DNA of 64,000 nucleotides, taken from the NCBI RefSeq assembly GCF_000720455.1, contig NZ_JOAK01000006.1, forward strand, positions 62,001 through 126,000, read 5' to 3'. The position numbers were made by a program, and so were the translations under genes. This DNA comes from Streptomyces virginiae (lineage in GTDB: Bacteria > Actinomycetota > Actinomycetes > Streptomycetales > Streptomycetaceae). How positions within the stretch are numbered: position 1 is the first letter of the stretch; every line of letters begins with the position of its first letter. Of the stretch, positions 1 to 64,000 are shown one piece after another. The notes beneath the pieces were generated by a model. The model was not told the origin of the DNA. It ran no database searches and worked only from the letters and a program-made list of their open reading frames with translations.

Positions 1-30
1 CCGTGCTGCCTCACCCGGTCGTGAGACCGT

Positions 31-738
31 TCAGGATGCCGCCCCGGACGGGGCCTGGCCCGGACGGGGCCGGGGGGCCGGGCAGGCCTGCCAGGCGAGG
101 TGGTAGAGCGTGCTGACGCTCGCGTCGGTGGAGTCCATGGTCATGAAGCTGGTGGCCGACTGCGGGTTGGACGTGCCCGCGTTGACGCGCAGTTCGGTGT
201 TGATGTTGAAATTGCGTTTCTCACCGCACGGCGCCCAGACGAGATCCGCGTACTCCGTCCTGTCGGTCGCCTGCCAGTTGTCATTGAGCGGGCCATTGAA
301 CTGATGGGTGCGCTGGGTGGTCTGCGGCATTCCCTGGAAGTAGTAGTTCGCCTTCTCCTGCCCCCATGCGCCCGGTTGGAGGAATGCGAATCCGCGGTAG
401 TCCGCCTGGACAATGGCGTAGGTGAATCCCGAGGGAACGTGGACCCGCAGATTGAGCTGGCAGTTCTTGCGGAATCCGGTCGGCGGGGAGCCGGGCCCGA
501 CCTGGGCCAGGTAGTCACTGTAGGTGACGGTGAAGGCCGTGTTGTCGGGTGCGACGGCCACTTCCGCGGTGCCCTCCCGACAGCCGGACCCGTTCACCGT
601 GGCGAGTTCGATCACGATCTTGTCGGGCGGTGCGGTGATCTGCGGGGTGGGCCCGGCGGCCCCGGCCGGAGTTGCCGTGGCGATCAGTGCCGCGGCCGCG
701 GCGCCGGTGAACAGAGTGCGGGGCAGGGGGTGGGACAT
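31..738 (-). CDS. DUF4360 family secreted protein (copy 1)
   Basis: A 235-residue exported protein of unknown function. Residues 1-28 form a signal peptide with an Ala-rich core and an AGAA-type cleavage site. The mature part carries the DUF4360 pattern: NGSGC near the start, FTVTYSDYLAQ, FRKNCQL, YYFQGMPQTT and WAPCGE. Four cysteines could make two disulfides, and the C-terminus is a Pro-rich tail. The start is set by an AGGAGTG ribosome site just upstream (743-751); an upstream GTG at 780 lacks one. It lies in tandem, on the same strand and 48 bp away, with a close paralogue (787-1431), so the two look like a duplication that may be co-transcribed. The family is known from actinomycete and fungal secretomes without an assigned activity. 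Confidence 0.85.
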   Translation of the reverse strand: MSHPLPRTLFTGAAAAALIATATPAGAAGPTPQITAPPDKIVIELATVNGSGCREGTAEVAVAPDNTAFTVTYSDYLAQVGPGSPPTGFRKNCQLNLRVHVPSGFTYAIVQADYRGFAFLQPGAWGQEKANYYFQGMPQTTQRTHQFNGPLNDNWQATDRTEYADLVWAPCGEKRNFNINTELRVNAGTSNPQSATSFMTMDSTDASVSTLYHLAWQACPAPRPRPGQAPSGAAS

Positions 739-786
739 CGTTGTCACTCCTGACCGTGATGTGCTGGTTCCGAGGCTCACGCCGTG

Positions 787-1431
787 TCAGACCGCGGGAC
801 ATTCCTTCCACGCGAAGTGGTAGACCGTGCTGACGCTGCCGTCCGTGGAGTCCATGCTCATGAAGCTCAGGGTCTGCGGGCTCGATGTTCCGGCGTACAC
901 GCGCAGTTCGCTGTTGACGTTGAGGTTGCGCTCCTCGCCGCACGGCGCCCAGACCAGGTCGGCGTACTCCGTCTGGTCGCTCGCCTGCCAGTTGTCGGAG
1001 TAGGGGCCGTTGAACTGGTGGGTCCTGCGGGTCGTCTGGGCCATGCCCTGGAAGTAGTAGTTGGCGCGCTCCTGGCCGTAGGCCCCGCGCTGGAGGTGGG
1101 CGAAGCCGCGGTAGTCCGCCCGGGCGATGGCGTACGTGAAGCCCTGCGGTACGTGGATCTGGAGGGCCAGCTGGCAGTTCTTGCGGAAATCGGTGCCGCC
1201 GGAGCCTGCGCCGGCCTGCGCGAGGTAGTCGCTGTACGTGACCGTGAAGGAGGTGTTGTCGGAGGCGGCGGCGACGCTCGCCGTTCCCTGGGGACACCCT
1301 GAACCGTTCACGCCGACGACGTCGACCGTGATTCTCCCGGGTGGATACGTGACGTTGTGGGCCTGTGCCGGCATCGCCAGGGTGGACAACGCCACCACTG
1401 CCGCGCCGACGGTAAGCCTGCGGAGCAACAT
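787..1431 (-). CDS. DUF4360 family secreted protein (copy 2)
   Basis: A 214-residue paralogue of the downstream gene. Residues 1-24 are a signal peptide (MLLRR basic start, hydrophobic core, AQA cleavage motif). The mature domain shares TVTYSDYLAQ, FRKNCQL, YYFQGMAQTT, HQFNGP and WAPCGEE with its neighbour and the same four cysteines, but has no proline-rich tail. The ATG at 1431 is preceded by GGAG eight bases upstream; a second in-frame ATG at 1449 (six residues longer) is less well placed. This is the promoter-proximal member of the tandem pair; about 0.9 kb of apparently non-coding DNA lies upstream. Function unknown; extracellular by inference from the signal peptide. Confidence 0.85.
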   Translation of the reverse strand: MLLRRLTVGAAVVALSTLAMPAQAHNVTYPPGRITVDVVGVNGSGCPQGTASVAAASDNTSFTVTYSDYLAQAGAGSGGTDFRKNCQLALQIHVPQGFTYAIARADYRGFAHLQRGAYGQERANYYFQGMAQTTRRTHQFNGPYSDNWQASDQTEYADLVWAPCGEERNLNVNSELRVYAGTSSPQTLSFMSMDSTDGSVSTVYHFAWKECPAV

Positions 1432-2376
1432 CCTTGTTTCTCCATTCATCGGGGGCCGCCGATCCGATTTCGGCATGGACATGCCACCACGGGGGCGGGT
1501 GCGGTGACAGGACGGGATATGGACAACCGCCCCGAGGCGGTGCGCGCACCCGCCCATTGGCCGAATTCCGCTTCGGCGGTGCCCGTCCGGCCGCGACGGC
1601 CGGTGGCCTGTCCCCCGTCCGGTGGCGATGCCCACGATGGACCGGAAAGGCCCGGTTCGGTGGGCGGGCTGCGACCACGCCGGCCCCAGCAGGCGCAGCG
1701 GCCCCTGGCGTTTCATGCCTGCGGGGTCGGGCGGCGATCCGTCGCGGCGCAGGTGGGACGGCGGGCCGGCGGACCGGCCCGGACGGGCGGACCGCGAGGC
1801 AGGCGGTGGCAACTTGGCCGGACCGGACGGGATGACGTGCCGCCGTGGCGGGCGGCGAGGCATGCGGGCCGGTCGGCGCGGTCCGGAAAGCGGGTACGCA
1901 GGCCCGGCGACGCCCTGGAGGTCGCCCCGTCGGGGTCGGTGGTCCGCGACCGTGACGGGATGCCGACGGCGCCGCCTTGCCCCGGGGGGTGTCTCGTCTT
2001 CAAGGTCGGATGCGGGAGCGGTGCCGGGCGCCCCGAGCCCGGCCTGATCGGCAAGCCACCCGCTGGGGGACGTTCCAGGCGGAGGGGGCGGTTGCCCGTC
2101 CTCGCCGGCCCGGAAGCGGAGAGTGCCGGATGCGGGCGGCCGGGAAACGGCTCGCGGATGCGTCGAGGCGGAGCCGGCGCACGGTGAGCACGAGCGCGCG
2201 GTCGCCGTGCGTACGGCCACCGGCGCGGGCGTCTCGCCGCGGTGGTGGGGGCCACCGGACGGCGGTGGGCCGGCCTCGGAGCCAGAGCGCCGGCCGCGGC
2301 CTCGCCCGCGCCGGTCAGCGCGACGTCGGTGCGTCCGGCGTGCCGGCCCGGCGGTCAGACCGCGGTCAGACCGCGG
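1432..2376. other. 945-bp stretch without a recognisable gene
   Basis: All six frames are open for long distances here, as expected for very GC-rich DNA, but the translations are Arg/Pro/Gly-rich, match no family I recognise, and none shows a good ribosome site with a plausible start. The left edge must hold the promoter of the DUF4360 pair, and the right edge holds the 11-bp palindromic repeat array at 2351-2390. It could be a decayed gene or a long regulatory leader; nothing else can be supported. Confidence 0.5.
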
Positions 2377-2390
2377 TCAGACCGCGGTCA
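2351..2390. repeat. 11-bp tandem repeat of a 10-bp palindrome
   Basis: The unit GGTCAGACCGC is repeated about 3.5 times. It contains the perfect palindrome GACCGCGGTC, which occurs complete at 2358-2367, 2369-2378 and 2380-2389, a period of 11 bp or about one helical turn. The array overlaps the last codons and the TGA stop (2377-2379) of the DUF6882 gene. It could be a slipped-strand expansion, a weak terminator, or a phased protein-binding site; the sequence alone does not decide. Confidence 0.75.
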
Positions 2391-3069
2391 AGCGTACGGC
2401 GGCGATGCGGCCCGCGTCGTCGAACTCGATCTCCGCCGCGCTGCCGCCGGGAAGGTCGGTCCGGATCAGGTTCCCGTCCTCCCGGGACGGCAGGCCGTGG
2501 TGATCCAGGTAGCCGGTGACGACCCGCCGGGCCGAACGGCCGATCAGGCCCGTGCCGGTCACGAGTTGGCGCGGCAGCGACACCGCGTCGAGGCCGGCCC
2601 GCGGGACCTGCGGATCGTCCGGCAGGAAGTAGACCTGGCTGTCCGGTCCCGCCGGGAGGCCCAGGTAGCCGGGCGCCTCGGCGACGCCCATGCCCGCGAA
2701 GGCCAGCGTCTCGGCGGCCCGCCGGGGGTCCTCGAAGCCGGACAGGTCCAGGACCTCCTCGGTGAACTCGGCGATGGCGTGGGCCCGTCCGTAGCGCTCG
2801 ATCCCGCCGGTCAGGGCGACGACCTCGCTGCCGCGGAGCCCGGGGTTGGCCCAGCCCCACATCCAGGACCGCTCCCGGAGGTCGTACGTGCCCAGCACGG
2901 CGACCCGGAGCTCCAGATCGCCCTGCCGGTACAGACACGCCTCCAGGTCCGCCGTCCAGGGTCCCGTCGGCATGAACTCGGTGAGGGTCTCCAGTTGCGC
3001 GGCGCCCCAGGCCGCATGCCGTTCGGCTTCCAGCAGGAACGCGTCGCTGAACTCAGTCTTCATGATCAT
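2377..3069 (-). CDS. DUF6882-like protein
   Basis: About 230 residues, cytoplasmic, no signal peptide or membrane segment. A central WMWGWANPGL segment, preceded by a strand reading ELRVAVLGTYDL, is typical of the DUF6882 group, whose role is unknown. Two nearby starts are possible, ATG 3069 and ATG 3063. No Shine-Dalgarno precedes either, but a TAGTGT box ends seven bases before 3069, which fits leaderless translation from that ATG. The 3' end runs into the 11-bp tandem repeat, so the last residues (RLTAV) are encoded partly by repeat sequence. It is divergent from a small hypothetical gene at 3112. Family name from memory; moderate certainty. Confidence 0.75.
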   Translation of the reverse strand: MIMKTEFSDAFLLEAERHAAWGAAQLETLTEFMPTGPWTADLEACLYRQGDLELRVAVLGTYDLRERSWMWGWANPGLRGSEVVALTGGIERYGRAHAIAEFTEEVLDLSGFEDPRRAAETLAFAGMGVAEAPGYLGLPAGPDSQVYFLPDDPQVPRAGLDAVSLPRQLVTGTGLIGRSARRVVTGYLDHHGLPSREDGNLIRTDLPGGSAAEIEFDDAGRIAAVRLTAV

Positions 3070-3104
3070 GCCTATGACACTAGGGGGTGACACCGACGTC
3101 GGTG
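3070..3104 (-). promoter_or_regulatory. Putative leaderless promoter and 14-bp palindrome
   Basis: Reading the minus strand, a -10-like TAGTGT (plus-strand 3077-3082) is followed by seven bases and then the ATG at 3069. Just upstream lies a perfect 14-bp palindrome, CACCGACGTCGGTG (3091-3104), placed where an operator would cover the -35 region. No good -35 hexamer is visible. The palindrome also sits only 8 bp before the GTG of the divergent gene at 3112, so one protein bound here could affect both. Confidence 0.45.
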
Positions 3105-3111
3105 CGGGGCG

Positions 3112-3546
3112 GTGGCGTCGGGCGCGCGGGAGCACTGGAGGCGCCGGCAGCGGGCGCCGCTGCCGGACCGCGCCACCCGGTACGCGCCGCCGGGGACCGA
3201 CGCCGTCCGCGACGGCACCGCCGACCCGCCCTTCCACGCGGTCGACGACGTGTGGGCGGAGCAGGCGCAGGAGGACGTGTTCGTCTCCGTGCACTCCAAG
3301 GAGTACCCGGTCGCGTCCGGGCTGTGCGGAAACTTCCTGCTGACCTCCGCTCAGGTCCGGCAGTACCTGGGGGCCGTGGAGCGCGCACTGTCCTCCGGTC
3401 CGGCCGAACGCGCCGCCGCGGACGCCCAGGACTGGCTCTCCTGCACCCCGGGCGAGGAGCGGGGCCTCGACGGCCCGCTGCGGATGTGGCGGCACGCCGC
3501 TCGGAACGGGCTCGGCCTGTGCGCAGTGGCGGTACACCTGTACTGA
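3112..3546 (+). CDS. Hypothetical protein
   Basis: A 144-residue protein with no family I recognise. The region from about residue 20 on (WAEQAQEDVF, SVHSKEYPVASGLC, LLTSAQVRQYLGAVERAL) has the composition of real Streptomyces coding DNA, whereas the first 15 residues are Arg-rich and doubtful. The GTG at 3112 is the only start available without strong ribosome-site support; the GGAGG at 3136-3140 has no start codon behind it. It is divergent from the DUF6882 gene and ends 12 bp before the convergent coiled-coil gene. It may be an N-terminally decayed gene. Confidence 0.5.
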   Translation: MASGAREHWRRRQRAPLPDRATRYAPPGTDAVRDGTADPPFHAVDDVWAEQAQEDVFVSVHSKEYPVASGLCGNFLLTSAQVRQYLGAVERALSSGPAERAAADAQDWLSCTPGEERGLDGPLRMWRHAARNGLGLCAVAVHLY

Positions 3547-3558
3547 TGCGTGTTCCGG

Positions 3559-4395
3559 TCAGCGACGCCGGCCTTTCCGGGCCGCCGTCCGAGCCCTCTT
3601 CGCCTCCCGTACGGCGTCCTTGTGGCTGCGTTCGGCGGCCTCCGCGACGGCCGCGAGGCGCTCGCGCTCCTCTCGGGCACGGCCCAGCCGCTCCTCGAGC
3701 CCCGCGATCTGCTCGTCGAGCGCGCCGAGGCCGGCGCGTGCCTCTTCCCGCTCCGTCTCCGCCAGCGCCAGGGCCTCCTCGGCCAGCTCGGCCTCCCGGC
3801 TCGTCCGCTCGGCCTCCTGCGTGTCGTCCGGCTCCGACTCCGGTTCAGGCTCGGGCTCGGGCTCCATCCGCCGCTCGGGTTGCTGCGGTCGCGGGGCCGT
3901 ACCCGGTGCGGGTGCCACCTCGGCGAAGCCGACGGCCGGGGGCGGCGCCTTCTCCAGTACCCCGCGCGCCCAGGTGCTGGCCGCCTCGGGGTCGGCGAGG
4001 ACGCTGCGCAGGATCTGCTCCACCTCCCGCTGCACCCCGGCGGAGAGGTCCTGCCCCGCTTCGCCGGCCAGGCGCCGGGCCTCGCCGGCCATCGCCGCGA
4101 TGACCACGTGCTGCTGGTGGGACAGCTTGCGCAAGTCCTCTCCCGACAGGGTCCGGTGCGCCTCGCGCAGCCCCCGGCCGAGTTCCAGCAGATGCTGGGC
4201 CTGGTCCGCGTCGGCGCGGGCGAGCCGGTTCGCGGCCCACACCGCGAGCGTGGGCTTGTGCAGGGCGGCGATGCGTTTCGCCTCGGCCCGCTGCCCCGCC
4301 TTGCGGGCGGCGGCCGCGTGAGCGTCCCGGGCGGCCGTGAACTCCTCCGGCCTGAGCCCGTACAGCTCGGCTGCCACCGCGTCGGCATCGACCAC
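3559..4395 (-). CDS. Coiled-coil hypothetical protein
   Basis: A 278-residue soluble protein. Residues 1-130 form a helical domain (VDADAVAAELYGL, FTAARDAHAAAARK, KPTLAVWAANRLAR, LSHQQHVVIAAMAGEARRLA) found in many Streptomyces hypothetical proteins. Then comes a Pro/Glu linker with an EPEPEPEPESEP run (about 175-195), a long Glu/Ala/Arg coiled coil to about residue 265, and a basic tail. I chose GTG 4395 because the homologous N-terminus begins at VDADAVAAEL; an ATG 24 codons upstream (4467) is possible but adds low-complexity sequence. It ends convergently with the small gene at 3112. Function unknown. Confidence 0.7.
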   Translation of the reverse strand: MVDADAVAAELYGLRPEEFTAARDAHAAAARKAGQRAEAKRIAALHKPTLAVWAANRLARADADQAQHLLELGRGLREAHRTLSGEDLRKLSHQQHVVIAAMAGEARRLAGEAGQDLSAGVQREVEQILRSVLADPEAASTWARGVLEKAPPPAVGFAEVAPAPGTAPRPQQPERRMEPEPEPEPESEPDDTQEAERTSREAELAEEALALAETEREEARAGLGALDEQIAGLEERLGRAREERERLAAVAEAAERSHKDAVREAKRARTAARKGRRR

Positions 4396-4483
4396 AGCTC
4401 CACTGTCCCCCACCGGCGGTTGCGCGGCGACAGGGGAACCTGGGCTCGATCTTGCTCCCTCAACCACACTTGAGGTTGCGCGA

Positions 4484-4500
4484 TATGATCATAATGCCGC
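4484..4500 (+). promoter_or_regulatory. AT-rich -10 region before the flavoprotein gene
   Basis: The stretch before the ATG at 4501 is unusually AT-rich for this DNA and holds two overlapping -10-like hexamers, TATGAT (4484-4489) and CATAAT (4490-4495), the second only five bases before the ATG. No Shine-Dalgarno is present, so translation is probably leaderless. A matching -35 was not found at standard spacing. Confidence 0.45.
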
Positions 4501-5025
4501 ATGACCACGAAGACCCTCTACCTGCTCTGCTCCGCCGCCCCACCCGTGTTCGACGTCGCCCACGTCATCGAAGACGCCCAGGCCCGCGGCTGGAACGTGT
4601 GCCTCGGGCTCACCCCCACCGCCGCACACTGGCTCGCGGAGAGCCTCGACGGACTCGCCGCCCTCACCGGCCACCCGGTCCTCTGGCAGTACCAGCTGCC
4701 GGGCGAACCGGAGCAGTGGCCGGCCCCGGACGCGCTCCTCTACGCCCCCGCCACCTTCAACACCGTCAACGCCTGGGCCCTCGGTCTCACCGACCGGCTG
4801 ACCGTCGGTCTCGCCGCCGAAGCCCTCGGCAACACCACCCCCGTCACCGCGATCTCCTGCACCAACAGCGCCCTCGCCGCGCACCCGCAGTACGAGATCT
4901 CCCTCACCACGCTGCGGAGCGCCGGGGTCCAGCTCCTCCCGTACGACAACACCGCCGCCGACGCAGCCCCCTTCCCCTGGGCCGCCGCCCTGGCCGGCCT
5001 CGACCACACCGCCCTCCAGCACTGA
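4501..5025 (+). CDS. HFCD-type flavoprotein
   Basis: A 174-residue protein of the flavoprotein family (PF02441), which includes phosphopantothenoylcysteine decarboxylase, EpiD and UbiX-like enzymes and binds FMN as a homo-oligomer. It opens with a beta strand (LYLLCSAAPP), and the conserved APATFNTVNAWALG stretch at about residues 82-96 matches the PANANTxxKxAxGxxD consensus region of the family. EISLTTLRSAGVQLLP later fits the C-terminal helix-strand. There is no signal peptide. It stands alone on the plus strand ahead of a PLP decarboxylase that has its own promoter, so they need not be linked. The substrate cannot be read; homologues of this size in Streptomyces are unassigned. Confidence 0.8.
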   Translation: MTTKTLYLLCSAAPPVFDVAHVIEDAQARGWNVCLGLTPTAAHWLAESLDGLAALTGHPVLWQYQLPGEPEQWPAPDALLYAPATFNTVNAWALGLTDRLTVGLAAEALGNTTPVTAISCTNSALAAHPQYEISLTTLRSAGVQLLPYDNTAADAAPFPWAAALAGLDHTALQH

Positions 5026-5109
5026 CCGGCGCGGACCGACCGCCCGGACCCGCCCGGACCGCCCGGACCGCCCGGACCACCGAGGGAGAACGTACGTACG
5101 AGTCGCGGC

Positions 5110-5138
5110 TTGCGGGGCGGCGGCTCCTGTCCCATAGT
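5110..5138 (+). promoter_or_regulatory. Leaderless sigma-HrdB-type promoter
   Basis: TTGCGG (5110-5115), a 17-bp spacer and CATAGT (5133-5138) form a good vegetative promoter. Seven bases separate the -10 box from the ATG at 5146, so transcription should start at or next to the A of the ATG and give a leaderless mRNA. Confidence 0.65.
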
Positions 5139-5145
5139 CCGAGGT

Positions 5146-6513
5146 ATGGACGCGCGCGAGGCCGCGCTCCGGCGGGCGCACGAGCATGCCGTCCGGTGGC
5201 TGACGAGCCTGTCCGAGCGGCGGGTTCCCGCACGCGCTTCGGTCGACGAGATCGTGCGCGCGCTCGGCACCGAACTGCCCGACGCCCCCGGTGTTCCGGC
5301 CGACGTCGTCGACCTGCTGGCGACGGCTTGCGAGCCGGGACTGACCGCGTTCCCGAGCGGCCGGTTCTACGGTTTCGTGGTCGGCGGTACGGAGCCTGCC
5401 GCCCTCGCCGCGGACTGGCTGGTCAGCGCCTGGGACCAGAACTCCGTGATGCGGGCCGCCTCGCCCGCGTACGCGGCGGTGGAAGAGGTGGCCGCAGCGT
5501 GGCTGCTCGATCTGCTGGGGCTGCCGAGGGACAGCGGAGTCGGCTTCACCACCGGTGCCACCATGGCGAACTTCACCTGCCTCGCCGCCGCGCGCGACGA
5601 GGTGCTGCGGCGCGCCGGCTGGAGCGTCGCCCACGACGGCCTCGTCGGGGGTCCGCCCGTGCGGGCCGTCGCCGGCCAGGACCGGCACATGGCCGTGGAC
5701 CTGGCGCTGCGTTACCTGGGGCTCGGCGCCCCCGCGCTGGTGGAGGCCGACGAGCAGGGGCGCATGGATCCCGAGGCCCTGCGGCGCGTCCTGGCCGCGG
5801 GCGGGCCCGGTCCCACCGTCGTGATCCTCCAGGCCGGAGACATCCACTCCGGCGCTTTCGACCCCTTCACCGAGACCGTACGCGCCGCCCGCGAGGCGGA
5901 CGCCTGGGTGCACGTGGACGGGGCCTTCGGGCTGTGGGCGGCCGCGTCGCCGCGCCACGCGCACCTGACCGAGGGCTGCGGGTACGCCGATTCGTGGGCG
6001 ACGGACGCGCACAAGACCCTGAACGTCCCCTACGACTGCGGTCTCGCCGTCGTGCGTGACCCGTCCGCGCTCCGGGCCGCGATGGGTCTGCGCGGCGACT
6101 ACCTCATCCAGCACGAACACGGGGACCCGGTCGACAAGGTCCCCGAACTCTCCCGCCGCGGGCGGGCGTTCACGGTCTGGGCGGCGTTGCGGTCGCTCGG
6201 CCGCTCGGGGGTCGCCGAACTCGTGGACCGACTGTGCCGGCACGCGTGCGCGTTCGCCGACGGCATCGCCGCGATCGACGGCGCCCGGGTGCTCAACGAG
6301 GTGGTGTTCACGCAGGTGTGCGCCGGGTTCGGCGACGACGAGCGCACCGAGCGGGTACTCACCCGGCTGCTCGACGACGGTACGACGTGGATCAGCGGTT
6401 CCACCTGGCACGGCCGGCGCGTCATGCGCATCTCGGTGAGCAACTGGTCGACGAACGACGACGACGTGGCGCGCGCCCTGGACTCGATCCGGCGCGCCGC
6501 CGCCGGCCCCTGA
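5146..6513 (+). CDS. Pyridoxal-dependent (group II) decarboxylase family protein
   Basis: A 455-residue cytoplasmic enzyme of the PLP-dependent aromatic-amino-acid/glutamate decarboxylase superfamily (fold type I). Seen: FYGFVVGGTEPAALAADWL near residue 75, a Gly-rich cofactor loop GFTTGATMANFTCL at about 130, HVDGAFGLWA (Asp binding the pyridine nitrogen) at about 255, and SWATDAHKTLNVPYDCG with the Schiff-base lysine at about 288. C-terminal VMRISVSNWSTN is also family-typical. The start is ATG 5146, placed by the leaderless promoter; a longer reading from 5110 would begin inside the -35 box. The substrate amino acid is not predictable. It is monocistronic: the next gene is on the other strand. 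Confidence 0.9.
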   Translation: MDAREAALRRAHEHAVRWLTSLSERRVPARASVDEIVRALGTELPDAPGVPADVVDLLATACEPGLTAFPSGRFYGFVVGGTEPAALAADWLVSAWDQNSVMRAASPAYAAVEEVAAAWLLDLLGLPRDSGVGFTTGATMANFTCLAAARDEVLRRAGWSVAHDGLVGGPPVRAVAGQDRHMAVDLALRYLGLGAPALVEADEQGRMDPEALRRVLAAGGPGPTVVILQAGDIHSGAFDPFTETVRAAREADAWVHVDGAFGLWAAASPRHAHLTEGCGYADSWATDAHKTLNVPYDCGLAVVRDPSALRAAMGLRGDYLIQHEHGDPVDKVPELSRRGRAFTVWAALRSLGRSGVAELVDRLCRHACAFADGIAAIDGARVLNEVVFTQVCAGFGDDERTERVLTRLLDDGTTWISGSTWHGRRVMRISVSNWSTNDDDVARALDSIRRAAAGP

Positions 6514-6563
6514 CCGGATCCCGGCCGCGTGGGACGAGGAGGCCGGTCAGCGTCTCGCCGGCG

Positions 6564-6917
6564 TCAGTGGACCACGCTGAAGCTCCGCCAGGGTCGGGTC
6601 CTGGGCGCCGTCACGTTCGAGAGGGTCGTCGCCACGTAGATCCCGTTGTTCGGCTCGTCGGTCTGCTTGCAGTCGAAGTTCTGGTACAGGATGACGTCGA
6701 CGAGGGTGTTGTTCTCGACGTGCGTTGCCCCGTCGGGGATGGCGATCCGGTGGCAGCCCGTGACGAGGCTGTTGGAGTAGCTGATCTCGACCGGCGAGTC
6801 ATGGCCGCGGAAGCTGAGCTGGCCGACCGTGGTCCGACCCAGACCCGAGCAAGCGGTGGCGCTGAGCAGCAGCGCTGCGGCCCCCGCGATGATGCCGATA
6901 CGACGCCTGTGGGACAT
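6564..6917 (-). CDS. Small putative lipoprotein
   Basis: A 117-residue exported protein. Residues 1-22 are a signal sequence (MSHRRR, hydrophobic core, SATAC), with Cys23 a plausible lipidation site although the lipobox is not canonical. The rest contains YSNSLVTGCHRIAIP and YQNFDCKQTDEPNNGIYVA, with two more cysteines likely to form a disulfide. The start ATG 6917 has a GAGGA ribosome site eight bases upstream. It resembles in size and style small extracellular crystallin- or inhibitor-like proteins of Streptomyces, but I cannot assign it. It is convergent with the decarboxylase gene. Confidence 0.7.
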   Translation of the reverse strand: MSHRRRIGIIAGAAALLLSATACSGLGRTTVGQLSFRGHDSPVEISYSNSLVTGCHRIAIPDGATHVENNTLVDVILYQNFDCKQTDEPNNGIYVATTLSNVTAPRTRPWRSFSVVH

Positions 6918-7228
6918 GGTGCGGTCCTCGTCTGTGCGGTGGTGGCGGTCCTTGCCCACAGCGTGGCCCGGCGTGGCGCGGGTGGCTTGCTGTGCTCGGC
7001 CGACCGGATGAACTCCACCGGACGGGCCGGCCCGCGCACACGGGTGTCCGCCGCACCCGAGTGCGGCGGCCGGGGGGCGCCGCCCGTCGCCCGGAGCGAG
7101 GATGAAGGTGATGAAGGGGAACAGACGCAGCCGCGGACCGCACTCGGCGAGCGGCCGCCGGGAGCTGCGCCGCGACACGGGCCGGCCGTGCGGCGGGGCC
7201 GGGTCCGCCCGGAAGGAGCGGGTGCGGG
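6918..7228. other. 311-bp intergenic region between divergent genes
   Basis: This contains the promoters of the minus-strand lipoprotein gene and of the plus-strand phosphatase gene. I see no coding sequence, hairpin terminator or repeat that stands out. The only clear signal is the GGAAGGAG ribosome site at 7211-7218. Confidence 0.5.
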
Positions 7229-9313
7229 ATGCATGAGGAGATGCCGCTGCAGGACCTGATCAGCAGCGCCGCCCAGGACGCCGGCGGGTGGCTGGGCGCC
7301 CTGCCGGTGGCGCTCGTGGCCACGAGCGGCGACGGGATGATCGTGCGGTGGAACCACGGCGCGCAGGAGCTGCTGGGCTACGACCCGCCCCAGGTGATCG
7401 GACGGCACATCGCCGACCTCCTCCACCCCGGCGCCGATCGCAGTCTGGGCCGTTCCCTGTGGGAGACGGCCGCGACCGGCCGCGGGGTGATGGGTACGGT
7501 CACCGCCTGGCACCGCAACGGTCATCCGCTGGAACTGGAGATCTGGGCCTGCCCGGTACCCGATCGCCGGCACGGCGCGTCGGCCGTGCTGGTGTTCGCC
7601 GCGGACGCGCACGCGGCTCGCCGGATCCGGGGGGCCTCGGCGGTGTGGGACGGCCTGTTCGCCCGCTCGCCCGTCGGGATCGCCGTCCTGGACACGCAGC
7701 TGCGGTTCCTGCAGGTCAATCCGGCGCTGGAGGCGATGAACGGTCTGACGGAGTCGGCCCATGTCGGCAGGCGTCTGGCGGAGGTGCTGCCGGAGGTGAA
7801 CGCGGGCGAGATGGAGGAGGCCATGCGGCAGGTGCTGGAGACCGGCGAGCCGGTCCTCAACCGCCTGCGCACCGGCCGGACCCCCGCCGACCCGGACCAC
7901 GACCACGTGTGGGCGTGCTCGTACGTACGGGCCGAGGACCCCGGCGGTCAGCCGATCGGTGTGATCGCCTCCCTGCTCGACATCACCACGCAGCAGCGCG
8001 ACCACTCCGAGGCCGAGGCGGGGCGGCGCCGGCTCGCCCTGCTCACGGAGGCCAGCTCCCGCATCGGCGCCAGCCTCGACCTCGAACGCACCGCGCAGGA
8101 GCTGGCCGACCTGTCCGTCCCGCACCTGGCGAGTGCCGTCACCGTGGACGTCCTGGACTCGCTCGCGTGCGGGAACGAACCGGGGATGGGGCTGACCGGG
8201 GGCGTCGCGCTGCGCCGTCTGGGCAAGGCCCCGCTGGCCGGCACGGCGATCACGCAGATCCTGGCGCCGCTGGGCAGGACCCTCACCTTCCCCGCGACCG
8301 CCCCGTACACCCAGGCCCTCGCGGCCCGTCAGCCCTACCTGGTCGCCCACCTCGACGCCATGACGGTCGCCTCGGCCTCCCGGCACACGCCCCGGCCCGC
8401 GCAGCTCATAGAGGCGGGCGTGCACTCGTTCCTGATGGTCCCGCTCATCGCGCGGGGTCTCGTCCTCGGTGTGGCCTCCTTCTTCCGCACCCGGCCCTTC
8501 GAGCCGTTCGGTTCCGACGACGTCACCCTCGCCGGCGAGCTCGCCGCCCGGGCCGCCATCAGCATCGACAACGCCCGCCTCTACCACCACGAGCACGAGA
8601 CCGCGGTCGTACTGCAGCGCAGCATGCTGCCGCAGCACGTCACACCGCCCCCGGGCATCGAGATCGCCCACCGGTACCTGCCGGCCAGCGACGTCAACGA
8701 GGTCGGCGGGGACTGGTACGACGTGGTCCCCCTCACCGGAGGCAGGGCCGGCCTGCTCATGGGCGACGTGATGGGGCACGGCATCGCGGCCGCCGCGGTC
8801 ATGGGGCGCCTCTCCGCGACCGTCCGCGCCCTGGCACGGCTCGACATGCCGCCGGCCGCGCTGCTCCACCAGCTGGAGGCGACCCTCGCGGACCTCGCGG
8901 AGCCGATGCTCGCCACGTTCCTGTACGTGGTGTGCGACCCGGCGACCGGCCACTGCACGGTCACGCGCGCCGGTCACCCGCCGCCCGCCGTGGCCGAGCC
9001 CGACGGCACCGTCTACCTGGTCAAGACGCCGCCCGGTGCGCCGCTGGGTGTCGGCGGGGTCACCTTCACCACCACCGACATCACCCTGCCGCAGGGCAGC
9101 CTGCTCGTCCTGTACACCGACGGGCTGATCGAGGCCCGCAACCGTGACATCGACGAGCGCCTGGGCGAGCTGACCGGCCTCCTCACGGAGCCCCTCCAGC
9201 CTCTCGACCACCTGTGCGACTCGCTGATCGCCCACCTCGTCCCGGCGTCCGCCGACGACGACATCGCCCTGCTGACGGCCCGCATCGGCACGAACCACCG
9301 CAGCGGCCGCTGA
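7229..9313 (+). CDS. PAS/GAF SpoIIE-type PP2C protein phosphatase
   Basis: A 694-residue cytoplasmic sensor phosphatase. Domain order: PAS (about 22-125; IVRWNHGAQELLGY), second PAS (about 138-255; GIAVLDTQLRFLQVNPALEAMNG), GAF (about 270-445) and a C-terminal SpoIIE/RsbU phosphatase (about 470-690). Metal-binding motifs are intact: GGDWYD, GDVMGHG, LYTDG and DDDIALL. Enzymes of this type dephosphorylate STAS-domain anti-anti-sigma factors in partner-switching circuits. Start ATG 7229 has GGAAGGAG ten bases upstream. It is one of three such phosphatases in this window (also 13241 and 53301), and a STAS/anti-sigma/sigma set lies at 30-32 kb, though no physical linkage shows which partner is the substrate. 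Confidence 0.92.
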   Translation: MHEEMPLQDLISSAAQDAGGWLGALPVALVATSGDGMIVRWNHGAQELLGYDPPQVIGRHIADLLHPGADRSLGRSLWETAATGRGVMGTVTAWHRNGHPLELEIWACPVPDRRHGASAVLVFAADAHAARRIRGASAVWDGLFARSPVGIAVLDTQLRFLQVNPALEAMNGLTESAHVGRRLAEVLPEVNAGEMEEAMRQVLETGEPVLNRLRTGRTPADPDHDHVWACSYVRAEDPGGQPIGVIASLLDITTQQRDHSEAEAGRRRLALLTEASSRIGASLDLERTAQELADLSVPHLASAVTVDVLDSLACGNEPGMGLTGGVALRRLGKAPLAGTAITQILAPLGRTLTFPATAPYTQALAARQPYLVAHLDAMTVASASRHTPRPAQLIEAGVHSFLMVPLIARGLVLGVASFFRTRPFEPFGSDDVTLAGELAARAAISIDNARLYHHEHETAVVLQRSMLPQHVTPPPGIEIAHRYLPASDVNEVGGDWYDVVPLTGGRAGLLMGDVMGHGIAAAAVMGRLSATVRALARLDMPPAALLHQLEATLADLAEPMLATFLYVVCDPATGHCTVTRAGHPPPAVAEPDGTVYLVKTPPGAPLGVGGVTFTTTDITLPQGSLLVLYTDGLIEARNRDIDERLGELTGLLTEPLQPLDHLCDSLIAHLVPASADDDIALLTARIGTNHRSGR

Positions 9314-9349
9314 GTCGTGCGCCGGATGCGGATTCCGGCGGCTGTGGCG

Positions 9350-10348
9350 TCAGGCCCTGCGGTCGGATGCGTCGAAGCGGGCCAGGGCGAGGGCGCCGGC
9401 GTGGAGGGAGTCCTCCAGGGCGCGCTGCACGGCCCCGTCCAGGCCGCCCAGCGCCTGGGCGACCTCCTCGGTGGCGTCCCGTGCGATCTCGGCCGCCACG
9501 TCCCCCGGCGGGGTCCGGGGTCCCAGCTTGCTGACCGCCGACGCGGCGCGGGCCGGGGTGAGCAGGCCGGTGCCGTGGGCGAGCAGCCAGCCGGGGACGC
9601 CCGCGGCGCCTTCGGCCGGTGCCTGGTAGGGGCGCGCGCCGTCGAACCGTTCGTCCTCGGCGAAGGCGGGCTGCTTGGCCTTGGCCATGGGCCGGGCGTG
9701 CCCCCGGGACTCCCCCGCGGGTTTGACGACGAGGCCCTCGGCGAGGTTCTCGGGCAGGACCGGCAGACCGAGCAGGCCGGGCAGCCGGGTCGGGAAGAGC
9801 GCGGGCAGCTCCTGGAGCCGTGCGAGCGGCCCCTCGGCGAGCAGCGGCACGCAGAGCAGGCCCGCCGACTGCGCCGCCGCGCGCAGGGCACGGTCGGCGA
9901 CCCAGCACGGGCCGTCCTCGTCGGTGACGGTCGCGTCGAAGGGCAGCCAGATCAGATCGGGGGCGTACCAGACGCCGGTCTGTACGGCCGCCGCGCCCGG
10001 CACGGCCGGGACGTCGGGGTGGGGGTAGCGGCCGCCGGCCAGTTCGCCGTACACGGTCACGACCGCCGTCTGCGGCGCGCCGGTGGCCTCCCGCAGGGCC
10101 TGTGCGCAGCGGGTCGCCGCGACGGCCAGGGCGGGCCATATCCGGCCGACGCCGAAGAAGTCGTCGAGTCCGCCGTCGCCGAGCAGCTCGCGCCGCTTGG
10201 CGGGGTGGGCGCCCGCCGCGTCGCAGACGACGGCGAAGTTCGCGCCGTGGATCTTCTCGTGGGCCACCCAGGTCCGGCCGCGGGCCTCGCCCAGCCGGGT
10301 GTTCGCGGGGATCTTGGGATAGGGGGACCAGCCGGGTTCACGGTGCAC
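9350..10348 (-). CDS. T4 Rnl2-family RNA ligase
   Basis: A 332-residue ATP-dependent RNA ligase that by family would seal 3'-OH/5'-phosphate RNA ends. Nucleotidyltransferase motifs in order: I, EKIHGANF with nucleophile Lys32; Ia, KRR at 51-53; III, YGELAG with Glu102; IV, EGLVVKP with Glu204; V, KAKQPAF with Lys223/Lys225. WVAHEKIHG is almost the same as the WVAREKIHG I recall from phage T4 Rnl2, and the C-terminal VSKLGPRTP segment resembles the Rnl2-specific C-terminal domain. GTG 10348 is chosen because homology begins just after it; a start at 10447 would add 33 unrelated residues. No Shine-Dalgarno is evident. It lies 158 bp downstream of a STAND ATPase on the same strand. Confidence 0.88.
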   Translation of the reverse strand: MHREPGWSPYPKIPANTRLGEARGRTWVAHEKIHGANFAVVCDAAGAHPAKRRELLGDGGLDDFFGVGRIWPALAVAATRCAQALREATGAPQTAVVTVYGELAGGRYPHPDVPAVPGAAAVQTGVWYAPDLIWLPFDATVTDEDGPCWVADRALRAAAQSAGLLCVPLLAEGPLARLQELPALFPTRLPGLLGLPVLPENLAEGLVVKPAGESRGHARPMAKAKQPAFAEDERFDGARPYQAPAEGAAGVPGWLLAHGTGLLTPARAASAVSKLGPRTPPGDVAAEIARDATEEVAQALGGLDGAVQRALEDSLHAGALALARFDASDRRA

Positions 10349-10506
10349 CGGGCGATGGTAGCGATCACGCCCCGCGCCGAGCAGGCCTTTTACGGGCACG
10401 ACACTCGCAGCCGTGGACCCCACCACCGCTGCGCTCACGCAATGCAACGCTGATTAGAGAGTGTTGCTTGTCCCTTGGCGGCGGCTCGGGGATACAAGGG
10501 GCCTCC

Positions 10507-13023
10507 TCAACCGCCACCGGCTGCGACGTTCCTGCGCCGCAGCCGGTGCCACCACCGGCTCTGGGGCCGTTGGGTGGACATGGCCAGCGCTGTCTCCAGC
10601 GCGTTGCGGGTGCTCAAGGTGTGCGTGTGCTCGGCGCCCAGGATGCGGACGAGGTCATCGAGGGTTCGGCGCAGCAGGTCTATCGCCTCGCCCTGCTCAC
10701 CTGCACTGGTCAAAGCGAGAGCGAGGTTGTGGCGACTGGCAAGGGTATCCGGGTGTTCGGGGCCCAGGACGCGAGTGCGGTCCTCCAGAGTCTGCCGGTG
10801 CATGCGCACTGCTTGTGCGTGTTCGCCCAGCCCGTCCAGCGCGAGACCGAGGCTGTCCCGGCTGGCCAGTGTGTGCGGATGCCCGTCGCCCAGAATGCGG
10901 GCGTGGTCGTTGAGCGCCTGCCGCAGCAGCCGTATCGCTTCCGTCTGCTGCCCCGCCCTGGTCAGGGCGCTGGCGAGGTTGTGGCGGCTGAGCAGGGTGA
11001 GGTGGTGCTCGGGGCCCAGTACCCGGATGCGGTCCTCCAGGGTGCTCCGGTGGATGCGCGCTGCTTGTGCGTGCTCGCCCGTCCCGTCGAGCGCGAGACC
11101 GAGGCTGTCCCGGCTGGCCAGGGTGTGCGGATGCTGGGGGCCCAGGACACGGGTTCGGTCGTTGAGGGTCTGCCGCAGCAGGCCCACCGCCTCGGCATGC
11201 CCACCCGTCCCGTCCACGGCGCATGCGAGGTCGTTGCGGCTGGTCAAGGTATCGGGGTGCACGGGGCCCAGGACGCGGGCGCGGTCCTCCAGGGTCTGCC
11301 TGAGCAGACGTATTGCCTCGGCCGGCTCTCCCATTCCGAACAGGGCATTGCCCAGGTTGTTGCGGCTGGTCAAGGTGTCGGGGTGCTCGGGGCCCAGCAG
11401 GCGGGTCTCGACGTCGAGGACCCGTTCGTGCAGCAGGCGCGCCGCACCGAAAGCGCCGGCCTCCTGCAGCACCTGCGCCAGGGTGTTGAGAGTGGTGCGG
11501 TGGTGCGTGGCGGTGCTCGGGTCCGCGTAGTCGAGCAGCAGCGGCAGGTGGGGGGCGAGGAGCACGGCTGCGGGCCAACCAGCGCGCCCGCGCTGGTTGG
11601 CCTCGTGCACAGCCGTGGTCAGCCGCTCGGCAAGAGCCCGGTGCCACACGGCGAGATCGGAGGTCTCGGCCGTGAGGGCGACAGCGTTGATCTCTCGGAT
11701 CAGGGGGTGCAGCACCACCTGCGCCCCCTCACTGCTGCCCGGCGCCGGGCCGGTGCTGCCGGGAGAGTGGGGCAGGCCGAGGAGACCGTAGCGGTGCAGG
11801 CCGGCGAACGCGGCCTCCAGGGCCGCCGCGGTGACGTCGTGTCCGGTGACGACGGACAGCAGGTCCGGGGTGATCAGCGACAGTGGGACGGGGGCTTGAG
11901 CCAGCAGGGCCAGCAGTCGCAACAAGGGGCGGGCCAAAGCGTCGCCCTCCCCGGCGAGCTGGTCCAAGGACACCTCCCAGGTGTGCCGCACCACGGCGCG
12001 GGCGACCTGCGGATGGGAGGCATGAGGGTGCGCGGCTCCCAACAAGGACCGCAGTTCCTGGTCCAGGGCCTGGCGGTAGGCGGCAAAGGTGCGGTAGCGG
12101 CTGGTGGGTCCGGCCAGATAGGTGCCGGCCGCGTGCAACGCCAGTGGCAGCCCGCCCAGTCGCGCCGCCAGCTCCCGGGCCTGCTCGGCGGTGCCGGCCA
12201 CGGGAGCAGCGTCCAGCAGGACCTGCCCCGCGGGTCGCGCCGGAAGCGGCTCCAGTGGCAGCAGCTGTGCGCACGGACCCCAGGTCTGCTCGCTGCCGTC
12301 CCGGCTGGTCACCACCAGCAGGCCCCGGCCGTGAGGACGGATCCAGCCGCGATACTCGGCCACCGGTTCCCCTGCCGGGCCGATCTCGTGCGGCTCGTCG
12401 GCGTTGTCCACCACCAGCAGCCACCGCCGCACCCGGCCCAACTGTCGCCAGACCACATCCGGCAGGCTCGCCCGCCCCGCTCGCGCGGCCTCCAGCTCTG
12501 CCTCTGGCAGGCCGCAGGCCAGCGCCGTCTCCACCATCTGCTGCGCCAGCTCGGCACCGTCGCGCCAGCGCACCCAGAACACTCGCCAGCCCGCCGCCTC
12601 GGCCTGGGCGGCCAGTTGCGCGGCCACCGTCGTCTTGCCCATCCCGCCGACCGCGCACAGCACCGCGAACCGGCCTTGTGGCCGCCGAAGCATGCCTGCC
12701 AGCACGGCGAGTTCTCCCTCACGCCCCCGCACGCGCTGCACATGCGGGGGACGTAACGAAGCGTGACGGCCTCGGGCCAGTCGGCTCACCGGTGCCGGCC
12801 GCGCCGGGGGCCTTGGTGCGGCATCCAGATGCCGGCTCCACAGCAACAGCCCGATGCTGACCACCACCAGCACGGCGAACACCGGCCAGATCACCCACGC
12901 CTGCGCCGCCCAGCCAGGCACCGCGTCACTGGCGTAGTTGGTCACGGGCCCCAGCAGGGCCGCCACCAATGCGGCCCCTCCCGTTACCGCCGACCCGGCC
13001 CCCGCACCCCGTCCACGCCCCAC
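10507..13023 (-). CDS. Membrane-anchored NB-ARC/TPR STAND ATPase
   Basis: 838 residues. N-terminal residues 10-62 hold two hydrophobic segments (the second around WVIWPVFAVLVVVSIGLLLW). A STAND/NB-ARC ATPase follows at about 95-370: P-loop AVGGMGKTTVA, Walker B WLLVVDNADEP, sensor LLVVTSRD, and GLPLAL. Next come a winged-helix/linker part and seven 42-residue tetratricopeptide repeats (about 529-818) of the kinesin-light-chain type (LLRQTLxDRxRVLGPxHPxTL). Such proteins are NLR-like switches: ligand binding by the repeats drives nucleotide-dependent oligomerisation. No separate effector domain is visible, so the membrane segments or a partner may act. GTG 13023 is the start. An Rnl2-type RNA ligase lies directly downstream on the same strand. 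Confidence 0.85.
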   Translation of the reverse strand: MGRGRGAGAGSAVTGGAALVAALLGPVTNYASDAVPGWAAQAWVIWPVFAVLVVVSIGLLLWSRHLDAAPRPPARPAPVSRLARGRHASLRPPHVQRVRGREGELAVLAGMLRRPQGRFAVLCAVGGMGKTTVAAQLAAQAEAAGWRVFWVRWRDGAELAQQMVETALACGLPEAELEAARAGRASLPDVVWRQLGRVRRWLLVVDNADEPHEIGPAGEPVAEYRGWIRPHGRGLLVVTSRDGSEQTWGPCAQLLPLEPLPARPAGQVLLDAAPVAGTAEQARELAARLGGLPLALHAAGTYLAGPTSRYRTFAAYRQALDQELRSLLGAAHPHASHPQVARAVVRHTWEVSLDQLAGEGDALARPLLRLLALLAQAPVPLSLITPDLLSVVTGHDVTAAALEAAFAGLHRYGLLGLPHSPGSTGPAPGSSEGAQVVLHPLIREINAVALTAETSDLAVWHRALAERLTTAVHEANQRGRAGWPAAVLLAPHLPLLLDYADPSTATHHRTTLNTLAQVLQEAGAFGAARLLHERVLDVETRLLGPEHPDTLTSRNNLGNALFGMGEPAEAIRLLRQTLEDRARVLGPVHPDTLTSRNDLACAVDGTGGHAEAVGLLRQTLNDRTRVLGPQHPHTLASRDSLGLALDGTGEHAQAARIHRSTLEDRIRVLGPEHHLTLLSRHNLASALTRAGQQTEAIRLLRQALNDHARILGDGHPHTLASRDSLGLALDGLGEHAQAVRMHRQTLEDRTRVLGPEHPDTLASRHNLALALTSAGEQGEAIDLLRRTLDDLVRILGAEHTHTLSTRNALETALAMSTQRPQSRWWHRLRRRNVAAGGG
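10570..11439 (-). repeat. Coding repeat array (seven TPR units, 126-bp period)
   Basis: Seven in-frame units of about 126 bp encode the TPRs of the STAND ATPase. Units 3-4 (10933-11184) and 5-6 (10681-10932) form two adjacent 252-bp super-repeats that are far more alike than other pairs; for example GCTTGTGC occurs at 11063 and at 10811, exactly 252 bp apart, in both cases inside long matching stretches. This indicates a recent tandem duplication of a two-TPR block. Confidence 0.8.
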
Positions 13024-13240
13024 GGTCTGCCACCCCCGTCCACCGTCACCAGGATGTTCCCGCCTGGATCACGTCCGTGGAAGGGTGCGGGTGGTCACGG
13101 CGCGGGCAGCGGTGTTGCTCCGGTTCAGCGGCCGGATGCCGAGCCTGCTGCTTGAACGCCGTCATCCGCCGCGCGGCGCGGCCCGGGCACCAGGGGTCGA
13201 CGACCTGCTCTCCGAACGGGCACCCCCTGAGGGTGCGCCG

Positions 13241-16012
13241 TCACAGGGGGTCGACGTCCAGGAAGGCCGAGAGGACGGCCTCGCCGCCGGGGGTGCCCGG
13301 CAGGGCCAGTTCCGCCCAGATGACCTTGCCGTCGGGCGTGTAGCGGGTGCCCCAGTGCTCGCTGAGCTGCGCGACCAGGAACAGTCCGCGCCCGCCCTCG
13401 TCCGTGGTGGCGGCGTACCGCAGGTGGGGGGCGGTGCTGCTGCCGTCCCACACCTCGCAGGTCAGGTTGTGGTCGCGCAGGAGCCGTACCCGCACCGGCT
13501 CGCTTCCGTGCCGCAGGGCGTTCGTGATCAGTTCGCTGAGGATCAGTTCCGCGGCGAAGCCGAGTTCCGTCAGGTCCCATTCGTCGAGCTTCTTGGCGGC
13601 GACGCTGCGCATGGCGCCGACCGCGCTCGGTTCGAAGGGCACGTCCCACTGGGCGACCCGGTCCGGGCCGAGGGTCCGGGTCCGGGCGATGAGCAGGGCC
13701 ACGTCGTCGGTCGGCCGGGCGGGGAGCATCATGTCGAGGACGGCCCGGCAGCTGTCGTGGGGGTCGCGGTCGGGGTGGCTCAGCGCCGCCCGGAGCAGTT
13801 CCAGGCCCTCGCCGATGTCCCGGGTGCGTTCCTCCACCAGCCCGTCGGTGTAGAGGACCAGCTGGCTGCCTTCGGCCAGCTCCAGTTCCGCGGTCTCGAA
13901 CGGCATGCCTCCCAGGCCCAGCGGCGGTCCTGCGGGCAGCTCGACGATCTCGGTGCTGCCGTCGGGGGCGACCACGAGCGGGGGCAGGTGCCCGGCCCGG
14001 GCCATGGTGCAGCGCTGGGACACCGGGTCGTAGACGGCGTACAGGCAGGTGGCGCCCAGGACACCGCCGCCGTCCGCGTCGTCGGCGTCCCCGTTGTGGT
14101 CGTGGTCGATGCGCTGTACGAGGTCGTCCAGGCGGGCGAGGATCTCGTCGGGCGGCAGGTCGAGGGAGGAGAAGTTGTGGACCGCGGTGCGCAGCCGGCC
14201 CATGGTGGCGGCGGCGTGCAGGCCGTGTCCGACGACGTCGCCGACGACCAGGGCGACGCGGCTGCCGGGGAGCGGGATCACGTCGAACCAGTCGCCGCCG
14301 ACTCCCGACTGGGCGGGCAGGTAGAAGTGCGCGACGTCCATGGCGCTCTGCTCGGGCAGGGCGCGCGGCAGCAGGCTGCGCTGGAGCGTGACGGCGAGGG
14401 CGTGTTCGCGGGTGTAGCGGCGGGCGTTGTCCATGCTGACCGCCGCGCGGGCGACGAGTTCCTCGGCGAGGGACAGCTCGTCCTCGTCGAAGGGCTCGTG
14501 TTTCTGCGACCGCCAGAAGTTGACCACGCCGAGGACGACGCCCCGGGCCATGAGGGGGGCCGCGATGAGCGAGTGGATGCCGTAGTCGACGATGGCGCGG
14601 GCGCGCGGCGGGTCCTGGGCCTGCCAGCCGGGTGCCTGGGACAGGTCGGGTACGAGTTCGGCCCGGCCGGTGCCGTAGCCGCGGGCCTGCGGGGTGGACG
14701 GCAGGAAGTCGATCAGCCGGCCGACGGGGTAGAGCGGGTGGTCGGAGCGGATGCCGCTGATCGCGGTGCGCCGCATGTCGGCGCCCGGGGCGGGCTCGTC
14801 GCCGTCGATGACCTGGTCGGCGAGGTCGACGGTGACGAAGTCCGCGAAGCGGGGTACGGCGACGGCGGCGAGCTCCTCGGCGGTGCGGACCACGTCGAGG
14901 GTGGTGCCGATGTCGCCGCCGGCGTCGTACAGCAGCTTGAGGCGCCTGCGGGCGGTCTCGGCCCGCGTGGTGAGGATCTGCATCTCGGTGGAGTCGCGGA
15001 TGGTGACCGCCGCGCCCTCGGGCCGGCCGCGGGGGTGGGTGGGCCGCTGGTTGACGACGAGCAGGCGGTCGCCGGAGCCGATCACCTCGTCGGTGGCCTC
15101 GCGGCCGGAGAGCAGCAGGTCGGCCATCCGGCGCTCCAGGCCGGGGACGTCGCCGATGTGGCGGCCGTCCGCGTCGTCGGGCAGGCCGAGGAGGCGCTTG
15201 GCCTCGTCGTTGGCGAGCAGTAGCTTCCCTTCACCGTCGGTGATCAGGACGCCTTCGCGGACCGCGTGGAGCACCGCGTCGTGGTGCTCGTACATGCGGG
15301 TCATCTCCTGCGTGCCCAGCCCGTGGGTCTGGCGGCGCAGGCGCCTGCTGATCAGCCAGGTGCCCACCGTGGCGAGGGCCATGCCGGTGGCGATGGCCAG
15401 GAGGATGACGGGGAGCTGGCGGTCGACGACGCCGGTGACGTTCTTGACGGTGAGGCCCGCCGAGACGAGGGCGACGACCTTGCCGTCGGGGTCCTTGACC
15501 GGGACGACCGCCTGGATCTCCTTGCCGAGCGGGCCCTGGACGCTCTCGGTGAGGACGTTCCCGGCGAGGGAGGGTTTGATCGTGCCGACGAAGCGTTTCC
15601 CGATGCGGTCCGGCTGGGGGTGGGTGTAACGGATGCCGTTGGTGTCCATCACCACGATGAAGTCGACGCCGGCGGCCTTGCGCGTCTCCTCCGCGAGGGG
15701 TTGCAGGACCGCGGAGGGGTCGGAGGTCTTCAGCGCGGGCTGGAGGCCCAGGGAGTGCGCGAAGGTCTCGGCGACGGACACCGACCGGTTGCGTGCCTCG
15801 CGGTCGATGTCGTGCCGCGACTGGAGCACGAGGGCCAGGAGCGCTCCGGCGGCGAGCAACACCACGATCGCCACCTGGAGGACGAATACCTGGCCGGCGA
15901 CGCTCCTGAAGCGGTTGCCTAGAGGTGACCGCACCGACGTGCCCGGCACGGGTGGCGAGGAATGGTCACGAACCCAGTTGTAGCACTTCCGGGCCTCCAT
16001 GGCTCCCGGCAT
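13241..16012 (-). CDS. Cache/PAS/GAF SpoIIE phosphatase with HATPase domain
   Basis: About 923 residues, membrane sensor with phosphatase and kinase-like ends. A first transmembrane helix (about 40-65) and a second (about 200-222; PVILLAIATGMALATVGTWL) flank an extracytoplasmic CitA/DcuS-like Cache domain (DFIVVMDTNGIRYTHP, GKRFVGTI, AVVPVKDPDGKVVALVSAG). Then come PAS (about 240-330), GAF (350-530), SpoIIE PP2C (555-775; GGDWFD, GDVVGHG, LYTDG, TDDVALL) and a C-terminal RsbW-like HATPase (790-910; ELITNALRHG). It may both dephosphorylate and phosphorylate, or sequester, partner-switch proteins. The start is uncertain: ATG 16012, ATG 16000 and GTG 15934 are all possible and none has a strong ribosome site. 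Confidence 0.88.
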   Translation of the reverse strand: MPGAMEARKCYNWVRDHSSPPVPGTSVRSPLGNRFRSVAGQVFVLQVAIVVLLAAGALLALVLQSRHDIDREARNRSVSVAETFAHSLGLQPALKTSDPSAVLQPLAEETRKAAGVDFIVVMDTNGIRYTHPQPDRIGKRFVGTIKPSLAGNVLTESVQGPLGKEIQAVVPVKDPDGKVVALVSAGLTVKNVTGVVDRQLPVILLAIATGMALATVGTWLISRRLRRQTHGLGTQEMTRMYEHHDAVLHAVREGVLITDGEGKLLLANDEAKRLLGLPDDADGRHIGDVPGLERRMADLLLSGREATDEVIGSGDRLLVVNQRPTHPRGRPEGAAVTIRDSTEMQILTTRAETARRRLKLLYDAGGDIGTTLDVVRTAEELAAVAVPRFADFVTVDLADQVIDGDEPAPGADMRRTAISGIRSDHPLYPVGRLIDFLPSTPQARGYGTGRAELVPDLSQAPGWQAQDPPRARAIVDYGIHSLIAAPLMARGVVLGVVNFWRSQKHEPFDEDELSLAEELVARAAVSMDNARRYTREHALAVTLQRSLLPRALPEQSAMDVAHFYLPAQSGVGGDWFDVIPLPGSRVALVVGDVVGHGLHAAATMGRLRTAVHNFSSLDLPPDEILARLDDLVQRIDHDHNGDADDADGGGVLGATCLYAVYDPVSQRCTMARAGHLPPLVVAPDGSTEIVELPAGPPLGLGGMPFETAELELAEGSQLVLYTDGLVEERTRDIGEGLELLRAALSHPDRDPHDSCRAVLDMMLPARPTDDVALLIARTRTLGPDRVAQWDVPFEPSAVGAMRSVAAKKLDEWDLTELGFAAELILSELITNALRHGSEPVRVRLLRDHNLTCEVWDGSSTAPHLRYAATTDEGGRGLFLVAQLSEHWGTRYTPDGKVIWAELALPGTPGGEAVLSAFLDVDPL

Positions 16013-16057
16013 GCACAATTCGCGCCGGGAGTGTCACGCCCCGTTCCCCGCCGTCGC

Positions 16058-17881
16058 TCAGGACGAGCCGGGTGCGCCCGCCGCGCTGAGGTGGCCGGCG
16101 GGGGTGCCGGACGGGGCGGGCGCGGCTTGCCCCGTCGGGGCCGGGCTCTGCGTCGCCCCGGGGGTTTCCGGGGTGCAGACGACCTCGTCACGCGGGGTGT
16201 AGTGGGTCTTGAACTCTTCGCTGCGGACTTCCTTGCCGCCCTGTACGAAGACACGGCCGACGGTCACGTCGAAGCCTTCGAGGGGGGTCTGGACCTCGCA
16301 GGTCGGTCCGGTCCCGGTGCGCTTCGCAGGCGGCGTGATGTTGCTGCGCGGCCCCTTGGTCGCACGTATCTCGTCGTACTTCTTGGTGCCCAGGAGGGTG
16401 ATGGTCAGCGAGGTGTCGGTGGACTGCGCCTGTATGTAGACGGGGTGGCCGGAGTCGTTGATCCAGCGCAGGTCGAGGGTGCCCCAGGCGACGGTGGCCT
16501 CGCGCCCCTCGGGGTAGCGCTCGATGTAGAAGGAGTGGGCGCCGTGCTCGACGGGCTTGAGGCCCGCGAAGAACATGGCGTTGTACATGGTCGTGGCGAC
16601 CGCGGAGACGCCGCCGCCGGGCGACTTCACGTACTGGCCGTCATTGATCATGATGCCGTCGACGAAGCCGTTCTCCTTGGTGCGCTCACCGACCGTGCGG
16701 TTGAAGCTCCACTCCTTGCCCGGCTGGACCACGGAGCCGTTGATCAGTTCCACTGCGCGGCCGATGTTGGTGCTGCGGTAGGGGGCGGCCGGGAACTCCA
16801 CGGTGAAGGAGGACATCTTCTCCTTGATGCCGAGCCGGGCCGCCTCGCTCGTGAGTTCCGGCTGGACGGCTACCGTGGCGACCTCACCGCTGCGGGCGGG
16901 GCCCGTGCGGGTCAGGAGCGGCAGCACGGCCTTGCCGAGGGCGTCCTCGGTGACCTTGCGTCCCGCACGGCTCTGCTGGGCCAGGACCACGGTGCCGTCC
17001 GGGCCGACGTGGGGTGCGGCGTCCAGCGGCGGACGGCTGACCTCCTCGATCGGGCGGGCCACGGCGGGGTCGGCGAGCAGGCCCTTGGAGTCGAGGGCGG
17101 GCACGAGACGGCCCTGGGCGTCGGCCCGCATCTTCAGGTGCTCGCCGAGCACGGCGGGGGTGATGGACATGCTCTTGCCGGCGACGGTGAGCGCGACGGG
17201 GCCCGACATGGCGGGCTGCGCGAACTGCTTCATGGCGCGGCCGGTCTCCTCGGCGCCGACGGCCGGCTCGGTCCGCTCGACCGGCAGCACGACCGGGGAG
17301 GTGTCGGTGCGCAGGTAGGAGTCACGGAGGGTGGTGAGGGCCCGGTCCTCGACGAGGGTGACGCCGGGGAGGGGGGTGACGGCCTTCGCCGCGCCCTTCT
17401 CGAAGGCGATGGCCCCGTCGCGGGGCGCGCGGGCGGTGGTCTCGGCTATGCGGTCGACCTCGGCCCGGCCCTTGTCCTCGTCCGCGCGGATCACGGGTTC
17501 GACGTCGCGCTCGCCGGAGGCGAAGAGGCCGCCGATGACGGTCACGGGGTCGTAGCCCTTGCGTACGGCGCGGTCGGCGGTCGCCTCCGTGTCGAGCGAC
17601 AGCCCGAGGGCGGCGGGATCGGCCTTCTCGACGCGGTCGCCGATCTTCATGGCGACGGGCGCCGCGGCGGTGGGGCCGAGCTCCCGGTCCAGCGCCTGGC
17701 GGGCCTGCGCCACGGTCATTCCGCCGATGTCCACGCCGCGCACGCGGGTGCCCTGGTCGACGTCACCGCCGGCCACCAGTCCGGTGACGTAGAGGCCGCC
17801 CAGCCCGAGGACGACGGCTCCGCCCGCCACCATCGGCAGGGCCATCCGCCGGTTTCCCGTCCAGCCGCGCACGCGTCCCAT
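16058..17881 (-). CDS. VanW family protein with peptidoglycan-binding repeats
   Basis: A 607-residue envelope protein. A single N-terminal membrane anchor (about 15-40; MALPMVAGGAVVLGLGGLYVTGLVAGG) is followed by two PG_binding_4-type domains (VRGVDIGGMTVAQARQALD near 50; a second near 190-330) and a VanW domain (about 370-500; GKEWSFNRTVGERT, SPGGGVSAVATTMYNAMF, ERYPEGREATVAWG), ending in a Pro/Ala-rich tail. VanW occurs in some vancomycin-resistance operons but its activity is unknown; the family is common in actinomycete envelopes. ATG 17881 has GGGAG five bases upstream. It is divergent from a kinase gene, and the intergenic DNA carries several palindromes. Confidence 0.9.
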   Translation of the reverse strand: MGRVRGWTGNRRMALPMVAGGAVVLGLGGLYVTGLVAGGDVDQGTRVRGVDIGGMTVAQARQALDRELGPTAAAPVAMKIGDRVEKADPAALGLSLDTEATADRAVRKGYDPVTVIGGLFASGERDVEPVIRADEDKGRAEVDRIAETTARAPRDGAIAFEKGAAKAVTPLPGVTLVEDRALTTLRDSYLRTDTSPVVLPVERTEPAVGAEETGRAMKQFAQPAMSGPVALTVAGKSMSITPAVLGEHLKMRADAQGRLVPALDSKGLLADPAVARPIEEVSRPPLDAAPHVGPDGTVVLAQQSRAGRKVTEDALGKAVLPLLTRTGPARSGEVATVAVQPELTSEAARLGIKEKMSSFTVEFPAAPYRSTNIGRAVELINGSVVQPGKEWSFNRTVGERTKENGFVDGIMINDGQYVKSPGGGVSAVATTMYNAMFFAGLKPVEHGAHSFYIERYPEGREATVAWGTLDLRWINDSGHPVYIQAQSTDTSLTITLLGTKKYDEIRATKGPRSNITPPAKRTGTGPTCEVQTPLEGFDVTVGRVFVQGGKEVRSEEFKTHYTPRDEVVCTPETPGATQSPAPTGQAAPAPSGTPAGHLSAAGAPGSS

Positions 17882-17959
17882 GTCACTCCCAGTGGCGCCG
17901 ACCGTCCCCGGACGGCGCTGTGCCGCGCGCTCGCGCGGCACATAGACGACAGTTACCGC

Positions 17960-17983
17960 GAATCATGATTCCCCCAAAAGGGG
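17960..17983. promoter_or_regulatory. Palindrome and hairpin in the VanW/kinase divergent region
   Basis: GAATCATGATTC (17960-17971) is a perfect 12-bp palindrome, unusually AT-rich for this genome. It is followed at once by CCCC-AAAA-GGGG (17972-17983), which can fold into a short hairpin. They lie upstream of the VanW gene on the minus strand. An operator is the simplest reading. The rest of the 331-bp region (17882-18212) shows no coding sequence. Confidence 0.45.
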
Positions 17984-18173
17984 CAATTGAGGGATGAATG
18001 TAACGATTCTCACGATGCAGCCGCGCCGGGTCCCGGAGGGCCGCCCCCTGTCGGCGCGGCCGGGACGGCCGGGGGCTGCCCACCCCGTGGCGCAGGGTGG
18101 TCCGCCACCCGGTATGGAGCGCCAACTCAGCTGCCCACCAGGCTCGTTGCCCTCTTCGGATCATCGGGATAGA

Positions 18174-18191
18174 TTTCCGGAAACTGTTTCC
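18174..18191 (+). promoter_or_regulatory. Overlapping palindromes upstream of kinase gene
   Basis: TTTCCGGAAA (18174-18183) and GGAAAC-T-GTTTCC (18179-18191) overlap, about 20 bp before the kinase GTG at 18213. Their position near or just after the expected transcription start suggests a repressor site. No clear -35/-10 pair was identified. Confidence 0.4.
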
Positions 18192-18212
18192 GATGCAGGC
18201 GGGGAAGGCTAC

Positions 18213-20075
18213 GTGTCAGAGCTGGCGGGGAGCGGGGCCGAGCCGCTGGAGGCGGAGGATCCGCTTCGGATCGGACCGATCCCCCTGGCGGGGCGGCTCG
18301 GGGCCGGCGGCATGGGGCGGGTGTACCTCGGAGTCCAGGACGGCCGGTACGTCGCCGTCAAGCAGCTCCTGTCCTCCGTCGTCGCCGAGGACGCGGACTT
18401 CCTGCGCCGCTTCGGGCACGAGCTGGACAACCTCGCCCGGCTGCCCGCCGACGCCACCGCGCCGCTGCTGGCCAGCGACCGCGGGGCGAAGCCGCCGTGG
18501 TTCGCCACCGCCTACATCCCCGGGATCACCCTGCGGGAGGCCATCACGCTGCACGGGGGTCCGCTGCCCGGGGACGCGCTGTGGCTGCTGCTGCGGGAGG
18601 CGGCGTCGAGCCTGGCCGCGGTGCACGCGCTGGACATGGTGCACCGCGACCTCAAGCCCTCGAACGTGATGCTGACCCTGGACGGGCTGACGCTCATCGA
18701 CTTCGGTGTCGCCCGGGCCGCCGAACAGAGCCAGCTGACCAGGACCGGCATGGTCGTGGGCACTCCCGCCTACATGGCCCCCGAGCAGGCCTCGGGGAAG
18801 CGGCGGCTGAGCGGCGCCACCGACGTCTTCGCGCTGGGGTCGGTCCTGGCGTACGCGGCGTGCGGCCGGCCGCCCTTCGGGGACGAGTCGGGGCATGGCG
18901 TGCTGTACCGCATCGTCCACGAGGAACCCGACCTGGAGCCGCTGCGGGAGCTGGAGCCTGAGCTGGCCGCGCTCGTCGAGGCCTGCCTCGCCAAGGATCC
19001 GGACGACCGCCCCACGGCGCCGGAACTCCTTGAGCGCGCCTCCCGGCAGGGCCCCTTCACGCAGCCGCTGTGGCCGGCGGCCATCGACGAGCGCCTGACC
19101 GAACGGGCCGCCTTCGCCGCCGATGTGCAGGACATCGACGTGCCCACGCTCCCGCTCGCCGGCGAGAAGGCAGGGGCGGAAGAAGCGGGGAAGGGGGAGG
19201 CCGCGGCTCGCGGGCCCGAGCCCGCGCCGGCCGTCGGGTCCCTCCCGGACGGACCCGAACGGCGCGAGCGGCGCCGCCGGACCCGTGTCCTCCTCGCGGT
19301 CCTCCCCGTCGTCGTCGTGTCCGGCGGCACGACACTCGCCATCCAGCACCTGCCGCACTCCTCCTCGCCGCGGGCCGAGGCACAGCACACCCCGACGGCT
19401 CCCGTGACGGCCCCGGCCGACCCGGCGTCGGTGGCCGGCGGCAGCCCGTCCGGTACGTCTGCGGCCGTACAGCCGCCGGCCCAGGACCCCGGGCAGGCGC
19501 AGGGCGCCACGGGCGGCGCCCCGGTCACGGCGGTGGGCGGCAACGGTCCCAGCGCGGGCCCGGGGCCCGGCGGCGGCGCCCCACCGGGCCCGGGCGGCTC
19601 CGGAAGCTCGGCGAACGCGGGCGGCGGCGGCAACGACGGCGGATCCCGCCCGTCCGCCGGGGGGACCTCGACGGCCCCCACCAAGGCCCCGGCGCAGCCC
19701 CCCTCGCCCCCCGACTCCGGCACCTACCGCTACCGCAACGGCAACAACGGCAAGTGCATCACCCAGGTCTTCGGATCCTCGGACTTCGGCGACTGCGCGA
19801 ACGGTTCCGCCCGCTGGACCGTACAGAGCAGGTCGGACGGGAGCTTCAAGCTCGTCAACCAGCAGAGTGGAAGCTGCCTCTACTCCAACGGTCTCGGCCA
19901 GGCCGTCTTCGTCGGCGACTGCGCCCAGGACATCGGCCGTGTGTGGCGCACGGGCTCGGGCGGCGCCCTGCGCAGCGACCTCGGCGGCGGCTGCCTCGAC
20001 CTCGGCATGAGCAGCGGCCTGGTGACGAAGACCTGCGGCGGGGAGGCGTCCCAGCGCTGGACGAAGCAGTCCTAG
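18213..20075 (+). CDS. Transmembrane Ser/Thr protein kinase with ricin-type lectin domain
   Basis: 620 residues. The kinase domain spans about 15-270: GRLGAGGMGRVYLG, VAVKQLL, catalytic loop HRDLKPSNV, DFG, and GTPAYMAPEQ in the activation segment. A transmembrane helix at about 357-378 (VLLAVLPVVVVSGGTTLAIQ) is followed by a long Pro/Gly/Ser/Ala linker and an extracellular beta-trefoil domain (about 505-620) with RICIN QxW-like positions (ARWTV, RVWRT, QRWTK) and paired cysteines (KCITQ, DCANG, SCLYS, DCAQD, CLDLG, TCGG). The layout is that of a PASTA-type receptor kinase with a sugar-binding sensor instead. GTG 18213 is preceded by GGGGAAGG; a longer reading from 17994 adds unrelated sequence. 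Confidence 0.9.
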   Translation: MSELAGSGAEPLEAEDPLRIGPIPLAGRLGAGGMGRVYLGVQDGRYVAVKQLLSSVVAEDADFLRRFGHELDNLARLPADATAPLLASDRGAKPPWFATAYIPGITLREAITLHGGPLPGDALWLLLREAASSLAAVHALDMVHRDLKPSNVMLTLDGLTLIDFGVARAAEQSQLTRTGMVVGTPAYMAPEQASGKRRLSGATDVFALGSVLAYAACGRPPFGDESGHGVLYRIVHEEPDLEPLRELEPELAALVEACLAKDPDDRPTAPELLERASRQGPFTQPLWPAAIDERLTERAAFAADVQDIDVPTLPLAGEKAGAEEAGKGEAAARGPEPAPAVGSLPDGPERRERRRRTRVLLAVLPVVVVSGGTTLAIQHLPHSSSPRAEAQHTPTAPVTAPADPASVAGGSPSGTSAAVQPPAQDPGQAQGATGGAPVTAVGGNGPSAGPGPGGGAPPGPGGSGSSANAGGGGNDGGSRPSAGGTSTAPTKAPAQPPSPPDSGTYRYRNGNNGKCITQVFGSSDFGDCANGSARWTVQSRSDGSFKLVNQQSGSCLYSNGLGQAVFVGDCAQDIGRVWRTGSGGALRSDLGGGCLDLGMSSGLVTKTCGGEASQRWTKQS

Positions 20076-20078
20076 GTC

Positions 20079-20143
20079 GTGTCCGCAAAGTCCCGCCTGC
20101 GCGGCGCCCGCCCTCCGGGCGGCCGACGCTACCTTGCGGACAC
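20079..20143. terminator. Long hairpin after the kinase gene; dispersed-repeat end
   Basis: GTGTCCGCAA (20079-20088) pairs with TTGCGGACAC (20134-20143), enclosing an inner GC hairpin (CCGCCC/GGGCGG type). It begins four bases after the kinase stop and probably ends transcription. Its right end, read on the minus strand, is TAGGGAGTGTCCGC, which recurs exactly at 62871-62884, so it may be a small dispersed element and not only a terminator. Confidence 0.55.
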
Positions 20144-20268
20144 TCCCTAAGGGCGGGCACCGCCGGCTGCCCGGCCGACGCGCCCGGGGCCGTGGCCGAT
20201 GGTTCGTCAAGATCGACGGGATGGCACACTGGCCGACCGGACGGCGAACCGAGAGGGCGGACACCATC

Positions 20269-20772
20269 GTGCGAAGGCATCGGGGGCGCGCAGCCCTGGC
20301 GTCCCTGGTCATGGCGGCGCTGATGACGGCGACGGTCTCCGCCTGCGGCACCGCGCTGCAGGACCTCGGGCCGCTGCCCCCGCGCTTCTCGGGTCCGCCG
20401 CTGCCGGCGGACACGGTGGTCTCGGAGATGACGTCGGCCCTCGCGGCGGAGGGCGTCACGGTGACGCGGCAGCCCTCGGGCGCCCCGGGCCGGTGCACCG
20501 AGCAGTTGTCGGGCCGGCATGCCCCCGCGACGGTGGACTCCGCCCTCAAGGCCGCCTTCGCGCGGGCCCGTTCCGACTACGGCTGGCAGGCCGGCCCCGA
20601 CCTCGGCAGCGGCACGCTCACCCTCACGAAGGGCAACTGGACCGTTCTGGCGAGCTTCCCGGCCCCGGAGCCGGCGCAGGGCATCCAGGCCATGGTGGTG
20701 ATGTCCCTGACCTGCCTGGACGCGGGCGGCTCCACCCCCACCCCGACGCTCGCCCCCACCCCGGGCACGTAG
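20269..20772 (+). CDS. Putative lipoprotein
   Basis: A 167-residue exported protein with a clear lipoprotein signal: basic start (RRHRGR), hydrophobic stretch and lipobox VSAC at about residues 23-26. The mature part has two further cysteines (PGRCTEQ and SLTCLD) and a Thr/Pro-rich tail (STPTPTLAPTPGT). No family was recognised. GTG 20269 is preceded by GAGAGGG at about 11 bases; longer readings place the signal sequence internally and are unlikely. It is convergent with the repeat protein at 20819. Confidence 0.75.
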   Translation: MRRHRGRAALASLVMAALMTATVSACGTALQDLGPLPPRFSGPPLPADTVVSEMTSALAAEGVTVTRQPSGAPGRCTEQLSGRHAPATVDSALKAAFARARSDYGWQAGPDLGSGTLTLTKGNWTVLASFPAPEPAQGIQAMVVMSLTCLDAGGSTPTPTLAPTPGT

Positions 20773-20808
20773 GGGGCGCCGGTGCGGGCCGCTCCGGAAA
20801 GGCGCCCC
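20773..20808. terminator. Hairpin between convergent genes
   Basis: GGGGCGCC (20773-20780) and GGCGCCCC (20801-20808) form an 8-bp perfect stem around a 20-nt loop, exactly between the stop codons of two convergent genes. A bidirectional terminator without a U-tract is likely, as is usual in Streptomyces. Confidence 0.5.
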
Positions 20809-20818
20809 GGACGCGGCG

Positions 20819-21289
20819 TCAGAAGGCCCGCAGGAGGTACTTGGTGCGGAAGCCGCCGCTGGTGGAGCAGTCGAGGGTGCTCTGCGTGCTCGTGTAGGTG
20901 AAGCCCGAGGGGACGGTGCACGCCCACAGACCGGTCTTCGGGGTGCGCAGTAAGTACTTGGTGCGGAAGCCGCCGCCCGTCGAGCAGTCGAGGGTGTTCT
21001 GGGTGGAGGAGTAGGTGAACCCGTCGCCCAGGGTGCAGGCCCACAGCCCGTCGGCGGGCGGCTGGACGAAGTAGTAGGTGCGGAAGCCGCTGTCCCCGCA
21101 GTTGAGGGTTTGCTGGGTGGAGGTGAAGGTGTAGCCGGGCGGGACGGTACAGGACCAGAACCCGGCAGCCGCGGCCGTGGCCCCGGGCGCCGGTGAGGCG
21201 GACGCGGTGGCGGGGGCGAGGGCGGTGGCCAGCAGGACGGCCGCGCTGCCGCCACAGAGCAGCAGCGTACGCAGTTTCGATCGGATCAC
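20819..21289 (-). CDS. Secreted protein with three 36-37-residue Cys repeats
   Basis: 156 residues. A signal peptide (about 1-33; VIRSKLRTLLLCGGSAAVLLA, cleavage near ASA) precedes three tandem repeats of the form GxWxCTxxxGFTYxSTQxTLDCSxxGGFRTKYLL, ending ...LRAF. Each repeat has two cysteines about 20 residues apart, so each is probably a small disulfide-closed unit; repeats 2 and 3 are nearly identical and repeat 1 (YTFTSTQQTLNCGD) is diverged. GTG 21289 has AGGAG eight bases upstream, which decides the start. I do not recognise the family; cell-surface or extracellular location is inferred. Confidence 0.75.
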   Translation of the reverse strand: MIRSKLRTLLLCGGSAAVLLATALAPATASASPAPGATAAAAGFWSCTVPPGYTFTSTQQTLNCGDSGFRTYYFVQPPADGLWACTLGDGFTYSSTQNTLDCSTGGGFRTKYLLRTPKTGLWACTVPSGFTYTSTQSTLDCSTSGGFRTKYLLRAF

Positions 21290-21520
21290 GGGATGCACTC
21301 CTGGCTCGTTGTTCACCGGACGGAACCGTGCGACGGGAGGTGCCGGGATCTGCTCCGCTCCGGACCTCCGCGGGGCGCGCGCTGAATGCTGGCAGCCGCA
21401 TAGTCCCCGGGCAAGGGCGGCCCGGCCCCTCCCCACCGACTTCCGGCCGCCTCGGACGAGCCTGTGACCTGCACGATCGCCGAGGTGAGGTGGCGGGCGG
21501 GAGCGCAACGCGACCGGAAA

Positions 21521-22843
21521 CTACACGGGCAGGGGCGGGAGGGGCGCCTCGTACAGCCAGGCCGAGTACAGGTCGTCCAGCGGATCGGCAGCGTAGCGTG
21601 CGGCGTGGGCGGTGAAGGCGGCGGTGCTCACCACGCCGTGACGGTGCACGGTGGCCCAGTCGCGCAGCATGCGGAAGAAGGCCTCGTCACCGAGGGCGCG
21701 GCGGATCGCGTGGACGGCGAGGCCGCCGCGCTGGTAGAGGCGGTCGTCGAACATCAGCTTCCGGCCGGGGTCGACCAGCCGCAGGTCCTGCGGCCGGGCG
21801 TTCAGCGACCGGTGCGCGGCTGCCGCCTGCTCGTGTGCGGTGCGGCCGCCGGAGCGCTCCGACCAGAGCCATTCGGCGTACTTCGCGAAGCCTTCGTTGA
21901 GCCAGATGTGGCGCCAGTCGGCGATGGTCACGCTGTTGCCGAACCACTGGTGCGCGAGTTCGTGGGCGATGAGGCGCTCCGAGCCGCGTACGCCGTCCAC
22001 GTGGTTGGCCCCGAAGAGGGAGAGCCCCTGCGCCTCCACCGGCACGTCCAGTTCCTCGTCGGCGACGACGACCGCGTACTCGCCGAAGGGGTAGGGGCCG
22101 AAGAGTTCCTCGAAGAGCTGCATCATGGCGGGCTGCCGGGCGAAGTCCCGGGCGAACCGCGGGAGCAGGTGGGCGGGCACGTGGGCGCTCTGCGTCACGC
22201 CGCCGAGCCCCGGGTCGCCCAGGAGCACCGTCTGGTACATGCCGATGGCCAGGCCGACCAGGTAGCTGGAGGTCGGCGCGGGCTGCTCGTACACCCAGGT
22301 GGTGGTGCTGGCGCGGGTGGTCCGGGTGAGCAGCCGGCCGCCGGCCACGACCGTGTAGGCGGACGGCGTGTTGACGGAGATCTGGTAGGAGGCCTTGTCG
22401 GCGGGGCGGTCGTTGCAGGGGTACCAGGAGGGAGCGCCGACCGGCTGGCTGGCCACGAGGGCGCCGTCGGTCAGTTCCTCCCAGCCGAGGCCGCCCCAGG
22501 GGCTGCGCACCGGCTTGGGGTTGCCCGACCACTGCACGTCGACGGTGAAGGCGGCTCCGGCCGGCAGCGGTTTGGCCGGCCGGATGCGGAGCCTGCCGCC
22601 GCGGTGCGTGTACTGCGGCGCCCGCCCGTTGACGAGGACTCGGCCCAGCTTGAAATCGGCCAGGTTCAGGTGGAACTCGGTGAGCGGTGCCCGGCCGGCG
22701 ATCGCGCTGAGGCGGCCCGTTCCGGCCAGCCGGTTGGGGGCGGGACGGTAGTCCAGGGCGATCTCGTACCGGTGCACGCGGTATCGGGCGTCCCCGTTGG
22801 CCGGAAAATACGGGTCCGATACCGCTGTGGTCTGGCCGCTCAC
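21521..22843 (-). CDS. M1-family zinc metallopeptidase
   Basis: A 440-residue gluzincin of the aminopeptidase N/LTA4-hydrolase family. The zinc site is HELAHQW at 294-300 with the third ligand in NEGFAKYAE (Glu317); the exopeptidase loop reads EAQGLSLFGAN in place of GAMEN. The N-terminal beta domain is present, but the C-terminal helical domain is very short, so it is the compact form of the family. No signal peptide is evident, so it is probably cytoplasmic. GTG 22843 follows a GGGAGCGG stretch. It lies 94 bp downstream of the Pls-like synthetase on the same strand. A zinc aminopeptidase is reported to degrade epsilon-poly-lysine in S. albulus, so a role in turnover of the neighbouring product is a reasonable inference. 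Confidence 0.88.
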   Translation of the reverse strand: MSGQTTAVSDPYFPANGDARYRVHRYEIALDYRPAPNRLAGTGRLSAIAGRAPLTEFHLNLADFKLGRVLVNGRAPQYTHRGGRLRIRPAKPLPAGAAFTVDVQWSGNPKPVRSPWGGLGWEELTDGALVASQPVGAPSWYPCNDRPADKASYQISVNTPSAYTVVAGGRLLTRTTRASTTTWVYEQPAPTSSYLVGLAIGMYQTVLLGDPGLGGVTQSAHVPAHLLPRFARDFARQPAMMQLFEELFGPYPFGEYAVVVADEELDVPVEAQGLSLFGANHVDGVRGSERLIAHELAHQWFGNSVTIADWRHIWLNEGFAKYAEWLWSERSGGRTAHEQAAAAHRSLNARPQDLRLVDPGRKLMFDDRLYQRGGLAVHAIRRALGDEAFFRMLRDWATVHRHGVVSTAAFTAHAARYAADPLDDLYSAWLYEAPLPPLPV

Positions 22844-22937
22844 TGCCGCTTCCGCTCCCTGCGCCGTGCTCGTACGACGTGCTGGTGTGCCCCTGCCGTG
22901 CCTGCTGCCGCTTCCGTCCGGCCGGCGCCACCGCCTC

Positions 22938-25900
22938 TCAGGACCGCCACGCCTCGATCGGATTGCCCAGCCAGCGGGTGTCGGCGGGGACGGACTCCCC
23001 GGCCATCACGAGGGAGGCGGGGCCCAGGGTGCTGCGCGCCCCGACCGTGCTGCCGGGCAGGACGATTCCGCCCGGGCCCAGGGTGGCGCCCTCGCGGAGG
23101 ATCACAGTATCCGTCCTCAAGATCCGGTCGTGGAAGAGGTGTGTCTGCAACACACAGCCGCGGTTCACGCTGACCCCGTCGCCCAGTGTGACCAGGTCGG
23201 TCTCGGGCAGCCAGTAGCTCTCGCACCACACGCCGCGGCCGATCCGGGCGCCGAGCCCGCGCAGCCACAGGGCCATCAGCGGTGTCCCGGGCACCGATCC
23301 GGCCAGCCAGGGCACGGCCAGTACCTCGACGAAGGTGTCGGCGAGCTCGTTGCGCCAGACGAAGCCGCTCCACAGCGGGTGCTCGCCGGGCCGGTGCCGG
23401 CCCACCAGCAGCCACTTCGCGGTGACCGCAGCACAGCAGGCGGCCGTTCCGGCAGCCAGCAGGACGGCTCCGGACAGCAGCGCCGCGCCCCAGACGCCCA
23501 GGCCGCTCCACGCGGTCAGCGCGCACAGGGCCGCCACGGCGAGCACGGCCAGCGCCGCCGAGCAGAACACGGGCAGGAGCCGGCACAGCTCCACCAGGCC
23601 GCGGGCCCACAGCAGGTGCGCGGGCGGGTCGTAGGTCCGGCTGTGGTCGGCGTCGGCGGCCGACCGGGGCAGTTTGACCGGGGGCAGGCCCAGGTAGGAG
23701 CTGCCCTTCTTGGCCTTCTTCGGGGCGGCGGACAGCACGCCGACCAGCCCGTCGTCCGGCACGGTGCGGCCGGGAGCGGCCATGCCGGAGTTGCCGAGGA
23801 AGGCTCGGCGGCCGATCGCGGAGTGCCCGATCCGTACCCAGCCGCCGCCCAGTTCGAAGGGGGCGGTAAGGGTGTCGTCGGCGAGGAACGCGCCTTCGCC
23901 CACCGTGGTGAGGCTCGGCAGCGCCAGTACGGTGGACACCTCGGCCCCGCGGCCGATCTTCATGCCGAGCAGGCGCAGCCAGACCGGTGTGATCAGCCCG
24001 GCGTAGAGCGGGAAGAGGGTCTCCCGGGCGAGGTCCATGAGCTGGGTGACCGTCCAGGCCTGCCAACCGGTCCGGCTGTGCGTGGGATGGTTCCCGGCGC
24101 GCAGGCCGAGGCTCAGCAGGCGTACGGAGACCAGCAGCAACAGCGCGTAGGCGAGGCCGAAGGCGAGCGCCGCGGGCACCACGGCGACCAGGGCTCCGCG
24201 CAGGGCGTCGACGAGCCCGGCGTCCGCGGGCACGAACCGGCTGAGCACGAGCAGGGCGGGCACGGTGGCGAGGACGGGCAGCACCGTGAGGCAGAAGCCG
24301 GTGGTCCCGTACATGGCGCGCCAGTGGACCGCGCGCGGGGGGCGTTCGCCGGGCCAGTTGCGTTTCGCCTTGCCGAGTTTGCGGGCGGGAGCGCCGGCCC
24401 AGCGCTGGCCGGTCGGGACGGTCCCGACCACGGCGGAGCCGGGGGCGACCTCGGCCCGCTTGCCGATCCGCGCGCCGGGGAAGAGCACGCTGCGGGTGCC
24501 GACCACGGCTCCCGCGCCGATCCTGACGGGCCCGATCTCGAGCTGGTCCCCGTCCAGCCAGTGTCCGGAGAGGTCGACCTCGGCCTCCACGGCGCAGCCG
24601 CGGCCGAGCTTGAGCATGCCGGTGACCGGGGGCAGCGCGTAGAGGTCCACCTCGGGGCCGACCTTGGCGCCGAGCGCCCGGGCGTAGCGTTCCAGCCAGG
24701 ATCCGGTCAGGGAGGTCGCGCCCGCGTACTCGGCCAGTCGCTCGGCGGTCCAGAGCCTGAGGTGCACGCTGCCGCCGCGCGGGTGTCGTCCGGCCTGGAC
24801 CCCGCGCAGGAGCAGGCGGGCGCCGCCGGCGGCGATGGCGAGGCGCCCCGGGGGGCTGAAGAGCATGACGGCGCCCGAGGCGACGAGCCACCAGGACGCG
24901 GACGGCGCCCACGGGTACGGCCCGAACCAGTGCAGTACGTTGCCGAGCGCCAGCAGCGCGACCGTCCAGCGCAGGCCGAGCACGGTGAGCAGGGGCAGCA
25001 GCAGGAGGGACTGGACGGCTTGGGAGCGCAGGGGCACCGGTGCGACGGGGCGTGCCGTGCCCGCGTCCGGTACGGACTTCTCCAGGCGGCGGGCCAGCTT
25101 GCGCAGGGTGGGCTGCTGGTAGATGTCGAGCACGGCCGCGCTCGGGTAGCGGGTGCGCAGCCGGGTGGTGAGCTGGGCGGCGGCGAGGCTGTTGCCGCCG
25201 ATCGCGAAGAAGTCGTCGGAGGCGCTGGTGACGGCCGCGCCGAGGATCTCCCGCCACTGCTCGGCGAGCCAGGCCTCGGTGCCGTGGAGCTCTTCGGAGG
25301 GGCCTGCGGTCTCCAGGCCGGGCAGCGGCCAGGGCAGGGCGTCGCGGTCCACCTTGCCGGAGGTGCGGGTGGGCAGTTCGGTGACGGGGGCGAGGAGGGG
25401 TACGAGGGCCGCGGGCAGTTCGGCGCGCAGGCGTTCGACGGCCGCGGCCCGGTCCCAGCCGTCCTGGGTGACGAGGTAGCCGACGAGCAGCTGGTTGCCG
25501 CTGCGTGCGGTGCGGACGGCGGCGGCGGCGCCCGCCACGTGCGGGAGGGCCTGGAGGGCGGCGTCGACCTCGCCCAGTTCGATGCGGCGGCCGCCGAGTT
25601 TGATCTGCTCGTCGGCGCGGCCGAGGAAGACGAGTCCTTCCGGCTCCGCGCGGACGAGGTCGCCGCTGCGGTAGGCGCGCTGCCAGCCGAGGGAGGCGAG
25701 GGGGGCGTACTTCTCGGCGTCCTTGTCGGGGTCGAGGTAGCGGGCCAGGCCGACGCCGCCGATGACGAGTTCGCCGCTGCCGCCCATCGGGACCGGGTCG
25801 CCGGCCCCGTCGACGACGGCGAGTTCCCAGCCGCCCAGCGGGAGGCCGATGCGGACGGGTTCTCCGCCGGTCAGTAGTGCGGCGCAGGCGACGACGGTGG

Positions 25901-26876
25901 CTTCGGTGGGGCCGTAGGTGTTCCAGACCTCGCGGCCCTCGGTGACCAGCCGCTGGGTCAGTTCGGGCGGGCAGGCCTCGCCGCCGAAGATGAGCAGCCG
26001 GACCTCGCCGAGGGCTTCGGGCTCCCACAGGGCGGCCAGGGTGGGGACCGTGGAGACGACGGTGATCTCCTGTTCGACCAGCCAGGGGCCGAGGTCGGCG
26101 CCGCTGCGGACCTGGCTGCGCGGGACGGGCACGAGGCAGGCGCCGTAGCGCCAGGCCAGCCACATCTCTTCGCAGGAGGCGTCGAAGGCGACGGACAGGC
26201 CGGCCATGACCCGGTCGCCGGGTCCGATCGGTTCCTCGGCGAGGAAGAGCGCGGCTTCGGCGTCGACGAAGGCGGCGGCGCTGCGGTGGGTGACGGCGAC
26301 GCCCTTGGGCTTGCCGGTGGAGCCGGAGGTGAAGATGATCCACGCGTCGTGGTCGGGGGTGGGGCGGGCGGAGCGGTCGCCGCCGGGGCCGATGGCGCCC
26401 CTGACGTCGATGTGCGGTCCGGCGCCGACCACGGCCCGTACTCCGGCCTCGCCGAAGACGAGGTCGGCGCGTTCGTCCGGGTCCTCGGCGTCGACGGGCA
26501 CGTAGGCGGCGCCCGCGGCGAGGACGGCGAGGATCGCCACGTACAGCTCGTTGGTGCCGGAGGGGACGCGTACGCCGACCCGGTCGCCGGCGCCGATCCC
26601 GGCGGCGGCGAGGGCGCGGCGGCCGCGGTCGACCTCGGCGGCCAGGGCGCGGTAGGTGAGGCGGGTGGTGCCGTCGTCGAGGGCGGGTTCGTCGGGGTGG
26701 GCCCGTACGGAGGCTTCGAGGATGTCGACGAGGGTGCGGGGCGGGGCTGCGGGCCCGGCGGTGAAACGGGCGGCCTTGCCGGTCTCCTCGTGCGTTGCCG
26801 TTGCTCCGTCGGTGGCCTTGTAGGTGCCTCGGTCGTCGAGGAGAGCGAGTTCAGTGCGTTCGGGTGTGGCTGGCAT
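22938..26876 (-). CDS. pls: Pls/PosA-family poly-amino-acid synthetase (poly-L-lysine synthetase-like)
   Basis: A 1312-residue membrane NRPS with the layout of epsilon-poly-L-lysine synthetase. Adenylation domain at about 45-515 (A3 FTSGSTGKPKG at 183-193, A4 FDASCEEM near 231, A5 NTYGPTEAT near 319, A10 TSGKVDR with Lys508). Carrier domain with phosphopantetheine site GGNSL (Ser563). Then six transmembrane helices in three pairs separate three tandem soluble hexapeptide-repeat-like domains (GRGCAVEAEVDLSG, GRGAEVSTVLALPS, GRGVWCESYWLPETD). There is no condensation or thioesterase domain; in this family the C-terminal domains make the isopeptide bonds. The hand-read specificity code D-A-E-S-I-G-T-V-V-K resembles lysine codes. 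ATG 26876 chosen; 26915 is possible. Confidence 0.92.
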   Translation of the reverse strand: MPATPERTELALLDDRGTYKATDGATATHEETGKAARFTAGPAAPPRTLVDILEASVRAHPDEPALDDGTTRLTYRALAAEVDRGRRALAAAGIGAGDRVGVRVPSGTNELYVAILAVLAAGAAYVPVDAEDPDERADLVFGEAGVRAVVGAGPHIDVRGAIGPGGDRSARPTPDHDAWIIFTSGSTGKPKGVAVTHRSAAAFVDAEAALFLAEEPIGPGDRVMAGLSVAFDASCEEMWLAWRYGACLVPVPRSQVRSGADLGPWLVEQEITVVSTVPTLAALWEPEALGEVRLLIFGGEACPPELTQRLVTEGREVWNTYGPTEATVVACAALLTGGEPVRIGLPLGGWELAVVDGAGDPVPMGGSGELVIGGVGLARYLDPDKDAEKYAPLASLGWQRAYRSGDLVRAEPEGLVFLGRADEQIKLGGRRIELGEVDAALQALPHVAGAAAAVRTARSGNQLLVGYLVTQDGWDRAAAVERLRAELPAALVPLLAPVTELPTRTSGKVDRDALPWPLPGLETAGPSEELHGTEAWLAEQWREILGAAVTSASDDFFAIGGNSLAAAQLTTRLRTRYPSAAVLDIYQQPTLRKLARRLEKSVPDAGTARPVAPVPLRSQAVQSLLLLPLLTVLGLRWTVALLALGNVLHWFGPYPWAPSASWWLVASGAVMLFSPPGRLAIAAGGARLLLRGVQAGRHPRGGSVHLRLWTAERLAEYAGATSLTGSWLERYARALGAKVGPEVDLYALPPVTGMLKLGRGCAVEAEVDLSGHWLDGDQLEIGPVRIGAGAVVGTRSVLFPGARIGKRAEVAPGSAVVGTVPTGQRWAGAPARKLGKAKRNWPGERPPRAVHWRAMYGTTGFCLTVLPVLATVPALLVLSRFVPADAGLVDALRGALVAVVPAALAFGLAYALLLLVSVRLLSLGLRAGNHPTHSRTGWQAWTVTQLMDLARETLFPLYAGLITPVWLRLLGMKIGRGAEVSTVLALPSLTTVGEGAFLADDTLTAPFELGGGWVRIGHSAIGRRAFLGNSGMAAPGRTVPDDGLVGVLSAAPKKAKKGSSYLGLPPVKLPRSAADADHSRTYDPPAHLLWARGLVELCRLLPVFCSAALAVLAVAALCALTAWSGLGVWGAALLSGAVLLAAGTAACCAAVTAKWLLVGRHRPGEHPLWSGFVWRNELADTFVEVLAVPWLAGSVPGTPLMALWLRGLGARIGRGVWCESYWLPETDLVTLGDGVSVNRGCVLQTHLFHDRILRTDTVILREGATLGPGGIVLPGSTVGARSTLGPASLVMAGESVPADTRWLGNPIEAWRS

Positions 26877-27070
26877 CGGCCCTCGCGTGTCGTTCCGGCA
26901 AATGGTCCGGTTCATCGGCTGAGACCTGATTCACCCCGTTTGTTCCGGTCTGTAGCCGAACAACCCACCAGCCTAGTGCGCGGTCAAGGATTTTCTCGTT
27001 GAAGCTTCGGGTGTGGCCGGTTGGCGACGTTTCGCGGGCCGCCCTGGACCGGGGGCGTCCGGTTCTCGGT

Positions 27071-27553
27071 TCAGTTCTCGACCGTGTAGCGGATCCGAGC
27101 CCACAGCGGCAGGGCGAACCAGCACAGGAGGTACCAGGCCAGCACCCCCGCCACCAGCCACGGAACGAGGGCGTCGTGGGTGGCCACCCGCAGGACGAGG
27201 AAGAGCGCCGCCGTGCACGTGGCCAGCAGCAGGACCAGGCCGGTGAAGGTCAGGCGCGAGGCCCAGGCCACGGCCTCGGGCTTGATCTGCCGGCCGGAGA
27301 CTATGCGGTGGAAGGCGACGGGTCCGATGAGCGCGCCGGTTGCCAGGGAGCCGAGGACGATGGTGACGATGTAGATGGTCTGGTCCGTCTGGGGGAGCTC
27401 GTGGAAGAGGGGCGTGAAGACCACGGTGAGGAGGAAACCGAAGAGGATCTGCACGCCCGTCTGGGCGACGCGGATCTCCTGGATCAGCTCCTGCCACTGC
27501 CGGTCGGCGCGCTCCTGCGTGCTCTCGTCGCGTCCCTCGGTGGTGCCCGTCAT
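27071..27553 (-). CDS. DUF6328 family four-helix membrane protein
   Basis: A 160-residue integral membrane protein. After a soluble N-terminus (about 1-30) come four hydrophobic helices at about 37-57 (VQILFGFLLTVVFTPLF), 64-86, 103-128 and 133-155. The loop HELPQTDQTIYIVT and HRIVSGRQIKPE are typical of DUF6328, a family of unknown function found in actinomycetes. ATG 27553 is well placed behind GGGAG. It lies 61 bp downstream of a HAD phosphatase on the same strand and may share its transcript. Confidence 0.82.
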   Translation of the reverse strand: MTGTTEGRDESTQERADRQWQELIQEIRVAQTGVQILFGFLLTVVFTPLFHELPQTDQTIYIVTIVLGSLATGALIGPVAFHRIVSGRQIKPEAVAWASRLTFTGLVLLLATCTAALFLVLRVATHDALVPWLVAGVLAWYLLCWFALPLWARIRYTVEN

Positions 27554-27614
27554 GCTTTCTCCCTTGTTTTCGTGTGGCCCGGGGCGCCCCGCCCCGGCGC
27601 ACCGGCCGGAGTCA

Positions 27615-28295
27615 CTACTTCCCACCTTCGCCCGACCCGTCGGCGAAGGGGCTGTCGTCGAGGCCGGCCAGCAGGTCCGCCGGGTGCCGGTAGACGGCGC
27701 GCGCCCCGGCCTCCTCCAGGTCCCGCCGGGGGATCCCGCCGCTGAGCAGTCCCACGCAGACCACGTCGGCCCGTGTCGCGGCCTTCATGTCCCAGACGGT
27801 GTCGCCCACGAACACGGCGTCCCGCGCGGCCGCGCCGGCGAGTTCGAGGGCATGGTGCACCGGATCGGGCGCCGGCTTGCCCCGGCTGACGTCGTCGGAA
27901 CTTGCGGTCGCGGTGATGGCGTCGTCGGCGCCGATGGCGCCCCTCAGCGCGGTGAGTTCGGCCTCGCTCGCGGACGTGACCAGGACGACCCGCCAGCCCC
28001 GGCGGTCGAGCTCGCGCAACAGGTCGGCGGCGCGGTCGAGACCGGGCAGCCGGTCGAACCAGGTGGCGTACAGCGTGTCGTGGGCCGCGGTGAGCCGCTC
28101 GTCCCCGCCGCGGTCGCGGTCGTCCCCCAGCAGGTGGGCGAGGAGGTCCTCGCCCGGCAGGCCGATGGCGCGGTGGATGTCGTGCATCGCCACGTCGTGG
28201 CCCGCCTGCCGGAGTGCCTCCCACCAGCACGTGACGTGCAGGTGGTTGGTGTCGGCGAGGGTCCCGTCGACATCGAACAGAGCGGCGCGGTTCAT
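27615..28295 (-). CDS. HAD-superfamily phosphatase (phosphoglycolate phosphatase-like)
   Basis: A 226-residue hydrolase with all four HAD motifs: FDVDGTLADT (nucleophile Asp8, acid Asp10), VTSASE (motif II), Lys in SRGKPAPDP (motif III) and FVGDTVWDMKAA (motif IV). The cap after the first motif is helical (subclass I), like phosphoglycolate phosphatase or beta-phosphoglucomutase. ATG 28295 follows GGGAGGCGG. It is divergent from the nucleotidyltransferase operon and upstream of the DUF6328 gene. The substrate is unknown. Confidence 0.88.
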   Translation of the reverse strand: MNRAALFDVDGTLADTNHLHVTCWWEALRQAGHDVAMHDIHRAIGLPGEDLLAHLLGDDRDRGGDERLTAAHDTLYATWFDRLPGLDRAADLLRELDRRGWRVVLVTSASEAELTALRGAIGADDAITATASSDDVSRGKPAPDPVHHALELAGAAARDAVFVGDTVWDMKAATRADVVCVGLLSGGIPRRDLEEAGARAVYRHPADLLAGLDDSPFADGSGEGGK

Positions 28296-28495
28296 CTTCC
28301 GCCTCCCTACGGATCGGTGGCCGGGACCGTGCGGGGACGTCGGTGCCCCCGCCTCGTACGGCGCCTACCCCAGGCGTCCCCGGCCACTCGCCCGGGCCCC
28401 GCGCCGGGGTTTCGGCGGCGTCGGACGGGTTAGGTGCCTGCCGTCAGCGCGCGGATCCCGGCCCGTCCTGCCGGATCGAACGAGCGAGGTCCTCC

Positions 28496-29149
28496 GTGAA
28501 CAAGCCTCCGGCCGACGCCTCCGGCGGGGTCCCTCCCGCGGAGGCCCTGAGTCCGCCCACCATGACCGACGGCCGGCTCCCCGAGGACCACACCCAGGCG
28601 ATCCTGCAGGTCACCAAACGTGTCGCGGCGCTGCTGAAGCAGTCGGGGCAGCCGTTCGCGCTCGCCGGCAGCGTGGCCGCCTTCGCCCACGGCGTCCCGG
28701 CCCGGTTCCAGCACGACACGGACTTCTGCATGCGCCGCGAGGACGCCGACGCGGCGATCGAGGCACTGGAGGCCGGCGGCATCGAGATGCGCCGGGCCGC
28801 GGAGGACTGGCTGGTCAAAGGCCGTACGGGCGGGGAGGAGATCGACCTGATCTTCGAGCTCGCCCGGCGGCCGGTCAGTACGGAGCTGCTGGAGCGGGCA
28901 CCGGTGAAGTCGGTGGACTCGGTGTGGATGCCGGTCCTCTCCCCCACCGACCTGATGGACAGCCTCCTCGCCGCCCTGTCCGAGCACTACTGCGACTTCG
29001 GAGACCTGCTGCCGATGGCCCGGATGCTGCGCGAGCAGATCGACTGGGGCCGGCTGGACGGCGTACACCGGGACTCCCCGCTGCCCGACGCCTTCCTGTA
29101 CCTCCTCGACCGGCTCCGGGTCATCGACCGGGGGAAGGGGACCTCATGA
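28496..29149 (+). CDS. Nucleotidyltransferase-fold protein
   Basis: A 217-residue soluble protein of the pol-beta-like nucleotidyltransferase fold. Core motif: LAGSVAAFAHG followed by FQHDTDFCM (GS then DxD) at about 57-80, and a third acidic strand EEIDLIFEL at about 120. This resembles AbiEii/MNT-like or aminoglycoside-type NTases, which transfer NMP to a protein, RNA or small molecule. The start is GTG 28496 behind GAGGT; an ATG 22 codons in (28562) is an alternative. It is the first gene of a tightly coupled operon: its stop overlaps the next start (ATGA at 29146-29149). A weak GTTT-N14-GGGTTA sequence (28409-28432) upstream may be a stress promoter. Confidence 0.75.
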   Translation: MNKPPADASGGVPPAEALSPPTMTDGRLPEDHTQAILQVTKRVAALLKQSGQPFALAGSVAAFAHGVPARFQHDTDFCMRREDADAAIEALEAGGIEMRRAAEDWLVKGRTGGEEIDLIFELARRPVSTELLERAPVKSVDSVWMPVLSPTDLMDSLLAALSEHYCDFGDLLPMARMLREQIDWGRLDGVHRDSPLPDAFLYLLDRLRVIDRGKGTS

Positions 29150-29400
29150 CTTCCGTCGAGAACTTCGACTACCGCGTGGAGCACCTGCGCGACCGCCTGG
29201 CGCGCGAGGACATCGCCGAGCTGGGCGTACGCGTGGAGGCGCGCGGCGCGTGGGTGATGGTCTGGGGCGTCGTCAACGACGCCGCTTCCCGGGCGGCCGT
29301 GCTGCGGATCGTCGCGGAGGAACTGCAGGGCGTGCCCTGGCACGAGGACCTGACCGTGCACCGGGTCGGGCCGCCCGGAGCGGCGGAGGTGCTGTCGTGA
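29146..29400 (+). CDS. Small BON-like domain protein
   Basis: 84 residues, no signal peptide. The alpha-beta pattern LRDRLAREDIAELGVRVEAR, AWVMVWGVVNDAASRAAV and WHEDLTVHRV fits a BON-type fold, in which a short helix precedes strands carrying a G-V turn. BON domains usually bind phospholipids or act as interaction modules. It overlaps the nucleotidyltransferase upstream by 4 bp (ATGA) and the metallophosphoesterase downstream by 4 bp (GTGA), so all three should be translationally coupled. Assignment of the fold is tentative. Confidence 0.7.
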   Translation: MTSVENFDYRVEHLRDRLAREDIAELGVRVEARGAWVMVWGVVNDAASRAAVLRIVAEELQGVPWHEDLTVHRVGPPGAAEVLS

Positions 29401-30128
29401 TCCGCATCGCGGCCGTCGGGGACATCCACCTCGGACCGGACAGCGCCGGCTCCCTGCGGCCGGCCTTCGACACGCTCGGTGACTGCGCGGACATGCTGCT
29501 GCTGGCCGGTGACCTCACCCGGCACGGCACCCGCGAGGAGGCCCGGGTGGTGGCCGCCGAGGTCGCCGGACTGCCCGTGCCCGTGGTCGCCGTCCTCGGC
29601 AACCACGACTACCAGAGCGACACGCCGGACCTCGTGGCCCGTGAACTGGCGGAGGAAGGCGTCCACGTCCTGGAGGGTGACTGCGTCACCTTCGACATCC
29701 GGGGCGTCACCGTGGGGATCGCGGGGACGAAGGGCTTCGGCGGGGGTTTCGCGGGCCGCAGCGCCACGGAGTTCGGGGAACCGGAGATGAAGGCCTTCAT
29801 CCGGTACTCCCGGGCGTGCGCGGACGGGCTGGGCCGCACGCTGCGCGAGCTGGACGCCCGGGGCAGCGGACTGCGCGTGGCCCTCACCCACTTCTCGCCC
29901 GTACCGGACACCCTGGCAGGTGAACCGCTGGAGATCTACCCCTTCCTCGGCAGCTACCTGCTGGCGGAGGCCATCGACGGGGCCGGGGCGGACCTCGCGG
30001 TCCACGGGCACGCGCACCTCGGCACGGAACACGGAATGACGGGCGGCGGGGTGCGCGTACGCAACGTCGCCATGCCCGTCATCGACCGCGCCTTCGCCGT
30101 GTACCACCTCTCCCCGACATCCGGCTGA
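29397..30128 (+). CDS. Calcineurin-like metallophosphoesterase
   Basis: A 243-residue cytoplasmic phosphoesterase with the complete dimetal signature: GDIHLG near 9, GDLTRHG near 38, GNHDYQSD near 68, an ALTHFSP histidine near 160, and HGHAHLG near 202. The family cleaves phosphomonoesters, phosphodiesters or nucleotides, and the substrate cannot be read. The GTG start at 29397 overlaps the stop of the BON-like gene (GTGA). As the last gene of the NTase/BON/phosphoesterase operon it could reverse or process whatever the nucleotidyltransferase makes, which is inference. Confidence 0.88.
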   Translation: MIRIAAVGDIHLGPDSAGSLRPAFDTLGDCADMLLLAGDLTRHGTREEARVVAAEVAGLPVPVVAVLGNHDYQSDTPDLVARELAEEGVHVLEGDCVTFDIRGVTVGIAGTKGFGGGFAGRSATEFGEPEMKAFIRYSRACADGLGRTLRELDARGSGLRVALTHFSPVPDTLAGEPLEIYPFLGSYLLAEAIDGAGADLAVHGHAHLGTEHGMTGGGVRVRNVAMPVIDRAFAVYHLSPTSG

Positions 30129-30140
30129 GTGGCGCGGAAA

Positions 30141-30165
30141 GGGTCAGGGCGCCGCGATCGGGTAT
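30141..30165 (+). promoter_or_regulatory. SigB-type promoter upstream of the sigma-factor gene
   Basis: GGGT (30141-30144), 15 bases, then GGGTAT (30160-30165) fits the Streptomyces SigB-family consensus as I recall it (GNNT-N14-16-GGGTAY). It lies 71 bp before the sigma-factor ATG, suggesting autoregulation or control by a related stress sigma factor. Confidence 0.5.
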
Positions 30166-30236
30166 ATAACCGAACGGGAAACCCACGACGGCCCCGCTGC
30201 GCCCCGCGCAGCCCCCCGACCCGTCGGAGGAAACTG

Positions 30237-31163
30237 ATGACCCCCCTGCCCCGCGACACGGCGGACCCCGTCCCTACCGGACTCCGGGTGGACAGCATCG
30301 AGATTCCCGAGAACCCGCTGGCCGTCAGCACGGACGACGCCCGGAGCCTGTCCGTCGCGCTCTTCCACCGTCTGCGCTCCCTGGCCGAGGGCACTCCCGA
30401 GTACTCCTACGTCCGCAACACGCTGGTGGAGCTGAACCTCAGCCTGGTCAAGTACGCGGCCCGGCGCTTCCGCAACCGCAGCGAGCCCTTCGAGGACATC
30501 GTCCAGGTCGGCACCATCGGCCTGATCAAGGCCATCAACCGGTACGACGTCGAGCGAGGGGTCGAGTTCGCCACCTTCGCCGTGCCGACGATCACGGGCG
30601 AGATGAAGCGCTTCTTCCGGGACACCAGCTGGTCGGTGAAGGTACCTCGACGCCTTCAGGAGCTGCGCCTGGACATGGCGAAGTCCTGCGACGCGATGGA
30701 ACAGGACCTGGGCAGACGGCCGACCGACCACGAGCTCGCGGAGCACCTCGGCGTCAGCGACGACGCCCTCGCCGAAGGCCGGCAGGCCGCCAACTGCTAC
30801 GTCGCCGAATCCCTCAGCACCTCCGTCGGCCAGGACTCGGACGGCGGCTCCCTGCCGCGTTCTCTGGGCACGGAGGAGGAGGCGTACCAGCGCATCGAGG
30901 ACCTGGAGACGCTCAAGCCCCTCCTCGGCGCGCTCGGCGAACGCGACCGGCTGGTCCTCCAGCTGCGCTTCGGCGACGAGCTCACGCAGTCGCAGATCGG
31001 CGAGCGCCTCGGCATCTCGCAGATGCACGTGTCCAGGCTCCTGAGCCGGATCATGGCGAAGCTGCGCGCCGGGATGCTGGAGGACGCCCAGGAGGGCGAG
31101 GAGGAGACGCAGGGGCAGACGCATGCGCATGCCCGGGGGCAGGAGGACGACGCCGCGCACTGA
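30237..31163 (+). CDS. SigB/SigF-family RNA polymerase sigma factor
   Basis: A 308-residue group 3 sigma factor of the SigB/F/G type. Region 2 (about 60-130): LVKYAARRFRNRSEPFEDIV then GLIKAINRYDVERGVEFATF, the -10 recognition helix. Region 3 (about 140-200): WSVKVPRRLQELRLDMAK and RRPTDHELAEHLGVSDDAL. Region 4 (about 235-290): RDRLVLQLRFGDELTQSQIG and ISQMHVSRLLSRIMAKLR. It ends with an acidic, His/Gln-rich tail. ATG 30237 has GGAGG six bases upstream, which decides the start. Such factors direct general stress or sporulation genes and are held by RsbW-like anti-sigma factors; a candidate lies convergent at 31199 with its STAS partner. Confidence 0.93.
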   Translation: MTPLPRDTADPVPTGLRVDSIEIPENPLAVSTDDARSLSVALFHRLRSLAEGTPEYSYVRNTLVELNLSLVKYAARRFRNRSEPFEDIVQVGTIGLIKAINRYDVERGVEFATFAVPTITGEMKRFFRDTSWSVKVPRRLQELRLDMAKSCDAMEQDLGRRPTDHELAEHLGVSDDALAEGRQAANCYVAESLSTSVGQDSDGGSLPRSLGTEEEAYQRIEDLETLKPLLGALGERDRLVLQLRFGDELTQSQIGERLGISQMHVSRLLSRIMAKLRAGMLEDAQEGEEETQGQTHAHARGQEDDAAH

Positions 31164-31198
31164 GGGCCGCCGAGCGGCACGGGCCCTCGTGGGGTGTG

Positions 31199-31642
31199 TC
31201 AGGAAACGGGCTGCGGTCCCCGGACGTCCGGGGACCGCAGTGGCGAGTCGATCTCGGCCCACACGCACTTTCCGCCCGCGAGGGGCATGGTGCCCCAGCG
31301 CCGGGCGATCCGCTCCACGATGAGCAGTCCGTAGCCGCCCGGGCGGGCCGGATCCGGACGTGAGCGCGGGGTGGGGGCGGCGGGGTTGCCGTCGGTGACC
31401 TCGACGCGCAGCCGGTCGTCCGTGCACTCCAGCAGCAGCGTGTGCGGCCCGCCCGCGTGCAGGCAGGCGTTGGCCACCACCTCGGAGACCAGCAGCAGGA
31501 CGTCCTCCGCGTCGTCGCGGGCGCCCGGCATCCACTTCCAGTCGATCAGGGCGGCACGGGTGAAGTCACGGCAGCGGGTGACGACGTCCGTCATGCCCGT
31601 CAGCCGGAGGCTCCGCCTCCGGTCGAGTGGCCGTGGCTCCAT
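31199..31642 (-). CDS. RsbW-like HATPase anti-sigma factor / ATP-binding regulator
   Basis: A 147-residue GHKL ATPase of the RsbW/SpoIIAB-like group. N box: DVLLLVSEVVANACLHAGG; G1: VEVTDGN; G2: GGYGLLIVERIARRWG. Known members bind a sigma factor and phosphorylate a STAS antagonist. The start ATG 31642 sits behind GGGAGGA; GTG 31660 is a weaker alternative. It follows the STAS gene by 14 bp on the same strand, forming an antagonist/anti-sigma operon, and converges on the SigB-family gene. Its final codons are built from a 30-bp perfect palindrome (31211-31240), so its C-terminal sequence (PLRSPDVRGPQPVS) is partly dictated by a hairpin. Confidence 0.88.
   Translation of the reverse strand: MEPRPLDRRRSLRLTGMTDVVTRCRDFTRAALIDWKWMPGARDDAEDVLLLVSEVVANACLHAGGPHTLLLECTDDRLRVEVTDGNPAAPTPRSRPDPARPGGYGLLIVERIARRWGTMPLAGGKCVWAEIDSPLRSPDVRGPQPVS
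31211..31240. terminator. 30-bp perfect palindrome at convergent gene ends
   Basis: CTGCGGTCCCCGGAC (31211-31225) is immediately followed by its exact reverse complement (31226-31240). It lies inside the last codons of the minus-strand anti-sigma gene and 47 bp after the stop of the convergent sigma-factor gene. As RNA it would form a long stem from either strand and is probably a bidirectional terminator, at least for the sigma-factor transcript. Confidence 0.65.
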
Positions 31643-31656
31643 GGCGCGTTCCTCCC

Positions 31657-32025
31657 TCACGCGTGCCGCGGCTCGGCCAGAGCGTGCGCCACGTCGGGGT
31701 GTACGGGGAAGATCCCGTCCGCACCGGTGATGCGGAACATTCGGGCGACGGGTGGGCGCAGCCCGGCCAGCGCGATGCTGCCGCCCTCCTCCCGCAGCGA
31801 GAGCCGGCTGTGCAGGAGCACGTTCAGACCCGTGGAATCGCAGAACCGCAGCCCGGAGAAGTCCACCAGCAGCCTGCGGGCGCCGCCGTCGACGGCCGCG
31901 GCGAGTGCCTCGCGCAGGGGTTCGGCCGTGTCGTGGTCCAGCTCTCCGGTCAGGGTGAAGACGAGCACGTCGCCCTCGGACCGCACCTCCAAGGCGAATC
32001 GCTCACCGTCCGCCGGCGGGGCCAT
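31657..32025 (-). CDS. STAS-domain anti-sigma factor antagonist
   Basis: 122 residues, a stand-alone STAS domain of the SpoIIAA/RsbV type. Seen: VLVFTLTGELDHDTAEPL, then RRLLVDFSGLRFCDSTGLNVLL, where the Ser of DSTG is the usual phosphorylation site, and GSIALAGLRPPVARMFRITG. In partner switching the unphosphorylated form binds the anti-sigma factor and frees the sigma factor; SpoIIE-type phosphatases such as those at 7229, 13241 and 53301 reactivate it. ATG 32025 is chosen because GAGGTGG lies six bases upstream; ATG 32067 would add 14 residues. It is first in an operon with the HATPase gene. Confidence 0.9.
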   Translation of the reverse strand: MAPPADGERFALEVRSEGDVLVFTLTGELDHDTAEPLREALAAAVDGGARRLLVDFSGLRFCDSTGLNVLLHSRLSLREEGGSIALAGLRPPVARMFRITGADGIFPVHPDVAHALAEPRHA

Positions 32026-32201
32026 CGGGAACCACCTCTTCCCAGTGCGCAGGTACGTGAAGGCCATCGTCCTGCTGCCCTCCGCGCATCGCGACCGGTG
32101 GTGGCCGCGTTCGCCGAGGTCGTTCCGGCGTCGCTTCGCCAGGTTCTGCACGGCGCCTACCCCGGCATACGGGACGTCAATCCAGGGCCGGCGGCCCCGC
32201 G

Positions 32202-32612
32202 TCAGGCGCAGTCCGGGCACAGCCCCCGGTAGGTGATGTCGGCGCCTGCGACGGCGAAACCGAAGCGTTGCGCCGCGGGCAGCACCGCCAGCGGGTCGCC
32301 GTCCGGGTGAACGTCGCGGATGAGGCCGCAGCCGGAGCACACCAGGTGCTGGTGCGGGTGGTGCGCGTTGGGGTCGTAGCGCTTCGCGCGGCCGTCGGTG
32401 GTGACCTCCACGACCTCTCCGAGGGCCACGAGTTCACCCAGGGCGTTGTAGACCGTGGCCCGGGATATCTCCGGGAGCCGCCGGACCGCGCGGGCGTGCA
32501 CCTCGTCGGCGGTCAGGTGCACGTGATCACCGTCGAGGACCTCGGCGACGACCCGCCGCTGGGACGTCAGCCGCCAGCCACGCCCCCGCAGCCGCTCCAG
32601 CAGGTCACTCAT
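32202..32612 (-). CDS. furA: Fur-family peroxide/iron regulator (CatR/FurA-like)
   Basis: A 136-residue metalloregulator. Winged-helix part: RLTSQRRVVAEVL, LTADEVHARAVRRLPEISRATVYNALGEL. Dimer/metal part: HHPHQHLVCSGCGLIRDV, with CSGC and the C-terminal CPDC as structural zinc ligands and the HHPHQH cluster as the regulatory site. Its divergent position next to katG identifies it as a CatR/FurA-type peroxide-sensing repressor of the catalase-peroxidase and of itself. ATG 32612 has GGGGGGAG six bases upstream; an ATG at 32699 would add 29 basic residues and lacks a ribosome site. A promoter pair with a shared operator is visible at 32701-32747. Confidence 0.92.
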   Translation of the reverse strand: MSDLLERLRGRGWRLTSQRRVVAEVLDGDHVHLTADEVHARAVRRLPEISRATVYNALGELVALGEVVEVTTDGRAKRYDPNAHHPHQHLVCSGCGLIRDVHPDGDPLAVLPAAQRFGFAVAGADITYRGLCPDCA

Positions 32613-32700
32613 ACCGGCTCCCCCCGTCAGGTTCCGGGCTGCCCGCAGCGTGCGTCGGCGGGCTGCCCGGATCCGATCGAATATGGGCTTGGTGCTCATC

Positions 32701-32728
32701 TTGACTTGGACTGGGTCCATCGTAGGAT
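32701..32728 (+). promoter_or_regulatory. katG promoter with operator in the spacer
   Basis: TTGACT (32701-32706), a 16-bp spacer and TAGGAT (32723-32728) form a strong vegetative promoter about 100 bp before katG. An inverted repeat TGGAC-TGG-GTCCA (32707-32719) fills the spacer, exactly where a repressor would block RNA polymerase; the adjacent Fur-family gene supplies the obvious candidate. Confidence 0.65.
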
Positions 32729-32747
32729 CGGTTCCGTTGATAACCAA
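32719..32747 (-). promoter_or_regulatory. furA promoter overlapping the katG promoter
   Basis: Reading the minus strand, TTGGTT (plus-strand 32742-32747), 17 bases, then TACGAT (plus-strand 32719-32724). Its -10 box interlocks with the katG -10 box and abuts the inverted repeat at 32707-32719, so one operator would cover both promoters. It leaves an untranslated leader of about 100 nt before ATG 32612. Confidence 0.5.
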
Positions 32748-32794
32748 GAGGCAGGAAGACTCCCGGGCGACGGGAGTACGGGACGGCGATCTGA

Positions 32795-35044
<2,250 letters not shown>

Positions 35045-35056
35045 TCCCGTCGGTCC

Positions 35057-35090
35057 GGGCCGGTCGGCGCCATACGGTGCCGGCCGGCCC
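35057..35090. terminator. katG terminator hairpin
   Basis: A 15-bp stem (35057-35071 with 35076-35090, two G-T/G-U pairs) around a 4-base ATAC loop, 12 bp after the katG stop and 17 bp before the end of the convergent PaaX gene. It probably terminates both. Confidence 0.75.
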
Positions 35091-35107
35091 GGCCGCGTTC
35101 GCGGGGA

Positions 35108-35944
35108 CTACCGCCCCGTCTCCTCCTGGAGGCCGGTGAGGTCCTGTACGTGCCGCAGTGCGGGAGCGGCGAGTACGTCGTTGAGCTGCTGGAAGATCTG
35201 GCGCGCGGCCACCGCGTTCCAGTCGGCCGGGAGCAGTTCGGCGGGCAGGCCGGGGTCGAGGTAGGGCAGTCGGCGCCACTGCGTGAGCATCGGGACGTAG
35301 TGGCGGAACGCCTCGGCGCCCTCGATGCCGCTCCGCCGGGTCAGGGCCGCGGCGGGGGGGCCGTACGCGTCGGTGAACCCGGCGTACTGCTCCTCGATCG
35401 CGGGGAAGTCCCACCAGGAGCTGACGGTGGCGGGCAGGTCGCTGAAGGCGGCGTAGTCGGCGGCGAACAGGTGGACGTACTCGCTGAGCCCGAGCCGTAC
35501 GAGCATGTCGCGGGCGTCGTCGAGGAGCCGGGCGGGCGCCAGCCACACGCCGGGGGCGATGTTGCCGAAGCCGAGCCACGTCAGGCGGGTGCGCAGCTGG
35601 TAGCGGTACGAGCGCTCGGATTCCGGCACCGAGAAGACGGCCATCGCCCAGCCGTCGCTGAGCTTCGCCGGCTCCAGGCTGCCGAAGATGCGCCGGTCGC
35701 CCTCGTCGAAGACGGGGTGGGCTCCCGGGCTGAGCCGGTAGCCGGTGGCGCCGCGGCGCTCCGGTTCGAGCACGCCCTTCTTCTTGAGGCGCGAGATCGC
35801 CGAGCGGGCGGCCGGTCCGTCGACGTCCAGTTCCGCCATCAGGGTCAGCAGGTCGGCGACGGAGATCCAGCCGCCGAGGCGTCGCAGGAACGCCCCGTAG
35901 ACCGTGTTGATCAACGAGCTGGGCCTGAGGGGACTGTCCGCCAT
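35108..35944 (-). CDS. PaaX-family transcriptional regulator
   Basis: A 278-residue GntR-like regulator. The N-terminal winged helix (about 8-75) includes RRLGGWISVADLLTLMAELDVD and ARSAISRLKKKGVLEPERRG; the central part (SYRYQLRTRLTWLGFGNIAPGVWLAP) is the ferredoxin-like PaaX domain and the C-terminal region (FRHYVPMLTQWRRLPYLDPGLPAELLPADW) is PaaX_C. PaaX represses phenylacetate catabolism in E. coli with phenylacetyl-CoA as inducer; actinomycete members act on varied pathways. No paa genes are nearby, so the target is unknown. ATG 35944 is preceded by GGAAGGCG. The phytase gene lies 76 bp upstream on the same strand. Confidence 0.92.
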   Translation of the reverse strand: MADSPLRPSSLINTVYGAFLRRLGGWISVADLLTLMAELDVDGPAARSAISRLKKKGVLEPERRGATGYRLSPGAHPVFDEGDRRIFGSLEPAKLSDGWAMAVFSVPESERSYRYQLRTRLTWLGFGNIAPGVWLAPARLLDDARDMLVRLGLSEYVHLFAADYAAFSDLPATVSSWWDFPAIEEQYAGFTDAYGPPAAALTRRSGIEGAEAFRHYVPMLTQWRRLPYLDPGLPAELLPADWNAVAARQIFQQLNDVLAAPALRHVQDLTGLQEETGR

Positions 35945-36020
35945 GATCGCCTTCCGTCGTGTGCGGTGGCGATCCTACCGAGCCGGGCGGCCACGGCTCC
36001 GTGCGGCCGCCCGGCCCCGG

Positions 36021-37361
36021 TCACAGGCGTACGGCGCGCCGGAGTCGGCCCAGGTCCACGAACTTGAAGTCGGTGTCGGTACGGGCCTCCCCGTCGGGGC
36101 CGGTGGTGGCGGGGGTGTTGGCCCCGTCCTGGACGACGAGGAGGCCGCCCGGGAACTTCCTGCCCAGCGGGGCGCTCGTGACGGCGGCGCCGTCGCACTC
36201 CTGCGAGCCGTCGAGCGCTCCGGCCCCGCCGCCCGCGGTGACGCGGAAGCCGCGGACGTAACGGTCGCCGCGCTCGCGGTCGAAGACGGCGAAGGTGTCG
36301 TCGCCCTGGCTGGAGGCGAGCAGGTAGCCGCCGCGGCGCGGGTGTTCGGGATCGCGCCAGATGGTCAGGCCCTCCACGTCGGCGCTGAGGTGCCGGCCGC
36401 CGTAGCCGGGGTCGGCGCCCGCGTCGCACTCCTCGGTCCGCGGGTTCCAGGTACCGGGCACTCCGAAGGAGCGCACCTTCTCGATCAGCCGGGCGGGAGA
36501 ACGCAGGTCGGCGTCGAGCTTCCAGATGCCGACGTCCTCCTGGCCCGCGTACAGGTCTCCGGTGTCGGGGTCGACGACCATGCCCTCGACCTGGGGCAGC
36601 TCGCCCGGTTCGCCGCAGGGCGTCCAGGTCCTGCCGTCGGGCAGCGGGAAGGCGGCGGGCAGCGAGGTGGTGCGGACGGTGCGGTAGCCGACCTTCCCCT
36701 GCGCGGTGGGCAGGAGTTCGGCCAGGGCGAGCGCGGTGTCGTGGCGCCGGCTGGTCACCGCGAACGAGCGGCCGCTGCGGCGGTCGGTGTAGGCGGCCAG
36801 GCCGTAGGCGGTCCGCTGGTCGGCGACCTCGTCCGGGCCGGTCGAGAAGACGAGCGGGGCCGCGCTCTCGTCCGTGACGTCGACCAGGGGCGCGCCGGTC
36901 CGGCGGGCGTCGATCCGGTAGACGCGCAGCTGGTCGCGGCCGCGGTCGGAGACCACGGCCACGTCGTGGGGGCCGTCGGGGAAGCGGAGGCCGGCGATCA
37001 GGTCGACGTTGTTGAACCGGCCGGGGGCGTCCCCCTCCCGGGGCGGCGGCGGGGCCGGCAGCGACTGCACCTGGCGGCCGTCCAGGTCGTACACGCGCAG
37101 CCCGCCCTCCTTGGCGGTGGCGATGACCAGGCTGCGGTCGGGGTCCTCGGCGTTGCGCCAGATCGCGGGGTCGTCCGCGTTGGCGTTGCCGCCGGCCTCG
37201 TCGTCGAAGAGGGAGGGCGTCTCGACGGAGGCGGGCACCGGGGGCAGTGACGGCGGGGCTCCGCGGTCCCCGCGGGCGTGCGCCGGCACGGCGATCACGC
37301 CCAGGGCCACGGCCGCGGCCACGCCGACGGCCGTCGTCCGCCTTCTCGAGATCGCGGTCAT
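36021..37361 (-). CDS. Secreted beta-propeller phytase
   Basis: 446 residues. A signal peptide (about 1-29, VPAHA cleavage) precedes a six-bladed propeller phytase domain (PF02333), which hydrolyses phytate with calcium outside the cell. Diagnostic pieces are ADDPAIWRNAEDPDRSLVIATAKEGGLRVYDL (35-90), NNVDLIAGLRF, DVAVVSDRGRDQLRVYRID, QVEGMVVDPDTGDLYAGQEDVGIWKL, SADVEGLTIW, YLLASSQGDDTFAVFDR, and FKFVDLGRL at the end. ATG 37361 follows AGGAGG at five bases. Just upstream, GGTCACGG is directly repeated (37372-37387). Phosphate control would be expected for a phytase, but I do not see a convincing PhoP box. Confidence 0.93.
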   Translation of the reverse strand: MTAISRRRTTAVGVAAAVALGVIAVPAHARGDRGAPPSLPPVPASVETPSLFDDEAGGNANADDPAIWRNAEDPDRSLVIATAKEGGLRVYDLDGRQVQSLPAPPPPREGDAPGRFNNVDLIAGLRFPDGPHDVAVVSDRGRDQLRVYRIDARRTGAPLVDVTDESAAPLVFSTGPDEVADQRTAYGLAAYTDRRSGRSFAVTSRRHDTALALAELLPTAQGKVGYRTVRTTSLPAAFPLPDGRTWTPCGEPGELPQVEGMVVDPDTGDLYAGQEDVGIWKLDADLRSPARLIEKVRSFGVPGTWNPRTEECDAGADPGYGGRHLSADVEGLTIWRDPEHPRRGGYLLASSQGDDTFAVFDRERGDRYVRGFRVTAGGGAGALDGSQECDGAAVTSAPLGRKFPGGLLVVQDGANTPATTGPDGEARTDTDFKFVDLGRLRRAVRL

Positions 37362-37657
37362 CTTGCCTCCTGGTCACGGGGTCACGGGGTGCGGCCGGCC
37401 GCGCAGTCGGGTCCCTCGGGTGCTCCGCGGCCGGGCCGCCCCCACCGTGGGCCATCCGCGGGTGAGCACCATGGAGCAGACATGACGTGGACATGACCCC
37501 ATCGTGAAATCCCGTACCCGCCCCGCTTCCTTAGCGGAACGTTAGATCTGCGCGGCGGAGCTTGTCCGGGTCCGACGACGGCCGCATGCTCTGGACACTC
37601 CCCCGCCACCGGGGCCGTTCTCCCCTCTCCCATCAGGGACTTCTCATCGGAGCCGCC

Positions 37658-39079
37658 ATGTCCCCGTCCGCCGTCACGCCCGGGTCCGAGCCCGGAAGCA
37701 CCCCCGCCCCGCCGCCCGGCGACGAGCGCAAGAGGCGCCGTCTCGCCCTGGTCGGCGGCTCGCTCGGCAACCTCGTCGAGTGGTACGACTGGTTCGTCTA
37801 CGCCAGCTTCGCGATCTACTTCGCCGACTCCTTCTTCCCCGGCGACAACCCGACCACGCAGCTGATGAACACCGCGGGGATCTTCGCCGTCGGCTTCCTG
37901 ATGCGCCCCGTGGGCGGCTGGATCCTCGGCCGCGCCGCCGACCGGCACGGACGCAAGAGCGCGCTCACGCTCACCGTCACCATGATGTCGGTCGCCGCGC
38001 TGCTCATCGCCGTGGCCCCGACCTACGGCCAGGCCGGCTACTTCGGCGCGCTGGTGCTGCTGCTGGCCCGCCTGCTCCAGGGGATGAGCATCGGCGGCGA
38101 GTACGCCGCAAGCGCCACCTACCTGACCGAGGCATCCGCCCGCAACCGGCGGGGCCTCGGCTCGTCCTTCCAGTACGTCTCGATGACCTGCGGCCAGCTG
38201 CTGGGCCTGGGCATCCTGATCACGATGCAGCACACCCTCACCACCGCGCAGTTGGAGAGCTGGGGCTGGCGGATCCCCTTCGTGCTCGGCGCGTTGTTCG
38301 CGGTGGTCGTCTTCTGGCTGCGGCGCCGGCTCCAGGAGACCGACGCCTTCCAGGAGGAGGCGGCGTCCGGCGAGGACGCGCACGACGACAGCACGCGCGG
38401 CACGCTGAAGGCCCTGTGGCAGTACCGGCGGCAGGCCGGCCTCGTCATGGCCCTCACCCTCGGCGGCACCGTGGCCTACTACACCTACACCACCTACCTG
38501 ACCAAGTACCTGGTCGGCAGCGCGGGCATGCCGAAGACGACCGCCACCCTGGTCAGCTTCACCGCGCTGACGCTCTTCGCCGTGCTCCAGCCGTTCGCCG
38601 GCATGCTGTCCGACCGCATCGGCCGCCGCCCGCTGCTGATCACCTTCGCGGTGGGCTGCACCCTCGGCACGTACCCGATCATGACCGCCCTGGGCTCGGC
38701 GTCCTCGTACTGGTCCGCGCTCGGCCTGTCCCTGCTCGCCCTGGTGATCATCACCGGCTACACGTCCATCAACGCGGCGGTCAAGGCCGAACTGTTCCCC
38801 ACCCGGGTGCGCGCCCTGGGCGTGGCACTGCCGTACGCCATCGCCAACGCGCTCTTCGGCGGCACGGCCGAGTACGTGGCCCTCTGGTTCAAGAACAGTG
38901 GTCACGAGACCATGTTCTTCTGGTACGTCTCCGGCTGCGCGCTGATCTCCCTCGTGACCTACGTGCTGATGCCGGACACCCGCGATGCGGCCCTCAGCCG
39001 CGCGGAGGCCGGTGCGGACGCCGATCGCGGCGCGGAGCGGGGGGACGCGGCAGCGGCTCCCGCCGGGGCCGTCCGCTGA
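37658..39079 (+). CDS. MHS-family MFS transporter (alpha-ketoglutarate/ProP-like)
   Basis: A 473-residue, 12-helix major facilitator of the metabolite:H+ symporter group. The opening GGSLGNLVEWYDWFVYASFA and loop 2-3 GWILGRAADRHGRKSA are typical; another family motif is LLQGMSIGGEYAASATYLTE. Later GMLSDRIGRRPLL repeats the loop motif in the second half. Known members carry alpha-ketoglutarate, proline/betaine, citrate or shikimate, and the substrate is not decidable here. ATG 37658 follows CGGAG. A 33-residue Ser/Pro-rich N-terminus precedes helix 1. It is divergent from the phytase gene, with about 300 bp between. Confidence 0.93.
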   Translation: MSPSAVTPGSEPGSTPAPPPGDERKRRRLALVGGSLGNLVEWYDWFVYASFAIYFADSFFPGDNPTTQLMNTAGIFAVGFLMRPVGGWILGRAADRHGRKSALTLTVTMMSVAALLIAVAPTYGQAGYFGALVLLLARLLQGMSIGGEYAASATYLTEASARNRRGLGSSFQYVSMTCGQLLGLGILITMQHTLTTAQLESWGWRIPFVLGALFAVVVFWLRRRLQETDAFQEEAASGEDAHDDSTRGTLKALWQYRRQAGLVMALTLGGTVAYYTYTTYLTKYLVGSAGMPKTTATLVSFTALTLFAVLQPFAGMLSDRIGRRPLLITFAVGCTLGTYPIMTALGSASSYWSALGLSLLALVIITGYTSINAAVKAELFPTRVRALGVALPYAIANALFGGTAEYVALWFKNSGHETMFFWYVSGCALISLVTYVLMPDTRDAALSRAEAGADADRGAERGDAAAAPAGAVR

Positions 39080-39143
39080 GCGGCGACGGTAGCCTGGGTC
39101 GGCGGCCGCGCGGGCCGCACGCCCCGCCGCGAGGAGGCTCCCC

Positions 39144-39818
39144 ATGCACGCGCTCCTCGTCGAGGACGACGACAGGATGGCCCAGGCGCTCGGCACCGCC
39201 CTCGCCCAGCGCGGGCACACCGTCCGCCGGGTCGCGCGGGCCCAGGACGCATTGCGCCACACCCGCGAGGCGGAGTTCGTGCTGCTCGACCTGGGGCTGC
39301 CCGACCTGGACGGGATAGAGCTGCTGCGGCGGCTGCGGACCGTGTGCGGCGTGCCGCTGATCGTGGTGACCGCGCGCTGCGAGGAGCGCGACATCGTGCA
39401 GGGACTGCGGGCGGGCGCCGACGACTACGTCGTCAAACCGTTCCGGATGGCCGAGCTGATGGCCCGGATCGACACCGTGCGGCGTCGTACGGACGCACAC
39501 GCCGACCGGGCCGCCCCGGGCGCGGCGGCGGTGCGCCGCGGGGACGTCGAGGTGGACCCGGCAGGCCGTACGGTCACCGTCGCGGGTGTCGAAGTACGGC
39601 TTACCCGGCGGGAGTTCGACGTCCTCGCCTTCCTGGCCGCCCGGCCGGAGGAGGTGCACTCCCGCGAGGAGATCCTGGACCGGATCTGGGGCGACGCCTT
39701 CCTCGCCGCCTCGCGGTCGCTGGACGTCCACGTGGCGGGCATCCGCGCCAAGACCGGCCGCTCCGCACTCGTGCGCACCGTGCGCGGGTACGGCTACCAG
39801 CTCGGCGGGGAGCGGTGA
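39144..39818 (+). CDS. OmpR-family response regulator
   Basis: 224 residues. The receiver domain (1-118) has the acidic pair in VEDDD, the phosphoacceptor Asp49 in LLDLGLPDLDG, a Thr switch in VVTAR and Lys in VVKPF. The C-terminal winged helix (about 130-224) reads VRLTRREFDVLAFLAARPEEVHSREEILDRIW and LVRTVRGYGYQL. ATG 39144 follows GAGGAGG. Its last codon overlaps the histidine-kinase GTG (GTGA at 39815-39818), so the two are co-translated. A TAGCCT (39090-39095) about 50 bp upstream may be the -10 box. The convergent TAXI lipoprotein gene may be part of the same sensory unit. Confidence 0.93.
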   Translation: MHALLVEDDDRMAQALGTALAQRGHTVRRVARAQDALRHTREAEFVLLDLGLPDLDGIELLRRLRTVCGVPLIVVTARCEERDIVQGLRAGADDYVVKPFRMAELMARIDTVRRRTDAHADRAAPGAAAVRRGDVEVDPAGRTVTVAGVEVRLTRREFDVLAFLAARPEEVHSREEILDRIWGDAFLAASRSLDVHVAGIRAKTGRSALVRTVRGYGYQLGGER

Positions 39819-41197
39819 GGCGCAGGCTCCTCGCCGTGCTGACGGTGCTCATGGGGGTGGCGGCGCTGCTCCTGTGCCTTCCGCTGGCCGAGGGGTACGC
39901 GCGCGGGCGGACCGAGCACCTGCTGCTGCAGCGGCGTTCGGAGGCCGTGCGCTTCGCCGATCTCGCGGAGCGGATGCGCACCGAGGCCGACCGGGCCGAG
40001 CTGGCGGCCGAGATCGGCCGGTACGCCGATCTGTACGGGGCGGGCGTGGTCGTCGTCGACACGGCCGGCGCGACGCTGCTGCGCGCCGGGACCGGGCCCG
40101 GCGCGGGAGCGGCGGAGGCCCGGGGCCGCGCCCTCACCGGCCGCTCCACCGACCGGCTGCCGACCCTGCGCCCCTGGGGGCCGGGCCGTGTCGTGCTCGC
40201 CGAGCCGGTGGGCCGCGACGAGCGGGTCAGCGGGGCGGTCCTGCTGGCGGTCCCCACCGACGCCGCACGCCGGGACGTCACGGTCCGCTGGTCGCTCATC
40301 GCCGCCGGGGCGCTCACCTCCTTCGCGGCGGCCGCGCTGGTCGCCGCGGGGATCGCCCGCTGGCTGATGCGGCCGGTCCTCGATCTGGACCGGGCCGTGG
40401 AACGGCTGGCGGCCGGCAGCCTCCGGGCCCGGGCCGGCTCGGACACCGGCCCGCCCGAACTGCGCCGGCTGCGGCAGCACTTCAACACCATGGCGGAGGC
40501 CGTGGCCGACTCCATCGGCCGCCAGCGCGACTTCGTCGCCGACGCCTCCCACCAGCTGCGCAATCCCCTGGCCACCCTGGTGCTGCAGCTGGAGAACGTC
40601 GAGCCGCACGTCGCCCCCGGGCCCGGCCTCGCCGAGCACGCCCGCGCCCTGGACGAGGCGGAACGCCTGGAGGAGCTGCTCGACGGTCTCCTGGCCCTGG
40701 CGCGCGTCGAATCCGGCACGGCCGAACCGACCCGGCAGGACGTGGCACGGGCGGTGCGGGACCGGGTGACGGCCTGGGCCCCCGTCTTCCACGCGGCCGG
40801 GCTGGAACTGGCGGCCGACGGCGTCCCGGAGGGCCTGTGGGCACACGCCCTGCCCGACGCGGCCGGCCGGATCCTGGACGCGCTCCTGGACAACGCGGTC
40901 AAGTTCGTACCGCGCGGCGGCCGGGTCGAGGTCGGCGCCTGGCGCCGGCCGGACGGGAGCACGGCCGTCCGGGTCGCGGACGACGGCCCGGGCGTGCCGC
41001 GGGAGCAGCTCGGTACCCTGCTGCGGCGGTTCACCCGCTCGCCCGGACACCAGAACGTCCCCGGCAGCGGTCTGGGCCTGGCCATCGCCGACGAGATCGC
41101 CCGCATCAGCGGCGGCGGCCTCGACATCGCAGCCAACACCCCGCACGGCCTGGTCGCACGACTGCGCCTCCCGCCTCCGCCGGACGACACGCCCTAG
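39815..41197 (+). CDS. Sensor histidine kinase (HisKA)
   Basis: A 460-residue membrane kinase. A first transmembrane helix (about 5-25) and a second (about 160-185; IAAGALTSFAAAALVAAGIA) enclose a roughly 130-residue extracytoplasmic sensor domain. HAMP follows (RWLMRPVLDLDRAVERLAAG), then HisKA with His246 in FVADASHQLRNPLATL, and HATPase with LLDNAVKF, VRVADDGPGVP and GSGLGLAIADEIA. GTG 39815 overlaps the response-regulator stop. The stop codon (41195-41197) overlaps that of the convergent TAXI gene in a shared CTAG. The ligand is unknown. Confidence 0.92.
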   Translation: MRRRLLAVLTVLMGVAALLLCLPLAEGYARGRTEHLLLQRRSEAVRFADLAERMRTEADRAELAAEIGRYADLYGAGVVVVDTAGATLLRAGTGPGAGAAEARGRALTGRSTDRLPTLRPWGPGRVVLAEPVGRDERVSGAVLLAVPTDAARRDVTVRWSLIAAGALTSFAAAALVAAGIARWLMRPVLDLDRAVERLAAGSLRARAGSDTGPPELRRLRQHFNTMAEAVADSIGRQRDFVADASHQLRNPLATLVLQLENVEPHVAPGPGLAEHARALDEAERLEELLDGLLALARVESGTAEPTRQDVARAVRDRVTAWAPVFHAAGLELAADGVPEGLWAHALPDAAGRILDALLDNAVKFVPRGGRVEVGAWRRPDGSTAVRVADDGPGVPREQLGTLLRRFTRSPGHQNVPGSGLGLAIADEIARISGGGLDIAANTPHGLVARLRLPPPPDDTP

Positions 41198-42138
41198 CCG
41201 TACACCGAGCGGTAGTACGCGACCGCGCCGGGGTGGAGGGGGACCTGTCCGGTCGAGATGGCGAAGCGGGGCTCCAGGCGGGCGCCCGCCGTCACCTCCC
41301 GCAGCAGGTCGCGCCACTGGTCGAAGACGACCCGCAGCAGACCCCGCACGACGTCCGCATCCACATCGGCGCGGGCCAGCAGGTAGTTGCCGACGCCGAT
41401 GGTGCCCACCGGTTCCCTCAGCCCGTAGACCCCGGCGGGCAGGGTCACCGCCGTGTAGACGGGGGCGTGGCGTTCCCGCAGCGGGGCCACGTACGCGTCC
41501 AGCGGCAGGAACCGCAGGGGCAGCTCGCGGGCCAGTGCGGCCAGCGCCGGTGTGGGCACGCCGCCGGACCAGAACAGCGCGTCGACCGTGCCCTCGCGCA
41601 GCGCCGTCACCGACGCGGCGAGGCCCAGCGGCCGTTCGTCGGCCGGTCCGGCCGCCCGCAGGACCCGCTGGGCCACCACCCGTACGCCCGATCCCGTCGC
41701 ACCGGCCGCGACCGGACGTCCGGCGAGGTCCGTCACCGCGCGCACCGGCCCGTCGGCCGGGACGACGAGGTGCGTGTAGTTGACGTAGACGCGGGCCAGT
41801 GCCGTCACGGCGGCGGGCCTGGTGAAGGTGTCGCGCCCCAGCACCGCGTCCTCGGCGCTGTCCGCCATGGCCAGGGCCAGCTCCGCGGAGCCCTCGTCGA
41901 GGCCGCGCAGGTTGTTCACGCTCGCCGAGGTGCTGACGGGGACGATCTCCAGCGGCAGATCGCTCGCGCCGACGGCGAGCGCCAGGGCCTTCCCGAAGGC
42001 GTTGTACGGGCCGCCCTCGGGGCCCGTCGCCAGCCGCAGCCGCCGGACGGGGCCGGAGGCTCCCGAGCATCCGGCGAGCGACGCCGCGACGGCGCCGAAC
42101 CCGGCGCCCAGCACGGCGCGGCGCGACGGTCGGTTCAC
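41194..42138 (-). CDS. TAXI-family solute-binding lipoprotein
   Basis: A 314-residue periplasmic-type binding protein of the TRAP-associated TAXI family. It has a twin-arginine-like start (RPSRRAVLGAG) and a lipobox LAGC at about 21-24, so it should be lipid-anchored outside the membrane. Core motifs: RLATGPEGGPYNAFGKALA, STSASVNNLRGLDEGSAELALAMAD, GSGVRVVAQRVL, and GTVDALFWSGGVPTPAL. TAXI proteins normally feed a TRAP transporter permease, but none is encoded nearby. Its tail-to-tail overlap with a histidine kinase suggests a sensory role. GTG 42138 follows GGAGG. Confidence 0.9.
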   Translation of the reverse strand: MNRPSRRAVLGAGFGAVAASLAGCSGASGPVRRLRLATGPEGGPYNAFGKALALAVGASDLPLEIVPVSTSASVNNLRGLDEGSAELALAMADSAEDAVLGRDTFTRPAAVTALARVYVNYTHLVVPADGPVRAVTDLAGRPVAAGATGSGVRVVAQRVLRAAGPADERPLGLAASVTALREGTVDALFWSGGVPTPALAALARELPLRFLPLDAYVAPLRERHAPVYTAVTLPAGVYGLREPVGTIGVGNYLLARADVDADVVRGLLRVVFDQWRDLLREVTAGARLEPRFAISTGQVPLHPGAVAYYRSVYG

Positions 42139-42198
42139 TGCCGGCCTCCGGAGGTCTCGTCGGGGGGTGGCACACCATGATGCGGCACGTGCGCGCCC

Positions 42199-42210
42199 TA
42201 GGGTCGGGCC
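42199..42210 (+). promoter_or_regulatory. Leaderless -10 box before phzF-like gene
   Basis: TAGGGT (42199-42204) is six bases from the ATG at 42211 and there is no Shine-Dalgarno, which fits a leaderless mRNA. A -35 hexamer is not obvious. Confidence 0.45.
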
Positions 42211-43083
42211 ATGCGTTTTCACCACGTCGACGTCTTCACGGACCGCCCCTACAGCGGCAACAGCCTCGCGGTGTTCCCCGAGGCGAGCGCGCTCACCGGC
42301 GCGCAGATGCAGGCCGTCACCCGGGAGCTGCGGCACTTCGAGTCCGTGTTCCTGATCCGCGACGGGGCGGCCGGAGGGACCTGGCGGGCACGCGTCTTCG
42401 ACCTCGCGGGCGAGCTGGACTTCGCCGGGCACCCGCTCGTCGGCGCCGCCGCGGTCCTGCACGACCTCCACGGCGCCGCCGACACCGGGGTGTGGACGCT
42501 GCGGCTGCCGGCCCGGACGGTGGAGGTCGCCACCCGGCGCCGCGGGCCGGGCCGGTACGCGAGCCTCCTCGACCAGGGTCCGGCCGTGTTCCTCGGCCGC
42601 CCGGACCCGCGCGGCCTCCCGGCCCTGTTCGGCCTCGAACCCGGCGACCTGGACCCCGCCCTGCCCCCGGAGGTCCTCTCCACGGGCCTGCGCTACCTGG
42701 TGCTGCCCGTGCGCGGCGACGCCCTGGCCCGCGCCCGTGTGGCCGCGCCGCTCGACGTGCCGCTGGCCCGTCTCGGCGCCGAGTTCGCGTACGTCCTGGA
42801 CGCGGCGGAGCGCGAGGGGCGGCACTGGACCAACGACGGGCTGGTCGAGGACGTGGCCACCGGCAGCGGCGCCGGCTGCGCCGCGGCGTACCTGCGCCGG
42901 CACGGCCGTAGTACCGGCGACGGCGAGGAGTGGATCCTGCGCCAGGGCCGCTTCACCGGGCGCTCCGGCGCCATGCGTGTGAGCGCGGTGGGCCGGGACC
43001 CGGACGTCCGTGCCGTACGGGTCGGCGGCGAGGTCGCCTTCGTGGCCGAGGGCCGGCTGCGCGAGCTGCCACCGCCCGCGTAG
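42211..43083 (+). CDS. PhzF-family isomerase/epimerase
   Basis: A 290-residue enzyme of the PhzF/diaminopimelate-epimerase fold. Motifs: HVDVFTDRPYSGNSLAVF, the acid Glu44 in RELRHFESVFLI, ELDFAGHPLVGAAAVL and DVATGSGAGCAAAYLRRHG. PhzF in phenazine-producing bacteria isomerises trans-2,3-dihydro-3-hydroxyanthranilate, but most genomic homologues, including isolated copies such as this, have unknown substrates. There are no other phz genes here. It is divergent from the TAXI gene. Start ATG 42211 fits a leaderless promoter. Confidence 0.92.
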   Translation: MRFHHVDVFTDRPYSGNSLAVFPEASALTGAQMQAVTRELRHFESVFLIRDGAAGGTWRARVFDLAGELDFAGHPLVGAAAVLHDLHGAADTGVWTLRLPARTVEVATRRRGPGRYASLLDQGPAVFLGRPDPRGLPALFGLEPGDLDPALPPEVLSTGLRYLVLPVRGDALARARVAAPLDVPLARLGAEFAYVLDAAEREGRHWTNDGLVEDVATGSGAGCAAAYLRRHGRSTGDGEEWILRQGRFTGRSGAMRVSAVGRDPDVRAVRVGGEVAFVAEGRLRELPPPA

Positions 43084-43219
43084 GCGACGGCCGCCCGGAC
43101 GCGTCGCCGCCCCGATCGGGTGAACAGATGAGCGAGTCCCGGCCGCCTGCCCGCCCGCCGCGGGGGCGGCCGGAACACTGGCGGGGGACGGGGACCTGGT
43201 CGAGGACGCGGGAGCCGCT

Positions 43220-44188
43220 GTGGGCGTGGTCATCGGTACGTGGAACGTGGAGAACCTCTGCCGCCCCCTCGCCCCGGGCAGCCCGCCCTCCGGCAGGTGC
43301 GCCGCCAAGGACCGGGCCGCGTACGAGGCGAAGCTGGAGGGGCTTGCCGCCACCGTCGACCGCCTCGCGCCCGATCTGCTCGGCGTGCAGGAGGTGGGCG
43401 GCCCCGAGGCGCTGGCCGACCTGGTGGAACGGCTGGACGGCGACTGGCACACCGCCCTGTCGAAGCACGCCGACCGCCGCGGCATCCGGGTCGGCTTCCT
43501 CAGCCGCCGGCCGCTGACCGTCACCGAGGACCGCACCGCCTTCCCGGAGCACCTGCCCCGGGTCCAAGTCGAGGACGACGGGACCACCATCAAGCGGATG
43601 GGCCGCGGGGCGCTGGCCGTGCGGTGGAGTCCGGTGGCCGGGCACAGCGTCGACGTGGTCGTCTGCCACCTGAAGTCGAAGCTGCTGACCTTCCCCGGCA
43701 ACCGGCACAGCACCGACGACGAGGAACTGCGCGCCCGCTACGGCGCGTACGCCCTGTACCGGCGGGCCGCGGAGGCCGTCACCCTCCGCGCCATGGCCGA
43801 CCGGCTGCTCCAGGGCGACGGCGCCGCCCACGAGGTGATCGTGATGGGTGACCTCAACGACGAGTTCGAGGCCGCCACCACGCAGATCCTGTACGGGCCG
43901 CCCGGCTCCCAGATCGGGACCGGGGGCTTCAGGGACACCGACCTCGGGGACCCGAGACGGCTGTGGAACCTCGCTCCGCACGTGCTCGAGAAGGGCGGGT
44001 TCTCCCGGGTCTTCGAGGGCCAGAAGGAACTCATCGACCACATCCTCGTGAGCCGGGGCGTGTTGGACCGCGTGGAGAAGGTCTTCACGGGACACGAGCG
44101 GCTGCCGACCGTGGAAGAGGCGCGTCCGGCCGCCGCGCACGACAGTCCGTCGGACCACGCACCGGTCCTCGCGGAGCTCGTCTACTGA
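43220..44188 (+). CDS. Endonuclease/exonuclease/phosphatase (EEP) family protein
   Basis: A 322-residue Mg-dependent hydrolase of the DNase I/exonuclease III fold. Catalytic motifs in order: GTWNVENL near 8 (Asn), LLGVQEVGG near 53 (Glu), VVVCHLKSKLL near 155, VIVMGDLNDEF near 215 (Asp/Asn), HDSPSDHAPVLAEL at the end (Asp-His). The family covers nucleases, sphingomyelinases and inositol phosphatases. No signal peptide is seen from GTG 43220, which has GGGAG upstream. It stands alone between phzF and the cyclodipeptide genes. Confidence 0.9.
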   Translation: MGVVIGTWNVENLCRPLAPGSPPSGRCAAKDRAAYEAKLEGLAATVDRLAPDLLGVQEVGGPEALADLVERLDGDWHTALSKHADRRGIRVGFLSRRPLTVTEDRTAFPEHLPRVQVEDDGTTIKRMGRGALAVRWSPVAGHSVDVVVCHLKSKLLTFPGNRHSTDDEELRARYGAYALYRRAAEAVTLRAMADRLLQGDGAAHEVIVMGDLNDEFEAATTQILYGPPGSQIGTGGFRDTDLGDPRRLWNLAPHVLEKGGFSRVFEGQKELIDHILVSRGVLDRVEKVFTGHERLPTVEEARPAAAHDSPSDHAPVLAELVY

Positions 44189-44389
44189 TTCCCGCGTTAA
44201 GCGCTGATGAACACTGCCGCCCCTCCGGGCCGAGGAAAGATGCCCTGGTCAACTGCATTGTCCGCCAGATGAGTTACTACCCAGAAGACATGGAACGTCG
44301 CTCAGAGTTCGGGTACCTTCCATCACGTCGCCGCCACACCCGGGGCACAGGGCCCCACGGGACTTGCGGCGCAAAGGACCCGACCCCTG

Positions 44390-45097
44390 TTGACGACAGC
44401 AACCGAAGTCTTCACAGTCCGTCCGTACACCCCGCACTGCCAGGTGATCACCGATGAAGGTGATCACGCCGTCATCGGCATCTCGCCGGGCAACAGCTAC
44501 TTCTCGGCCCAGCGGGTCAACGACCTCGCCCAGTGGGGCCTGCGCAACTTCGCCCAGGTCGACCTCATTTACACCGACATGCACGTCGCGGAGATGTACG
44601 AGGCCCTCGGATACGGCGAGGACGAAGCACGCCGCAAGGCGGTGAAGAACCTGCGCGGCGTCCGCGCCAAGGTCAACAACGCCGCCGCCGAAGCCGACCC
44701 CACCGGCGCCCGCCTCCGGGCCCGCCCGATGTCGTCCCTCACCGACATCCCGGCGTACCGCACGCTCCACAACCACCTGAACAACCTGCTCGACATCGAC
44801 CCGGAGTTCCGCGAGACCTGCAACTCCCTTGTCGACGCGTTCCTTTCCTCGAAGGTGCTGGGCGGGAAGACGGCCACCACCCGTCAGCGCGAGGTCTGCC
44901 TGGAATACGTCTGCGCCGAGGCGCCGCTGTTCCTGGACACGCCCGCCATCCTGGGCGTGCCCTCCTCCCTCAACTGCTACCACCAGCTCCTGCCCATGGC
45001 GGAACTGCTCTACTCGCGCGGCTCGGGGCTTCGTGCCTCACGCAACCAGGGCCACGCCATCATCACCCCCGCCGAAGGAGACTCCGATGACCGCTGA
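44390..45097 (+). CDS. Cyclodipeptide synthase, NYH subfamily (cyclo-Tyr-Tyr synthase-like)
   Basis: A 235-residue tRNA-dependent enzyme that takes aminoacyl-tRNAs and makes a cyclodipeptide. [10 protein letters not shown] contains the nucleophile Ser32 and Asn35; [15 protein letters not shown] gives Tyr173 and Glu177; [10 protein letters not shown] gives Tyr197-His198, the NYH signature. Long stretches ([31 protein letters not shown]) match M. tuberculosis Rv2275, the cyclo(L-Tyr-L-Tyr) synthase, as I remember it, except that its roughly 50-residue N-terminal extension is missing. The start is TTG 44390, with AAAGGA at 11 bases; no better start exists. The 3' end overlaps the P450 gene by 11 bp. 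Confidence 0.93.
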
Positions 45098-46271
45098 CAC
45101 CCTCCTCGACTTCCCGTTCTCCGCGCGCGGCGACCAACTCCCCGCAGAGGTCGAGCAGTTGCGGGACGAGCCGGTCAAGCGCGTCCGTACGATAGCCGGC
45201 GACGAGGCATGGCTCGTCTCGTCCTATTCGCTCTGCAAGCAGGTCCTCGAAGACCCGCGGTTCAGCCTGAAGGACACCTCCGCCCCCGGCGTGCCCCGCC
45301 AGTACGCCCTGACGATCCCGCCCGAGGTCGTCAACAACATGGGCAACATCACCGGAGCCGGCCTGCGCAAGGCCGTGCTCAAGGCGATCAACCCGAAGAC
45401 CGACAACCTCACGGGCTGGATGCGCGACCAGGCGAACACCCTCGTCGACAGCATCCTGCGCAGCGGTGCGCCGGTCGACCTGCGCGGAGAGTTCACCAAC
45501 CCGTACGCGGAGAACCTCCACTGCCGCATCCTCGGCATCCCGGAGGCCGACGCCCCGCGCCTGGCCGCCAGCCTGGACATCGCGTTCATGAACTCGGCCT
45601 GCCCCGTCACGGGCGCCAAGCTCAACTGGGACCGCGACATGGCCTACATGGTGGAGCGCCTCGACGACCCGGCCACCGTCGGGCTGATGGCCGAACTCGC
45701 CGCGCTGCGCGAGGACCCCGACTACGCGCACCTGACGGACGAGATGCTGGCGACCGTCGGCGTCACGCTGTTCGGCGCCGGAGTCATCTCGACCATGGGC
45801 TTCCTGACCATGGCGATCGTCTCGCTCCTGCAGAACCCCGACGTGTGGGAGCAGCTGCGCAAGTCCCCGGAGAAGATCCCCTCCGCCGTGGACGAGCTCC
45901 TGCGCGTCAACCTGTCGATCGCCGACGGCCTGCCGCGGCTCGCACTGGAGGACGTCACCCTCGGCGACGTCGAGGTCAAGAAGGGCGAGCTGCTGCTCGT
46001 CCTGGTCGAGGCCGCCAACACCGACCCGGCCGTCTACTCCGACCCGCACGTCTTCGACATCGACCGCGCGAACGCCGGTACGCACCTGTCCTTCGGCGGC
46101 GGACCGCACTACTGCCCGGCCACGGCGCTCGGCAAGCGGCACACGGAGATCGCCATCGAGGTGCTGCTGGAGAAGATGCCCAACCTGCAGCTGGCCGTGC
46201 CGTTCGACCAGCTCGTGTGGCGCACCCGTTTCATGAAGCGTCTGCCGGAGCGGCTCCCCGTCCTCTGGTGA
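45087..46271 (+). CDS. CYP121-like cytochrome P450 (mycocyclosin synthase-like)
   Basis: A 394-residue soluble P450. The heme ligand is Cys343 in [10 protein letters not shown]; the I helix reads [11 protein letters not shown] and the E-R-R region is present (DELLRVN). Throughout it reads like M. tuberculosis CYP121 (recalled): [29 protein letters not shown] and the identical tail PERLPVLW. Residues aligned with the CYP121 pocket are Asn84, Phe167, Trp181 and Ser235; Arg386 of CYP121 becomes Lys384. CYP121 joins the two tyrosines of cyclo(Tyr-Tyr) by a C-C bond to give mycocyclosin. ATG 45087 has GAAGGAG six bases upstream and overlaps the synthase gene, so the two form a coupled operon. Confidence 0.93.
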
Positions 46272-46307
46272 CGGCGCCGGCGCGCGGCGGCGCGCCCGCA
46301 CGTTGAA

Positions 46308-46344
46308 GACGGCCCCGGCCGGGGGGAATCCGGCCGGGGCCGTC
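46308..46344 (+). terminator. Terminator of the cyclodipeptide operon
   Basis: A 15-bp perfect stem, GACGGCCCCGGCCGG (46308-46322) with its complement (46330-46344), around a 7-nt loop, 36 bp after the P450 stop. This is the strongest hairpin seen in the window. Confidence 0.8.
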
Positions 46345-46383
46345 GCCGTGCGTACGGGGGGCGTACGGGCGGCAGCGCGCGGG

Positions 46384-46438
46384 CGGCTGCTGCGGCTGCG
46401 GCTGCGGCTGGGGCTGGGGCTGGGGCTGGGGCTGGGGG
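46384..46438. repeat. Hexanucleotide microsatellite (GGCTGC then GGCTGG)
   Basis: About nine near-perfect 6-bp units, first CGGCTG then GGGCTG, ending two bases before the stop codon of the minus-strand hydrolase gene. On the minus strand one frame reads as a Pro-Gln repeat, but it is not part of the hydrolase frame. It is likely slippage-prone. Confidence 0.75.
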
Positions 46439-46439
46439 C

Positions 46440-47273
46440 TCAGCGCAGGAACGCCGCGGTGGCCGCCACGAAGCGGCCGGCGTCGTCGAGCCAGGGGTAG
46501 TGGCCCGCTCCCGGCTGTACGACGAGCGTGGCGTCGGGGAACAGTTCCGCGCACTCGGCGACCGCGCGGGGCGGGCTGTTCAGGTCGAACTCCCCGGCGA
46601 GCAGGAGGGCCGGGGCGCGGAGCGCCGCGAGAGCGGTGCGGGTGGCCTCGGGGTCGAATGCGCCCTCGGCTCCGAAGTGGGCGACGGCCGCAGGATTGTC
46701 CGGACGGCCCGCCGTGTGGTGGCGCCGCGCCTCGGCGTCCCAACGGCCGTAGAAGAAGGGGGCGATGGCGTCGCGGTCGCCGCCGGCTCCCTCGATGAGG
46801 TCCTCCAGCGCGGCGAACGCCGCCGGGAACCACGGTTCGTGCGCGCGCAGCCGGGCGACTTCCCGCCGGGTGTCCCCGGTGATCACCGTGCCGACGGCCC
46901 GGGTGCCGGGTGCGATCAGGGCGAGCCGGCCGATGCGGTCCGGGTACCGGGCCGCGTACTGCGTCGCGGGGTTGGCCCCGGCGGAGTGGGCGAGCAGATC
47001 GATCCGGCCGAGGCCGAGACGCTCGCGCAGGGCCTCGATGTCGTCGACGAGACGGTCGCTGCGGTAGGACGAGGTGTCCCGCGGGACCGCGGAGCGGCCG
47101 GTGCCGCGCAGGTCCATGACGACCAGGCGGCGGTGGGCGGACAGGCCGCCGAGGTCGCCGAGGTAGGTGGAGTCCGCGGGTCCGCCGGGGATGCACAGGA
47201 CCGGCTCGCCGCGGCCGTGAGTGCGGTAGGCGAGGAGGGTTCCGTCGCGTGCGGTGAAGGTGGAGGGTGCCAT
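46440..47273 (-). CDS. Alpha/beta hydrolase (proline iminopeptidase-like)
   Basis: A 277-residue cytoplasmic alpha/beta hydrolase. Oxyanion region PGGPADSTYLGDL, DLRGTGRSAVP, nucleophile elbow LLAHSAGANPA (Ser near 102), acid in LLLAGEFDLNSPP and histidine in GAGHYPWLDD. A GGP oxyanion turn with RGTGRS is typical of proline iminopeptidase-type members. ATG 47273 has AGGA eight bases upstream; ATG 47294 would start inside the operator. The gene is divergent from an HTH regulator across a 32-bp palindrome. The regulator probably controls it. Confidence 0.9.
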   Translation of the reverse strand: MAPSTFTARDGTLLAYRTHGRGEPVLCIPGGPADSTYLGDLGGLSAHRRLVVMDLRGTGRSAVPRDTSSYRSDRLVDDIEALRERLGLGRIDLLAHSAGANPATQYAARYPDRIGRLALIAPGTRAVGTVITGDTRREVARLRAHEPWFPAAFAALEDLIEGAGGDRDAIAPFFYGRWDAEARRHHTAGRPDNPAAVAHFGAEGAFDPEATRTALAALRAPALLLAGEFDLNSPPRAVAECAELFPDATLVVQPGAGHYPWLDDAGRFVAATAAFLR

Positions 47274-47289
47274 GACGCGGATCCTGACA

Positions 47290-47352
47290 GTCATAACCAG
47301 GTTGTACAACCTGGTTATGACGAGAGGGCGCTCGGGGTGTATAACCGGGTTG
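47290..47352. promoter_or_regulatory. 32-bp perfect palindromic operator plus related half-site
   Basis: GTCATAACCAGGTTGT (47290-47305) is followed directly by its exact reverse complement (47306-47321). A related site, TATAACCGGGTTGT (47339-47352), differs from CATAACCAGGTTGT at two positions and overlaps the start of the regulator gene. The pair lies between divergent hydrolase and HTH genes; it is most simply the regulator's own operator with autoregulation. Confidence 0.8.
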
Positions 47353-47957
47353 TGGAAGAGGAAGACGGAAGACGGCACGGGCCGGAGGCGCTGACCGAGG
47401 ACGAGGCGGCGCGGATGCTCGCCGGGATGAACGAGGTCATCCGCGCGGGCGAGGAGATGCGCAGGCTGCGCACCGAGATGATCAGACTGTTCGCCGGTTT
47501 CGGCTGGACGCAGGACACGATCGCGCGGATCACCGACATGAGCCAGCCCGCGGTGTCCAAGCAGATCGCGCGGTGCGCGGCCGGCGAACCGACGCCGCTC
47601 CTGGGACTCGCCCTCGACCAGCCCGACGCGGCATGGCTCGAAGGGCGCCTGTGGGCGCTCGCGGAAGAGGTCTCCGAGACCCTGGACGCGGCGCGCTGCA
47701 CGCGCTTCGTCGGCGCCCTCGCCAGGGGGCGCAAGCGGTTCACGCCGGAGAGCTCCGACGAACTGCGACGCCTCCTCGAAGAGGACCTGCGGCGGGGCGC
47801 CGCCGGGCTGCCCGCCGCCTTCCGGGCCGCGTACGACGAGATCAGCCGCGGCCTCGACGTGGGCCCGAAGCCGGCTGTCGCCGGGTCGGCCCCGGCGTCG
47901 GTGCGCCGGGCCGTCGCCCGCCAGCTCCAGCGCGACCGCCTCAGGGGCGACGCATGA
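47337..47957 (+). CDS. HTH DNA-binding regulator
   Basis: A 206-residue protein with a central helix-turn-helix, FGWTQDTIARITDMSQPAVSKQIAR (about residues 57-82), of the sigma-70 region 4/Xre-like kind. A preceding helix (EEMRRLRTEMIRLFAG) and a long helical C-terminus (EEVSETLDAARCTRFVGALARG) complete it, without a ligand domain I recognise. GTG 47337 is preceded by GAGAGGG at eight bases; GTG 47352 is the alternative. The operator half-site runs through its first codons. It is divergent from the alpha/beta hydrolase, which it probably represses or activates. Confidence 0.82.
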   Translation: MYNRVVEEEDGRRHGPEALTEDEAARMLAGMNEVIRAGEEMRRLRTEMIRLFAGFGWTQDTIARITDMSQPAVSKQIARCAAGEPTPLLGLALDQPDAAWLEGRLWALAEEVSETLDAARCTRFVGALARGRKRFTPESSDELRRLLEEDLRRGAAGLPAAFRAAYDEISRGLDVGPKPAVAGSAPASVRRAVARQLQRDRLRGDA

Positions 47958-48032
47958 GCGACGCGGCGGGGCGGGGCCGGGCGGGGGCGTGCGGGTCACG
48001 CCCCCGCCCGGCCCACACCACCCCAGGTACCG

Positions 48033-48947
48033 TCAGCCCTCCGCCAGTACCTCCCGGATGACGTGACGGGCGTTGCGCGCCATCGCCGGATTCGTCGTCC
48101 GGTAGTAGGGCAGCGCGATCACGGCCTGCGAGAGCGTCCGTCCCCGGCCGCGGATCCAGGTCGCGTCGTCCACGCCGAGCGCTGCGCGGAAGTCCCCTCT
48201 CACGGCGGCGGGCAGCAGGTTCCACGCCGGGAACAGGTCGCACGCCGGGTCACCCACGCCCGTACACCCGAAGTCGATGACCGAGGTCAGCCGGCCGCCG
48301 TCCACCAGGACGTTGCCCGGCATCAGGTCGCCGTGCAGCCACACCGGCGGCCCGTCCCACTCCGGGACCCGCAGCGCGTCCTCCCACACGGCCGTCACGG
48401 CGTCGCAGTCGACGCCCTCCTGCGGGATCAGCCTCAGCTCCCCGATCGCCGCCCGGGTCGCCGCGTCCAGCGAGGCGAGCGGCCCGCCGCGGTGGGCCCG
48501 CGGCGCCCCGCGAAGGGTGATGCTCCGCATCGCCGTGACGAAGGCGGCCAGATCACGGGCCAGCGCCTGGGCGACGGGCCCGCCCAGGGCCCCCGCCTCC
48601 GGGTTCTCCCCCGCCAGCCACCGGCAGACCGACCACCGCCAGGGATACCCCTCCGCGGGCGCGCCCTCCCCCAGCACCTGCGGGACGGCCGTCGGCAGCC
48701 GGGGAGCGAGGCGCGGCAGCCAGTACCCTTCCGTCACCACGTCCTCGGCCCCGCCCTCGCACAGGGGCAGCCGTACGGCCATGTCCTCGCCGAGCCGGTA
48801 CATGGCGTTGACCGTGCCGCCGGACGGGAACCTCTCCACCTTCATCCCCGCCCACTGCGGGAACTGCCCGGCCAGCAGCCGCCGTACGAGGTCTTCGTCG
48901 ACGGGGTGCTGCCCGGGGTGCATCTGTCCTGTGCTCACGACAGTCAT
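48033..48947 (-). CDS. Aminoglycoside phosphotransferase-like kinase
   Basis: A 304-residue APH/choline-kinase-fold enzyme. The catalytic loop is VWLHGDLMPGNVLVD (about 203-217) and the metal motif SVIDFGCTGVGDPACDL (about 223-240). The N-lobe reads FPSGGTVNAMYRL and MAVRLP, and SVCRWLAGE is the hinge. Such proteins phosphorylate aminoglycosides or, more often in Streptomyces, unknown metabolites; no antibiotic genes are close by. ATG 48947 is kept, though ATG 48923 with an AGGA at four bases is equally possible. Confidence 0.9.
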   Translation of the reverse strand: MTVVSTGQMHPGQHPVDEDLVRRLLAGQFPQWAGMKVERFPSGGTVNAMYRLGEDMAVRLPLCEGGAEDVVTEGYWLPRLAPRLPTAVPQVLGEGAPAEGYPWRWSVCRWLAGENPEAGALGGPVAQALARDLAAFVTAMRSITLRGAPRAHRGGPLASLDAATRAAIGELRLIPQEGVDCDAVTAVWEDALRVPEWDGPPVWLHGDLMPGNVLVDGGRLTSVIDFGCTGVGDPACDLFPAWNLLPAAVRGDFRAALGVDDATWIRGRGRTLSQAVIALPYYRTTNPAMARNARHVIREVLAEG

Positions 48948-49021
48948 CCGACCCGTCGGGACCGGCCGGGGTCAAACGGTTTCCCCGGCCGGTCACGCCC
49001 GTCGCGTGGCGGGCCGCCCGG

Positions 49022-49420
49022 TCAGGGCCGGTCGTACCAGGAGAACGCCGCGATCCGCCAGCCTTCCGCGGTGCGGACGAACTGGATGGTCTTGGTACCG
49101 CCGCCCTCGAACGGTTCGCCGTCCAGCACCCCCGACTTGCGGTACTCGCCGAACCGCGAGGCGATGTCGCCCGCGATGTCGGTGCGTTCGGAGGTCTCCC
49201 ACTCGGAGAACTCCACCAGCCGGCCCCCGGCGAGCAGTTCCCGGCGGGGTTCGACGAACTCGTCCACGGTGTAGACCGTGAACCGCGGGCCGGTCATGAC
49301 GATCACCGCGCCGGGCAGGGCGAGCCTGCGGATCCGGGCCACGTCGGCGGCCTTGCCGCCCCGGTTGTCGAAGGAGCCGAAGAACTCGGCGGTCACCTTG
49401 TCGATCTCGGCCTTGGACAT
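49022..49420 (-). CDS. NTF2-like (DUF4440-type) protein
   Basis: 132 residues with the cone-shaped SnoaL/NTF2-like pattern: an N-terminal helix (AEIDKVTAEFFGSFDNRGG), VIVMTGPRFTVYTVDEFVEPRREL, RFGEYRKSGVLDGEPFEGGGTKTIQFVRTAEGWRIAAFSWYDRP. Such domains bind small ligands or act as enzymes; no catalytic residues can be named. ATG 49420 is defined by a leaderless promoter; the extra N-terminal residues of a longer reading would overlap the -10 box. Confidence 0.82.
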   Translation of the reverse strand: MSKAEIDKVTAEFFGSFDNRGGKAADVARIRRLALPGAVIVMTGPRFTVYTVDEFVEPRRELLAGGRLVEFSEWETSERTDIAGDIASRFGEYRKSGVLDGEPFEGGGTKTIQFVRTAEGWRIAAFSWYDRP

Positions 49421-49427
49421 GGACGCG

Positions 49428-49457
49428 ACACTAATTCGCCGGGTCCGCCGTCCGCAA
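49428..49457 (-). promoter_or_regulatory. Leaderless promoter of the NTF2-like gene
   Basis: On the minus strand: TTGCGG (plus-strand 49452-49457), 18 bases, TAGTGT (plus-strand 49428-49433), seven bases, ATG 49420. The -35 hexamer directly abuts the stop codon of the upstream ltrA gene at 49458. Confidence 0.65.
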
Positions 49458-50612
49458 TCACCGGGAGCGGCGCCGGGCGAGCGCACGGGCGTACAGGAGG
49501 TGGCCGACGGCCTCGGCGGCGAGCAGCAGGACGACGAGCCAGGGCGCGAGCGTGCCGGCGCCGAGGACGACGAGCAGCGGAACGGCGATTCCGGGGACGG
49601 CCCACACGGCGACGGCGCGCAGGGGGCGGCCGAAGCGCACGGCGATGCCGGCGTGGGCGAGGTGGTAGAGGGCGAGGCCGCCGGCCAGCGCCCAGACCGC
49701 GCCGCGGGGCAGGTGGGCGTGGCCGGCCTCCTCGACGGCGGTGGCCAGTCCGGCGGCCATGCTGATGACGGCGGCGGTGACGAAGAAGTGCAGGAAGCCG
49801 CTCACGTCGCGGGCGAGCAGGTAGGCGCGGCTTCCCTCCGCCGAGCCGAGCATCAGCTCGGCCGAGGTCGAGCCGAAGTCGAAGTACGACCACCACAGGG
49901 CGGCGAGCAGGACGAAGCCCAGGGTCGCCACCGCGCCGGCCTGCGCCGTCCACGCGTGGTCGGTGGAGGTGACCAGGGCGATGACCGACTCGCCGAGCAC
50001 GATGATGACGAACAGGCCGACGCGTTCGACCAGGTGCCCGGTGTGCAGCCGGCCGGTGACGCCGCGGCCCCGGGCGGTCAGGAGCAGCACCATCTCGGCG
50101 GTGAGCAGCACGGCCCAGACGGCGTACCGCCAGGGCAGGGACACGGCGGCCGAGGCCGCCCACAGCAGGGCGGAGACCAGGCAGTAGCTCAGGGGCCGCC
50201 AGCGCGGGACGCGCAGGGCGGCGGGGAGGCGGGTGGCGGGCCACCACAGTCCGAGCAGCACCAGCCGGGTCCCCGCGTAGCCGAGCGCGTAGACCGCGGC
50301 CCGGCCGGCGTCACCGGCCGCCTCGGGAACCGCGGCGGCCATGGCGGCGAGGCAGAACATCGCGGAGAGCATCAGCAGGCGGCGGCGCGGGCTGTCGTCC
50401 TCGAAGAGGTTGGCCGAGACCGTCAGGTTGATCCACATCCACCAGGGCGGGAAGTAGAGGGCCAGGAAGACGGCGAAGTCCCGTGGCCCGGGATCCCCGT
50501 GGAGCGAATGGGAGAGCTGGGCGGCGAACGCGACGAAGACGAGGTCGAAGAACAGTTCGAGCCAGCTGGCATGGCGGTCCGCGTGCGGTTGCCGTACGGT
50601 CTGTGCGCTCAT
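49458..50612 (-). CDS. Low-temperature-requirement A (LtrA) family membrane protein
   Basis: A 384-residue polytopic membrane protein with about ten hydrophobic helices. The family start WLELFFDLVFVAFAAQLSH is clear, followed by WWMWINLTVSANLFEDDSPRRRLLML and later HLVERVGLFVIIVLGESVIA, both LtrA hallmarks. LtrA was named from Listeria growth at low temperature; its molecular role is unknown. ATG 50612 overlaps the stop of the methyltransferase gene upstream (ATGA at 50609-50612), so the pair is translationally coupled. Confidence 0.93.
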   Translation of the reverse strand: MSAQTVRQPHADRHASWLELFFDLVFVAFAAQLSHSLHGDPGPRDFAVFLALYFPPWWMWINLTVSANLFEDDSPRRRLLMLSAMFCLAAMAAAVPEAAGDAGRAAVYALGYAGTRLVLLGLWWPATRLPAALRVPRWRPLSYCLVSALLWAASAAVSLPWRYAVWAVLLTAEMVLLLTARGRGVTGRLHTGHLVERVGLFVIIVLGESVIALVTSTDHAWTAQAGAVATLGFVLLAALWWSYFDFGSTSAELMLGSAEGSRAYLLARDVSGFLHFFVTAAVISMAAGLATAVEEAGHAHLPRGAVWALAGGLALYHLAHAGIAVRFGRPLRAVAVWAVPGIAVPLLVVLGAGTLAPWLVVLLLAAEAVGHLLYARALARRRSR

Positions 50613-51406
50613 CGGGCCGCCAGTGCCGTGGTGATCACCAGGGGCGGCCCGGCCCGCTCCGCCGGCCATGGCCGGGCGGCGACGAGGTCCGGGTCGGCGA
50701 CGGCGACCGCCTCGTCCACGGTGGGCCGGTGCTGGGCGACGTCGCGGAAGCGGGCGCGCTCCAGCAGCGCCGGGTAGAGGCCGACGGGCCAGGCGTGGTT
50801 GCGCATCTCCTGCCAGGATCCGTCGGTGCGCCGGAGCCGTACGGTCACCGGGTCGCCCGGCGCGTAGGTCTCGCCCGGCTCGCCGATCCGCAGCGAGGCG
50901 TATTCGGTGCCGCTGCAGGCGGGATCGGTGGTCAGCAGGACCAGCGGGGCGGCCGGCCGCAGGAGCCGGCGGATCTCGGTGAACACGCCGAGCAGGGCGT
51001 CCTCGGTCGGCAGGGACGCCAGCACGTGGTTGCACATCACGGCGTCCGCGCAGCCGTCGGGCAGGTCCGTCACGCGCCCGTTCTCGACCAGGTGGTACTC
51101 CGCCACCGCGGTCGCCGAGGCGCGGGCAAGGTCCAGCATCTCCGGGGAGGTGTCCGCGCCGAGGACCCGGGCGCCCAGGACGCGGGCCGCGTGGTCGGCC
51201 ACCTTGCCCGGTCCGCAGCCGTAGTCCACCAGGACCTGTCCGGCGCCGATGTGTCCGGCCAGTGCCCGCAGGACGAACGGGTAGCCGAGGAGCCAGTCCG
51301 TGGCCGCCTCAACGGCGGCGAAAGCCCGCGCGCCCTCATGGCCGGACCAGGCGGTGCCCTCGGGGGCGCCACCGCTCGGCCCGGTTCCCTGCGACCAGTC
51401 GCTCAC
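50609..51406 (-). CDS. Class I SAM-dependent methyltransferase
   Basis: A 265-residue soluble methyltransferase. SAM motif I is VLVDYGCGPGKVADHAA (about 58-74), followed by VLGADTSPEMLDLARA and the post-motif DAVMCNHVLASLPTEDAL and LLRPAAPLVLLTTD. The C-terminal half (VRLRRTDGSWQEMRNHAWPVGLY) is unlike the small-molecule families I know, so no substrate is proposed. The GTG 51406 start lies six bases behind GATAGT with no ribosome site, suggesting a leaderless transcript. It is coupled to the ltrA-like gene by a 4-bp overlap. Confidence 0.9.
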   Translation of the reverse strand: MSDWSQGTGPSGGAPEGTAWSGHEGARAFAAVEAATDWLLGYPFVLRALAGHIGAGQVLVDYGCGPGKVADHAARVLGARVLGADTSPEMLDLARASATAVAEYHLVENGRVTDLPDGCADAVMCNHVLASLPTEDALLGVFTEIRRLLRPAAPLVLLTTDPACSGTEYASLRIGEPGETYAPGDPVTVRLRRTDGSWQEMRNHAWPVGLYPALLERARFRDVAQHRPTVDEAVAVADPDLVAARPWPAERAGPPLVITTALAAR

Positions 51407-51418
51407 AGCCCCACTATC
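51407..51418 (-). promoter_or_regulatory. Leaderless -10 box before methyltransferase gene
   Basis: GATAGT (plus-strand 51413-51418) is six bases from GTG 51406. No Shine-Dalgarno and no clear -35 were found. Confidence 0.4.
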
Positions 51419-51467
51419 GGCCCACCAGGGCCGTACGGCACCCTCACGACACGGGTGCGGGAAATCG

Positions 51468-51992
51468 TCAGAGGGTGATCCAGTAGCGCCGCTTGGGGCC
51501 GATCAGGGTCTCGCGCACGTCCTCCAGTACGCCGCCGCCGCGTTCGATGGTGCGGACCGACCCCTCGTTGCCGGGGTCGCAGGTCAGCAGGACGCGGTCC
51601 ATTCCCATGACACGGGCCTCGTGGAGGACCGCGGACAGGGCCCAGGTGGCGAGGCCCCGCCTGCGGGCGGAGGGGCGGATGCTGTAACCGATGTGGCCGC
51701 CGGCGTCGAGGAGGAAGCCGTTGAGGTAGTGGCGCAGGTCTATGGCGCCCAGGTAGGTGTCGCCCTCGGCGATCCACCAGTACGTCGCGTGGACGCGCCC
51801 GTGGTCGACCGGCGCCGAGCGGTCCTCGTACCGGCGCAGCTTCTCCGTCCAGGCGGCGAAGCCCTCCGGGCTGTCGACGTCGTCGTCGGAGCCGAGCCCC
51901 GCGCCGTCCATGTGGGCGTCGGCCCCCCATTCCTCCTGCGCGGCGGTCCAGGATCCGTGCAGGCGGGGGGTGGGGGCGATGAGCTCGGGCAT
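51468..51992 (-). CDS. GNAT-family N-acetyltransferase
   Basis: A 174-residue GNAT enzyme. The acetyl-CoA loop is SIRPSARRRGLATWAL (R/Q-x-x-G-x-G/A type), preceded by YLGAIDLRHYLNGFLLDAGGHIGY and followed by VLLTCDPGNEGSVRTIERGGGVLE. This layout is that of RimJ/YjgM-like acetyltransferases; the substrate is unknown. ATG 51992 is seven bases from TAGGGT without a ribosome site. It lies downstream of a serine hydrolase gene on the same strand, with an intervening 15-bp palindrome. Confidence 0.9.
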   Translation of the reverse strand: MPELIAPTPRLHGSWTAAQEEWGADAHMDGAGLGSDDDVDSPEGFAAWTEKLRRYEDRSAPVDHGRVHATYWWIAEGDTYLGAIDLRHYLNGFLLDAGGHIGYSIRPSARRRGLATWALSAVLHEARVMGMDRVLLTCDPGNEGSVRTIERGGGVLEDVRETLIGPKRRYWITL

Positions 51993-52023
51993 ACCTCGGA
52001 CCCTAACAGTCGGATCATCCGAC
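51993..52023 (-). promoter_or_regulatory. Leaderless promoter element and 15-bp palindrome
   Basis: TAGGGT (plus-strand 52000-52005) is seven bases before ATG 51992. Immediately upstream lies GTCGGAT-C-ATCCGAC (52009-52023), arms of seven around one base, four bases past the end of the upstream hydrolase gene. It may be an operator over the -35 region or a short terminator. Confidence 0.45.
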
Positions 52024-52027
52024 CCGG

Positions 52028-53257
52028 TCAGCCGGACTTCGGCTCGGACGGCTTGTGGCCGGGGTACACGTTGCCCGGGGTCACGATGCTGGTGATCGCC
52101 TCACCGAAGAGCGTGCTGGGTTCCTGGCCGTCGTGCAGGATGTCGGTGTTGAGGATGACGACCATGGTCGCCTGCGCCTGCGGGAGGTAGACGCCGAGGC
52201 TCTCGTAGCCCGGCAGCGAGCCGTTGTGGCCGATCCAGCCCTGGACGTCGAAGAGGCCCAGGCCGTAGCCGGCACCGGGAATGCCGACCGAGGTGGTCTT
52301 CAGGCGCTGGGCCTGGGTCGCGGGCGTCAGCAGCGTGCCGGTGGCGAGGGTCCGCGCCCAGCTGCGCAGGTTCTGCAGGTCGGAGATCATCGCCCCGGCC
52401 GCCCAGGCCCAGGACGGGTCCCAGTCGGTCGAAACCTCGACCTTGCCGGTGGCGGTCTGGTCGGTGTAGCCCTGCGCGTGCGGCCGGGGGAACTCGGCGC
52501 CGGTCGGGAAGAAGGTGCGGTTCAGTCCGGCCGGCTCCACGACGTCCTTGTCGATGACCTCGGCGAGCGGCCGGCCGGTGACCTTCTCGATCACCAGGCC
52601 GAGCAGGACCAGGTTGGTGTTCGAGTACTGGAACTGTGCGTTCGGCGCGAACTGCACCGGGTGCTTGAAGGAGTAGTCGAGCAACTCCTGCGGGGTGAAA
52701 CGGCGGTCGGGGTCGGTGGTGAGCGCCTTGTCGAAGGCCGGGTCCTCGCTGTAGTTGAACAGCCCGCTGCGCATTCCGGCCAGTTCGCGCAGGGTGATGC
52801 GGTCGCCGTTCGGCACGCCGGAGATGTAGTCGCCGATGGGGTCGTCCAGGCCGACCTTGCCCTGGTCGACCAGCTGCAGGAGGGCGGTGACCGTGAACGT
52901 CTTGGTCTGGCTGCCGATGCGCGTGTTGAAGTCGGTCCGCATGGGCGCGCCGGTCGCCTTGTCGGCGACGCCGAAGGCCTTCACGTAGCTGCCCTTGCCG
53001 GGCGCCCACAGCCCCACGATCACGCCCGGCACCCCGGCCTCGCGCATGACCTGCCGGACGGCGGCGTCGAGTTGGAGCGCCACGGCCGGGGTGAGCTGCT
53101 TGAACTCCCCGCCCGTGTCGGGAGAGGGGGTGGCGGAAACGGACGGTCCGGGGGTCGGCGCCCCGTACGCGGTGGCCGTGACGGCCCCGGTGAGGAGCAG
53201 GCCCGCCGCGGCGGTGGCCGCGCAGGCCCGGCGAAGCCGTGTGTGCGTCGTTTTCAC
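52028..53257 (-). CDS. Secreted serine hydrolase (class C beta-lactamase/DD-peptidase fold)
   Basis: 409 residues. Signal peptide about 1-32 (AYGA cleavage), then the penicillin-binding fold: SQTK (nucleophile Ser116, Lys119), YSNTN near 213 as the YxN motif, and HNGSLPGYES in place of KTG near 350. This is the pattern of D-alanyl-D-alanine carboxypeptidase (R61-like) and esterase EstB-type enzymes, acting outside the cell. GTG 53257 is chosen, five bases behind AGGAGG; the TTG one codon earlier is too close to the ribosome site. Confidence 0.92.
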   Translation of the reverse strand: MKTTHTRLRRACAATAAAGLLLTGAVTATAYGAPTPGPSVSATPSPDTGGEFKQLTPAVALQLDAAVRQVMREAGVPGVIVGLWAPGKGSYVKAFGVADKATGAPMRTDFNTRIGSQTKTFTVTALLQLVDQGKVGLDDPIGDYISGVPNGDRITLRELAGMRSGLFNYSEDPAFDKALTTDPDRRFTPQELLDYSFKHPVQFAPNAQFQYSNTNLVLLGLVIEKVTGRPLAEVIDKDVVEPAGLNRTFFPTGAEFPRPHAQGYTDQTATGKVEVSTDWDPSWAWAAGAMISDLQNLRSWARTLATGTLLTPATQAQRLKTTSVGIPGAGYGLGLFDVQGWIGHNGSLPGYESLGVYLPQAQATMVVILNTDILHDGQEPSTLFGEAITSIVTPGNVYPGHKPSEPKSG

Positions 53258-53300
53258 CAATGCCTCCTGCGGTACGAGGACCAGGGCAAGGCATGCACGG

Positions 53301-55433
53301 TCAGCGTAGGCCCGTACCGGTGGGGCCGCGAGGCGAGCCGTCGCCCGGGGTCAGTGACCTGGCGCGGGCGATGACCAGGGCGACGTCGTCGTGGTCGTCG
53401 GGGCGGCGCAGGGAGTCCAGGAGCCGGTCGCAGGTCTCCTCCAGCGGGCGTCCGGTGTCGGCGAGCAGGTCCAGGAGGAGGTCGAGCCGTTCGTCGATGG
53501 GCTGGTTCCGGGTCTCCACCAGGCCGTCGGTGTAGAGGACCAGTTGGTCTCCCGGTGCCATGGCGACGGTGGTGGCCTCGAAGGGGATGCCGCCCACGCC
53601 CAGCGGTGCGCCGGTGGGCAGGTCGAGCAGCCGGGGTGCCTGGCCGGAGCGGATGAGTACGGGAGGGAGGTGGCCGGCGACGGCGATGCGGCACTGTGCC
53701 CGGTGCGGGTCGTGGACGACGTAGACGCAGGTGGCGATGGTCTCCTCGAGGGCGGCCGTGGTGCGGTCCAGTTGCTGGAGCACCTGGGGCGGGTCGAGGG
53801 CGAGTTCGGCGAGGGTGCGCGTCGCGGTGCGCAACTGTCCCATGCTGGCGGCGGCGTTGATGCCGCTGCCCATGACGTCTCCGATGACGAGGACGGTGGT
53901 GTCGTCCGGTCCCGCGATGGCGTCGAACCAGTCGCCGCCGATCTCGCTGCTGGCGGCGGCGGGGCGGTAGCGCGAGGCGACTTCCAGGCCGGGGGTCGCC
54001 GGCGGGTGGTGGGGCAGGAGGTGGTGCTGGAGCGCGAGGGCGGTGTGGTGCGCGTTGCGGTACCAGCGGGCGTTGTCGATGCACACGGCGGCCCGTGCGG
54101 CCAGTTCGCCGGCGAGCACGATGTCGTCGTCGTTGAAGGGCAGCGGGTTGCGGGTGCGTTTGAGGTCGAGGGCGCCGAGCACCTCGCCGCGGGCGATGAG
54201 CGGCACGGCCAGGTACGAGCGCAGGCCGGCGCGCGTCAGCAGGGAGGCGGCGTTGCTGTCACGGGCGATCCGGGAGATGTCCCTGGCCTGTACGTGGGCG
54301 ACGAGGACGGGATGGCCGGTCGTCACGGACTGGGTGACCAGCCGGTCGGCGGCGTAGCGGGCGATGTCCCCCGGGGGGTCCGCGGCGCGGACGGCCTCGC
54401 TCGGGTAGGCGGCCGCGACGGCGAGGGCGCGGAACACCGCGGGCTCGTGGGCCGAGGACCTGAGGGTGGGCCGGCCTTCGAGGACCGAGTCGAGGATGTC
54501 GACGGCGGCGATGTCCGCGAGCTCCGGCACGACGACGTCGGCGAGCTCGCGTGCGGTCTGGTCCAGGTCGAGGGTGGTGCCGATACGGACGGTGGCGTCC
54601 GCGATCAGGGCGAGGCGGCGGCGGCTGCGGGCGATCTCCAGGGCCGCCTGGTGACTCTGGGTGACGTCCACCACGGAGGTGGCCAGGCCCAGGACCCGGC
54701 CGGTGGCGTCCTCCAGCCGGTAGTAGGACACCGACCAGGCGTGTTCGGCGCGGTGCCCGCCGTGGGTGCGGCCGGCCGTGAACTGCTCCAGGAGCGGCGT
54801 GCCGGTGGCGAGGACCTGGCGCATCGCCGATTCGGCGGCCTCCGTGTCGTCGAGGAAGGACAGCGCCTCCCGGACGCCCCGGCCGATGTGCTCGGAGGCG
54901 GGCAGCCCGTTGATCCGCTCCAGCGTGGGGTTGACCAGGACGTAGCGCAGCTCGGTGTCCAGGACCGCGAGCCCGATCGGGGACTGGGCCACCAGGCGGG
55001 CGGACAGGGCGAGGTCCCGCTCCAGCTGGCGCAGCGTGGTGCGGTCGGTGGCGATGCCCAGGGCGTACAGGTCGCCGCGTTCGTCGAGCAGCCGCATGTT
55101 GCGGAACTCCACGAGGCGTGTGCTGCCGTCCTTGTGCCGCACCGGGAAGGCGCCCGCCCAGTCGCCGGCACCGCCCATGACCCGGGCGAACAGCTCCGTC
55201 ACCAGGCCCACGTGCTGGGGGGCGGCGAGCAGCCGGGCGGCGGGCTGGCCCAGGGCCTCGGCCGCCGTCCAGCCGAACAACTGCTCGGCCTGCGGGCTCC
55301 ACAGGGCGACCCGGCCTTCGGCGTCGAGGACGACGGCCGCCACGTTCAGGACGTCGAGCAGCCCGCTCGGCGGGGCGAGGCCGGCCGTGGCGGGCCGCCT
55401 CCCACTGCCCCCCGACCCGTCGATCGCACCCAT
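53301..55433 (-). CDS. PAS/GAF SpoIIE-type PP2C protein phosphatase
   Basis: A 710-residue cytoplasmic sensor phosphatase with the same plan as the gene at 7229: PAS (about 25-130; VALWSPQAEQLFGWTAAEALG), second PAS (about 150-265; LAVLDTELRYVLVNPTLERINGL), GAF (about 280-455) and SpoIIE phosphatase (about 480-695; GGDWFD, GDVMGSG, LYTDG, HDDVALV). The histidine of the GHG motif in its relatives is replaced (GSG). ATG 55433 follows GGAAGGGAG. It should act on a STAS-type antagonist. The high similarity in domain order to the 7229 gene suggests paralogy. Confidence 0.92.
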   Translation of the reverse strand: MGAIDGSGGSGRRPATAGLAPPSGLLDVLNVAAVVLDAEGRVALWSPQAEQLFGWTAAEALGQPAARLLAAPQHVGLVTELFARVMGGAGDWAGAFPVRHKDGSTRLVEFRNMRLLDERGDLYALGIATDRTTLRQLERDLALSARLVAQSPIGLAVLDTELRYVLVNPTLERINGLPASEHIGRGVREALSFLDDTEAAESAMRQVLATGTPLLEQFTAGRTHGGHRAEHAWSVSYYRLEDATGRVLGLATSVVDVTQSHQAALEIARSRRRLALIADATVRIGTTLDLDQTARELADVVVPELADIAAVDILDSVLEGRPTLRSSAHEPAVFRALAVAAAYPSEAVRAADPPGDIARYAADRLVTQSVTTGHPVLVAHVQARDISRIARDSNAASLLTRAGLRSYLAVPLIARGEVLGALDLKRTRNPLPFNDDDIVLAGELAARAAVCIDNARWYRNAHHTALALQHHLLPHHPPATPGLEVASRYRPAAASSEIGGDWFDAIAGPDDTTVLVIGDVMGSGINAAASMGQLRTATRTLAELALDPPQVLQQLDRTTAALEETIATCVYVVHDPHRAQCRIAVAGHLPPVLIRSGQAPRLLDLPTGAPLGVGGIPFEATTVAMAPGDQLVLYTDGLVETRNQPIDERLDLLLDLLADTGRPLEETCDRLLDSLRRPDDHDDVALVIARARSLTPGDGSPRGPTGTGLR

Positions 55434-55607
55434 CGGCGATGCTCCCTTCCGGCACCGTCGGCCCGGCGGCCACCCGCCCCGGGCCGTTCCGGCCCCCCGT
55501 TCGGGGCGGTCCGGGCCGGTCCGAGGCGCACGGTTACCTCTCATCGTCCCCCCGAAACCGCCGGGAAGCGTCCCGAGCGGGCGTGACCGGGCCCCGCCAC
55601 GACCGCG

Positions 55608-55619
55608 TAGGCTCGGCGG
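55608..55619 (+). promoter_or_regulatory. Leaderless -10 box before Sua5/YciO gene
   Basis: TAGGCT (55608-55613) is six bases from ATG 55620. GTGACC (55583-55588) lies 19 bases further upstream as a possible weak -35. There is no Shine-Dalgarno. Confidence 0.45.
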
Positions 55620-56240
55620 ATGGCGAAATACTTCGACGTGCACCCCGAGAACCCCCAGCGGCGCACCATCGACAACGTGGTCGACATGATCCGCTCGGGC
55701 AAGCTCGTCGCGTACCCGACGGACTCCTGCTTCGCGCTGGGATGCCAGCTGGGCAACCGGGACGGCATCAACCGGATCCGGTCCATCCGCAATCTCGACG
55801 ACCGCCACCACTTCACCCTGGTGTGCCAGAACTTCGCCCAGCTGGGGCAGTTCGTGCAGATCGACAACAACGTGTTCCGCGCCATCAAGGCGGCCACGCC
55901 CGGCAGCTACACCTTCATCCTCCCGGCGACCTCGGAGGTGCCGCGCCAGCTGCTGCACCCGAAGAAGAAGACCGTCGGCGTCCGCATCCCCGACCACGTG
56001 GTCACCCAGGCCCTGCTCGCGGAGCTGGGCGAGCCGCTGCTGTCCAGCACGCTGCTGCTGCCGGACGAGGCCGAGCCGATGACGCAGGGCTGGGAGATCA
56101 AGGAGCGGCTCGACCACGAGGTGGACGCCGTACTGGATTCGGGTGACTGCGGCACCGAGCCGACCACGGTGATCGACTTCTCCGGCGGTGACGTCGAGAT
56201 CGTGCGCCGGGGGGCCGGGGACACCTCACGGTTCGAGTAG
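55620..56240 (+). CDS. Sua5/YciO/YrdC/YwlC family protein
   Basis: A 206-residue protein of the threonylcarbamoyl-AMP synthase family. Signature: AYPTDSCFALGCQLGNRDGINRI (about 31-53), DRHHFTLVCQNFAQLGQFV, PGSYTFILPAT, KTVGVRIPDH, EPLLSSTLLLP. The short length and PTDSCFALGC form match the YciO branch, whose role is less certain than that of Sua5/TsaC in tRNA t6A synthesis. It stands alone on the plus strand and converges on the kinase operon, ending 5 bp from it. Confidence 0.93.
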   Translation: MAKYFDVHPENPQRRTIDNVVDMIRSGKLVAYPTDSCFALGCQLGNRDGINRIRSIRNLDDRHHFTLVCQNFAQLGQFVQIDNNVFRAIKAATPGSYTFILPATSEVPRQLLHPKKKTVGVRIPDHVVTQALLAELGEPLLSSTLLLPDEAEPMTQGWEIKERLDHEVDAVLDSGDCGTEPTTVIDFSGGDVEIVRRGAGDTSRFE

Positions 56241-56245
56241 GCCGT

Positions 56246-58399
<2,154 letters not shown>

Positions 58400-58405
58400 C
58401 GGCCG

Positions 58406-60565
58406 CTATCCCGCCGCGGGGTCGGCGGCCGGGCCCACGTAGCGGATCCGGCCGCCTTCCACCCGGTGGAGGAAGTAGGTGTTGCCCTTGACCGTTCGGT
58501 CCTCGCCGAAGGCGTACTCCTTGGTCAGGCCGCGGAAGGTGCCCTGCGCGAGGGCGGTCAGCAGTTCGGCGCGGGCCGGGCGGCCGCCGCCGCGGGCCGC
58601 CGTGACGAGCCGGTCGATGACCAGGCCGGCCGCGTCGTAGGCCTCCGCCGTCCACACGTCGGGCGCGGTGCCGTACGCCGCCTGGTGCGCGCGGGCCAGC
58701 TCGGCGGTCTCGGGGGCTTCCGGGCCGGTGTACGGGGCGACGAACTGCCAGCCCTCTGCGGCCGGGCCCGCCGCGGCGAGGAAGTCCGGGCCCATGGAGA
58801 CGTAGTCGGCGGCCCGGTGCCCCCGGTAGCCGGCGGCGGCCAGCACGGTGGCGGTCCTGGCCGCGCCCTGCGGGGTGCCGGAGTAGAAGAAGGCGTCGAC
58901 GCCGTGCGCGAGCATGTCGGTGACGACCGGCGAGAGGTCCTGGGTGCCGCGCGGGACGACCCGCGGGTAGACGGTGGCTCCGGGGACGAAGCCGGCGATG
59001 GTGCGGCTCGCGTTCAGGATCGCCTGCCAGCCCTCTCCGTCGCCGTCCCGGTCGCACAGGACGCCCAGCCTGCTCACCCCCTGCTGGCGGGCCAGCGCCT
59101 TGTTGAGGGCCGAGCCCTGGATGAAGGAGATGGGGCCGAGCTGGAAGAAGCTGCGGCGGTCGGCGACGCTGAAGGCGCTCGCCAGGGCCGAGACGGTGAG
59201 CAGGGGCAGGGCCGCCTCTCCGTACAGTTCCAGGCAGGGGGTGACCGTGGCGTTGCCGGTCGGGCCGATCACGGCGAGCACGTCCGGGTTCGAGATGAGG
59301 CCGGTGGCGGCGGCCGGGGCGCGGTCGGCCGCGCCCGCGTCGTCGGCGGTGGCGACGGTGAGCGTGAAGGGTTTGTCCTTGCGGGAGTTGAAGGCGTCGA
59401 CGGCGAGCCGCACCCCGCGTTCCTGTGCCAGTCCGGCGGCCTTCTGCGGGCCGGAGAGGTCGGCCTGTACGCCGATCACCCACGCCCGGGGTGCGGCGGC
59501 CGGTGTGCCCCCGGGGTCGTCGTCCTCGCGCAGGGCCAGCCAGGTGGCGGTGCCGCCGCCGATGGCGAGTACGGCGCCGGCGGCGAAGCCGAGGAAACGC
59601 CTGCGGGACGGCGCCGCGCCGGTGCTGCCGGGTGCGGGGGCGGCCTTGGGGTCGGCGACGGTCTCCTCGATGCCGGGCAGGGCCAGCAGGGCGGCGGCCC
59701 GTTCGGCGATCGTGGCGACGACCGGGTCGGGCAGCCAGTCGGTGCCCTCGCCCGGGGTGTCCTCGGTGAGGGCCTCGTCGAGCCCGGCCGCGGTGGGGCG
59801 GACGTCGGGGTGCTTGGCCAGGCAGGTCCGCAGCAGGCCGGTGAGTTCGGGGTCGGCGAGGAGTTCCGGGCCGAGGTCGGGCTCGTCGTGGACGGTGCGG
59901 TAGAGCACGGCCTCCACGGTACCGGCGCCGAAGGGCAGCCGGCCGGTGGCGGCGTACGCGAGGAGGCAGCCGAGGGAGAAGACGTCGCCGGACGGTTCGG
60001 CGGGGCGGCCCTCCGCCTGCTCGGGCGGGATGAAGCCGGGGGTGCCGAGGACGGCGTCCGCTGAGGTCAGGGCGGTGTGCTCGCCGCCGCGGGCGATGCC
60101 GAAGTCGATGAGCCGGGGCCGGTCCATGCCGAGGAGTACGTTGCCGGGTTTGACGTCGCGGTGGACCAGGCCCTGCGCGTGCATCACCTGAAGGGCTTTG
60201 GCCAAGGCCTTGCCGAGGATCCGTACGGCGCGCAGCGGGAGCGGCCCGTGGGCGGAGACGGCCTCGGCCAGGGAGGGGCCGGCGACGAAGGAGGTGGCCA
60301 GCCACGGTTCGCGGGCGTCGGGGTCGGCGCCGGTGATCCGTACGGCCCACGGGGTGTCGACCTCGGCGGCGATCTCGGCCTCGCGGCGGAAACGGGCCCG
60401 GAAGTCGGCCTCTTCGGCGTACTCGGCGCGGATGACCTTGACGGCGGCGAGCGCGCCGTCGTCGGTGCGGCCGAGGTAGACGACGCCCATGCCGCCGGCA
60501 CCGAGCCGTCCGAGGAGGCGGTGGCCGCCGATCCGGGACGGGTCCGAGGGGTGCAGCTGTTCCAT
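58406..60565 (-). CDS. Ser/Thr kinase fused to amino-acid-type binding protein (2)
   Basis: 719 residues, a paralogue of the downstream gene. Kinase (about 12-265): GRLGAGGMGVVYLG, AAVKVIRAE, HRDVKPGNV, DFG and GTPGFIPPEQ. Transmembrane segment at about 322-342 (FLGFAAGAVLAIGGGTATWL), then a Peripla_BP_6-like domain (about 358-710; GVQADLSGPQKAAGLAQERG, AVIGPTGNATVTPCLELYGE, LLTVSALASAF, DAFFYSGTPQGAARTATVL, VWTAEAYDAAGLVIDRL). The two copies differ enough in the binding domain to suggest different ligands. ATG 60565 overlaps the stop of the lipoprotein gene upstream by one base (TGATG). Confidence 0.92.
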   Translation of the reverse strand: MEQLHPSDPSRIGGHRLLGRLGAGGMGVVYLGRTDDGALAAVKVIRAEYAEEADFRARFRREAEIAAEVDTPWAVRITGADPDAREPWLATSFVAGPSLAEAVSAHGPLPLRAVRILGKALAKALQVMHAQGLVHRDVKPGNVLLGMDRPRLIDFGIARGGEHTALTSADAVLGTPGFIPPEQAEGRPAEPSGDVFSLGCLLAYAATGRLPFGAGTVEAVLYRTVHDEPDLGPELLADPELTGLLRTCLAKHPDVRPTAAGLDEALTEDTPGEGTDWLPDPVVATIAERAAALLALPGIEETVADPKAAPAPGSTGAAPSRRRFLGFAAGAVLAIGGGTATWLALREDDDPGGTPAAAPRAWVIGVQADLSGPQKAAGLAQERGVRLAVDAFNSRKDKPFTLTVATADDAGAADRAPAAATGLISNPDVLAVIGPTGNATVTPCLELYGEAALPLLTVSALASAFSVADRRSFFQLGPISFIQGSALNKALARQQGVSRLGVLCDRDGDGEGWQAILNASRTIAGFVPGATVYPRVVPRGTQDLSPVVTDMLAHGVDAFFYSGTPQGAARTATVLAAAGYRGHRAADYVSMGPDFLAAAGPAAEGWQFVAPYTGPEAPETAELARAHQAAYGTAPDVWTAEAYDAAGLVIDRLVTAARGGGRPARAELLTALAQGTFRGLTKEYAFGEDRTVKGNTYFLHRVEGGRIRYVGPAADPAAG

Positions 60566-61407
60566 CAGCCGGCCGCCTTTCCGAGCGCCTGCTTGGCCTG
60601 CGCGATCATGCGGCTGTTGCCCTGCACGACGAGCTGGGTGAGGGTCTCCTGCTTGAAGCCCTCGGCACCCTTGCCGGCGATGGCCACCGTGACGGGGCCG
60701 AACTGCGCCTGGTACCAGAAGTAGCGCTGGGGTTCGCCGCCCTGGGGGCCGACGTACGTGCCGAACTCGCTGAAGGCGTCCTCGCTCCAGTTGTTCATCT
60801 GTTCGCCCTGGTGGTTCGCGGTGCCCAGGAGTCCCTTGAGGTCCTCGCCCTCGCGCAGCTTCTGGTCGGGGCAGCGCACGACCTCCTCCATGGCGCGGGC
60901 GGTCTCCCAGCCCGATTCCGCCCGGTTGTGGTGGACGGTCACCGTGGCGTTGATCCGGACGCGGCCGTGGCCGTTCCCGGCCGGGACCTCGAAGTAGCGG
61001 GTGTTGGTGGCGAGTACGTCCTGCGGCAGGTCGCTGGTCTGCCACACGCACTTCTCGTCGAGCACGGGCCAGCGACCGGGCCGGCTCTCGAACGGGGTGC
61101 GGCGCACGACGTCCGGGCCGAAGGCGTCCTCGACGATGACGATCCGGTCGAGCAGCGCCCGGGCCTCGGCGGCCGTCTTCGGCTGCTTGGACTCGTCCAG
61201 CTCCGGTACGAGGGAGACGGCCGAGGCCCCGGGTGAGGGCGCAGCGGTGGTCGCGGGCGGTGCGGATGAGGCCGCTGACGCGGCCGGGGCGCGGCTCGTC
61301 GCCTCGCCTTCCGCCGTTCCGCCGACCGTACAGCCGGCCATGACCATGATGAACAAGCCTGTCGCCGCGCAGCCGCAGGCGCGCAGCGCGACATCACGTC
61401 GTGTCAC
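60565..61407 (-). CDS. Putative lipoprotein, first gene of the kinase operon
   Basis: A 280-residue exported protein. The signal sequence (about 1-24; RRDVALRACGCAATGLFIMVMAGC) ends in the lipobox MAGC, followed by a low-complexity Ala/Ser/Pro linker to about 60. The mature domain (DESKQPKTAAEARALLDRIVIVEDAFG, WPVLDEKCVWQ, RINATVTVHHNRAESGW, AIAGKGAEGF) has no family I recognise but looks like a PknH-sensor/LpqN-sized ligand domain. GTG 61407 has a GGGGGG run as ribosome site; GTG 61419 is the alternative. It is translationally linked to the two kinases and could modulate them at the membrane. Confidence 0.8.
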   Translation of the reverse strand: MTRRDVALRACGCAATGLFIMVMAGCTVGGTAEGEATSRAPAASAASSAPPATTAAPSPGASAVSLVPELDESKQPKTAAEARALLDRIVIVEDAFGPDVVRRTPFESRPGRWPVLDEKCVWQTSDLPQDVLATNTRYFEVPAGNGHGRVRINATVTVHHNRAESGWETARAMEEVVRCPDQKLREGEDLKGLLGTANHQGEQMNNWSEDAFSEFGTYVGPQGGEPQRYFWYQAQFGPVTVAIAGKGAEGFKQETLTQLVVQGNSRMIAQAKQALGKAAG

Positions 61408-61494
61408 ATTTCCCCCCACGGCACGGATCGTACCCCGCCGTGGGCGCGCGCAACTGGCTTATGCACAACCGTTGTTGGCGCACGAAATGCGACG

Positions 61495-61902
61495 TTAGAA
61501 CAGGCGGTCCATCGTCCAGGCGGATTCGTGGCGGGTGAAGCCGATGTGCGGGTAGTAGTCGACCGCGGCGGGCGCGGAGAGCAGGACCACCTTCGCCTCG
61601 GGCACCGCTTCCCGGGTGACCCGGACGAGGTCGCGGCCCACACCCCTGCCCTGGTGGGCGACGTCGACGGCCAGGTCGCCGAGGTAGGTCGAGTAGGCGC
61701 CGTCGGTGATCGAGCGGGCGATGCCGATGAGACGGCCGTCCTCGTCGCGGGCGACGACGACCAGGTTGGCTCCGGCCAGCATGCGGGCGAACCGCTCCAC
61801 GTCGTGCACGGGGCGCCGCTCGGCGAGGGTGGAGGCGCGGTAGACGCCGAGCACCTCCTCGACGTCGAGGTCGGCGCCGATGACCCGCTCACACTTCCAC
61901 AT
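61495..61902 (-). CDS. GNAT-family N-acetyltransferase
   Basis: 135 residues. The acetyl-CoA motif is VDVAHQGRGVGRDLVRV (Q-x-x-G-x-G) at about 78-94, preceded by YSTYLGDLAV and followed by EAKVVLLSAPAAVDYYPHIGF, the usual C-terminal strand-helix with the tyrosine. This small single-domain form is typical of uncharacterised GNATs. ATG 61902 follows AGGGAG at about ten bases; longer readings are unlikely. It is divergent from the GH16-like gene. Confidence 0.88.
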   Translation of the reverse strand: MWKCERVIGADLDVEEVLGVYRASTLAERRPVHDVERFARMLAGANLVVVARDEDGRLIGIARSITDGAYSTYLGDLAVDVAHQGRGVGRDLVRVTREAVPEAKVVLLSAPAAVDYYPHIGFTRHESAWTMDRLF

Positions 61903-62105
61903 ACCGGTGCAACTCCCTGCTCGGCTCTTCGAGTCGGCGTCCCGGACGCGTGCCGCCGCCAGGGGACCCACTCTCGCAAGTAATAGCTGAAAATGCATTG
62001 GGATTATTACACGTCGGGGCGGCTGACATACAAACCGGTGGACCGGTATGTATTGCCCGGGAGGCGGGCATGCTGCAAGGGCTCGCGTTCTCGGGAAGGA
62101 GCGAT

Positions 62106-62873
62106 GTGCTCACTCAGGTTCTCGACCGGATCCGACGGCTCCTCGGACGCTCCACCTCCGCCTCGACCTCGGCCTCGACCTCCGCCCCCACTCCCGAACG
62201 TGACAGCGCCGGCCCGGCGAGCGCCCGTGCCCCGGTCTTCACGGCGGACTTCGGCTCGACCCGCCAATGGGTCGCCGGCCGTTCCTGGGCCTATCCGAAC
62301 GGCGGCCCGACCAACCCCGGCGACAACAAGCTCGACCACCTCGTCGCGGACCCCTCCTTCAGCCGCAGCGGCACCTTCCGGGCCGTCCGCCGCCCCGACG
62401 GCAACTGGAACACGGGCCTGTTGACCACCGAGGGCAGTGAAGAAGGCTTCATGGTGCGGACCGGGGACGTGCTGGAGTCCCGCGTACGACTCCCCGCCGA
62501 GCTCGGGGCCTGGCCCGCGATCTGGACCTGGCTGGACGGCGACAACGAGATCGACGTCTTCGAGTACCACCCGGACAACCCCGACCTCCTCGAACTGTCC
62601 AACCACGTCAAGGGCGGCTCCCGTTACCACCGCGACCCGTCGGTGGGCCCCGGCCGCTGGGTGGACCTCAAGGTCGAGTTCGGGTCCCGTTCGGTCGTGT
62701 GGTGGGTCAACGGCAAGCAGGTCTTCGCCGACCGGCGCGGGGTGGGACGCCGCTGGCGCGCGTACCTCATCGTCAACCTCTCGGTCTGCGCGGGCCGCTA
62801 CCACCCCGCCCCCGACCGGGCCGTGTCCGAGATGTCGTTCGAGGTGGCCTACCTCCGCGTGATCCGCCCCTAG
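62106..62873 (+). CDS. GH16-like glycoside hydrolase (laminarinase/beta-glucanase fold)
   Basis: 255 residues. The catalytic motif of GH16 is present as DNEIDVFEYH (E-x-D-x-x-E, about residue 155-160), set in a jelly-roll context: VRLPAELGAWPAIWTWLDG, GRWVDLKVEFGSRSVVWWVNGK, RWRAYLIVNLSV. The N-terminus is odd: a short amphipathic helix (VLTQVLDRIRRLLGR) and a run of STSAST repeats, with no signal peptide. GTG 62106 is behind a good GGAAGGA site. The family cleaves beta-1,3/1,4-glucans. Cytoplasmic location or non-classical export is implied, unless the start is upstream. Confidence 0.82.
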   Translation: MLTQVLDRIRRLLGRSTSASTSASTSAPTPERDSAGPASARAPVFTADFGSTRQWVAGRSWAYPNGGPTNPGDNKLDHLVADPSFSRSGTFRAVRRPDGNWNTGLLTTEGSEEGFMVRTGDVLESRVRLPAELGAWPAIWTWLDGDNEIDVFEYHPDNPDLLELSNHVKGGSRYHRDPSVGPGRWVDLKVEFGSRSVVWWVNGKQVFADRRGVGRRWRAYLIVNLSVCAGRYHPAPDRAVSEMSFEVAYLRVIRP

Positions 62874-62884
62874 GGAGTGTCCGC
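62871..62884 (+). repeat. Copy of dispersed TAGGGAGTGTCCGC sequence
   Basis: TAGGGAGTGTCCGC begins with the TAG stop of the GH16-like gene and is identical to the minus-strand sequence at 20134-20147, next to the hairpin after the kinase-ricin gene. Fourteen matching bases in 64 kb are unlikely by chance, and both lie at gene ends. Confidence 0.5.
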
Positions 62885-62998
62885 GGGGAGCACGACGGTG
62901 TCGGTGGTCCGTCGGCGGTGTGTCGGTGGGGGGCGGGAGCGTGGGGGCCGGGCCGCCCGTGGGGGCGGCCGGCCGCCACCGCATGGGAGCCCGCCCTG

Positions 62999-63925
62999 AT
63001 GCCGTCCACCTCTTGCACCCCGCCCTGGAACATCCACCGGCTGCCCGCTGCCGACGGGCGGGTCTTCCTCGTCACCGGAGGCAATGCCGGCATCGGGTAC
63101 TTCGTCGCGGAGCAGTTGTCGGCGACCGGGGCCACCGTCGTGCTCGGCTGCCGGGACCCCGGCCGGGCCGAGGCCGCCACGGCGTCGATCCGTACGCGGG
63201 TCCCGGGCGCGCGGGTCCGGGCCGTACGGCTGGACCTCGCCGACCTCGCCTCGCTCGACGCGGCCGTGGAGTCGCTGGCCGAGGACCGCCTCGACGCGGT
63301 GGTCCACAATGCCGGTGTCGCGCTCGACGACCCGCCCCGCCGGGTGACCGGGGACGGTCACGAGCTCATGTTCGGCACGAACCACCTCGGGCACTTCGCC
63401 CTGAGCCGGTCGCTGATGCCGCTCCTGTCGGCCGCGCCGGCGGCCCGCGTCGTGACCATGGGCAGCTTCGCGGCCAAGTCCGAGCGGCTCGACCTGGACG
63501 ACCTGCAGTCCCGTACGGACTACCGGCCCCAGCGCGCCTACGGACGCTCCAAGCTGGCCCAGATGTACTTCGGCGTCGAACTCGACCGCCGCCTGCGCGC
63601 TGCCGGGAGCACGGTGGCGAGCGTGGTGGTCCATCCCGGCGGCGCACTGGACTCCCTCACCCCGTCGCGGCCGCCGTTCCACGTGCGCGGCGCCGGCGCA
63701 CGATGGGCCACGGCACCGGCGGCCCTGGTGCTCCAGGGCAAGCACGCCGGCGCCTGGCCCGCGGTCCGGGCGGTGCTCGACCCCGCCGTGCGCGGCGGCG
63801 AGCTGTGGGGACCGCGGGTGTTCGGCCTGCGGGGCGAGCCCCGGCGCGAACCGGTGTGGAACCACCTCGCCGACCCCCACGTCGCAGCCCGGTTGTGGGA
63901 CATGAGCCGCGACCTGACCACCTAG
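62999..63925 (+). CDS. Short-chain dehydrogenase/reductase
   Basis: A 308-residue NAD(P)-dependent SDR. Cofactor motif TGGNAGIG (about 26-33), a CRD stretch after beta-2 that suggests NADPH preference, VVHNAG near 100, GTNHLGHFAL, and catalytic YGRSKLA (Tyr-x-x-x-Lys near 180); the Ser of the triad is probably in VTMGS. The extended C-terminus resembles retinol dehydrogenase/WWOX-like SDRs. The substrate is unknown. ATG 62999 has GGGAG at nine bases. It ends one base before the convergent partial gene. Confidence 0.92.
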   Translation: MPSTSCTPPWNIHRLPAADGRVFLVTGGNAGIGYFVAEQLSATGATVVLGCRDPGRAEAATASIRTRVPGARVRAVRLDLADLASLDAAVESLAEDRLDAVVHNAGVALDDPPRRVTGDGHELMFGTNHLGHFALSRSLMPLLSAAPAARVVTMGSFAAKSERLDLDDLQSRTDYRPQRAYGRSKLAQMYFGVELDRRLRAAGSTVASVVVHPGGALDSLTPSRPPFHVRGAGARWATAPAALVLQGKHAGAWPAVRAVLDPAVRGGELWGPRVFGLRGEPRREPVWNHLADPHVAARLWDMSRDLTT

Positions 63926-63926
63926 G

Positions 63927-64000
63927 CTAGGCCGTGTCGGCCGCTGGGGCCGCGCAGTTCTCGTGGCCCCAGCGGCTGCCGTTCTTGGCGATCATGTCGC
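63927..64000 (-). CDS. C-terminal end of a gene running off the window
   Basis: Only the last 23 codons are in the window. The minus-strand frame reads DMIAKNGSRWGHENC and then a short Ala/Pro tail to a TAG at 63927-63929. The residue pattern looks like a real protein end, not a random frame, and the stop is placed neatly one base from the convergent SDR stop. A GC inverted repeat (CCGCTGGGGCC at 63941-63951 with its complement at 63965-63975) lies inside it. Family unknown. Confidence 0.45.
   Translation of the reverse strand, partial: DMIAKNGSRWGHENCAAPAADTA

Follow-up and report, generated by a model that had tools for sequence, protein, structure and literature searches.

A pls-pldII-type gene pair in Streptomyces virginiae whose M1 peptidase lacks an export signal

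Epsilon-poly-lysine is an antimicrobial polymer, of which Streptomyces albulus is an industrial producer. The stretch of Streptomyces virginiae DNA analysed here (64,000 nucleotides, hereafter the window) carries a gene for a synthetase of the Pls/PosA family and, next to it, a gene for an M1 zinc peptidase (Table 1), a pairing that, as observed, is confirmed and far beyond chance. By its sequence, the locus is the known pls-pldII operon, ordinary and very common, with a putative common transcript, save for one twist: the peptidase has no export signal. Taken as a whole, we consider it reasonably probable that the two genes form a pls-pldII-type operon for epsilon-poly-L-lysine, in which the peptidase acts in the cytoplasm.

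Table 1. Features of the synthetase-peptidase locus (positions in the window).
Feature	Position	Strand	Description
M1 zinc peptidase gene, PldII-like, without export signal	21521..22843	(-)	440 aa; PF01433, PF17900
Zinc motif HEXXHX18E, M1 peptidase	21893..21964	(-)	intact; residues 294-317
Spacer, pls stop to peptidase start	22844..22937	(-)	94 nt; GGGAGCGG, ribosome-binding-site-like, before GTG
pls-type synthetase gene	22938..26876	(-)	1312 aa; A-T-(TM pair + soluble domain) x3; TIGR02353, 841 bits
Pls/PosA membrane terminal domain	22956..25016	(-)	TIGR02353 2-695 of 695; predicted TM pairs and three beta-helix (hexapeptide acyltransferase-like) segments
Tyr746 codon	24639..24641	(-)	TAC; residue 759 in P0001; His in lysine-type relatives
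Thiolation (carrier) domain	25083..25271	(-)	PF00550; pantetheine Ser = residue 563 of 1312 (GGNSL)
Adenylation domain	25317..26720	(-)	PF00501; 7wew (epsilon-poly-L-lysine synthase) is the top PDB match
Promoter-like block upstream of pls	26959..26987	(-)	TTGACC...GCACTAG...GGGTTGTT; conserved in alignment with six relatives

The synthetase and its predicted substrate

Both genes lie where an earlier note on this DNA had placed them. For the synthetase, the longest open reading frame (26915..22938) would encode 1325 residues (P0001), but the start at 26876 used in that note is to be preferred, because its ATG and a GAGGG site are kept in the aligned relatives (the compared stretch of the window ends at GAGGG) and because the S. 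virginiae protein P0003, 96% identical, begins at the equivalent position. Among the matches listed, the best one to the window synthetase is a S. virginiae protein, at 96%. The Pls plan proposed for the 1312-residue protein is borne out by PF00501, by PF00550, by a match to TIGR02353 that covers the whole model at about twice the cut-off (841 vs. 423 bits) and by the helices and strand runs of an AlphaFold2 model; with an adenylation (A) domain, a thiolation (T) domain and a full terminal domain above cut-off, it is a member of the Pls/PosA family.

The specificity code, DAESIGTVVK (residues 245, 246, 249, 288, 309, 311, 333, 341, 342 and 521, in the numbering of the 1325-residue frame P0001), had first been read by hand, and alignment to 7wew returns the same letters. 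This structure is the solved A domain of S. albulus Pls, listed with Lys-AMP in a table available from PMC11253843. The lysine code DAESIGSVAK, given in the earlier note, has to be corrected, as the 7wew alignment gives DAESIGTVVK for S. albulus; the two codes thus agree at 10 out of 10 positions and are not merely close. Moreover, the ten-residue pocket, of the lysine type with Asp, Ala and Glu at code positions 1 to 3, is identical in all lysine-type rows examined (149/149).

Epsilon-poly-L-lysine is the most likely product. According to the accessible part of PMC10522769, relatives polymerise Orn, Dap, Dab or beta-lysine, and the window synthetase might likewise use one of these other diamino acids. 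This is very improbable, however, given that those relatives have different codes, whereas the code here is that of S. albulus Pls; that Ala at code position 2 is the lysine state (vs. Met in PosA and Phe in the Dap/Dab enzymes, as given in the same part of PMC10522769); and that a Pfam scan of the ten ORFs between 16058 and 31163 found neither an aminomutase nor a Dab/Dap gene. In the synthesis of epsilon-poly-L-lysine, the A domain would activate L-lysine with ATP and then load it on the T domain, while the terminal domain, embedded in the membrane, would join the carboxyl of the lysyl thioester to an epsilon-amine, either that of lysine or that of the chain being extended; the polymer would then exit the cell.

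The terminal domain and residue 746

Hydropathy places hydrophobic stretches at three sites of the terminal part, fitting three transmembrane pairs (the second helix of pair 1 falls under the threshold used), and the AlphaFold2 model (pLDDT 84.5, pTM 0.86) contains six long helices, two of them broken, and, in three places, a run of short regular strands. The top-ranked PDB matches found by Foldseek are mostly hexapeptide acyltransferases, as local matches with low whole-model TM-scores. These data predict six transmembrane helices, arranged as three pairs, and three beta-helix domains between them. PosA, the delta-poly-L-ornithine synthetase of Acinetobacter baumannii, has the same family architecture, and the beta-helix/TM model applies to its terminal domain as well; it differs from the window locus by its ornithine code (DMEHNGTVSK) and by having no obvious cotranscribed neighbour, as far as the available text of PMC10522769 describes it.

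The window synthetase keeps 148 of the 149 columns that are invariant in 19 other lysine-type rows, the exception being His746, here Tyr. Histidine occupies this position in every other lysine-type row having a residue there (143/143), as well as in 119 of 121 proteins (the window protein and its best 120 matches), Tyr being confined to the window and P0003. Such constancy (119 of the best 120 matches have His) speaks for a synthetase that is silent or altered, in which Tyr746 would change the chain length, rate or activity set by the terminal domain. We nevertheless deem this quite improbable: all the other invariant columns are kept, four non-lysine family members carry other residues at the site, and Tyr is common to P0003 of S. 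virginiae, a species from which epsilon-poly-lysine has been reported, in a strain that may or may not carry the Tyr (IFO12827, said both to produce and to degrade the polymer in the accessible part of a review; PMC9205021). As for the other residues considered, the window retains W646 of S. albulus Pls, and L883 lies beside a gap, where the window has Val, but this mapping is weak (the two letters match after a shift of one relative to the numbering of the PDB chain), so that no chain-length prediction is drawn from it.

The gene pair and its distribution

The two genes, their order and same direction, the ten-residue lysine code and the M1 zinc peptidase are all in common with pls-pldII of S. 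albulus. The synthetase of an S. albulus-type locus (L143), whose A domain is 94% identical to 7wew, is 59% identical to that of the window. In that locus, the start of the peptidase gene overlaps pls, whereas in the window the genes are separated by a gap with its own ribosome-binding-site-like sequence, and the overlapping start associated with translational coupling of PldII is thus not found. The conserved block upstream of pls may act as a promoter.

The pairing of pls with a peptidase has already been published (PMC8117764; PMC9223678, both in the parts accessible to us). Across 295 genomes of Streptomyces, such a synthetase occurs in 126, and at the thresholds used the matching peptidase is present in 125 of these, while it is found in none of the 169 others; moreover, in all 80 named loci it lies beside pls. 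At face value, an ordinary aminopeptidase that happens to adjoin pls might be suspected, since M1 peptidases are common and the genome of the window has seven further matches to the enzyme at E 1e-5, but these counts make a chance neighbour extremely improbable. A PldII-like enzyme linked to the synthetase is thus retained. It is not essential, because three lysine-type pls loci (L150, L155 and L156) have no peptidase within the stretch examined. Finally, three genomes (G145, G242 and G254) carry both types of pls, and two of them (G145 and G254) also both kinds of peptidase.

A lysine-type Pls and a peptidase, as in the window, are also found in an operon of a distant genus, that of Corynebacterium variabile. 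In the text available from PMC8117764, its Pls, 51% identical to that of S. albulus, yields epsilon-poly-lysine of 26–35 residues in S. coelicolor M145 when driven by the S. albulus pls promoter, while the polymer is reported as undetectable in C. variabile itself; a pls gene need therefore not mean production.

The peptidase and its compartment

The neighbouring gene had been described as an M1 peptidase of the kind known from S. albulus. That it encodes an M1 enzyme is clear from PF01433, PF17900 and an intact HEXXHX18E motif, as in PldII. The kinship stands as homology, with 44–48% identity to the peptidases encoded next to S. albulus-type pls (14 copies), but not as a full likeness: the Tat-like export signal present in 14 out of 14 of those copies is missing, for which reason we name the enzyme PldII-like and not PldII. 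Its closest solved M1 sequences are short M1 metallopeptidases (6a8z/6iff, 474-aa chains), a likeness limited to a near-full-length alignment (residues 6–439, E = 5e-51). Its computed pI was uninformative.

Using an N-terminal hydropathy scan plus reading (i.e., not a trained predictor), we found no export signal in the window peptidase (hydropathy 0.43), nor in any of the 113 rows beside other lysine-type pls. The method can see signals, since four M1 paralogues of the same genome have hydrophobic N-termini scoring 2.18–2.52. Within the 113 rows, L181 reaches 1.47, in a stretch read as preceding its start, and neither rescanning all 113 N-termini with another anchor nor re-reading L049, L053, L055 and L066 changed the outcome. 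A local frameshift or lost N-terminus was ruled out as the cause of the missing signal, the frame of the spacer not being maintained in every relative (L003 differs) and close relatives starting at the same VSGQ/MSGQ position. Given 14/14 on one side and 0/113 on the other, exported PldII looks like a minority form, and the window peptidase is probably located in the cytoplasm.

The same operon, with the same product, could also include a peptidase exported without a classical signal and protecting the cell from outside, as its positional homologue PldII (44–48% identity between the window enzyme and the 14 S. albulus-type copies) reportedly does in S. albulus, where it is placed outside the membrane (accessible parts of PMC9223678 and PMC9205021). 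We regard this as unlikely in view of the 113 signal-less rows outside the S. albulus type and of the clear hydrophobic signals of the four paralogues. A cytoplasmic peptidase remains the preferred reading.

In a tree, the pls-linked M1 peptidases cluster together (SH-aLRT 97), apart from the four paralogues of the window genome, which does not support an origin of the S. albulus-type PldII by replacement of the earlier enzyme with a secreted paralogue. Concerning direction, the export signals of the four paralogues lean towards a loss here rather than a gain in the S. albulus type, although the same paralogues set the root. A literature search, lacking most subscription journals, found no text treating PldII together with a signal peptide.

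In the favoured scheme, the peptidase, whose gene follows pls in the operon, would hydrolyse the polymer or its short chains, and in this lineage would be a cytoplasmic clean-up and recycling enzyme coupled to the synthetase, as opposed to the PldII of S. albulus outside the membrane. On the reason for keeping an epsilon-poly-lysine-degrading enzyme beside the synthetase, the accessible texts disagree: a CRISPRi study reports that PldII protects S. albulus from its own polymer and influences chain length (PMC9223678), while a review states that inactivating both degrading enzymes of S. albulus left yield and chain length unchanged (PMC8506220). Current thinking rests on S. albulus PldII, exported and self-protective, a model that is not simply transferable to the window locus because its peptidase has no export signal. 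As for the broader proposition that the M1 peptidase linked to the synthetase is intracellular in most Actinobacteria, and continuously trims and recycles any epsilon-poly-lysine that is produced or escapes on the cytoplasmic side, S. albulus PldII being the exception, our belief and our doubt are evenly matched. If the common form is indeed cytoplasmic, its task would probably be to protect the cytosol, or else to serve in quality control and recycling, rather than outside defence, and the engineering of producers would change.

The gene pair and its predicted product

The synthetase lies in a reading frame (P0001 at its full length) that contains, 39 bases inside its start, a GAGGG site and an ATG common to its relatives in alignment, and P0003, a 96% identical protein of S. 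virginiae, begins at this same inner ATG. On these grounds we prefer the start at 26876, which the earlier note had also chosen, and the true gene is most likely the shorter version. The protein has the plan of a Pls that was proposed for it: an A domain and a T domain are followed by a Pls/PosA terminal domain of full length, which scores 841 bits with TIGR02353 (cut-off 423). Across the genome (8.3 Mb in 132 contigs) TIGR02353 has four matches, one of them above the cut-off. The next gene, 94 nt beyond the pls stop, is indeed an M1 peptidase with a complete HEXXHX18E motif. The finding was correct, and it concerns a locus of a common, already known kind.

Synthetase locus and other genes observed in the window and in two compared loci
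Feature	Coordinates	Strand	Remarks
NRPS-like synthetase, longest ORF	26915..22938	-	1325 aa
Synthetase gene, most likely extent	26876..22938	-	1312 aa
M1 peptidase gene	22843..21521	-	440 aa
Ser/Thr protein kinase	56246-58399	-	fused to Peripla_BP_6 (periplasmic-binding-protein) sensor domain; tandem with next
Ser/Thr protein kinase	58406-61051	-	fused to Peripla_BP_6 sensor domain
Ser/Thr kinase	17994-20075	+	ricin-B-type lectin domain at C-terminus
VanW-domain gene	16058-17941	-	adjoins the kinase-lectin gene
SpoIIE-type phosphatase	7229-9313		one of three in 64 kb, with PAS/GAF or Cache sensors
SpoIIE-type phosphatase	13241-16018		as above
SpoIIE-type phosphatase	53301-56117		as above
Phytase-domain gene	36021-37361	-	
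Peroxidase-domain gene	32828-35044	+	
Split Pls/PosA relative	L157:7628-13748		T + TIGR02353 protein (946 aa) beside a separate A-T-thioesterase protein
Split Pls/PosA relative	L158:7034-12151		T + TIGR02353 protein (919 aa) beside a separate A-T protein

The top PDB match of the A domain is 7wew, the A domain of an epsilon-poly-L-lysine (epsilon-PL) synthase; PMC11253843 tabulates this structure as Pls_A of S. albulus with Lys-AMP. The ten-residue code DAESIGTVVK, which had been read as close to a lysine code, matches 7wew at all ten residues and is the same in every lysine-type row of our comparison (149 of 152, with the window and its duplicate L081 both counted, some genomes under two locus numbers and L170-L183 outside the count); the other three rows are non-lysine relatives with different codes. 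At code position 2, a passage of PMC10522769 assigns Ala to lysine, Met to ornithine and Phe to Dap/Dab. When expressed in S. coelicolor, the Pls of C. variabile, 51% identical to that of S. albulus, gave epsilon-PL chains 26-35 residues long, while C. variabile itself made no detectable epsilon-PL (PMC8117764); the window synthetase is 59% identical to that of L143, an S. albulus-type locus (A domain 94% identical to 7wew). Moreover, its closest protein (best of 7528 matches) comes from S. virginiae, of which strain IFO12827 is described in part of PMC9205021 as a producer and degrader of epsilon-PL. From the identical code, the C. variabile precedent at 51% and the epsilon-PL-making strain, the product is most likely epsilon-poly-L-lysine.

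Association of the M1 peptidase with pls

The M1 peptidase belongs with the synthetase, a pairing that is already known (PMC8117764; a passage of PMC9223678). Its gene lies directly downstream of pls in 80/80 named loci, these being the best 80 of 569 matches and skewed to close kin. A phylum-wide draw of 396 genomes gave 29 TIGR02353 matches at E 1e-60, spread over 25 genomes; 22 of the 29 were lysine-type (identity at least 57%) and 21 of these had an M1 gene beside them, the exception, L126, having none within 17 kb either (L156). No M1 gene was found in the short flanks examined of the seven non-lysine matches, nor in the extended flanks of three of them. Across 295 genomes of the genus, a lysine-type A domain (E 1e-120) occurs in 126 and a matching M1 (E 1e-95) in 125, all of them inside the set of 126; a Fisher p for this co-occurrence is not to be taken literally, since the thresholds were hand-chosen and the genomes are related. 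As in L156, no M1 peptidase was detected in the 17 kb examined around the lysine-type pls of L150 and L155, and G242, the genome of L150, carries one beside a second pls. The split relatives of L157 and L158 adjoin a separate A-T protein (A-T-thioesterase in L157) with the code DIWQSTAVMK, and no M1 gene was found in the 18 kb examined.

Terminal domain and residue 746

An AlphaFold2 model of the last 715 residues, built with 32 relatives (mean pLDDT 84.5, pTM 0.86), shows long helices together with short, regular strands in three runs. Hexapeptide acyltransferases make up most of the top-ranked Foldseek matches in the PDB, whose TM-scores over the whole model are low. The predicted fold agrees with the PosA model outlined in part of PMC10522769 (transmembrane helices and three left-handed beta-helices). 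Nineteen other lysine-type rows share 149 invariant terminal-domain columns, and the window keeps 148 of them, departing only at Tyr746 (759 in P0001). This position is His in 143 of 152 rows, a gap in seven and Tyr in two (the window and its own copy), some genomes being represented twice; among 121 proteins (the window and the best 120 of 7528) it is His in 119 and Tyr in the window and P0003. Because the five non-lysine relatives differ there (another residue in four, a gap in one), residue 746 is not a family-wide catalytic residue.

A peptidase without an export signal

By identity to 7wew, the 129 A-domain matches from the 295 genomes of the genus fall into 16 at 74-94% (S. albulus-type) and 113 at 65-73%. 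An M1 gene is present in 14 of the 16 S. albulus-type loci with flanks (all but L150 and L155), and the peptidase starts with a twin-arginine signal, e.g., CSRRALIRGAALLPLAA; in L143 its start overlaps the pls stop. In a hydropathy scan of 127 M1 rows (window excluded; four duplicates by partial sequence), an export signal was found in 14/14 S. albulus-type rows (best 13-residue hydropathy 1.55-2.38) and in 0/113 others, with the same outcome from a second anchor. The highest of the latter is L181 (1.47, in a stretch read as preceding its start), followed by L080 (1.22) and L135 (1.15, the least clear reading). The N-terminus of the window peptidase reaches 0.43, whereas four other M1 proteins of its genome bear hydrophobic N-terminal export signals (2.18-2.52). 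Trees built without six of the S. albulus-type loci bring the synthetases of this type (9 rows) together in a single well-supported group, and likewise the peptidases that bear the signal (8 rows), which makes this one evolutionary change rather than many. Both synthetase types occur together in G145, G242 and G254, and both peptidase types in G145 and G254.

PldII, the epsilon-PL-degrading M1 peptidase of S. albulus, is reported to lie on the outer side of the membrane, and a role in self-protection is ascribed to it (PMC9223678, PMC9205021, PMC8117764). According to part of a review, inactivation of both degrading enzymes left production and length unchanged (PMC8506220), and part of a CRISPRi study describes differing chain lengths under pldII repression (PMC9223678). 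Lacking a signal, the window peptidase could not act outside unless by an unusual export route; on its sequence, it is most simply read as an enzyme of the cytoplasm that would clear or recycle epsilon-PL or short chains. We found no published statement of this cytoplasmic reading in a search that fell short of most subscription journals and of the original PldII paper. Such a peptidase would act on the side of the membrane on which the A and T domains operate, and its missing export signal, together with Tyr746, is what makes this locus worth attention at the bench.
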